From positions 1 to 33,028 of the forward strand of contig NZ_FUYC01000022.1 of the NCBI RefSeq assembly GCF_900167125.1: a stretch of 33,028 nt of DNA. The letters run 5' to 3'. The stretch's first letter is position 1. Every line of letters begins with the position of its first letter. The notes under the pieces were generated by a model that saw nothing but the letters and a program-made list of their open reading frames with translations, ran no database searches and was not told the origin of the DNA. The stretch comes from Paucidesulfovibrio gracilis DSM 16080. GTDB taxonomy: Bacteria > Desulfobacterota > Desulfovibrionia > Desulfovibrionales > Desulfovibrionaceae. Of this stretch, positions 1 to 33,028 are shown piece by piece. A program made the translations under genes and the position numbers.

Positions 1-307
1 TGGCCTTGGCTCGTTCATCACCGGTTCCAACACCGTGTCCGACCTGCTCTTCGCTGAATTCCAGTGGGGCATGGCCTCCACCCTGAGCCTGCCGCACCAG
101 ATCATCGTGGCGGCCCAGGCCGTTGGTGGTGCCATGGGCAACATGATCTGCATCCACAACATCGTGGCCGTGTGCGCGGTTGTGGGCCTCTCCGGAAAGG
201 AAGATACGATCCTGCGCCGTACGGTGTGGCCGTTCCTGCTCTACGGACTGATGGTGGGCATCGTGGCCACGCTGCTGAGCTACGTGTTCGTGCCCCATCT
301 GTTCTAG
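1..307 (+). CDS. lctP: L-lactate permease, C-terminal end (5' truncated by window)
   Basis: The reading frame is open from base 2 and ends at TAG 305-307, so only about the last 101 residues are present. The visible piece has the Gly/Ser/Asn motif GSFITGSNTVSDLLF, a loop with an LPHQIIVAAQAVGGAMGNM-like segment, and a hydrophobic final helix (WPFLLYGLMVGIVATLLSYV). These are typical of the end of LctP/LldP-family lactate permeases, polytopic inner-membrane carriers that import lactate with protons. The gene directly precedes lactate-oxidising enzymes on the same strand, which supports lactate or a close 2-hydroxy acid as substrate. The start and most of the transmembrane domain lie upstream of the window. 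Confidence 0.93.
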   Translation, partial: GLGSFITGSNTVSDLLFAEFQWGMASTLSLPHQIIVAAQAVGGAMGNMICIHNIVAVCAVVGLSGKEDTILRRTVWPFLLYGLMVGIVATLLSYVFVPHLF

Positions 308-344
308 GTATGGTAAGGCGTAGACTCACCCAATAAAGCAACAA

Positions 345-387
345 CGGCCCGGGGACCGGTATCCCCGGTTTCCGGGCCGACATTTTT
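345..387 (+). terminator. Terminator-like hairpin between permease and dehydrogenase genes
   Basis: CGGCCCGG at 345-352 pairs perfectly with CCGGGCCG at 372-379, and TTTTT follows at 383-387. An alternative inner stem, GGGG 351-354 with CCCC 363-366, competes with it. The element sits 13 bases before the next start codon and overlaps its leader, so it probably acts as a partial terminator or processing site inside the operon. That role is inferred; only the pairing is seen. Confidence 0.6.
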
Positions 388-399
388 CAGGAGAATATC

Positions 400-1785
400 A
401 TGTCCGCTAATGCTGCTCTGATCAAAGAGTTTGAAGCCATTCTCGGCAAGGACAACGTGTTTACCGAGGAGTCCGACCTTTACTCCTACTCCTACGACGG
501 GGCCGTGCTCGACAACCAGTCCCCGGCCATCGTGCTGCGTCCCACCAATTCCGAAGCCCTGGGCAAAGCCGTGGCCCTCTGCAACGAAAACGCCATCAAG
601 ATCACGGTACGCGGTGCCGGGACCAACCTCACCGGCGGCACGATTCCGCATCCCGGCGGAGCCGTCATTCTGACCAACGCCCTGAACCAGATCCTGGAAA
701 TCAACGAGCAGGATTTGTACGCCCGCGTGCAGCCCGGTGTGGTCACTGCCCAGTTCGCGGCCGAGGTAGCCTCCCGTGGTCTGTTCTATCCGCCGGATCC
801 CGGATCCATGGCCGTTTCCACCATCGGCGGAAACGTGGCGGAAAACGCCGGCGGCCTGCGCGGTCTCAAATACGGCGTGACCAAAGACTACGTCATGGGC
901 GTGGACTTTTTCGACGTGAACGGCGAACTGATCAAATCCGGCTCCCGCACCGTCAAATGCGCCACGGGATACAACCTCACCGGTCTGATGGTCGCCTCCG
1001 AAGGCACCCTCGGTGTATTTGAAACCATCACCCTCAAGCTGGTGCCGCCGGTTCCCGCCGCCAAATCCATGATGGCCGTGTTCCCGTCCATGAACGCCGC
1101 CGCTGACACCGTGGCCGCCATTATCGCTGCCAAGATCGTTCCCGCTACCTTGGAACTGATGGACAATTTCACCATCCGCACCGTGGAGAACTTCCGCAAA
1201 GCCGGACTTCCCACCGATGCCGAGGCGCTGCTGCTCATTGAAGTGGACGGCCACCCCGCACAGGTGGAAGAAGACGCCGCCAAGGTGGAGGACATCTGCA
1301 AGCAGAACAAGGCCGCCTCCGTTACGGTTGCTGAAGACGCCACCCAGCGCGACGCCGTGTGGCAGGCCCGACGCGACGCCCTGCCCGCCCTGGCCAACCT
1401 CAAGCCCACCTGCGTCCTGGAAGATGCCACCGTACCCCGCTCCAAAATCCCGGCCATGATCGACGTGCTCGGCCAGATCAGCAAAAAATACGACCTGACC
1501 ATCGGCACCTTCGGCCACGCTGGTGACGGCAACCTGCACCCCACCATCCTCACGGACAAGCGTGACAAGGACGAATGGGGACGCGTTGAAAAGGCCATCG
1601 ACGAGATCTTCGACAAGGCTTTGGGCATGGGCGGCACCCTGTCCGGCGAACACGGCATCGGCATGGCCAAGTCCAAGTACATGGTCAACGAGACCACCCG
1701 CGGCACCCTGGAATATTCCCGCCGCATGAAGTCCGTGCTCGACCCCAAGGGCATCCTCAATCCCGGCAAGATCATCGGCTGGTAA
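400..1785 (+). CDS. glcD: FAD-binding 2-hydroxy-acid dehydrogenase subunit, GlcD type (probable D-lactate dehydrogenase)
   Basis: This 461-residue flavoprotein belongs to the GlcD/Dld family (FAD-binding type 4 fold followed by the FAD-linked oxidase C-terminal domain). The FAD-binding part shows VRGAGTNLTGGTIP near residue 70 and PGSMAVSTIGGNVAENAGG near residue 132. The C-terminal domain carries FGHAGDGNLHP at 371-381 and the GEHGIG motif at 417-422. It starts at ATG 400 after the Shine-Dalgarno sequence CAGGAG. The GlcF-like iron-sulfur partner follows after 10 bases, so the two should form a membrane-linked dehydrogenase complex passing electrons from FAD through Fe-S clusters to the quinone or periplasmic electron pathway. 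Its place between a lactate permease and pta-ackA favours D-lactate over glycolate, but substrate cannot be read from sequence. Confidence 0.93.
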   Translation: MSANAALIKEFEAILGKDNVFTEESDLYSYSYDGAVLDNQSPAIVLRPTNSEALGKAVALCNENAIKITVRGAGTNLTGGTIPHPGGAVILTNALNQILEINEQDLYARVQPGVVTAQFAAEVASRGLFYPPDPGSMAVSTIGGNVAENAGGLRGLKYGVTKDYVMGVDFFDVNGELIKSGSRTVKCATGYNLTGLMVASEGTLGVFETITLKLVPPVPAAKSMMAVFPSMNAAADTVAAIIAAKIVPATLELMDNFTIRTVENFRKAGLPTDAEALLLIEVDGHPAQVEEDAAKVEDICKQNKAASVTVAEDATQRDAVWQARRDALPALANLKPTCVLEDATVPRSKIPAMIDVLGQISKKYDLTIGTFGHAGDGNLHPTILTDKRDKDEWGRVEKAIDEIFDKALGMGGTLSGEHGIGMAKSKYMVNETTRGTLEYSRRMKSVLDPKGILNPGKIIGW

Positions 1786-1795
1786 GGAGGAAATC

Positions 1796-3094
1796 ATGGC
1801 TGATATCAATGAACTCGTAACCATGCTCAAGGAGCTGGACGACCAGCTCGCCAACTGCATGAAATGCGGCATGTGCCAGGCCGTGTGCCCCATCTTCAAG
1901 CGCACGGGCAAGGAAGCCGACGTAACCCGCGGCAAGCTGGCTCTTTTGGAAGGACTGGCAGGAGAAATCCTCAAGGACGCCAACGGAGTCAATGAGCAGC
2001 TGAACCGCTGCCTGCTTTGCGGCACTTGCCAGGCCAACTGTCCCAGCGGCGTGAAGATCGTGGACATCTTCCTCAAGGCCCGCACCATCATGACCGGCTA
2101 CTTCGGCCTTTCCCCGGCCAAGAAGGTCATCTTCCGGCGGCTGCTGGCGCACCCTGGCCTGTTCAACCTGCTCACGGGCATGGCTGGAAAATTCCAGGGC
2201 ATGTTCATCAAGCCCGCAGATCAGATCATCGGCTCCTCGTGCGCCCGTTTCAATGCGCCCGTGGTGGGGGACCGCCACTTTAAGGCGCTGGCGGAAAAAC
2301 CGTTTCGCAAGCAGGTTCCGTCCCTGGACGAACCAGCAGGCAAGAGCGGCATCCGCGTGGCCTTTTATCCCGGTTGCGTGGTGGACAAAATGTATCCGGA
2401 GGTGGGCAAGGCCTCACTGAAGGCGCTGCACCATCACGGTGTTGGCGTGTACATGCCCGCAGGCCAATCCTGCTGCGGCATTCCCGCCCTTTCCAGTGGA
2501 GACGAAAAAAGCTTCAAGCAAATGGTCCGGCACAACCTGGCCAAATTCCGCAACGCCGAGTTCGACTACCTGATCACCCCGTGCGCCACCTGCACCTCCA
2601 CCATCAAGGAGCTGTGGCCCACCATGTATAAAGGCTCGGACGCGGATGTGAAGACGCTGCAGGAAATGGCCGACAAGACCATGGACATCAGTCAGTTCCT
2701 GGTGGACGTGATCGGCGTGAAGATGCAAAACGGCTCCGACAAGGCGCCCAAGGTCACGTATCACGACCCCTGTCACCTCAAGAACTCCCTGGGTGTCACG
2801 GCACAGCCGCGCACGCTGCTGAAGGCCAATCCGGGGTATCAGTTCAAGGAAATGAACGAAGCCGGTGTCTGCTGCGGCTGCGGCGGCAGCTTCACCGTGT
2901 ATCATCACGATTTGTCGAAGGATATTGGAAACAGAAAAGCCGACAACGTCATCGCCTCGGGCGCGGACGTGGCCGCCACCTCTTGCCCGGCCTGCATGAT
3001 CCAGCTCACGGACATGCTCTCCCACCGGAACAAGGGCGTACGCGTGAAACACGTCATCGAATGCTACGCGGAGATGATCAGTTCGGCTGAGTAA
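1796..3094 (+). CDS. glcF: GlcF-type Fe-S subunit with two CCG domains
   Basis: This 432-residue protein is the iron-sulfur partner of the upstream flavoprotein. Two 4Fe-4S motifs lie at the N-terminus: CMKCGMCQAVCP from Cys21 and CLLCGTCQANCP from Cys72. Two CCG (heterodisulfide reductase D-like) domains follow, centred on SCCGIPA at Cys226-227 and VCCGCGGSF at Cys359-360, the second preceded by YHDPCHLKNSLG. The start ATG 1796 has an excellent ribosome-binding site, TAAGGAGG, overlapping the stop of the preceding gene, which suggests translational linkage. The length matches GlcF. It probably relays electrons from lactate oxidation to the membrane. No membrane-spanning segment is evident, so any attachment would be peripheral. 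Confidence 0.93.
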   Translation: MADINELVTMLKELDDQLANCMKCGMCQAVCPIFKRTGKEADVTRGKLALLEGLAGEILKDANGVNEQLNRCLLCGTCQANCPSGVKIVDIFLKARTIMTGYFGLSPAKKVIFRRLLAHPGLFNLLTGMAGKFQGMFIKPADQIIGSSCARFNAPVVGDRHFKALAEKPFRKQVPSLDEPAGKSGIRVAFYPGCVVDKMYPEVGKASLKALHHHGVGVYMPAGQSCCGIPALSSGDEKSFKQMVRHNLAKFRNAEFDYLITPCATCTSTIKELWPTMYKGSDADVKTLQEMADKTMDISQFLVDVIGVKMQNGSDKAPKVTYHDPCHLKNSLGVTAQPRTLLKANPGYQFKEMNEAGVCCGCGGSFTVYHHDLSKDIGNRKADNVIASGADVAATSCPACMIQLTDMLSHRNKGVRVKHVIECYAEMISSAE

Positions 3095-3120
3095 CCGAAC
3101 AACCTAAGGAAAATCAGCCC

Positions 3121-5229
3121 ATGTCAAAAAACCTGTATGTCACCGCCACCGGGCCGCGAAGCGGCAAATCCGCCATTGCGCTGGGCCTGATGCAATTGCT
3201 TTCCAGCCACTTGCGGAAGGTCGCCTTTTTCCGGCCCATCATCCAGGCGAACGAAGGCAGGGATCACGACATCAGCCTGATCCTCTCCCACTTCAACCTC
3301 AATCAGGACTATGAAACCGCCTACGGCTTCACCCTGAGCGAGGCCCGGGAGAGGATCGGAGCCGGACAGTATGCCCAGCTCCAGGAAGAAATCCTGGAAA
3401 AATACAAAAGGCTCGAGGCACAATACGACTTCGTGCTCTGCGAGGGTACGGACTTCCAAGGACAAGACTCGGCTTTCGAGTTTGACCTGAACGCGGACAT
3501 CTGCGCCAACCTGGGCGCGCCCGCCATGTTGGTCTGCAACGGCAACGGCGGCCAGACCCCGCGGGACATCACCCGCTCGGCCCAGTTGAACGTGGAAGCC
3601 CTGGAAGACAAAAGCGTAGACGTGACCGCCTGCATCGTGAACAAGCTCAAGGCGGATACCGACGTACGGGAAATCACCCAGAACATCCGCTGCGTGGCTC
3701 GCTGCGACGAGCCGTTGCTCGTCTACGCCATCCCGGAAGTGGACGCCCTGGGCAAACCCACCGTGGGCGACGTGGGCAAGTGGCTGAACGCAAAAGCCCT
3801 CTTCAGCGAAGAAGGCATGGACAACCTGGCCCAGAGCTACATCATTGCGGCCATGCATATCAGCCACTTCCTGGAATACCTTGAACCGGGCGGGCTGATC
3901 ATCACGCCCGGCGACCGCTCCGACATCATCCTTTCCAGTTTGGCCTCCAGACTCTCGTCTAACTATCCGGACATCTCCGGCATTGTTTTGACGGGAGATC
4001 TGGAGCCATCGGAAAGCGTGAAAAAACTGATCATGGGTTGGACCGGCGTGCCTGTCCCCGTGCTCAGCGTCAAGGAGTCCACCTTCCCAACAGTGGAACG
4101 CCTGAGCATGCTCTACGGCCGTATCGATCCCGAGGATGACAAACGCATTGCCACTGCCCTGGGTGCCTTTGAGCGCCATGTGGATGTGGACGAGCTGCGA
4201 AACCGTCTTGTGACCCGCCGCTCCAATCGCGTCACCCCCAAGATGTTCGAATACGGTCTGGTGGAAAAAGCCCGGACCAACAAACAGCGCATTGTGCTGC
4301 CTGAAGGCTCCGGGGACCGCATCCTGCGTGCGGCCGATATCCTGCTGCGCCGTGGAGTGGCCGACATCACCCTGCTCGGCAACCCGGATGAAATCCGCTC
4401 CCAGGCTTCGCGCCTCGGTCTGGACATCGGCTCCGCTGACGTGGTCCTGCCCGAACAGTCCAAACTTCTGGACGAATACGCCCAGACCTACTACGAGCTG
4501 CGCCAGCATAAGGGTATCCGCGAGGTGGACGCCAGGGACCGCATCATCGATCCCACCTACTTCGCCACCATGATGGTCCATAAAGGCCACGCCGACGGCA
4601 TGGTGTCCGGCTCCGTGACCACTACGGCCGCCACCATTCGTCCGGCCTTCGAATTCATCAAAACCAAGCCGAGCGCGTCCATCGTGTCCAGCGTGTTCCT
4701 GATGTGCCTCAAGGACCGGGTGCTGGTCTACGGCGACTGCGCCGTGAACCCGAATCCCAATGCCCAGCAGCTTGCGGAAATCGCCATCGGCTCCGCGGAA
4801 ACCGCTTCCATTTTCGGTGTGGAACCCCGCGTGGCCATGCTCTCCTACTCCACGGGTTCGTCCGGCAAGGGCGCGGACGTGGAAAAGGTCATCGAAGCCA
4901 CCAGGCTGGCCAAGGAAAAGGCACCTGACCTGCTCATCGAAGGCCCGATTCAATACGACGCGGCCATTGACGCGGAAGTGGCAAAAACGAAACTGCCCTT
5001 CAGCGAAGTGGCAGGCAAGGCAACCGTGTTCGTATTCCCGGACCTCAACACCGGCAACAACACCTATAAGGCTGTGCAGCGTGCCTCCGGAGCCGTGGCC
5101 ATTGGTCCCGTGCTCCAGGGTCTGAACAAACCTGTGAATGACCTGTCCCGCGGCTGCACTGTTCCCGATATCGTCAACACCGTGGCCATCACCGCCATCC
5201 AGGCGCAGGCCGAGAAAGGACTCCTCTAG
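3121..5229 (+). CDS. pta: Phosphate acetyltransferase, long form
   Basis: Converts acetyl-CoA and phosphate to acetyl phosphate, the step before ATP formation by acetate kinase. At 702 residues it is the long, E. coli-like form. An N-terminal P-loop/BioD-like domain carries TATGPRSGKS at residues 8-17, a DRTGG-type middle domain spans roughly residues 215-330, and the catalytic PTA/PTB domain runs from about residue 375 to the end. Family segments include LPEGSGDRILRAADILLRRG and YSTGSSGKGADVEKV. The gene starts at ATG 3121 with AAGGA upstream and is followed after 8 bases by ackA. Position inside the lactate operon indicates a catabolic role, with lactate carbon leaving as acetate. The regulatory N-terminal domain suggests allosteric control, as known for other long Pta proteins. 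Confidence 0.97.
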   Translation: MSKNLYVTATGPRSGKSAIALGLMQLLSSHLRKVAFFRPIIQANEGRDHDISLILSHFNLNQDYETAYGFTLSEARERIGAGQYAQLQEEILEKYKRLEAQYDFVLCEGTDFQGQDSAFEFDLNADICANLGAPAMLVCNGNGGQTPRDITRSAQLNVEALEDKSVDVTACIVNKLKADTDVREITQNIRCVARCDEPLLVYAIPEVDALGKPTVGDVGKWLNAKALFSEEGMDNLAQSYIIAAMHISHFLEYLEPGGLIITPGDRSDIILSSLASRLSSNYPDISGIVLTGDLEPSESVKKLIMGWTGVPVPVLSVKESTFPTVERLSMLYGRIDPEDDKRIATALGAFERHVDVDELRNRLVTRRSNRVTPKMFEYGLVEKARTNKQRIVLPEGSGDRILRAADILLRRGVADITLLGNPDEIRSQASRLGLDIGSADVVLPEQSKLLDEYAQTYYELRQHKGIREVDARDRIIDPTYFATMMVHKGHADGMVSGSVTTTAATIRPAFEFIKTKPSASIVSSVFLMCLKDRVLVYGDCAVNPNPNAQQLAEIAIGSAETASIFGVEPRVAMLSYSTGSSGKGADVEKVIEATRLAKEKAPDLLIEGPIQYDAAIDAEVAKTKLPFSEVAGKATVFVFPDLNTGNNTYKAVQRASGAVAIGPVLQGLNKPVNDLSRGCTVPDIVNTVAITAIQAQAEKGLL

Positions 5230-5237
5230 GCACCATT

Positions 5238-6449
5238 ATGAAAATACTCGTTATCAACGCCGGCAGCTCTTCCATCAAGTACCAGATGCTGGACATGACC
5301 GATGAAAGCGTCATGGCCTCCGGGCTGGTGGAACGCATCGGCGAGCCCTCCGGGGCCGTGTCCTATAAAGCGTTCCCGGACACGGACAACGAATGCAAGA
5401 CCACCCTGGAACAGCCCATTCCCGAGCATGAAACCGGCATGAAGCTGGTCATCGACCTGCTCATCCACCCGGAAAAGGGCGTGATCAAGGACTTGAAGGA
5501 AATCGGTGCCGTCGGCCACCGCATCGTCCACGGCGGCGATAAGTTCCATGCCCCCACCGTGGTCACGGACGAAGTGGAGCAGGCCATTGAGGACACCATC
5601 CTTATGGCTCCGTTGCACAATCCAGCTCACCTGGCGGGAATCCGCACGGCCAAACGCTTCTTCCCGGATGTGCCCCAGGTGGTGGTCTTTGATACAGCCT
5701 TCCATCAGACCATGCCGCCCGAGGCGTACATGTACGCCATGCCGTATGAAATGTACGAGGAACTGCGGCTGCGACGCTACGGCGCCCACGGAACCTCCCA
5801 CAAATACGTTGCGGGCGAGGCGGCAAGGCTCTTGGGCAAGCAGCCCGAGGAGTGCAACCTCATCACCCTGCACCTGGGGAACGGCTGCTCCATGAGTGCG
5901 GTCAAGGGCGGCGAGTGCGTGGACACCTCCATGGGACTCACTCCGCTGGCCGGATTGATCATGGGTACCCGTTGCGGCGACATTGATCCTGCGGTCTACG
6001 CCTTCCTGGAGCGGGCCAAGGGATTGAAGCTCTCCGAAATTGACATGATCATGAACAAAAAATCCGGTCTCCTCGGGCTGTGCGGCATGAACGACATGCG
6101 CGACATCCACGCCGCCGTGGAAAAGGGTGACGAAAAGGCGGAACTGGCCCTGAACATGGTGGCCTACCGCACCCGGAAATACATCGGTTCCTATCTGGCC
6201 GCCCTGGAGGGCAAGGTGGACGCCATCGTGTTCACCGCGGGCATCGGCGAAAACGACGATATCGCCCGGGCCATGAGCGTTCAGGGCTTGGAAGCCCTGG
6301 GCATCAGCATCGACCAGGAAAAGAACGCGGGCCGCGTCAAAGAACCGCGCGCTGTCCATGCCGACGACAGCCGCGTTCAGATCTGGGTCATCCCCACCAA
6401 TGAAGAACTGGAAATCGCGCGTCAGACCCGTGAACTCGTTGCGGGCTAA
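5238..6449 (+). CDS. ackA: Acetate kinase
   Basis: This 403-residue ASKHA-fold kinase makes ATP and acetate from acetyl phosphate in the cytoplasm. Visible family motifs in order are VINAGSSSIKYQ at the N-terminus, GHRIVHGG, the active-site region VVVFDTAFHQTMP, YGAHGTSHKYV, HLGNGCSM, MGLTPLAGLIMGTRCGDIDP and FTAGIGEND. Length is normal. The start ATG 5238 lies 8 bases after the pta stop. Its Shine-Dalgarno sequence is weak (a distant AAGGA inside the pta end), so translation is probably coupled to pta. Together with Pta it forms the substrate-level phosphorylation branch of lactate oxidation. Confidence 0.98.
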   Translation: MKILVINAGSSSIKYQMLDMTDESVMASGLVERIGEPSGAVSYKAFPDTDNECKTTLEQPIPEHETGMKLVIDLLIHPEKGVIKDLKEIGAVGHRIVHGGDKFHAPTVVTDEVEQAIEDTILMAPLHNPAHLAGIRTAKRFFPDVPQVVVFDTAFHQTMPPEAYMYAMPYEMYEELRLRRYGAHGTSHKYVAGEAARLLGKQPEECNLITLHLGNGCSMSAVKGGECVDTSMGLTPLAGLIMGTRCGDIDPAVYAFLERAKGLKLSEIDMIMNKKSGLLGLCGMNDMRDIHAAVEKGDEKAELALNMVAYRTRKYIGSYLAALEGKVDAIVFTAGIGENDDIARAMSVQGLEALGISIDQEKNAGRVKEPRAVHADDSRVQIWVIPTNEELEIARQTRELVAG

Positions 6450-6472
6450 CCAACGACGCGAAAGGAAACGCC

Positions 6473-7090
6473 ATGAGCGACCATATTGAACTGTTCAAGG
6501 AAAAGGCCAAACTGGTTTCGGCCCAGGTCACGGAAGTGGCCTCCATGGACGAGGCCTACCGTTTTGTCGTGGAACTCTGCGATAAAAAGGAAGCCTGCCA
6601 GTTGATGATGTCCGGCTGCGGTGAGGCGGTCTCCGACCCGGCCCAGGACATGTGCGACACCAAGCAACGCAAAGTTGTGGCCGCCCCCAACCTGGAACAA
6701 GCCGACTTTGATAAACTGGCCGAACTGTGCGCGGCCCAGGACTTCGACTGCATCCAAAGCGGCATGCGCAAGCATCTGGCCGGAATCGACATCGGATTCA
6801 CTGTCTGCCAGGGCGGTATTGCGGAAACCGGCACGCTGTTGCTGGACTCCAACGATGAGGAAGTCCGGCTGGCCACCATGGTGGCCGAACACCACGTAGC
6901 CGTGTTGCCCAAATCCGCCATCAAGGGCGATTCCTACGATATGGAACAGGCTCTGACCGACCGGCTGGGCAACGGTCCCAGCTACACGGCCATGATCACG
7001 GGTCCGTCCCGTACCGCGGACATTGAGCGCGTTCTCGCCCTCGGCGTCCACGGCCCCCTGGAACTCCACATCCTGCTCCTGGAGGCCTAG
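6473..7090 (+). CDS. lutC: LutC/LldG-type LUD-domain lactate utilisation protein
   Basis: This 205-residue protein has the LUD domain fold, seen in the Gly-rich stretch CQGGIAETGTLLLDS and the C-terminal TGPSRTADIERVLALGVHGP, a signature of the LutC/LldG family. ATG 6473 is preceded by GAAAGGAA. It lies 2 bases before the fused LUD/Fe-S gene, so the two products are expected to act as one complex, the non-flavin L-lactate dehydrogenase known as LutABC or LldEFG in other bacteria. The N-terminal half, with MSGCGEAVSDPA and several Cys residues, is less typical. The assignment to L-lactate rests on family knowledge. Confidence 0.9.
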   Translation: MSDHIELFKEKAKLVSAQVTEVASMDEAYRFVVELCDKKEACQLMMSGCGEAVSDPAQDMCDTKQRKVVAAPNLEQADFDKLAELCAAQDFDCIQSGMRKHLAGIDIGFTVCQGGIAETGTLLLDSNDEEVRLATMVAEHHVAVLPKSAIKGDSYDMEQALTDRLGNGPSYTAMITGPSRTADIERVLALGVHGPLELHILLLEA

Positions 7091-7092
7091 CC

Positions 7093-9246
7093 ATGCAAAA
7101 TGCAAAAGACATCAAAGATTATCGTACCGAGCTTCGGGAATCCCTGGATAATGAATTCCTGCGCAAGACCCTGGACACCTTTGCCGTTGCCTATCGCGCC
7201 GGTCGCGCCAACGCCTTCAAAGATGTGGACGTCAAAGCGCTGATCTCGGACATCGCGGACAGCAAGGATTATGCGGCCCAACATATGGACGAACTATTCC
7301 GCGAGTTCAAGGAAAAAGCCGAAGCCGCGGGCGTTCATGTCCACCTTGCCAAGGATGCCGACGAAGCGAACAAAATTATTGGTCAAATCGCTCAGCAATC
7401 CAATTGCAAAAAGATCGTCAAATCCAAGTCCATGACTGCGGAGGAAACCCTCCTCAACCACCATCTGGAAGACATCGGGCTGGAGGTGACGGAAACGGAC
7501 CTGGGTGAATGGATCATCCAACTGCGCCACGAAGGGCCGACCCACATGGTCATGCCCGCCATCCACCTCTCCCGCTTCCAGGTGGCCGACCTCTTTGGCA
7601 ACGTCACGGGCAAAGAGCAGGACAACGACATTGAAAAATTGGTCAAGGTGGCCCGCCGCGAACTTCGGCGCAAATACGCCGAGGCCGACATGGGTATTTC
7701 CGGGGCCAACTTCTGCGTGGCCGAAACCGGAAGCATCGGCATCGTCACCAACGAAGGCAACGCCCGTCTGGTGACCACCCTGCCGCGTGTTCACGTGGCC
7801 CTGGCCGGTCTGGACAAGCTGACCGCCACGGTCCACGACGCCCTGCGTGTACTCAAGGTGCTGCCCAAAAACGCTACGGGTCAGGCGCTGACTTCCTACG
7901 TTACCTGGATCACCGGCGCGAACCAGTGTCTCGCCGCTGAGGACGACCGCAAGGAAATGCATGTGGTCTTCCTGGACAATGGCCGTTCGGCTCTGGCCAA
8001 GGATCCTGTCTTCAAGGAAGTGCTCCGCTGCGTGCGTTGCGGTGCCTGTGCCAATGTTTGCCCGGTGTACCGTCTGGTGGGCGGCCACAAGATGGGTCAC
8101 ATCTACATCGGTGCCATCGGCCTGATTCTGACTTACTTCTTCCACGGCCGCGACAAGGCCCGCAACCTGGTGCAGAACTGCATCAACTGCGGCGCCTGTG
8201 CGGATATCTGCGCCGGGGGCATTGATCTGCCGCGCCTGATCAAGGAAATCCACGCCCGTATCCAGGACGAGGAAGGCCACCCCATGAAGTCCGTGCTGCT
8301 GGGCAAGGTGCTCTCCAACCGCAAGCTGTTCCATCGCCTGCTGAAAACCGCCCGCTGGGCGCAGGCTCCTGTAAAGGAAAAGAACGGCTTCCTGCGTCAT
8401 CTGCCCATGGTCTTTGCCAAGGAGCAAAACTTCCGCGCCCTGCCCGCCATTGCGGACAAGGCCTTCCGGGACCGCTGGCTTGAAGTCAAACCCCACGTCT
8501 CCGCTCCCAAACACAAGGTGGCCTTGTTCTCCGGCTGCGTGCAGGACTTCGTCTACCCGGATCAGCTCACCGCCACGCTCCAGTCCTTTGAGGGACACGG
8601 CGTTGCCGTGGACTTCCCCATGGAGCAATCCTGTTGCGGTCTGCCCGCCCAGATGATGGGCGAGACCAAAGCCGCGCGCGACGTGGCCCGGCAGAACATC
8701 CGCGCCTTTGAACAGAGCGACGTGGAATATGTGATCTGCTCCTGCGCATCCTGCGCCTCCCATCTGAAGCACGGCTATGTCAAGCTGCTGGCCGGTGATC
8801 ATGTCTGGGAGCCACGGGCCAAGGCTTTTGCCGAAAAGGTCATCGATTACAGCTCGTTCATGAGCGATGTACTCCAAGTGGAACCCAAGGAGTTTCAGGA
8901 TAAGGGCCGCAAGGTCACCTATCATGCTCCCTGCCACCTTTGCCGCGGCCTGGGCGTCAAAGACGCTCCCCGCGACCTGATGCGCTCCGCCGGTCTTGAC
9001 TACGAGCCTTGCAACGAGGAAGAAGTCTGTTGTGGGTTTGGTGGAACCTTCTCCATGAAGTTCCCGGAGTTGTCCGCCGAGCTGCTGAACAAGAAGCTGG
9101 CCGACGCCGAAGCCACCGGTGCCGAGGAGCTGCTTACGGACTGCCCCGGCTGCATTATGCAGTTGCGCGGCGGAGCCGAACGCCGTGGCTCCTCCATCAA
9201 GGTCCGGCACATTGCCGAGGCCGTGGCTGAACAGCGTAAAAAGTAG
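7093..9246 (+). CDS. ldhH: Fused LUD / 4Fe-4S / CCG L-lactate dehydrogenase large subunit (LutB-LutA fusion)
   Basis: This 717-residue protein joins the parts that are separate as LutB and LutA in Bacillus. The N-terminal LUD domain spans about residues 1-290 and includes VAETGSIGIVTNEGNAR. Two 4Fe-4S motifs follow, CVRCGACANVCP from Cys313 and CINCGACADIC from Cys363. Two CCG domains come last, with SCCGLPAQ at about Cys514 and VCCGFGGTF at about Cys646. It starts at ATG 7093 with GGAGG overlapping the upstream stop. The predicted role is oxidation of L-lactate to pyruvate with electrons leaving through the Fe-S clusters. The same fusion occurs in Desulfovibrio-type lactate operons, as I recall. 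The symbol follows that usage and is less certain than the domain call. Confidence 0.92.
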   Translation: MQNAKDIKDYRTELRESLDNEFLRKTLDTFAVAYRAGRANAFKDVDVKALISDIADSKDYAAQHMDELFREFKEKAEAAGVHVHLAKDADEANKIIGQIAQQSNCKKIVKSKSMTAEETLLNHHLEDIGLEVTETDLGEWIIQLRHEGPTHMVMPAIHLSRFQVADLFGNVTGKEQDNDIEKLVKVARRELRRKYAEADMGISGANFCVAETGSIGIVTNEGNARLVTTLPRVHVALAGLDKLTATVHDALRVLKVLPKNATGQALTSYVTWITGANQCLAAEDDRKEMHVVFLDNGRSALAKDPVFKEVLRCVRCGACANVCPVYRLVGGHKMGHIYIGAIGLILTYFFHGRDKARNLVQNCINCGACADICAGGIDLPRLIKEIHARIQDEEGHPMKSVLLGKVLSNRKLFHRLLKTARWAQAPVKEKNGFLRHLPMVFAKEQNFRALPAIADKAFRDRWLEVKPHVSAPKHKVALFSGCVQDFVYPDQLTATLQSFEGHGVAVDFPMEQSCCGLPAQMMGETKAARDVARQNIRAFEQSDVEYVICSCASCASHLKHGYVKLLAGDHVWEPRAKAFAEKVIDYSSFMSDVLQVEPKEFQDKGRKVTYHAPCHLCRGLGVKDAPRDLMRSAGLDYEPCNEEEVCCGFGGTFSMKFPELSAELLNKKLADAEATGAEELLTDCPGCIMQLRGGAERRGSSIKVRHIAEAVAEQRKK

Positions 9247-9268
9247 TTAACGCTTCCCTATCCCACAC

Positions 9269-9292
9269 GTCGGGCCACTCCGGTGGTCCGAC
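9269..9292 (+). other. 10-bp intercistronic hairpin with TCCG loop
   Basis: GTCGGGCCAC at 9269-9278 pairs with GTGGTCCGAC at 9283-9292 (one G-T wobble) around the tetraloop TCCG. The closing pair is C-G, so the RNA form is a cUNCGg-class stable hairpin. No T-run follows, so it is not a normal terminator. It lies between the LUD fusion gene and the FMN dehydrogenase gene and may stabilise mRNA ends or mark a processing point. Confidence 0.6.
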
Positions 9293-9330
9293 GCATCGGG
9301 GCGGGGAAGCCAAGCCAAGGAGAGCACGCC

Positions 9331-10347
9331 ATGAAAGAAATCCGCAAAACCGCCAAGGAACGTTTTCAGGGAACCTGCCGTGTTTGCCCGGTCTGTGACG
9401 GGCGAGCCTGTTCCGGCGAGGTACCTGGCATGGGTGGACTCGGCACCGGCGCCTCGTTCCGGGCCAACATCGAAGCGCTGGCCCGCTATCGGCTGAACAT
9501 GCGCCTGATTCATGATGTGGCCCAGCCGGATACGTCCGTACAAATTTTGGGAGAACATCTCGACATTCCGGTCCTGGCCGCGCCCATCGGCGGCGTATCC
9601 TTCAACATGGCCGACGCCATGCCCGAAGAAGAATACATCATGGCCAAGCTCCAGGGCTGTGACGATGCCGGGATCATGGGCTGTACCGGAGATGGGGTAC
9701 CCGACTTCATCCACCAGGGCGGCTTTGACGCTATTCGGGCCGTGAGTGGCCGGGGCATCCCCTTTATCAAACCTTGGGAAGACGACGAACTGTTCCGCAA
9801 GATCGACCTCGCGGCCGAAACCGGTGCCCGAATCATGGGCATGGACATTGATGCGGCAGGGCTGATCACCTTGCGGCTTATGGGCCGTCCCGTGGCTCCC
9901 AAGACGCCAAAACAGCTGAAGGAAATTATCGGCCACACGGACATGAAGTTCATCCTCAAAGGAGTGATGACTCCGGATGAGGCACGCCTGGCCGTGGACT
10001 GCGGCGCCGATGCCATTGTTGTTTCCAACCACGGCGGTCGCGTCCTGGATCATACGCCGGGCGTGGCCGAAGTCCTCCCAGCGGTCTCCAGCGCCGTGCA
10101 AGGCCGCGCCGTTGTTCTTGCGGACGGCGGCGTCCGCTCCGGTGCGGACATCCTCAAACTTTTGGCGCTTGGTGCGGATGCCGTGATGATCGGCCGCCCA
10201 TTTTCCATCGCCACGGTTGGCGGCGGACGTGAGGGCGTCGTCAAGTATCTGGAAACACTCAAGGCACAGCTCACGCAAGCCATGGTGATGACCGGTACCG
10301 CCAGTGCCGCGGATGTGGAGCGGGCTGTTATTTTCGATACGATGTAG
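9331..10347 (+). CDS. FMN-dependent alpha-hydroxy-acid dehydrogenase with N-terminal four-Cys motif
   Basis: A 338-residue TIM-barrel flavoprotein of the lactate oxidase/LldD/glycolate oxidase family. The FMN and substrate residues are recognisable: LKGV with Lys210, SNHGGRVLD with the catalytic base His234 and Arg237, and the phosphate-binding end ADGGVRSGADILKLLALGAD followed by IGRPF. The N-terminus is unusual for LldD proteins: Cys16, Cys19, Cys22 and Cys27 form C-x2-C-x2-C-x4-C just before GEVPGMGG. An upstream GTG at 9283 is open, but ATG 9331 is preferred because AAGGAG lies 8 bases before it and the GTG falls in a hairpin. It ends the lactate operon, so a 2-hydroxy acid substrate is likely. 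The exact substrate and electron acceptor are unknown. Confidence 0.88.
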   Translation: MKEIRKTAKERFQGTCRVCPVCDGRACSGEVPGMGGLGTGASFRANIEALARYRLNMRLIHDVAQPDTSVQILGEHLDIPVLAAPIGGVSFNMADAMPEEEYIMAKLQGCDDAGIMGCTGDGVPDFIHQGGFDAIRAVSGRGIPFIKPWEDDELFRKIDLAAETGARIMGMDIDAAGLITLRLMGRPVAPKTPKQLKEIIGHTDMKFILKGVMTPDEARLAVDCGADAIVVSNHGGRVLDHTPGVAEVLPAVSSAVQGRAVVLADGGVRSGADILKLLALGADAVMIGRPFSIATVGGGREGVVKYLETLKAQLTQAMVMTGTASAADVERAVIFDTM

Positions 10348-10370
10348 TCAAAAAGTGATTGACGTATCGA
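10334..10370. repeat. Nested inverted repeats at end of lactate operon
   Basis: TCGATACG at 10334-10341 is the exact reverse complement of CGTATCGA at 10363-10370. Inside it, GTCAA at 10347-10351 mirrors TTGAC at 10359-10363. The outer arm overlaps the end of the FMN dehydrogenase gene and the inner arm overlaps the proposed -35 box of the next gene. No T-run follows, so an operator or RNA hairpin is more likely than a terminator. Confidence 0.5.
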
Positions 10371-10386
10371 CTATTGTAGTTATGAA
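10359..10386 (+). promoter_or_regulatory. Sigma-70-like promoter for the Dabb gene
   Basis: TTGACG at 10359-10364 and TATGAA at 10381-10386 are separated by 16 bases in an AT-rich stretch. GAGAGGGAAAG, a good Shine-Dalgarno region, follows before the GTG start at 10411. The -35 box lies within an inverted repeat, which could allow repression. Confidence 0.55.
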
Positions 10387-10410
10387 TAAATATAAGAGAG
10401 GGAAAGTGTC

Positions 10411-10713
10411 GTGATCAAGCACATCGTGATGTGGAAGCTTAAGCCTGAGGCGCTTGGGAACTCCGCGGATGAAAATGCTGCGAAGATGAAGCAGATGCTT
10501 GAAGCATTGCAGGGTGTGATTCCCGTGTTGCGTAGCATTGAAGTCAGCCATGACATCCGAGAATCCGTTCCCGAATGTGATGTACTGCTCTTTTCAGAGT
10601 TCGACAACATGGATGACCTGAGCACCTACGCAACGCATCCGGCCCACCTGGAATGCGTGGACTTCATCAAGCAAGTGGTCAGTGAACGTCGCGTCGTGGA
10701 TTACGCCATCTAG
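10411..10713 (+). CDS. Dabb-domain (stress-responsive A/B barrel) protein
   Basis: A 100-residue protein that covers one Dabb (dimeric alpha-beta barrel) domain: the N-terminal strand MIKHIVMWKLKPEA, a central helix, and the C-terminal YATHPAHLECVDFIK segment with the HPxH pattern typical of the family. It starts at GTG 10411 with GAGAGGG upstream; the initiator would be Met. Dabb proteins are usually cytoplasmic homodimers, but functions vary and no substrate can be assigned. It has its own likely promoter rather than belonging strictly to the lactate operon, though readthrough from upstream is possible because no clear terminator separates them. Confidence 0.85.
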   Translation: MIKHIVMWKLKPEALGNSADENAAKMKQMLEALQGVIPVLRSIEVSHDIRESVPECDVLLFSEFDNMDDLSTYATHPAHLECVDFIKQVVSERRVVDYAI

Positions 10714-10750
10714 CATTCCCCATTCCCCCTTCAACCGTACCCTCTCGAAC

Positions 10751-10770
10751 AGGACCGGTCCGCCGGTCCT
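10751..10770 (+). other. Perfect 8-bp hairpin with TCCG loop
   Basis: AGGACCGG at 10751-10758 and CCGGTCCT at 10763-10770 flank TCCG. No T-run follows. It has the same loop as the hairpin at 9269-9292 and also lies between two same-strand genes, here the Dabb gene and the small Cys-containing gene. Confidence 0.55.
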
Positions 10771-10851
10771 GATCGGGAAGTGCGCGCCGATTTCCGCGTG
10801 CTCCGAATACGGCCGATGCCACAGCGGACACCTTCAACGGAGGATATGACA

Positions 10852-11220
10852 ATGACATGTCACTACAACCCGAACAACAAGCGAATCGTTTGCAAGTGGA
10901 CGGAGCCGGTCAAGTTCGTCATGAACAAAAAGGAAGGCGTTCTTTCCAAGGTCCGCACCATCAACGTGAACGTAAACAAGGATGGCCGACTCAAGAGCCG
11001 CGACGAAAAGCGGCATGCGAACCATCCCATGTTTCCCATTGTCCGACAATTCAGCGATGAACTGCGGCGGATCAACTTCTTTGAAGCCGGGCAGGAACAC
11101 GCTTGCGAACTGTGCGGCAATGTTCACAATGTCACACCCCACTTTGACATCAAGGAACGCCGTCTGCTCTGGCGCTGCGCCGATCCCATCCGCTGTTCGC
11201 AGCTGTCCGACGAATCCTGA
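10852..11220 (+). CDS. Small basic Cys-containing protein of unknown function
   Basis: I do not recognise this 122-residue protein. The preferred start is ATG 10852 because GGAGG ends 8 bases upstream; ATG 10846 is too close to it and GTG 10780 has no clear site. The first half is rich in Lys/Arg/Asn (a VNVNKDGRLK-type strand region). The C-terminal part has HACELCGNVH and, about 20 residues later, WRCADPIRC, which together could form a zinc-ribbon-like site with Cys and His ligands. There is no signal peptide or membrane segment, so it is probably cytoplasmic. Good codon structure and a strong ribosome-binding site support it as a real gene. It could belong to a Desulfovibrio-specific conserved family, but this is a guess. 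Confidence 0.75.
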   Translation: MTCHYNPNNKRIVCKWTEPVKFVMNKKEGVLSKVRTINVNVNKDGRLKSRDEKRHANHPMFPIVRQFSDELRRINFFEAGQEHACELCGNVHNVTPHFDIKERRLLWRCADPIRCSQLSDES

Positions 11221-11640
11221 ACCGCTCGGAACTGTTGCGGCAAAGGACGGCCTGTAGTCGGCACTGCGTTGCAGCATTGGCCGCACTTGCCCGAAAGCCG
11301 GCGTAAGGCTCGACTGCGGTCGAAAATTCGTTCACGCATACCGTGCGATGGTCTTTCCCAACTCCACGTTTCAAGGAAACAACGCTTTTTTGTGCCGCAA
11401 TTTGGACTTGACCGGTGTCCAACTGTCCATTCCGGGGCAACATACGCCCGGATTCCATGGTCTCCCCAGCCAAATGTGGCGATTCTGCTTTGTAACTCGA
11501 TTTGACTTCAACGGACAAAGCCTGCAAATATCCCTCACAGTTTGGAGCATAGGAGCGGCTTGCGCTCCGCCCGGCCAGGGTCTTTCGCCGTGCGCCTTGG
11601 CATCGGCTCCCTTCCACTCTCCGTGAATACTGGAACATAC
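11221..11640. other. 420-base non-coding stretch upstream of cyaA with several short dyads
   Basis: No convincing gene is seen. Short inverted repeats are TCGAC/GTCGA (11310-11323), GTTTC/GAAAC (11368-11380) followed by T6 at 11386-11391, TTGGAC/GTCCAA (11402-11407 and 11417-11422) around ACCGGT, and GGAGCG/CGCTCC (11552-11568). The second is a weak terminator candidate for the upstream genes. The rest may be the regulated leader of the adenylate cyclase gene. Confidence 0.5.
11502..11531 (+). promoter_or_regulatory. Possible promoter for the adenylate cyclase gene
   Basis: TTGACT at 11502-11507 is followed after 18 bases by AAATAT at 11526-11531, which is preceded by TG in the extended -10 position. 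It lies about 110 bases before the preferred start. Spacing and -10 match are only fair. Confidence 0.3.
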
Positions 11641-14600
11641 ATGGCGCCCACGCCCGATTTTCACCAACTGGCCGAAACACTCGGCACCCACCTGTATCCT
11701 CCCAGACCAATGGAAGATACGGACCTTGCCGCGTTGTTATCCCCTTTGGTGAAAGCTCGCCAGCAAATGCTGCAAAGCGGTCAACACGCTGTTTCCCTGG
11801 AGCTTCGGGCCGCTTTGGACGATACAGTGGTGCACTTGCACAATCTGGCCCTCGCCCGCCGGAGCAGCGCCATGCTCAATGCCACCCTCTCCGGTTTGCT
11901 TCGCCTTGGTCCCAGCGGCTGGCACATGACGGGGAGGCTTCTGGTTCGGGGGAACGTAAACCCTTCGGTTTGCACCAGTCTTTTGGATTCTCTGCCCAGC
12001 CATTGTCTGCCCGGATTGCTTCACGCCCTGCTTCCGGTTCGGCATGAATTGGACAAGGCCTTGGTTTCCTGGATGGACTCCCTGGCAAATCAGTGTTCCG
12101 ACATTTCCGACGCGGAGCTTCAGACCTTTGCCCTGGAACTCAATCTCGACGGCGAACGGATTTCCTCGGTGCTGCAAGCAAAACTGTGCACCACCGCATT
12201 CTCATCCGCGTTGCTGCAAAACGCGCTGACGTCTTCCAGCGCTATGCTGCGGTCCTGCCGATGCGTCCATGCCCTGCGGCTGGCCGATACGGCCAAACAG
12301 CTGCTTCTGCGCTGCGTCAAACACCCAAGACTTGCCTCTCCCGAAGCCATCCGGCGGCTGGCCGGGACACTCTCTCCCGACGACGCGACCTCGCTTCAGG
12401 CTCTGGAGCTTCTGGCCCGTTCCTCCGGCATTTTAAAACTCATCCCGACCGCCATCGTCGGGTTGGACCGTCTTGGCTCCCCTTGTGTCGGGGAGCTGGT
12501 GGAGTCCCTTTGCGCCAAATCACCCCAATTGGCCCACGCCCTGCCCAACCTGGTTCCCACGTTGACCGCTCCGGACGCGCATGCCTTTCTCAAGCCGCTG
12601 CCACCGGGCCAGCGCCAACAAGCCTGCGCCACCATGATGCAATGCATCACGGAACTGCAACCCGGCTTCACCGAACGGCTGGCCACGGAACCTGCCCTGT
12701 TCGGCACGGAAAGCCTCACGGCTCACGCCGCCGCGGCAAGCAGGGTCCGAGAACAACGGCTTGATTCCCTGAAACTCCAAACCCCGCAACCGCCCGCTGC
12801 ACGCCCGTGTCAGGCCAACGGCAACGCACTGAAACGACTGTTCCGCAAAAAACAATCCTCGCTTGGGGAACTGCTCGAAAACACCCCGAACCCGCGGGAC
12901 CATCAACGTCCGCAGAGCGTTTTGCACAACAGCGCATTCCAGGGACGGACCATTTCCAATTTGGATATCCACGAATCCCATTTTCACCAGGTCCAGTTCG
13001 TTGGAACCACATTTTTCGGGGTCGATTTTTCCGACTCCACGCTGCTTGAGGCGGATTTCACGGGCTGCACGTTTACGAACTGCTGTTTTCGCAACACCCG
13101 GCTGCATGAAACCCGGCTGCAAGACTGCCAATTAATCCGATGCGATTTTACTGACAGCATGTTCACAAACTGTGAGCTGGAAAGCTGCGCCATTGAGTAT
13201 TCAGTCCTTGGCTCGGTGCTCTGGGATACCTGCGCATTCCGCCTGTTCCGATTCCGCGGGTGCACACTTACACGCTGCCGCTTCCAGCATTGCGAACTGC
13301 TCTCCGTGCTCATGCGCTGTCTCTGGGTAACGGGTACGGTCTGGCACCAGACGACATTTGCCGGAACAACCTGGCTGTACTCCTCGCTCCGGCACACCAT
13401 TTTTCACGAAATCGAAAGCCAAAGCTGCGAAATGCAGCACTGTACCGTCCAGAACTCGCGGGTATTCGGTGCCGCCACAGGGCTGCCGTCCGTGGATATG
13501 GATGAAATCCGGCAACAAAGCATTTTGGCCGAACAGTTCTGTGTCAAGGCCTTGCGCACCAGCGCCGCGCCACCAAACGCAACGTTCGCCTCAGTGGCTC
13601 CGAAACCCACAATCGTATGGTGCCGACTTCGCAGCATCCGCATCCAGGAAACCAAAATGCGGCGAAACAACCAACGCCGCATCCGCCTTGCGCAACAAAC
13701 GGCGCAGGACACTCCTTTCCTCACGATCGTCCCCTTTCTGATTTCCTCCACGGTGTTCGAAGAGGCTCAGGGCTTGCAGGGAGTGCCTGTTTGCCGAATC
13801 GCCGGCTACACACCGGATCCCACCACGCTGGACCTGGTAAAGCAATGGTTCCCCAGCAGCTCGGCAACACCTCCCCAAGGATCGCCTCTGATCATCGCCT
13901 CCCTCTCCACCATAGGCAGTGTGGGGACCGTGGCGCAAACACGTCACTCGGACGCGGACTTCTGGGTCTGCTACGATGCCGACAGCGCCCCTCCCAAAGC
14001 CGTCGAGGGACTGCGCAACAAGCTGGATGCCTTATCCCGTTGGGCCGAAGAGACATTCGGGGTGGAAGCGCATTTCTTTCTCATGCGCCAGGAAGACGTT
14101 AAACAGAACAATTTCGGATTCAGCGACAAGGAAAGCTCCGGCACCGCTCAGGCACTCATGCTCAAGGAGGAGTATTACCGCACCTGCGTGATTCTGGCCG
14201 GAAAGATTCCGGGGTGGTGGCTCACACCTCCGGAATGTTCCGCAACGCATTACGGTGCCTGGCTGAACATGGCCCAAAGTGACCCCTTGGCACAACCCCG
14301 ACGCTTCATGGACAACGGGCATGCCGCACCTGTCCCGGCCAGTGAGTTCCTCGGCGCCGCCCTCTGGCAGATCGTCAAAGGCATCGACAGCCCATTCAAG
14401 TCCATACTCAAACTCGGTCTCTTGGAGCAATACGCCCACGAAGGGCCAACGCGCCCCCTTCTTTGCGACCGCATCAAACGCGACATCCTGCGCGGACATG
14501 AAGCCGCTCCGGCGGATCCTTACACGGCCATGGCCCGTACCGTGTGCAATCATTACCGAGCGCTCGACAATGCCGAAGCCATGCAGCTGGTACCGCGCGC

Positions 14601-15528
14601 CCTGCGCCTCAAAACGGAAATGCAGACATGGCCCCGGCTTTCCAGCATTCCCGTCGAGCATGAGCATGCGCATCTGTTGAAACTTTTTTCCAAGGCGTCC
14701 ACTTTTTCCCAGGTCAGCGCCCCGGCCCCCGTGTCCTTTGCCCAGGCTCTGCGTTTCGGAAACGATATCAGCCGCCACATGATCAGCAGCTACACCCGCA
14801 TCCGCAACACCCCGCAAGCCCGGGCCAAAGCCGCCATCGATCCGGCCGACCTCACCCGGCTCGGACGACGCATTGCCGTAAACTACGCTTCGAAAAAAAA
14901 TAAAATCCAACGCGTTCCCATTCTCGGCATTCCGCAGCGACATTTTGCCGAGTTACACCTCTCCGCACAAAAAAATCCCGGCAAGCCAACCACATGGACC
15001 ATTGCGGGCAAGGCAGGAAAAAAAGGTCGGGCCCACGCGGAACAATACGAAATCCTGGCCCGCTCCCCATTGCCCATCCGCATGTTTGCCTGGATGGTGT
15101 TCAATAAGCTCTATACCCCCGACGCCTTGCTACATGCCGATCAAAACATCGCGCCGCTTTCCACTCCGGATGTACGCAATATCCTGAACAAACTCGACAG
15201 ATCGCTCATCACGTCAACAACATTCAATATCGACCCGGATACCTTCCTCCGACAGGAACGGATCACCCGAGCGCTTCTCGTGGCCAACCTCACGGCGCCT
15301 CCCGAGAGTGACAAACTCCTGGATTTGACGGCCGTGTACACCACAAACTGGGGGGAAGTGTTTTGTACACGACTTGACGAACCACAGAATGCCCTGAAAA
15401 GCGGGTTGCATGCCTATCTGAAGTCCATGCTGCCGCACGCGCAACCCGTCCCGCCGGAAATACAGGTCTATTACCCGAAGCGCTCACTATGTCCGCGCTT
15501 GAAACTCGTTTCATCGTCGGGCAGATAA
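11641..15528 (+). CDS. cyaA: Class I adenylate cyclase with N-terminal helical region and long pentapeptide-repeat domain
   Basis: This 1295-residue protein would make cAMP from ATP. The nucleotidyltransferase signature of E. coli-type CyaA is clear: Gly759-Ser760 in STIGSVGT and the metal-binding pair Asp771 and Asp773 in SDADFWVCYDAD. Downstream family segments are WAEETFGVEAHFFLM, SGTAQALMLKEEYYRT and LAGKIPGWW. Residues 1-430 are mostly helical. Residues 433-612 are 36 pentads in unbroken register, nearly all led by Phe/Leu/other hydrophobics with Cys, Thr or Ser two residues before the centre, predicting about nine coils of a right-handed quadrilateral beta-helix. The C-terminal 300 or so residues are unassigned. 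E. coli CyaA is about 850 residues and lacks the repeats. ATG 11641 is preferred over upstream in-frame starts back to 11542, but no strong ribosome-binding site decides it. Confidence 0.9.
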   Translation: MAPTPDFHQLAETLGTHLYPPRPMEDTDLAALLSPLVKARQQMLQSGQHAVSLELRAALDDTVVHLHNLALARRSSAMLNATLSGLLRLGPSGWHMTGRLLVRGNVNPSVCTSLLDSLPSHCLPGLLHALLPVRHELDKALVSWMDSLANQCSDISDAELQTFALELNLDGERISSVLQAKLCTTAFSSALLQNALTSSSAMLRSCRCVHALRLADTAKQLLLRCVKHPRLASPEAIRRLAGTLSPDDATSLQALELLARSSGILKLIPTAIVGLDRLGSPCVGELVESLCAKSPQLAHALPNLVPTLTAPDAHAFLKPLPPGQRQQACATMMQCITELQPGFTERLATEPALFGTESLTAHAAAASRVREQRLDSLKLQTPQPPAARPCQANGNALKRLFRKKQSSLGELLENTPNPRDHQRPQSVLHNSAFQGRTISNLDIHESHFHQVQFVGTTFFGVDFSDSTLLEADFTGCTFTNCCFRNTRLHETRLQDCQLIRCDFTDSMFTNCELESCAIEYSVLGSVLWDTCAFRLFRFRGCTLTRCRFQHCELLSVLMRCLWVTGTVWHQTTFAGTTWLYSSLRHTIFHEIESQSCEMQHCTVQNSRVFGAATGLPSVDMDEIRQQSILAEQFCVKALRTSAAPPNATFASVAPKPTIVWCRLRSIRIQETKMRRNNQRRIRLAQQTAQDTPFLTIVPFLISSTVFEEAQGLQGVPVCRIAGYTPDPTTLDLVKQWFPSSSATPPQGSPLIIASLSTIGSVGTVAQTRHSDADFWVCYDADSAPPKAVEGLRNKLDALSRWAEETFGVEAHFFLMRQEDVKQNNFGFSDKESSGTAQALMLKEEYYRTCVILAGKIPGWWLTPPECSATHYGAWLNMAQSDPLAQPRRFMDNGHAAPVPASEFLGAALWQIVKGIDSPFKSILKLGLLEQYAHEGPTRPLLCDRIKRDILRGHEAAPADPYTAMARTVCNHYRALDNAEAMQLVPRALRLKTEMQTWPRLSSIPVEHEHAHLLKLFSKASTFSQVSAPAPVSFAQALRFGNDISRHMISSYTRIRNTPQARAKAAIDPADLTRLGRRIAVNYASKKNKIQRVPILGIPQRHFAELHLSAQKNPGKPTTWTIAGKAGKKGRAHAEQYEILARSPLPIRMFAWMVFNKLYTPDALLHADQNIAPLSTPDVRNILNKLDRSLITSTTFNIDPDTFLRQERITRALLVANLTAPPESDKLLDLTAVYTTNWGEVFCTRLDEPQNALKSGLHAYLKSMLPHAQPVPPEIQVYYPKRSLCPRLKLVSSSGR

Positions 15529-15567
15529 CCCCGCATCCTTGCCGAGCGCTGTCTCGTTCCCCTGTGG

Positions 15568-16488
15568 TCAACCATTCTTGCGTGAGCAAAGCCCACCGAC
15601 CTGGGGACCGTCCCAGGATCGGTGATCCTCCAGCGGCTCCACATGAATCGTCACATGACAGTTGGACAATTCGCCGTAAATACGGTTTTCGATACGATCC
15701 GTAAGGTCGTGACTGCGCTTTACACTGGTGGTCCCGGGCAGAAGCAAATGGAAATCCACGAATCGACGGTTGCCTGCCTTGCGCGTCCGCAGACCATGAA
15801 AAGGAGTTTCCTTCCCCGCCTCATCCTGAATAATGCGGATAATGGCATCCACTTCATGGTCGGGCAACGCCGCATCCATCAGGCCGCCGATGGAGCGGCG
15901 CAACAGCCCCAACCCCGTGACCACGATATTCACGGCCATAATACAGGCAATGATGGGATCCAGAATGTGCCACGAAGAAGGCGCAACGAGCAAAACAGCC
16001 AGCCCCGCCACAAGTCCTGCCGATGTCCAGACATCCGTCAATAAATGCTTGGCGTCCGCTTCCAGGGTAATGGAATCAAAACGATACGCCGCTTTAAGCA
16101 TGGCGTGGGCCGTTGCCCAATTCACACCGCCCGCCACCAAGGCCACCAAAAGCCCCCAACCCAAGCCCGTAAGTTCCTGCGGATGCAGGAAACGATCCAC
16201 CGCCGCGTAGATGATACCGCCGGCAGCGGCCAAAATAAGCAGCCCCTCGGCGGCAGCGGAAAAATATTCGGCCTTACCATGTCCGTAAGCATGCGCCTTG
16301 TCCGCCGGACGCAGAGCAATCGTCAGAGCCGTGAGCGCCAAAACACCAGCGGTCAAATTGACGAGTCCTTCGGTGGCGTCGGAAAGCAACCCCACAGAGC
16401 CGGTCATGTGCCAGGCACCGAACTTCAGAGCCAGGGTCACAAGGGAAGCAAGAATCGAATACACGGCATACCGGCGGGGCGAGGACAT
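15568..16488 (-). CDS. Cation diffusion facilitator (CDF) family metal transporter
   Basis: A 306-residue inner-membrane divalent-metal/proton antiporter with about six transmembrane helices and a cytoplasmic C-terminal domain ending in the HVTIHVEP strand. Family landmarks are GSVGLLSDATEGLVN in helix 2, HAYGHGKAEYFS after helix 2, and HLLTD (His148, Asp152) in helix 5. Helix 5 matches the YiiP metal site, but the helix 2 positions are Glu40 and Asn44 rather than the Asp/Asp of YiiP. Start ATG at 16486-16488 follows AGGAG. It is convergent with cyaA, 39 bases apart, without a clear terminator between. Metal specificity (Zn, Fe, Mn or other) cannot be told. Confidence 0.92.
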   Translation of the reverse strand: MSSPRRYAVYSILASLVTLALKFGAWHMTGSVGLLSDATEGLVNLTAGVLALTALTIALRPADKAHAYGHGKAEYFSAAAEGLLILAAAGGIIYAAVDRFLHPQELTGLGWGLLVALVAGGVNWATAHAMLKAAYRFDSITLEADAKHLLTDVWTSAGLVAGLAVLLVAPSSWHILDPIIACIMAVNIVVTGLGLLRRSIGGLMDAALPDHEVDAIIRIIQDEAGKETPFHGLRTRKAGNRRFVDFHLLLPGTTSVKRSHDLTDRIENRIYGELSNCHVTIHVEPLEDHRSWDGPQVGGLCSRKNG

Positions 16489-16521
16489 GGACTCTCCTGG
16501 GAATAAGATGGGATATCTAAG

Positions 16522-16551
16522 TATAATGGCCGCTCAACCACAAAGAATCAA
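16522..16551 (-). promoter_or_regulatory. Possible promoter of the CDF transporter gene
   Basis: Read on the minus strand, TTGATT (16546-16551) and ATTATA (16522-16527) are separated by 18 bases, about 35 bases before the start codon and upstream of its AGGAG site. The interval is the only AT-rich part of this gap. Confidence 0.35.
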
Positions 16552-16591
16552 GCTTTGAAAAAGATTGTCGCCGTCAACCGACACGAACGAA

Positions 16592-16629
16592 AACAGCCCG
16601 GGCGCGATACGCATCCGGGCTGTTTTTTT
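16592..16629 (-). terminator. Bidirectional rho-independent terminator after plsY
   Basis: AACAGCCCGG at 16592-16601 pairs perfectly with CCGGGCTGTT at 16615-16624. T7 follows on the plus strand and TTTTCG follows the stem on the minus strand. It lies 23 bases beyond the plsY stop, so its main job is probably ending plsY transcription before the CDF gene. Confidence 0.8.
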
Positions 16630-16647
16630 CTCAAGAAAAGATGATAA

Positions 16648-17235
16648 TTACGTAACTTTGCGCCGCCAGGGATTCTCCTGTCCGCGGGCCAGGCGGGCGA
16701 TGTTTTCACGATGACGCCAATACAGAAGCAGCGTCACGACCAGAGCCACCGGGGCCAGCTCCATGCGACCGGAAACAAGCATGGCCACGGGTAACGCCGC
16801 GCCAAAAAGAAGCGACCCCATGGAAACGTAGCCCGAGGCAAAAATACCCACGATGCAAATGACAACGCACACCAGGGTGGGCAGGAAGGCCAGCCCCAGA
16901 AAGGCACCAATGGTGGTGGCCACCGCCTTGCCCCCCCTGAAGCCGAGAAACGGGGAATACACATGGCCGAGAATCGGGGCCAGAGTGCTCAGGCTCAAAA
17001 AAAGCCAATGGTCGCTCATGCCTGTGGCTATGTATACAGGCACCAAGCCCTTGAGCAGATCAAAGGCCAGGGCCGTCAGGCCGAGCGGCAGGCCGCAGGT
17101 GCGGGCCACATTGGTGGCTCCGGTGTTGCCGCTGCCTTGGGTGCGGATGTCCACACCCTTAAGTTTGGCCAGTAGTAATCCAAAAGGAACGCCTCCCAGA
17201 AGATAGGAAGCAATGGGCCAGAATATCCAGTGCAT
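16648..17235 (-). CDS. plsY: Acyl-phosphate:glycerol-3-phosphate acyltransferase PlsY
   Basis: A 195-residue inner-membrane enzyme that moves an acyl chain from acyl phosphate to glycerol-3-phosphate, the first step of phospholipid synthesis. The three conserved PlsY loops are visible: GGVPFGLLLAKLKGVDIR followed by GSGNTGATNVAR, GHVYSPFLGFRGGKAVATT, and a late loop rich in Arg before the final helix. About five hydrophobic helices are present and length is normal. Start ATG at 17233-17235 has AAAGGAG upstream. The RNB exoribonuclease gene lies 42 bases upstream on the same strand, so the two are probably one transcript. Confidence 0.96.
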   Translation of the reverse strand: MHWIFWPIASYLLGGVPFGLLLAKLKGVDIRTQGSGNTGATNVARTCGLPLGLTALAFDLLKGLVPVYIATGMSDHWLFLSLSTLAPILGHVYSPFLGFRGGKAVATTIGAFLGLAFLPTLVCVVICIVGIFASGYVSMGSLLFGAALPVAMLVSGRMELAPVALVVTLLLYWRHRENIARLARGQENPWRRKVT

Positions 17236-17277
17236 GGTGGCTCCTTTGTGTCATCGGCTCAAGGCAGGACAGCCGTC

Positions 17278-19317
17278 CTATTCCTCAAGCGCCTCGGCGA
17301 TTTTGATTGTATTGGTCAGCGGATCGACACGCCCGAATTTAAGCTGAAACCGTTGCCCGGGATACAATTTATCCCCCAGCAAGGCACGCGGGGCGCGAAC
17401 ATTCATTTGCAGTTTGGGCATGGCCAAGCTGGGATACGGTCCGTTTTCCTCCACCAACACAGCCGAATGCCGTTGTTTTCGATTCTGGGCCAGGTACAGC
17501 AGCTTCCAATAGCGCGGCCGGAACCGCTGAATCTGGGAAACCTGCCCGATTCGGGAACTTAACCCGGGAAGCAGCGCTTCTAAGCCCTCCTGACTGAACG
17601 GAGGAGTTGCGTTGTCCAGATATCCGGCCACCTGCGCGGAATTGATCAAATCCGTATAGCGGCGGATGGGCGAGGTGATGGGCGCGTAGGCGTCCACGGC
17701 CAGGGCCGCGTGCCGTTTGGGGTGCGCTTCCAGCAAGGGAGGAGCCATGTACTTGACCGCACGAAAAATATCCTCGGGAGCGGAAAAAATTCCCTGTGCC
17801 TCGGACGGCAGGGCAATATTCTGCGTCCGGTGCAGCAGGGGCACATGGTGGCGGGCTGCCCAATCGGCCAAGGCGCTGTTGGCAAGAATCATGAATTCAC
17901 TCACCGTGAGCGAGGATTTCAACGTGGGCTGCTTCACCTCCACTTCCACCCGGACATCCACCCCGTCGCCCGAAAGCGTCACCTCCGGATCGGGCCGCTT
18001 GATGATCGAAGCCCCGGCTTTGAGTCGCTGTTTGAACAACAGCTTGGCCAATTCCAGCGCTGTTTCAAGCATGGGATCCGCATGGTTGTCCAACGCTTCT
18101 TCCGCCACTTCATACGGCGTATTCGCGGCCACCCGGACCCACTCCAGGCTCGGCGTGACCGAAAGCAAGGCTCCGCCCGGACCGAAGAGAAATTCGGTCA
18201 CCAATGCGGGTCGGGTTTGCCCGGCCATGAGGCTGAAGGCGTCCAGGCCCAAACAATGGGGTAGCATGTGTCCGGTGCCTTCCGGCAGATACAGACTGGT
18301 TGCCCGCTGAGCCACGGCCCGATCCAAAGCCGAACCAAACCGCCATCCCAAGGGACGGGCCAAGGCCAGGCTCAGGCGATAGCCTTCTCCCTGCCGCTCC
18401 ACAAAAAAGGCGTCATCAATGTCCCGCGTGGTGGCTGAATCTATACTTACAAAGGGCGTATCCAAAGGTGTGGCTGCATGCACGGCAACGGTTTCCCGCA
18501 GCTCGCGCACCTCGTCCGCCAAGGCCGCACTCCAGGAATCATCCATGGTGTATCCGGCCTCATCCAGCAGATGATTATGGTGCGGTTCCACAATCCCCCA
18601 GGCACGGGCCAGCACCAAAGCCTGATGCGGATGTTCGGGCAAGCCCTTGCGCAGTCCGGCCCACAATTTATCGGCCTTTTCGTCTGCGGTGCCGGAAATC
18701 TGATCCAACAGCAGCGCCCGCAATCCTTCGGCCACTTCCTCGGGCAACTCTAATCCGGAAGGCTCGCGCTGCGCCGTCCAGAGCGACTTGAACAGCTCCT
18801 GGCCCACTGCGGTAATCCGGTCGCGAACACGTTCCTCGGCTTCTTGCCGAAGCCGCTGGTCCACCTTGTCCGCCGGATGGATTTCAAACATGGGTGGACG
18901 AAATTTGAAATGCGTTTTTGCCGCCAGCAGAGCACGGCCCAACGCCGCCATTTCGTCCGGGCTGGGATCGTCAAACACCAGATCCGCGAACCATTTCAGC
19001 GGGGCTTCTTCCAGTTCTCCCTGGGCAAGCTCCCAGACTTCCATGACGTCCAGACCCGCCTGAATGCTTCCACGACGCTGGTGGTGCTTCTCAAGCTGCT
19101 CCAGAATTTCCTGTCGACTGGCATCCGGATTGTTCTGCGGCCCAATCCAGGGGAGCAGGCGGGCGCATGCCAGCTTGACTTCCCGCTTGTTCACGGTGAG
19201 CGCGCGTAGTTTCCCCGAGTTTTCTTCCTGCACCCAAGCCAGTTGCGGCTGATTGCCCTGCATGAATTCCACAACGCAGCCGGGGCCGGGAAAGGTTTCG
19301 GGACGAAGTTTGACCAT
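17278..19317 (-). CDS. RNB-family (RNase II/R-like) 3'-5' exoribonuclease
   Basis: A 679-residue protein with a central RNB catalytic domain. The metal-binding tetrad is intact: Asp293, Asp299, Asp301 and Asp302 in SIDSATTRDIDDAFF, with the same spacing as RNase II Asp201/207/209/210. It should degrade single-stranded RNA processively from the 3' end. The first 280 residues lack clear cold-shock domains and are rich in helix. The C-terminus has an S1-like beta segment (VLVEENGPYPSLAMPKL region). It starts at ATG 19315-19317, only 25 bases after the terminator of the upstream gene, and no strong Shine-Dalgarno sequence is visible. Whether it acts as RNase R, RNase II or a divergent third type cannot be told. 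Confidence 0.9.
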   Translation of the reverse strand: MVKLRPETFPGPGCVVEFMQGNQPQLAWVQEENSGKLRALTVNKREVKLACARLLPWIGPQNNPDASRQEILEQLEKHHQRRGSIQAGLDVMEVWELAQGELEEAPLKWFADLVFDDPSPDEMAALGRALLAAKTHFKFRPPMFEIHPADKVDQRLRQEAEERVRDRITAVGQELFKSLWTAQREPSGLELPEEVAEGLRALLLDQISGTADEKADKLWAGLRKGLPEHPHQALVLARAWGIVEPHHNHLLDEAGYTMDDSWSAALADEVRELRETVAVHAATPLDTPFVSIDSATTRDIDDAFFVERQGEGYRLSLALARPLGWRFGSALDRAVAQRATSLYLPEGTGHMLPHCLGLDAFSLMAGQTRPALVTEFLFGPGGALLSVTPSLEWVRVAANTPYEVAEEALDNHADPMLETALELAKLLFKQRLKAGASIIKRPDPEVTLSGDGVDVRVEVEVKQPTLKSSLTVSEFMILANSALADWAARHHVPLLHRTQNIALPSEAQGIFSAPEDIFRAVKYMAPPLLEAHPKRHAALAVDAYAPITSPIRRYTDLINSAQVAGYLDNATPPFSQEGLEALLPGLSSRIGQVSQIQRFRPRYWKLLYLAQNRKQRHSAVLVEENGPYPSLAMPKLQMNVRAPRALLGDKLYPGQRFQLKFGRVDPLTNTIKIAEALEE

Positions 19318-19342
19318 GGTCGAATCCGAATGTTGCGGTTGG

Positions 19343-19370
19343 AAAAACCGGGGAGCAAGAAACTCCCCGG
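19343..19370 (-). terminator. Rho-independent terminator after the AICAR formyltransferase gene
   Basis: On the minus strand CCGGGGAG and CTCCCCGG (plus-strand 19363-19370 and 19348-19355) form an 8-bp GC-rich stem with a 7-base loop, followed by TTTTT (19343-19347). It begins 7 bases after the stop codon and ends 25 bases before the next start on the same strand. Confidence 0.85.
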
Positions 19371-19377
19371 CGTATTG

Positions 19378-20652
19378 TTAATGCTTGAAGGAGCGCTGGC
19401 CCGTGAAGACCATGGCCACTTGGGGGGTAGCTTCGTTCACGGCCTGAATGATCTCATGATCGCGGATGGAGCCGCCGGGCTGGGCAATGGCGGAGACGCC
19501 CTGCTCGATGCACAGATCCACGCCGTCGCGGAAGGGGAAGAACCCATCGGAAACCGCTACGGATCCCTGAATTCCACCTTTGGCCTCGGCAGTACGCCGC
19601 TGGATGTCGGCCAACGCATCCGCCATGGCGTCATCCTCGCGAGCGGCGAGCTGCACCTCGAAAAGGCTCTTGCCCAGTTCGTCAAAAGCCAGCAGGTCCG
19701 CATACTTGGTGTACGCCTTGCTTACGGCAAGCTGGACGCACCCCACACGATCCTGTTCACCGGTGCCGATGGCAACGGTGGCGCCGTCCTTGACGAAAAG
19801 AACAGAGTTGGATGTCACTCCCGATTCCACGGCCCAGGCAAAAAGCAAATCTTCGGCCTCGGCTTTTTCCGGTCCACGGGCAATGAAACTCGCGCCGTCC
19901 TTTTCCGCCTTGGCCGGGAGGAAGTCCTCCACCGTGCGGATGCGGTTGCGGAAGGAAAATTGAACGATGACGCCGCCATCCACCAGGCTCTTCACATCCA
20001 GGAACGGCTCGGCTCCCAGCATGGATAAATCGTTGATGCCCGGCAATTTGATGATGCGCAGGTTCTTCCGTTTCTTCAACTCGTCCAGCGCGTCCGGCGC
20101 AAAGTCCGGCGCGGCAACCACTTCGAAATAAGCGGAATTGATGACCTGGGCGCAGTCCATATCCACAGGGCGGTTCAGCACAATGGCACCGCCAAAGGCG
20201 GCGATGCGGTCCGCGTCAAAGGCCCGGCGCAATGCCGTGGCAATACCGTCGTCGCTCCAGGCCGCGCCGCAGGGGTTGTTGTGCTTGAGAATCACGGCCG
20301 CAGGCTTGGCCTCCAGGTATTGGAGGATATTCAACCCGTTATCCACGTCCGTAAGATTGATCTTGCCGGGATGCTTTCCCGCCTGGAGCATATGCTCCTC
20401 GCTGATAGCGGAGACCAGCCCCTTCCCCGGTCCGCGCAGGGCAACACCGTCCGCGTCCAGTTCGCCGGACACCGGTTCGTACAGGGCCGCAGGCTGATCT
20501 GGATTTTCTCCGTACCGCAGTCCCTTGGTCTCTCCGTCGATCTCCCAGGTCCGCTTGCGGAAGACCAACTCCTTGTCACCCAGGCGCAAGGTCATTTCCC
20601 GGGGAAAAGGATCCTGTTGCAGGGTTTTATACATGTCCTTGAGATTACTCAT
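19378..20652 (-). CDS. Stand-alone AICAR formyltransferase (PurH C-terminal-type domain only)
   Basis: A 424-residue enzyme matching the AICAR transformylase half of PurH, which formylates AICAR with 10-formyl-tetrahydrofolate late in purine synthesis. Motifs are LRYGENPDQPAALY near the N-terminus, the catalytic ILKHNNPCGAAW, AFDADRIAAFGGAIVLN, SNSVLFVKDG and the end region VAVSDGFFPFRDGVD with AQPGGSIRD. The MGS-like IMP cyclohydrolase domain that normally precedes it in PurH (about 200 residues) is absent, and the upstream DNA is intergenic, so the cyclohydrolase must be elsewhere. The start at 20650-20652 is chosen because GAGGAG lies 8 bases upstream; the longer in-frame ATG at 20700 would overlap the likely promoter. 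Confidence 0.9.
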   Translation of the reverse strand: MSNLKDMYKTLQQDPFPREMTLRLGDKELVFRKRTWEIDGETKGLRYGENPDQPAALYEPVSGELDADGVALRGPGKGLVSAISEEHMLQAGKHPGKINLTDVDNGLNILQYLEAKPAAVILKHNNPCGAAWSDDGIATALRRAFDADRIAAFGGAIVLNRPVDMDCAQVINSAYFEVVAAPDFAPDALDELKKRKNLRIIKLPGINDLSMLGAEPFLDVKSLVDGGVIVQFSFRNRIRTVEDFLPAKAEKDGASFIARGPEKAEAEDLLFAWAVESGVTSNSVLFVKDGATVAIGTGEQDRVGCVQLAVSKAYTKYADLLAFDELGKSLFEVQLAAREDDAMADALADIQRRTAEAKGGIQGSVAVSDGFFPFRDGVDLCIEQGVSAIAQPGGSIRDHEIIQAVNEATPQVAMVFTGQRSFKH

Positions 20653-20688
20653 GGCTTTTTGCTCCTCGCTCTCTTTCGTGAAGAGGGG

Positions 20689-20717
20689 TTCATAGCACAT
20701 GCCCGGCAGGGGGGCAA
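20689..20717 (-). promoter_or_regulatory. Sigma-70-like promoter for the AICAR formyltransferase gene
   Basis: On the minus strand TTGCCC (20712-20717) and TATGAA (20689-20694) are spaced 17 bases. Transcription would start near 20682, leaving a leader of about 30 bases with GAGGAG before the ATG at 20652. Confidence 0.5.
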
Positions 20718-20724
20718 TCGGCCG

Positions 20725-20753
20725 TTGCCTGGACCGGCTGAATGGAATATGGG
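20725..20753 (+). promoter_or_regulatory. Weak promoter candidate for the 133-residue gene
   Basis: TTGCCT at 20725-20730 and TATGGG at 20748-20753 with 17-base spacing, about 35 bases before the ATG at 20789. It is divergent from, and adjacent to, the AICAR formyltransferase promoter. The -10 box is a poor match. Confidence 0.3.
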
Positions 20754-20788
20754 ATACTGCCGTACATCAGGAACACGAGGTGATAAAC

Positions 20789-21190
20789 ATGTCCTTGGAA
20801 AATGCTGTATTAAAGATAGCCCGCCAGATCAGAGCGTATGATGAGGCCTCACTCATGAGCCTGTGGGAACAACTCGCGGAACGCGTAGCCCATTTCGAGC
20901 CGACAGCACGCTGGGAGGACGCGGTGGTGGCGCTTTCCATTGTGCAGGGTGTGCGCATGAAGAATCAACTTTTCAACCATCATATGTCCCATACGGCGAA
21001 GGCACCGGCCGGCCCGGGCATGCGGATTGCGGACCTGACCATTCCCGAGGGGATGGAACGCACCGGTTTTGAGGAATTATCCGGTGAGGCCGGGCAGCTC
21101 AATCTCGATGCCGGGGAATCGGAGTCCGACGGATCCGACGTCGGGTCGAAGCGGGGCAAGCTGCTGGAGTTCAAACCCAGGCAAAAATGA
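20789..21190 (+). CDS. Conserved-looking protein of unknown function, 133 residues
   Basis: I do not recognise this protein. Start ATG 20789 has GAGGTGA 7 bases upstream, far better than the longer ORF starting at 20699. Residues 1-65 are predicted helical and amphipathic (KIARQIRAYDEASLMSLWEQ region). Residues 70-95 hold QLFNHHMSHTAKAP with three His. The C-terminal 40 residues are acidic and Ser/Gly-rich, ending in a basic [10 protein letters not shown] tail, and look disordered. There is no signal or membrane segment. The last 114 bases overlap the end of the opposite-strand mltF-like gene. It is probably a cytoplasmic protein. Purine genes on both sides do not by themselves assign a role. 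Confidence 0.72.
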   Translation: MSLENAVLKIARQIRAYDEASLMSLWEQLAERVAHFEPTARWEDAVVALSIVQGVRMKNQLFNHHMSHTAKAPAGPGMRIADLTIPEGMERTGFEELSGEAGQLNLDAGESESDGSDVGSKRGKLLEFKPRQK

Positions 21191-22585
21191 CAACCCCTTG
21201 AGTACATAATAATAGAACCTGATTCGATCCACATATTCCACGCCTTCCCATCCACGGCTATAGCCGAATATGGTTCGCCGGTGCCATTCCTCCTCAGCCA
21301 GAAGCGGCAGCACTCCTTTCAGCTCCCGCCAGGAACGGGGATTTTTCCCCATCCGCTTGGCCAGGAACATGGCGTCGAAAATGTGTCCGATGCCCTGATT
21401 ATAGGCGGCCAGGGCGTACGCCCAACGGTCCCAGGTTGTTAGCTCCAGGTGTTCCAGCTCATCCCAGAGCAACCGAAGATATTTGGTCCCGTAGTAAATG
21501 CTCTGGGCGGGATCGGTGCGGTCCGAGGCACCCAGGGCGTTGGCGGTCTGTTGCGTCAATTGCATCAACCCCCTTACGCCGGTATAGCTGACCGCGTCCG
21601 GGTTGAAGGCGGATTCCTGAAAAATGACCGCCACCACGAGCAACGGGTCCAGGTCATACTGTTTTGCAGCGTCGAGGATGAAACGCCGGTAGAGCGGCAG
21701 CTTGGTCCGCACGGTATTGCGCAAGAGCCAAAGCTGACCATAGGCGCCTTCTTCGGGGAAAAAGCCGTAGTAGCGTTCCTGCAGTTCAGCCAGATGGTCG
21801 CTGCGTTGGATACGCTGAAAAAAAGCGGTAAGCCGGTCTGTCAACTTGGGTACGTCCGTTCGCCAGTACCAGCGGTAATCAACGGACCCGTCCAAATGGA
21901 ATGCAGGCCTGACCCGGTGATGAAAAGGACGTAGCGGAAGAAACGAACCGTTTTCCACCAGGGCCATGGTATGTCCGCCGTCCGCCGCAACCCGGCGTAA
22001 CGCGGTCTGCACATCGGCCCCCACAAGGCGGCTGGCCACCGGCGCGCAATCCTCGCCTTTGGTGGTCCGGCCCAACACGCTGGAGAGATGCGGAATATCC
22101 TGGCGGATCACATTGCCGCCGCACAAGGAAGCCGGATCGTGCCGACTCGGACGGCGGGAGGCACTGAGAAGCACGGGCAAGTGGGTTTCGTACGCCGGAC
22201 CGGACATGACCGAAAGCTCCGGCGGGACGCGTTCCGGCGCAAATCCCGTGCTAAGGAACACATGCACCTCGCCGCGTGCCAGCATGTCCCAGCCCTGTTT
22301 GAGGGTTTGTGTACGAACCCATTGGAGGCGGTATCCGTAGCGCTCACAAAACTCTTCCACGAGTTCGCGTTCCAGTCCGGGACCATACGGAGAAATCGTG
22401 GAAAAAACCCGTTCCTGGTCCGGAGCGGCCACTCTGAGCACGGAAATAGGCCGGGGGTGCGTGGCAAAAAAAAGCCAGATCGCCCCGGAGAACAACAATA
22501 GGAACAGCGCAGCGGCCGCAGCTCCGGAAAGGCCGGGGCGGAAATTCGCCTGTGCGGGGGATTTTGCGCCGGTCTCGGTTGACAT
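21077..22585 (-). CDS. mltF: MltF-like membrane-bound lytic transglycosylase (SBP + SLT domains)
   Basis: A 502-residue cell-envelope protein. An N-terminal membrane segment lies at about residues 21-41. A family 3 solute-binding-protein-like domain follows at about 55-270, and then a lytic transglycosylase (SLT) domain with catalytic Glu324 in [10 protein letters not shown], then GVRGLMQLT and [12 protein letters not shown]. This is the MltF architecture, in which the enzyme cleaves peptidoglycan glycan strands to 1,6-anhydro ends in the periplasm. Start ATG at 22583-22585 is preferred over TTG 22609 because AAGGA lies 8 bases before it. The last 38 codons lie opposite the end of the 133-residue gene. 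It is divergent from purA. Confidence 0.9.
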
Positions 22586-22670
22586 GCGTGGATTCCTTAT
22601 TTTAGGCAATAAGGCCGTTTGTCCGCAATTCCGGCGGAGCGGCGTTTACGTTTTTCTCAAGGAGACAGCA

Positions 22671-23951
22671 ATGGCCAACGTCGTGGTATTCGGCTCCCAG
22701 TGGGGGGACGAAGGAAAGGGAAAGATCGTGGATATGCTGGCGGAGAAATCCGCTGCCATCGTCCGTTTTCAAGGCGGCAACAACGCCGGACACACACTGG
22801 TGGTCGGCGGTGAAAAGTGTATCCTGCACCTCATTCCCTCCGGCATCTTGCATCAGGGCAAAGCCTGCCTCATTGGTAACGGCGTTGTGCTTGATCCGGA
22901 AGTATTTCTGAAAGAAGTGGACGTGCTCGGCAAAAAAGGCGTCGATGCCTCGCCCGAGCGGTTGATGGTCAGCAAAAAGACCCATCTCATCATGCCGTAC
23001 CATCGGCTCATGGACAGTTGCCGCGAATCCGCCCTGGACGACAAGGGCAAAATCGGCACCACAGGCCGAGGCATCGGTCCCTGCTACGAAGACAAGATGC
23101 ATCGTTGCGGCATCCGCGCCGGAGACTTGGCCGATCCCGAGCTTCTGCGTGCGAAAATCGAACGTGCCTTGTGCGAAAAGAATATTTTGTTCAAGCATTT
23201 GTACGGGGTTGATCCCCTGGACCCGGATGCGGTCTTCCAGGACGTTCTTCCGCTGGCTCAGCGCATGACGCCCTATCTCGGGGATGTTTCCGGCGCGATC
23301 CAAGAGGCCGAGGCCCAGGGCTTTGTCTTGTTTGAGGGTGCGCAAGGCACCCACCTGGACATTGATCACGGGACGTATCCCTTTGTAACCTCTTCCAATA
23401 CGGTTACAGGGAACGCCGCCTCAGGATCGGGATGCGGACCGAAAAAATTAGATCGGATCATCGCTATTGTCAAGGCCTACACCACTCGCGTGGGCGGTGG
23501 ACCTTTCCCAACGGAACTCACTGATTCCGTTGGAGAACGCTTACAAGACATGGGCGGGGAGTTTGGTGCCACCACTGGCAGGCGGCGGCGGTGCGGCTGG
23601 CTGGACATGGTCGTCTTGCGCGAATCCGTCCGGCTCAACACCCCCACGGAACTGGCCATCACCAAACTTGATGTGCTTTCCGGCTTAAAGGAAATATGCA
23701 TCTGCACCGCCTACCAATACCGTGGGGAAACGTTGCAATATCCTCCACAGGAACAAAATGGCATGGCCCATGTGACCCCGGTATACGAGTCCATGCCCGG
23801 CTGGGACGAGGACATCTCCGGCGTGACACGCTGGGCCGACCTGCCTGAAACGGCCAAAGCCTATCTTACGCGGTTGGAAGAACTTTCCGGCGTTCCCGTG
23901 GGCATTGTGTCCGTGGGACCGGATCGGGCACAGACGTTTACCCGCGGCTAA
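22671..23951 (+). CDS. purA: Adenylosuccinate synthetase
   Basis: A 426-residue cytoplasmic enzyme that joins IMP and aspartate using GTP, the first committed step to AMP. The N-terminal P-loop-like [11 protein letters not shown] has the catalytic Asp13, and NNAGHT has His41, both in the E. coli positions. [30 protein letters not shown] and [12 protein letters not shown] complete the family signature. The ORF opens further upstream (22398), but ATG 22671 is chosen for its AAGGAGA site and because the protein then starts as the family does. A perfect TTGACA lies at 22579-22584, but no good -10 box follows at normal spacing. The holB gene follows after 4 bases. Confidence 0.98.
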
Positions 23952-23955
23952 TCCC

Positions 23956-24825
23956 ATGAGCGCCGGTGCGGAATACCTCGCTCTGGTGCGCCGTCAGGAG
24001 CGCGTGGCCAATTTGCTGCGTACGCTCGCCTTTGATTCGCCGTCGGGACCGCCCCAAAGCCTTGTGCTGGAAGGTGGTTCCGACGACGAGCGGCGGGCAT
24101 TGGCCTTGCACTATGCCGCCCTGCTCAACTGCGCCCATTCTGATCCCGCACAGCGGCCTTGCTGGGATTGTTCCCCCTGCCGTCAGATTCAGTCACAGGT
24201 CTTCAACGACCTGCTCTTTGTGGACCAGACCTACTATGAGGATGGCAAGCGCCAGCTCTCCGTGGCCGCTGTGCGCGCCATGCGCCACCTCTGGGGTGAA
24301 CCGCCTCGGGGTGAAGGATACCGCGTCACGGTATTCCCGGATGTTCGCGATCTGAGCGCCGACGTCTCCAACTCCCTGCTCAAATCCCTGGAAGAGCCTC
24401 GCCCTGGGAACGTGTTCGTGCTCCTCGCACCCCAGCGGGAACGCCTGCTCGAGACCCTGGTTTCCCGAAGCTGGGTTCTGACGCTGGCCTGGCCGGAGGC
24501 CGCGCCGCCGGACGAAAAAGCTCTTGAATGGGCGCAGGCCATGCTCTCTTTCCAACGCTCGGGAAAAGGCTGGTATGCCCGAACCATGGGCAAGCCCGAC
24601 GTGGAACTTGCCGACAACATTCTCTTGGTTCTCCAGGCTGCGCTTGTGGGAGCCATGAGTCAAAAAACGGACATTCCTCTGGCACGGGAGCTTGCCGCCC
24701 TCCCTTCGCGTCAGCTCCGCCGTTTCGACCTGGCACTGGACAAGGCGCGTCAGGCCTTGGCCGCCCGTCCCAGCCCGGTGAACCCGGCACTGGTTCTCGA
24801 CTGGCTCGCCACCCGAATGATCTGA
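23956..24825 (+). CDS. holB: DNA polymerase III delta-prime subunit (clamp loader), HolB type
   Basis: A 289-residue protein of the clamp-loader family. Its zinc module is seen as NCAHSDPAQRPCWDCSPC (four Cys spaced 9, 3 and 3). It is followed by VTVFPDVRDLSADVSNSLLKSLEEP, the delta-prime version of the ATPase sensor region, and by FVLLAPQRERLLETLVSR. The Walker A lysine loop is absent (LEGGSDDERRALAL in its place), as expected for a delta-prime subunit that does not hydrolyse ATP. ATG 23956 is 4 bases after the purA stop with only a weak ribosome-binding site, so translation is probably coupled. The C-terminal third is helical and diverged. Role: part of the complex that loads the beta clamp on DNA. 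Confidence 0.85.
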   Translation: MSAGAEYLALVRRQERVANLLRTLAFDSPSGPPQSLVLEGGSDDERRALALHYAALLNCAHSDPAQRPCWDCSPCRQIQSQVFNDLLFVDQTYYEDGKRQLSVAAVRAMRHLWGEPPRGEGYRVTVFPDVRDLSADVSNSLLKSLEEPRPGNVFVLLAPQRERLLETLVSRSWVLTLAWPEAAPPDEKALEWAQAMLSFQRSGKGWYARTMGKPDVELADNILLVLQAALVGAMSQKTDIPLARELAALPSRQLRRFDLALDKARQALAARPSPVNPALVLDWLATRMI

Positions 24826-24999
24826 TTGCTTGTTCATGCCTTCCGCCCTGGGTTGCTCTATTCTCTCAACAACCCTTCGCGTGCTCCTCGCCATCAGCAC
24901 CTACGTGGCGATCTCCCGTCATCCTGCCGCGTTTCAGGCCACATGCCGTTCACACCCCGTTCCTCGGAAACTTCCCAAGTTGAGGCAACCTTCCCAGTC

Positions 25000-25024
25000 G
25001 GAATTCGGGACAATTCCCTATATA
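25000..25024 (+). promoter_or_regulatory. Palindromic operator-like site abutting TATATA
   Basis: GGAATT at 25000-25005 and AATTCC at 25012-25017 form a perfect dyad with a 6-base spacer, and TATATA follows at 25019-25024. No -35 box is seen at the right distance, so the promoter might depend on a bound activator. It is about 50 bases upstream of the membrane gene start. Confidence 0.4.
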
Positions 25025-25032
25025 CCGAGCTG

Positions 25033-25060
25033 TTGAAAAAGTGTATCCGCTATTTTTCAA
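25033..25060 (+). repeat. Inverted repeat upstream of the membrane-protein start
   Basis: TTGAAAAA at 25033-25040 is the exact reverse complement of TTTTTCAA at 25053-25060, with a 12-base spacer, ending 3 bases before the GAGGGGG ribosome-binding site. It could be an operator or an RNA hairpin that hides the leader. Confidence 0.5.
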
Positions 25061-25074
25061 AATGAGGGGGTTGC

Positions 25075-26106
25075 ATGATTTCTCTGGGAAATATTACAGG
25101 ACTTTCATGGACTGATATCGGGCCTTTTCAGATTCGCATTATTGCTCTTGTAATGGCTGCATATCAGTTCCTGGCACTTCTTTCCGGATCGGAGGGGGTG
25201 GTTTTCAGTGTGGCAATGCGTGTCTATACCGCATTTTTCATTGTTTTTGGTTTGATTTACACTCTCCTTGCAGGGTTTCTTGGCGCTTATTTCCATCTTC
25301 AGGGTGCGGGTTGGATCATTGCGGGGGTGTTGGTCCTTCTCTGCACGCATTTTGCGGCAGAACATGCAGTACGGAAATACTGGGAAGACTGGGCTGCCAT
25401 GATCATGGCGCTGGTCTTTACCCTGACGGCATTCCCAGTGCTTATCTGGGGCTATTTCTGGGGGTACGACCCTTCAGGATTCATTGACTACTATACCGGG
25501 CCAAGCGCCCTCTTTGCCTGGAGCGTCACCGTCAGCGGCATTGCTTTGGGCTTTGTGGTTCTTAAATCCATCAAATGGATTTACCCGTACTTTGCATTGA
25601 TCTACCGCAGCCTGGCTTTTGGCATCGCGTGTGCCGTTATGGTCCATCCCCAACTGCTGGGACGAGTCTGGCAGACCTCCTGGAATGCCCAAGGCAGTCT
25701 GGAACAACGCGGCTATCAGGTCTGGGATACCATTGTGCATTCCGGCACCGAATACGGCACGTCGGTCCTCTCCTTCTTTGCCGTGGGCTTGGCCCTGGCC
25801 CTCTATGCCGCCTGGGTAAACCGCTTTCGCAAAGGTGCCTTTATCTTTTTCCAGTCGTTGGAGACCGCCAAGGAAGGCTTCTTGACCGTCAGCATCTTCC
25901 ACTACATTGGGTGGGGCATTGCAGGGGCATTTTCCACCCTGGGGCGCATGTTGATTGTTCGTCGTCTGCCGCTTGCGGAGCGTCCGTTGTTCCGTCGCAT
26001 TTTGTTGGAGGGCAACTGCGGACCAAAGGCATTGACTTATCTCCAAGGTGACGACAGCGCCACAGCTGGGGAACCTGCCAAAACCGTTGGGCAACATGCT
26101 GTGTAG
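25075..26106 (+). CDS. Polytopic membrane protein of unknown function
   Basis: I do not recognise this 343-residue protein. Hydrophobic stretches near residues 20-37, 43-70, 79-97, 106-131, 145-164, 171-190, 231-252 and 270-296 predict about eight transmembrane helices. A charged C-terminal tail (about 297-343) is probably cytoplasmic by the positive-inside rule. The loop between helices 6 and 7 (about 191-230) is polar and has several Trp/Gln. Aromatic clusters such as WGYFWGYDP near the fourth helix stand out. Start ATG 25075 follows GAGGGGG. The gene is followed by a small two-helix membrane protein and then a strong terminator, so the pair forms its own operon. Transporter, channel or enzyme function cannot be decided. 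Confidence 0.8.
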   Translation: MISLGNITGLSWTDIGPFQIRIIALVMAAYQFLALLSGSEGVVFSVAMRVYTAFFIVFGLIYTLLAGFLGAYFHLQGAGWIIAGVLVLLCTHFAAEHAVRKYWEDWAAMIMALVFTLTAFPVLIWGYFWGYDPSGFIDYYTGPSALFAWSVTVSGIALGFVVLKSIKWIYPYFALIYRSLAFGIACAVMVHPQLLGRVWQTSWNAQGSLEQRGYQVWDTIVHSGTEYGTSVLSFFAVGLALALYAAWVNRFRKGAFIFFQSLETAKEGFLTVSIFHYIGWGIAGAFSTLGRMLIVRRLPLAERPLFRRILLEGNCGPKALTYLQGDDSATAGEPAKTVGQHAV

Positions 26107-26217
26107 CAACTTGGATTTGGGGCAGTATTACCGGCTTACGGGCCGCTGAGGGAAAACAGGGCCGCCGCTCTCACGTAGGCGAGGTTCGCAAACAATGGAT
26201 GCAGGAGTCGACAACAC

Positions 26218-26520
26218 ATGTCACAATCTCAAAAGATGATGCCGGGTGCGCTGAAATACCTTTTACTTCTGGTGCTCGGCAGTGGATTGACCGTTCTTCC
26301 GGTCATCGGCGTGCTCTATGCAGGCTGGTTCATTTTCAAAGGACGTGCCCTTGTAAACAGCATGCGCGAAGAACAGGCCCAGGACCAGGGACGGCAATAC
26401 CGCCCCTTCCCGCAGTGGATCTACACCCTGTTTTTGATCATGAACTGGGTCATCCTGCTTGCGGCGTTGTTCAATTCCCTGGTTTGGGTTGTTGTTGCCA
26501 TGGAGTTGAGCACGCTGTAG
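26218..26520 (+). CDS. Small two-helix membrane protein of unknown function
   Basis: A 100-residue protein with two predicted membrane helices, about residues 12-39 (YLLLLVLGSGLTVLPVIGVL) and 66-94 (IYTLFLIMNWVILLAALF). They are joined by a hydrophilic loop rich in Arg, Glu and Gln. ATG 26218 has AGGAG about 11 bases upstream. It lies 111 bases after the larger membrane gene and 17 bases before a strong terminator. Its size and place suggest a subunit or regulator of the upstream membrane protein, but no family is recognised and this partnership is inferred from position only. Confidence 0.75.
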   Translation: MSQSQKMMPGALKYLLLLVLGSGLTVLPVIGVLYAGWFIFKGRALVNSMREEQAQDQGRQYRPFPQWIYTLFLIMNWVILLAALFNSLVWVVVAMELSTL

Positions 26521-26537
26521 CCGTCGCTGCCGCCGCC

Positions 26538-26570
26538 AAAGCCGCACAGACCTCTGTGCGGCTTTTTTTT
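26538..26570 (+). terminator. Strong rho-independent terminator
   Basis: AAAGCCGCACAGA (26538-26550) pairs with TCTGTGCGGCTTT (26553-26565), and eight T lie at 26563-26570. It ends the two-gene membrane operon. Confidence 0.92.
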
Positions 26571-26719
26571 GATCGGACCCAATTCCCCTTCAGTGACATC
26601 GTCGCGTATACGTCGCCATTTTGCTTTGCACGCCTCTCGCCAAATCCTCGGAAGCCGCCCCGCCATCGTGGATAATCAACGCCACCATTGCTTCTTCCCC
26701 CGCCTTTTTCCACATTATC

Positions 26720-26748
26720 TTGCAAGAGGAGAGGATCATCCGTATGTT
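26720..26748 (+). promoter_or_regulatory. Promoter candidate for the small protein/flavoprotein pair
   Basis: TTGCAA at 26720-26725 and TATGTT at 26743-26748 have 17-base spacing. A second TTGCAA at 26747-26752 overlaps the -10 box, so the self-complementary hexamer occurs at both ends and could be a dimeric binding site. The ATG follows at 26787 with AAGGGG before it. Confidence 0.4.
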
Positions 26749-26786
26749 GCAAAGAATGGAAAACCTTCGAACACAAGGGGAATCCC

Positions 26787-27134
26787 ATGAGTGAAAACGC
26801 CTGCAAACAATGGCTCAACGAAGTCAACTGGGACATGATCCATGAAGACGCCGTGACCATGTACCTCGAATGGGGCAACAACAACTGGAAGGATGCGCTC
26901 CGGCCTCCGGTGGCGGACTCGGACGGCTATTCCATCTATTTTGTCGTGGATACCTGGAACGCGCCCAAGGTGGTGCTCATGCGCATGGACAAATACGGCT
27001 CCACCACGCTCTGCGAAAAGCAACTCCCGGAGCCGTTGGCCTCGGAGTACTTGCAGTCCATCGGCGGACTCAAAGGCATCCATGAGCTGTCACCGGAAAT
27101 CCGCTCCTGGCTGGAACAGGAGTTGGACGAATGA
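26787..27134 (+). CDS. Small acidic protein of unknown function (DVU0772-like)
   Basis: A 115-residue acidic cytoplasmic protein rich in Trp, Glu and Asp. The segment HEDAVTMYLEWGNNNWKDALRPPV, here noted only as a region at about residues 16-39, followed by YSIYFVVDTWNAPKVVLMRM, resembles the DVU0772 family of Desulfovibrio hypotheticals as I remember it. No domain of known function is evident. Start ATG 26787 with AAGGGG is preferred to the longer ORF at 26688. Its stop overlaps the start of the flavoprotein gene as ATGA (27131-27134), so the two are translationally coupled and probably made in fixed ratio. Confidence 0.82.
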   Translation: MSENACKQWLNEVNWDMIHEDAVTMYLEWGNNNWKDALRPPVADSDGYSIYFVVDTWNAPKVVLMRMDKYGSTTLCEKQLPEPLASEYLQSIGGLKGIHELSPEIRSWLEQELDE

Positions 27135-28492
27135 CGCGGGAACCTGATTTGCAACGCTACGATGCCATCATCATCGGTGCGGGACCGGCCGGGGGTGAAG
27201 TTGCCTCCCGGCTGGCCCGGGCCGGAAAATCCGTAGCCATTGTGGAGTCCCGTGGGTATGGCGGCGTTTGTCCGCTGCGCGGCTGCAACCCCAAAAAACT
27301 CTTGCTCTCAGGCGCGGAAACAGTGGCCAGCGCCCAGAACATGCACACTCGCGGGGTGACGGGCGAACTGCACGTGGATTGGAACGAGCTGCAAATCTTC
27401 AAAAACTTCTTTGTGGATCCCATCCCCGAAGCAGCGGAAAACCACTACCGCGAACAGGGAGCCACCACGCTGCACGGATTGGCGCGCTTCACCGGACCGA
27501 ATACCGTAGCCGTCCAAAGCGAGGAAGGAGCGCTACAACTCCAGGGTGAACACATCCTTGTCACTCCTGGCATGACCCCGCGTCAGCTTGACATCCCCGG
27601 TTCGCAGCATCTGCACATCAGCGACGATTTCCTGGAACTGGAACGTCTGCCGCAGCGACTTGTATTCATCGGCGGAGGTTTCGTGGCCTTTGAGTTCGCC
27701 CACATTGCGGCCCGGGCCGGTGCACAGGTCACCATACTCTGCCGAAGCACGCCCCTGAAGCGTTTCGATCCCATCCTGGTGGACGACCTGGTCCAGGCGA
27801 CACGGCACGCCGGTGTCGATGTCCGCCTGAACGCCCCCACCCATGAGGTCAAAGAAATCAAAGACGGGTTCCGCGTCCTCTTCGGCAAGGGCCAAAGCGT
27901 GGACACGGACGCGGTATTCAATGTGGCCGGGCGCGTCCCCGACCTTGCTCCGCTGCAACTGGATGCGGCCAACGTGGCCCACGGTCCCGGCGGCGTGAGT
28001 GTGAACCAGTTCATGCAATCCGTCTCCAATCCCAAAGTCTATTGCACCGGCGACGCCGCGGACACGCCCTTCGCCCTGACCCCCACGGCCACCATCGAAT
28101 CTGCCGCTGCCGCTGAAAACATCCTGCACGGCAACCATTCCCAGGTGGACCACAATGGCATTCCATACGTCTGCTTCACCATCCCTCCGCTGGCAGCCTG
28201 CGGGGAATCCGAAAGTCAATTGCAGGCCCGCGGCGCGGAGTACAAGGTCATGCATCGCGACCTTTCCCAAGTCTTTGCCTGGAAGCGCCTTGGCGAGGGA
28301 CACGGCCGCAGCCGGGTCTTTGTGGACGAAAAACACGACCGGGTGCTCGGTGCGCACATCTTCGGGCATAATGCCGAGGAAATGATCAACCTCTTTGGAC
28401 TGATCATCCGCAACGACATCCCGCTTTCACAGGTCCGATCCACGGTGTGGGCCTACCCCACCTGCGGCTACGAATTAAAATACATGGTCTGA
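27131..28492 (+). CDS. FAD-dependent pyridine nucleotide-disulfide oxidoreductase (lipoamide dehydrogenase/mercuric reductase-like)
   Basis: A 453-residue flavoprotein. An FAD-binding GAGPAGGEVA at residues 16-25 is followed by the redox-active disulfide pair in GGVCPLRGCNPKK (C-x4-C), a second Rossmann motif FIGGGFVAFEFAHIAARAG for NAD(P)H, the second FAD motif YCTGDAAD and a C-terminal dimerisation domain. Where lipoamide dehydrogenase and glutathione reductase have the catalytic His-Pro-Thr near the end, this protein has AYPT followed by CGYELKYMV, so the His-Glu pair is missing. It probably reduces a small thiol, quinone or other acceptor with NAD(P)H. The substrate is unknown. It begins inside the stop codon of the preceding small gene and ends just before a terminator. 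Confidence 0.9.
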   Translation: MTREPDLQRYDAIIIGAGPAGGEVASRLARAGKSVAIVESRGYGGVCPLRGCNPKKLLLSGAETVASAQNMHTRGVTGELHVDWNELQIFKNFFVDPIPEAAENHYREQGATTLHGLARFTGPNTVAVQSEEGALQLQGEHILVTPGMTPRQLDIPGSQHLHISDDFLELERLPQRLVFIGGGFVAFEFAHIAARAGAQVTILCRSTPLKRFDPILVDDLVQATRHAGVDVRLNAPTHEVKEIKDGFRVLFGKGQSVDTDAVFNVAGRVPDLAPLQLDAANVAHGPGGVSVNQFMQSVSNPKVYCTGDAADTPFALTPTATIESAAAAENILHGNHSQVDHNGIPYVCFTIPPLAACGESESQLQARGAEYKVMHRDLSQVFAWKRLGEGHGRSRVFVDEKHDRVLGAHIFGHNAEEMINLFGLIIRNDIPLSQVRSTVWAYPTCGYELKYMV

Positions 28493-28497
28493 CCATC

Positions 28498-28540
28498 GGG
28501 CCACGGAAGCGACACCACTTCCGTGGTCCCCCCCTTTTTT
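28498..28540 (+). terminator. Rho-independent terminator after the flavoprotein gene
   Basis: CCACGGAAG (28501-28509) pairs with CTTCCGTGG (28518-28526). GGG (28498-28500) and CCC (28528-28530) extend the stem past a bulged T. Six T lie at 28535-28540. It begins 6 bases after the stop codon. Confidence 0.85.
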
Positions 28541-28651
28541 CCACCATTCGCCAAACCTCCATGAAAAGGTAACCTGGTCGGCACACATCTGCTGTATTGC
28601 TTTGGCTCCACTCACCAGACGAGCCGGCATCGCCCGGCATGGAGGGAATCC

Positions 28652-28924
28652 ATGGCCGCTGCAACGCAGACCACCGCTTCTCGGAATTGTTCTCTACGCT
28701 CCCGCAACGGCACCGCGTTTTCCAACGGGGAAACAATCCGCCCCCGCCCTGCAAAACAGGGAACCCGAAGCCCTTGGTTCGGCATGCGTCCCTGGTTTTA
28801 TGGTACGCTGCTCATCCTTTCCGCGCTGCTGTTCCTTTTTACGCCGAACGGCAATGCCAAATCCATCCATGGAACAACCGCGCGACACTCCACAGAAAAC
28901 GACCTTAGGGGCTTATTGAATTAA
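28652..28924 (+). CDS. Possible small membrane or exported protein
   Basis: A 90-residue ORF with GGAGGG 6 bases before ATG 28652. The first 45 residues are Arg/Thr/Ser-rich. One hydrophobic segment, WFYGTLLILSALLFLFTP at about 48-65, could be a single transmembrane anchor or a long signal peptide ending near NGNAKS, leaving a short polar tail. No family is recognised. It sits between two terminators facing opposite genes and has no clear promoter, so its reality rests on the ribosome-binding site and the hydrophobic segment. Overlapping ORFs in other frames (from 28597 and 28602) look like shadows. Confidence 0.45.
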   Translation: MAAATQTTASRNCSLRSRNGTAFSNGETIRPRPAKQGTRSPWFGMRPWFYGTLLILSALLFLFTPNGNAKSIHGTTARHSTENDLRGLLN

Positions 28925-28945
28925 TTCTTTTTTAATTCCTTTCGG

Positions 28946-28982
28946 CGGGGGCCAACCTTTGTAAGGTAAGGTTATGCCCCCG
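28946..28982. repeat. Large imperfect stem-loop after the 90-residue ORF
   Basis: CGGGGGC (28946-28952) pairs with GCCCCCG (28976-28982), and inside it AACCTT (28954-28959) pairs with AAGGTT (28968-28973) around an 8-base loop. It has no T-run, so it is a poor intrinsic terminator, yet 13 pairs in 37 bases are unlikely to be chance. Confidence 0.5.
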
Positions 28983-29000
28983 TCCCCTCCTTTTCCCCCA

Positions 29001-29031
29001 AAAAAAAAGGAACGACCAAAGCCGTTCCCTC
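29001..29031 (-). terminator. Rho-independent terminator after the glycosyltransferase gene
   Basis: On the minus strand GGAACG and CGTTCC (plus-strand 29023-29028 and 29009-29014) form a stem extended by one G-T and one A-T pair, with an 8-base loop and a long T-run (29001-29008). It lies about 50 bases past the glycosyltransferase stop. Confidence 0.8.
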
Positions 29032-29082
29032 CATCCGGCGGCTCCCACTGCAACCGACCGCCAGCTCCAATTCCTGCCGGGG

Positions 29083-29883
29083 TTACGGCTCCCAATGGCC
29101 ATCTTCCTCCACGCGGATATATTTTTGAAACGCATAATAGGCGCCTGCACAGGCATTGATGAATCCGGCCCGGCCATCCAACAATCCCAGCTTCAACAGA
29201 TAGAGCTTGAAAAACCGAACCTTGGCATGGGCAATGGCCCGCACCAGACCGCCCTTGCGTCCCTTGGCGCGCAACGCGTCCGCCCCCTGTTGGGCATACG
29301 AATTCATCTTGTCCATGTGCTCGGCAAAATTCCGGTACGGGTAGTGAACAATATCCCCAAGCAACCTTTTGGTCTCGCCTTTCGGAGAAAAACGGTAGTG
29401 CGCGCCGGACGCGCTCACGTCCATGCGATGGGTGCGAAAGACCCGCAGCAGTCGGTCCGGATACCATCCTGAATGCTTCATGAAACGATTGAAATAGAAG
29501 GAACGACGGTTCACCCAATACCCGGCCAGGGATTCCGGCGGCGTACCGTGGAGAAGAGCATCCTGGATATCCCGACGCAGTGTGTCGTCCAGGTATTCAT
29601 CCTGGTCCAAACTCACCACCCATTCGGTTTGGACATTGTCCAGGGCATGGCGAAACTGATCCACAGGACCGGGCCAGGCCCGCTTGATGATCCGCGCCCC
29701 ATGCTGCTCCGCAATTTCCACGGTGCGATCCGATGACAGGGAATCCACCACAAGCAGCTCGTCGCAAAACGCCAGGGAACGCAGACAACGGTCCAACAAT
29801 CGTTCGCCGTTGTAGGTCAGGACCAATCCTGTAATACCGCCGGAAGCAGAGGGCCGACGACCCGATGTATCTGAAGAATGCAT
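29083..29883 (-). CDS. Family 2 glycosyltransferase, WaaE/LgtF-like
   Basis: A 266-residue GT-A enzyme. GLVLTYNGERLLDRCLRSL at the N-terminus, VVDSLSSDRTVEIA and the metal-binding DQD of VSLDQDEYLDD are the nucleotide-sugar binding elements. The C-terminal part (HYPYRNFAEHMDKMNSYA and a Lys/Arg-rich helix) resembles the WaaE/KdtX branch, which adds a hexose to the inner core of lipopolysaccharide. A peripheral cytoplasmic location is expected. No clear Shine-Dalgarno sequence precedes ATG 29883. It lies 69 bases downstream of fliI on the same strand with no terminator between, so it may be read with the flagellar genes. A role in LPS, flagellin or other glycan modification cannot be separated here. 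Confidence 0.85.
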   Translation of the reverse strand: MHSSDTSGRRPSASGGITGLVLTYNGERLLDRCLRSLAFCDELLVVDSLSSDRTVEIAEQHGARIIKRAWPGPVDQFRHALDNVQTEWVVSLDQDEYLDDTLRRDIQDALLHGTPPESLAGYWVNRRSFYFNRFMKHSGWYPDRLLRVFRTHRMDVSASGAHYRFSPKGETKRLLGDIVHYPYRNFAEHMDKMNSYAQQGADALRAKGRKGGLVRAIAHAKVRFFKLYLLKLGLLDGRAGFINACAGAYYAFQKYIRVEEDGHWEP

Positions 29884-29952
29884 GGCGGCAACATACGCGA
29901 AAACGAGGAGGGAAGGAACCTGCGAAAGCCGGTGTTTCTTGATGGAAAACGA

Positions 29953-31296
29953 CTACTGTTTGGGCTTGGCGGACGGTCCCTGGCCCTGAGCCAGTTCCAC
30001 CAGCTTGATAAAACTGGTTTCCAACGGCTCTTTCTCCTCCACGAGCTGACGGAGGTATTGGTTGATGGGACCGCGCATGGCAATGGCCTTGTCGATTTCC
30101 GGATTCGAGCCTTTTTGGTACGCGCCGATGTTGACCATATCCTCCACACGTTGATAGGCGGCCATATGTCCCAGAACGGTTCTTCCGGCACTTAAGGCTT
30201 CCTTGGGCGTAATGTCCGAGCGGAGACGACTGATGCTCTTGAGCACGTCGATGGCCGGGAAATGTCCCTGATCCGCCAGAGCGCGGGTGAGTACGATATG
30301 TCCGTCCAGAATGGAACGCGTGGCATCGGCAATAGGTTCCGTGAAATCATCCCCATCCACGAGCACGGTATAGATACCGGTAATGGATCCTTTGGCGCTT
30401 TTCCCGGCCCGTTCCAAAAGTTGCGGCAACTGGGCAAAAACCGACGGCGTGTATCCGCCACGTGTCGGAGGTTCCCCGGCCGCCAGCCCCACTTCACGCC
30501 CGGCCATGCAGAAACGGGTCACGGAATCCATCATCAGCAAAACGTCTTTGCCCTGGTCACGGAACCACTCGGCAATGGCCGTGGCCGCGTGCGCCGCACG
30601 CATGCGGATGAGCGGACTCTTGTCCGACGTGGCCACCACCAGAACACTGCGCGCCATGCCTTCCGGACCAAGATCGCGCTCCATGAATTCCACCACCTCG
30701 CGGCCACGCTCTCCCACCAGACCGATGACATTCACGTCGGCTTTCGTGGTCCGGGCGATCATGCCCATGAGCGTGGATTTCCCCACGCCCGAACCGGCCA
30801 TGATGCCCACGCGCTGCCCCTTGCCCAGGGTCAACAAGCCGTTGATGCTTCGCACGCCCACATCCAGCGGCTCCACAATGCGTGGACGCTCCAAGGGGTT
30901 GGGTGGCTCGTTGTGCAGCGGCACCTGCGTTTCCGGCGCAAAGGCGCCCTTGCCGTCCAGCGGCTCGCCAAAGGCATCGACGGCACGACCAAGCATGGCC
31001 TGCGCCACCGGCACCACGGGCGGAGTGGAAGAATTACGAATCAGACTCCCCGGCTGAATACCGCGCATGTCCCCATAGGGCATGAACAGGCAGGCTCCGT
31101 CACGGAACCCCACAACCTCGGCGGCAACACACTGGTCTGATTGCGCATCGGGCAGCAAATGGCAAACCGATCCGAGCGGAGCGCGTATGCCCTGGCCCTC
31201 GGCAATAAGCCCCACCACTTTGGTGACCTTGCCGTACGACCGGCACGGTTCCATTTCGCGGATAAGGCGCGCCGCGTCCGCCGGAAACAGTCCCAT
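29953..31296 (-). CDS. fliI: Flagellum-specific ATPase FliI
   Basis: A 447-residue F1-beta-like ATPase that powers or assists export of flagellar subunits through the type III apparatus. Walker A is GSGVGKST at 168-175, Walker B is the hydrophobic strand ending in VLLMMDSVTRF, and EPPTRGGYTPSVFAQLPQLL and the end region QGHFPAIDVLKSISRL are typical. Start ATG at 31294-31296 is 2 bases after the fliH stop with GAGGAG just upstream. The longer ORF from 31362 would overlap fliH and is less likely. FliH is its known inhibitor and partner, encoded directly upstream. Confidence 0.97.
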   Translation of the reverse strand: MGLFPADAARLIREMEPCRSYGKVTKVVGLIAEGQGIRAPLGSVCHLLPDAQSDQCVAAEVVGFRDGACLFMPYGDMRGIQPGSLIRNSSTPPVVPVAQAMLGRAVDAFGEPLDGKGAFAPETQVPLHNEPPNPLERPRIVEPLDVGVRSINGLLTLGKGQRVGIMAGSGVGKSTLMGMIARTTKADVNVIGLVGERGREVVEFMERDLGPEGMARSVLVVATSDKSPLIRMRAAHAATAIAEWFRDQGKDVLLMMDSVTRFCMAGREVGLAAGEPPTRGGYTPSVFAQLPQLLERAGKSAKGSITGIYTVLVDGDDFTEPIADATRSILDGHIVLTRALADQGHFPAIDVLKSISRLRSDITPKEALSAGRTVLGHMAAYQRVEDMVNIGAYQKGSNPEIDKAIAMRGPINQYLRQLVEEKEPLETSFIKLVELAQGQGPSAKPKQ

Positions 31297-31298
31297 GC

Positions 31299-32036
31299 TC
31301 AGGACTCCTCGCCGGGCAATGGCAACGCGAGCTGATCCAGAATGATTTGCACGCCCCGCCACCGGCCATCCACATCGTTTTCGACCTTAGCATTTTCCGC
31401 TTCCACCACCACCCCGGCCTCCATGGACGAATCCGGCTTGACCATCCATTTGACCAAGTTGGGATTGGTGTGTCGGGCCTGCTGGAGCAATTCCTCCAGG
31501 AGGTCCGCGTCCTCAGGCGCACAACGCAGGGTCAAAAATCTGTCACTCTCCAGACGCTCCAGCGCCTGCTGAAGCAGCATCTCCAATGCCTCGGCCCGAC
31601 GCTGGGCCATTTCAATCCCCAGGGTGGTCTTGATCGCAGACTGAATCAGGTCAAGGAAGTCCGCTTTGCGCGCTTCCCACACCACATCCGCCTGGGAACC
31701 AATGCTCTCCAACACCTGTCCAAGCCCTGTGGCCGTATTTTCGAGCTGCTCCTGCAACATTTGCTCGCCCTGGCTCAACCCCTGCTCCAAGCCTTCCTGG
31801 CGGGCCTGTTCCCGGAGTGCCTCAGCCTCCTGCATGGCTTTCGTAATAATGTCCTTGGCCATGCTCTGGGCTTTGGCCCGAACGCGGGTCACGAACTCCT
31901 GGTCCATGGCCTCGTCCCACGAAAGCCGCTTCTTGCCCTCCAACTCCTGGATGGACATGCGGTCCGGTCCGGGAGTATCCACTCCCAGAAAAACGCGTCC
32001 GGGTTGTTGCGCATTCTGCCGATCAGATAAAGACAT
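31299..32036 (-). CDS. fliH: Flagellar assembly protein FliH
   Basis: A 245-residue cytoplasmic regulator of FliI. After a polar N-terminus there is a long helical, Glu/Gln/Ala-rich region (AMQEAEALREQARQEGLEQG), which resembles the FliH coiled coil. A C-terminal domain related to the V/F-type ATPase E/delta stalk follows, ending DGRWRGVQIILDQL. The start at 32034-32036 (MSLSDRQ) is chosen because AGAGGTGG precedes it. It overlaps the last 14 bases of fliG, indicating tight coupling. It lies between fliG and fliI in the standard flagellar order. Confidence 0.93.
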   Translation of the reverse strand: MSLSDRQNAQQPGRVFLGVDTPGPDRMSIQELEGKKRLSWDEAMDQEFVTRVRAKAQSMAKDIITKAMQEAEALREQARQEGLEQGLSQGEQMLQEQLENTATGLGQVLESIGSQADVVWEARKADFLDLIQSAIKTTLGIEMAQRRAEALEMLLQQALERLESDRFLTLRCAPEDADLLEELLQQARHTNPNLVKWMVKPDSSMEAGVVVEAENAKVENDVDGRWRGVQIILDQLALPLPGEES

Positions 32037-33021
32037 CGCCCCCACCTCTGCTGATGGCAATCTTGCCCTCGTCCTCCAGGCGGCGGACGGTCTTGACGAT
32101 ATTTTGTTGCGCGGTCTCCACTTCCGAAAGCTTGACCGGACCCATGATTTCCAAATCTTCCTTGATCATGGCCCCCGCACGTTCCGAAAGGTTGGAAAGG
32201 AACTTGTCCTTGAGATCGTCGCTGGCTCCCTTGAGCGCCAGGGTAAGGTCTTCGTTGGACACTTCCTTGAGCAATTCGCGGATGGAACGGTCGTCGATGG
32301 CCTTGATGTCCTCGAACACAAACATGAGGTTGCGGATTTCGTCGGCCATTTGCGAGGATTCCTCCTCGATTTCCGCCAGCACTTCTTCCTCGGTTTCGCG
32401 ATTGACCGCGTTGAGGATTTCGGCCACGGATCCGACGCCGCCGACCTTTTTGCCTTCCTTGCCGCCAATGGCGATAAGCTGGCTTTGCAAAACCTTGTCC
32501 ACTTCCATGAGCATCTCCTCGGCCACGGCTTCCAGCTTGGCAAGACGCATGAGCACCTCGGCGCGCACGCCGGAAGGCAGGCTTTGGATCAATTCCGCGG
32601 CCTGTTCCGGATGCAGATGGCCCATGATCAACGCCAGGGTCTGCGGATGTTCATTTCGCAAAATCTGCGCCAGGATCTTGGGACTCACGTTTTCCAATTC
32701 CTGGAACGGAGTCGGTCCGGTGGCGATATCCAGGCTGTCGAGGATGTACTTCGCGGTTTCGCTGTCCAGGGTCTTGGTCAGCAATCGCTTGACCTGCTCC
32801 GAGCCGCCCATGAGCATTTCCGCTCCGTAGGCCAACTGCTCGTTGAATTCCTTAAGAACGTCAAGCACGTCCTCTTTGGGGATGGAATCCGTTTCGAGCA
32901 TGGCCTTGGAGACCGCCGCGATTTCAGCGCGTTCCATGCGCTTAAACGCTTCGGACGTAAACTTCTCCCCCAGGGCGAGAAGCACGATGGCGGTCTTTTG
33001 CTGCCCGGTGTATTCGGCCAT
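32023..33021 (-). CDS. fliG: Flagellar motor switch protein FliG
   Basis: A 332-residue rotor protein of the C-ring that binds FliF and FliM and receives torque from the stator. The EHPQ motif is at 124-127, and the C-terminal torque helix carries the charged DDRSIRELLKEV segment, closely like the E. coli protein. GPVKLSEVETAQQNIV and the end domain are normal. The complete gene is inside the window: ATG at 33019-33021. The seven bases before it on the coding strand read TAGATAA and contain stop codons, probably the end of fliF just outside. It heads the visible fliG-fliH-fliI block. Confidence 0.98.
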   Translation of the reverse strand: MAEYTGQQKTAIVLLALGEKFTSEAFKRMERAEIAAVSKAMLETDSIPKEDVLDVLKEFNEQLAYGAEMLMGGSEQVKRLLTKTLDSETAKYILDSLDIATGPTPFQELENVSPKILAQILRNEHPQTLALIMGHLHPEQAAELIQSLPSGVRAEVLMRLAKLEAVAEEMLMEVDKVLQSQLIAIGGKEGKKVGGVGSVAEILNAVNRETEEEVLAEIEEESSQMADEIRNLMFVFEDIKAIDDRSIRELLKEVSNEDLTLALKGASDDLKDKFLSNLSERAGAMIKEDLEIMGPVKLSEVETAQQNIVKTVRRLEDEGKIAISRGGGDVFI

Positions 33022-33028
33022 TTATCTA

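Follow-up and report, generated by a model that had tools for sequence, protein, structure and literature searches.

The cyclase gene and its surroundings

The window, by which we mean the whole 33,028-nucleotide stretch of Paucidesulfovibrio gracilis DSM 16080 DNA that was analysed, carries on its forward strand a reading frame that is open over 11542-15528, within which the ATG at 11641 yields a protein of 1295 amino acids and an in-frame TTG stands at 11542. Counted from the ATG, the product can be divided into an N-terminal domain, a pentapeptide repeat, a linker, a catalytic core and a C-terminal tail (Table 1).

Table 1. Coordinates of the features of the cyclase gene in the window.
Feature	Coordinates	Strand	Basis
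Three-part class I adenylyl cyclase gene	11641-15528	+	ATG start, 1295 aa
N-terminal domain, residues 1-425, predicted helical	11641-12915	+	All-helical model; HEAT-like repeats in some relatives
36 pentapeptide repeats, residues 433-612, predicted nine-coil beta-helix	12937-13476	+	Pfam, register count, model, fold matches
Modelled beta-helix strands, residues 427-609	12919-13467	+	AlphaFold2
Near-invariant Cys476, Cys496 and Cys501 at i-2, residues 476-501	13066-13143	+	Alignment of 32
Variable linker, partly helical, residues 613-670	13477-13650	+	Models, identity by part
Class I cyclase catalytic core, residues 671-1224	13651-15312	+	PF12633 149.7 bits, PF01295 132.5 bits
Active-site stretch Gly759-Ser760 ... 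Asp771, Asp773, Trp775	13915-13965	+	Alignment with E. coli CyaA
C-terminal tail, residues 1225-1295	15313-15525	+	Alignment with E. coli CyaA

Both Pfam families of the core, PF12633 (Adenyl_cycl_N) and PF01295 (Adenylate_cycl), were matched well above their cut-offs of 27 each. E. coli CyaA aligned with the core at 26% identity over 604 columns (E. coli residues 61-640 of 848), and the alignment ended where E. coli residue 640 meets residue 1277 of the window protein. Gly759-Ser760, Asp771, Asp773 and Trp775 fell on the E. coli stretch containing the corresponding GS pair together with D114, D116 and W118, the latter three of which we take to be catalytic residues of CyaA. The first-pass annotation, made from the sequence alone, had proposed a class I catalytic domain with Gly759-Ser760 and Asp771/Asp773 intact, which this alignment confirmed; a loss of catalytic residues in the window gene was ruled out, and the active-site residues were retained in 31 of 32 aligned members. 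Judged by its families and active-site residues, the window protein is a class I adenylyl cyclase.

The two enzymes differ at both ends. CyaA starts with the core, whereas 670 residues precede it in the window protein, and CyaA aligned only to the C-terminal part of the latter, from E. coli residue 61 onwards, in agreement with the earlier statement that it has no pentapeptide repeat. Nothing in the window protein aligned with the last ~200 residues of CyaA, which belong to its regulatory region, and the protein falls outside the E. coli-type CyaA subtype: it has no region past E. coli residue ~640 and scores 353.6 bits with NCBIfam NF006981, below that model's cut-off of 802. NF006981 is nevertheless the best family model for the protein, matched over positions 24-631 of 638, but it is too short to include the N-terminal module. 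No solved class I cyclase structure was retrieved by sequence search, which gave one chance match (E 0.045), or by profile search among the 60 of 67 matches listed.

Upstream of the cyclase, at 400-10347, lies a lactate/acetate set comprising a GlcD-like gene, an Fe-S protein gene, pta, ackA, genes for LUD proteins and an FMN dehydrogenase gene. Its last five genes also stand upstream of the cyclase in a genome of the same genus (G001, locus L041), and none of them was found in the upstream stretches examined of loci L043, L113 and L035. About 1.2 kb (10348-11540) separates the FMN dehydrogenase gene from the cyclase; two open reading frames tested there had no Pfam match, and the interval had no Rfam match. 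Over the entire window, no RNA families at gathering scores (Rfam) and no tRNAs were detected. The segment at 15571-24822, between and including a cation-efflux gene and a holB-like gene, runs the other way round in two genomes of the same genus and in three further relatives; in those five the holB-like gene comes after the cyclase, and one breakpoint lies just past the cyclase stop. Other neighbours were seen elsewhere: a histidine-phosphatase domain is fused ahead of a 1578-aa cyclase at L048:3719-8452 and occurs as a separate gene just upstream of a related cyclase at L049:11846-12658, while in another clade a phosphoglucomutase/phosphomannomutase-type gene, so called by Pfam on L033 only, is located 25-73 bases upstream of the cyclase (L033:5299-6960, L035:5254-6912, L113:2984-4750). 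The genome to which the window belongs has seven cNMP-binding matches, possible receivers of cAMP.

The pentapeptide repeat and its predicted fold

Residues 433-612, which correspond exactly to 12937-13476, can be read as 36 pentads in a single register without a slip, as the first-pass annotation had stated. Its two further counts were reproduced as well: a hydrophobic residue (LIVMFWY) leads 35 of the 36 pentads, the exception being Ser593, and Cys occupies i-2 in 12 of them, where about a dozen had been reported. The best 36-pentad register reached by chance was 24/36 in 2000 shuffles of the whole protein and 23/36 in 5000 shuffles of the region, and a chance repeat was thus ruled out. Pfam identified Pentapeptide_4 (65.9 bits, cut-off 38) and Pentapeptide (42.7 bits, cut-off 20.2) in this region. 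Pentapeptide repeat proteins are delimited, in a review (PMC8145042), by at least eight contiguous pentapeptides; the window protein has 36, in addition to the Pfam scores above cut-off.

AlphaFold2 was run on residues 415-673 with the window sequence and six relatives. The resulting model (pTM 0.71; pLDDT at least 90 at 156 of 259 residues) shows short strands spaced about five residues apart over 427-609, and its block-mean pLDDT is 85-98 over 425-604 and 66 over 605-614. In VIA, ranks 1-25 were all solved pentapeptide proteins, some of them designed (Z 20.8-24.2), and other beta-helix proteins started at Z 14.5. HetL (Z 24.1, 197 residues, rmsd 2.7) and AlbG (Z 24.1, 190 residues, rmsd 4.0) were followed by EfsQnr (23.2), QnrB1 (22.9) and MfpA (21.9), with NleL at 13.9. 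Foldseek on the beta-helix gave a probability of mostly 1.00, with low TM-scores (at best 0.70 by target length among the 50 matches listed). The repeat is therefore predicted to form a right-handed square beta-helix with four pentads per coil, its handedness being taken from the VIA matches. The nine-coil beta-helix proposed from the letters agrees with the modelled strands and with the Z range of the solved pentapeptide proteins. A beta-helix usually rises by 4.8 A per coil, and nine coils would span about 43 A.

A larger model of residues 96-1295 (1200 residues) is modest, with a pLDDT of 62 and a pTM of 0.47, too weak for placing the domains relative to each other. It reproduces the same pentad periodicity with some breaks. 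Over 108-412 it consists only of helices. HEAT_2 was found by Pfam in 4 of 32 aligned members, and a family profile search matched designed alphaRep protein structures. Residues 1-425 are accordingly predicted to be a helical, HEAT-like N-terminus, a further domain that the first-pass annotation did not include.

Occurrence and divergence of the three-part cyclase

The cyclase and pentapeptide families were found by Pfam in all 32 members of alignment A1, window included. This alignment, which leaves out L034 (the same locus as L051, with an identical blastp row; L034 was kept in A2 and A5), was gathered by similarity to the whole protein or to the cyclase half. Since such recruitment is biased toward full-length similarity, cyclases were also searched for by the cyclase family alone. 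In a sample of 247 Desulfovibrionaceae genomes, 125 PF12633 matches were obtained in 109 genomes, and 121 of the 125 class I cyclases so matched were covered without a break by a profile of the beta-helix plus the start of the cyclase. The four exceptions are G505, matched in two pieces yet a single open frame with all three parts, G455, split over two frames, G470, with the repeat piece on a separate contig, and G582, where the contig starts within the gene. Hence, what had been described as a feature of one gene is carried by nearly every class I cyclase match of the family, and a single-genome oddity or an assembly artefact was ruled out.

A phylum-wide sample of 395 genomes gave 51 cyclase matches above cut-off in 49 genomes, and the repeat was present in 10 of them, namely in 6/6 within the window's family and in 4/45 outside it (three in family f11 and one in f55). 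The 41 matches without the repeat comprise 27 that had no match to the repeat model and 14 so classed by open-frame length (631-732 residues) only. The usual class I cyclase in this sample is a bare core or a core extended by something else at one end or the other. In the one phylum surveyed, the fusion is the prevailing form within the family and rare outside it. Named loci in the window's clade belong to Humidesulfovibrio and Desulfovibrio.

A quick tree of 68 cores requires two architecture changes, and the repeat-bearing L100 lies outside the group in it. The tree in which all 40 repeat-bearing cyclases were united scored 17.6 log units above the free quick tree (p-AU 0.80), so that a single origin of the repeat-bearing cyclases is not rejected on these sequences. 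The three f11 sequences are nested among family rows (fork support 88), which may reflect transfer. Placements near the long branches of L065, L118 and E. coli are unsure.

The span of residues 433-612 is exactly 180 residues in 23 of the 32 rows, shorter in seven (169-175, with gaps mainly in the first few pentads) and longer in two (199-200, about one extra coil of 20), although the identity of the repeat to that of the window falls as low as 20% (L043). Because Desulfovibrio-like relatives keep this tower, mostly at the same length, the repeat is a real part of the enzyme, and probably a regulatory one. Over the 32 rows, mean entropy was 1.93 bits at the inward position i and 2.23 bits at i-2, compared with 2.73-3.14 bits at the outward positions, and no outward face of the beta-helix stands out by position entropies in these rows. 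With the outward positions least conserved, no conserved docking surface is seen, and a passive spacer would fit equally well.

These observations bear on three other readings of the repeat. According to the first, the beta-helix is a direct docking platform that recognises a protein and thereby localises or regulates the cyclase, like HetL and SopA. HetL binding HetR (PMC7476756) and the cleft-bound partner of SopA (PMC8145042), as described in parts of these sources, are precedents, and the HetL and NleL fold matches agree with it; we nonetheless consider it unlikely, as an outward face with raised conservation is absent from the 32 rows. According to the second, the repeat is a DNA mimic or gyrase-type binder like MfpA and Qnr. 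Such proteins share the fold, and DNA mimicry had been raised in the first-pass annotation, but the net charge of the repeat is -5 in the window and -12 to +8 over the 32 aligned members, its sign not being kept (these are charge counts, not surface potentials), and the Qnr/MfpA family models give no more than 32 bits, where their cut-offs are 240-500. Mimicry is thus disfavoured, and we regard it as extremely improbable. A fixed length combined with a free surface is as expected of a rigid tower or spacer and argues against both a conserved docking face and a DNA mimic. According to the third, the beta-helix is a passive spacer, or a solubility/stability domain, that merely separates two domains. 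This somewhat unlikely reading is favoured by the conservation of repeat length rather than surface and by the fast divergence of the cyclase relative to neighbouring genes described below, whereas a spacer needs no 425-residue helical domain ahead of it.

Inside the repeat, Phe473, Cys476, Cys496 and Cys501 each occur in 29 of the 32 aligned members, and the three cysteines recur as Cys in 19, 19 and 16, respectively, of 21 further cyclases. Cys476 and Cys496 are 20 residues, or one coil, apart and would be stacked in the predicted fold. One might suppose that stacked inward cysteines (476, 496 and 501, and also 516) sense oxygen or bind a metal and so gate the cyclase, given that these positions rank among the most conserved of the repeat and that each repeat region holds 7-20 Cys over the 32 rows. 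However, the pentapeptide fold ordinarily packs small residues, Cys among them, at i-2, and Ser, Val or Ala replaces these cysteines in some of the further cyclases whose active site is intact, which makes such a redox or metal sensor very improbable in our view.

The cyclase diverges rapidly. In G001, where the gene is syntenic behind pta, ackA, the LUD protein genes and the FMN dehydrogenase gene, it is 43% identical to that of the window, compared with 57-88% for the syntenic neighbours and 80-88% for the five upstream lactate/acetate proteins. By part, identity is 28% in the N-terminus, 41% in the repeat and 53% in the core. In G002, where the gene is truncated by the end of the contig, 51% identity for the cyclase compares with 64-89% for five neighbours on its other side. 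Such fast divergence may reflect either co-evolution with a partner that itself changes or surfaces that are only weakly constrained.

HD-GYP partners and a proposed role for the N-terminal module

Among 39 loci, 12 carry an HD-GYP gene in the same orientation as the cyclase and 10-289 bases upstream of it. Pfam found HD_5 and DUF3391 in each of the three HD-GYP proteins that were run, and the other nine are homologues. These 12 loci make up one clade of the cyclase tree (SH-aLRT 99), and the window falls outside it. Of the 31 best matches to a profile of the HD-GYP proteins in the 247 genomes, 28 stand upstream of a cyclase of this kind in the same orientation. The profile had been trained on 12 of these 31; among the other 19, 16 are linked and three lie on contigs other than that of the cyclase. 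The linkage count drew on 71 of the 125 cyclase matches and, among the HD-GYP matches listed, on 60 (one of them duplicated); it included every cyclase of the genomes with the 31 best HD-GYP matches, and not always those of genomes with lower ones. No HD-GYP gene was found near the cyclase in the window or in its nearest relatives, and the best HD-GYP match of the window's genome is on a different contig from the cyclase. HD-GYP proteins with DUF3391, which are c-di-GMP phosphodiesterases, are thus operon partners in a sister clade and not adjacent to the cyclase in the window's genome. The HD-GYP phosphodiesterase encoded in the same operon is plausibly the partner of the cyclase in that sister clade, evidence which says nothing direct on the cyclase of the window.

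In three species of genus g21 (G505, G538 and G562), the HD-GYP-linked cyclase has Ser760, Asp771 and Glu843 replaced while its three parts are kept (L127:661-4947, L128:1070-5125 and L129:2387-6409). Taken from its first possible start codon, the cyclase begins 9 bases past the final sense codon of the HD-GYP gene, a distance that includes the stop codon. The HD-GYP partner retains its HD and HHE motifs, with Asp272 changed to Asn in one of the three. Each of these genomes also encodes another three-part cyclase, in which Ser760, Asp771 and Glu843 are intact. The linked cyclase of G505 scores 91 bits with PF12633 and 23.5 with PF01295, below the cut-off. Judged by these replacements, the g21 linked cyclases are probably dead enzymes. 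Elsewhere, one of the four repeat-bearing cyclases of G025 (L065:7623-11594, on a long branch) has lost Ser760, Asp771, Asp773 and Trp775, and one G499 copy has Asp771 changed to Asn. Since the N-terminal module persists on cyclases that have probably lost their activity, it would have work of its own, at least in the HD-GYP clade. Retention in 121 of 125 matches, and on cyclases without the active-site residues, also suggests selection beyond spacing and counts against the passive spacer.

We propose, at about even confidence for this explanation as a whole, that the enzyme is a cytoplasmic class I adenylyl cyclase of three parts whose N-terminal module is regulatory. The parts are the predicted helical N-terminus (residues 1-425), the predicted beta-helix (about 427-612) and a core of the nucleotidyltransferase type that extends from residue 671 to the end. 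That the helical domain and the beta-helix together regulate or position cAMP synthesis, with the tower setting the geometry, is a claim we hold with the same middling confidence, and a positioning or regulating role fits the conserved architecture. In such an enzyme, the N-terminal module would replace the missing E. coli-type C-terminal region as regulatory input; the beta-helix would act as a rigid nine-coil tower fixing how far from the cyclase, and at which angle, the helical domain sits; and a partner protein touching the helical domain or the tower would turn cAMP synthesis up or down, or determine its place. Quite tentatively, and with considerable doubt, we speculate further that the module couples class I cAMP synthesis to c-di-GMP turnover by docking, in the one clade, the HD-GYP protein of the operon, that the linked cyclase of the three g21 species is a dead enzyme now regulating this phosphodiesterase, and that the lineage of the window uses another or an unlinked partner.

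No paper on this fusion was found among titles and abstract starts, which covered few subscription papers, nor any on the fusion as the family-wide class I form, its mostly fixed length, the HD-GYP operon, or copies with lost active-site residues. The word 'cyclase' is absent from the main text of the pentapeptide review PMC8145042. Domain databases may well already show the combination. Both domain families are already known; new, as far as the literature was searched, is their family-wide fusion in a class I cyclase. In 2005, class I adenylyl cyclases were described, in part of one account (PMC1183210), as cytoplasmic and not known as environmental sensors. The present analysis adds a bacterial family whose class I cyclases lack the E. 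coli C-terminal region and carry, at the N-terminus, a large and conserved module made up of two repeat domains. Class I cyclase regulation and a link from cAMP to c-di-GMP thereby become directly testable; the enzyme to which the pentapeptide beta-helix is joined has a known chemistry, so cAMP can serve as the readout for what the beta-helix does.

Among known systems, SopA and NleL likewise carry a pentapeptide beta-helix N-terminal to an enzyme, and in the passages of PMC8145042 on SopA the partner binds in a cleft between the beta-helix and the catalytic lobe. Their beta-helix has 4 to 5.5 coils and precedes an unrelated ubiquitin-ligase domain in injected effectors, whereas that of the window protein is predicted to have nine coils and precedes a cyclase. 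HetL (40 pentapeptides), which acts through protein contact in the part of PMC7476756 that deals with HetR binding, is similar in size and fold but is a single domain without an enzyme. MfpA, QnrB1, EfsQnr and AlbG share the beta-helix fold (Z 21.9 to 24.1) but are gyrase-related resistance proteins; the electrostatic surface of MfpA is described as DNA-like in PMC8145042, again in part of that review, and the repeat of the window protein, unlike that surface, is near-neutral.
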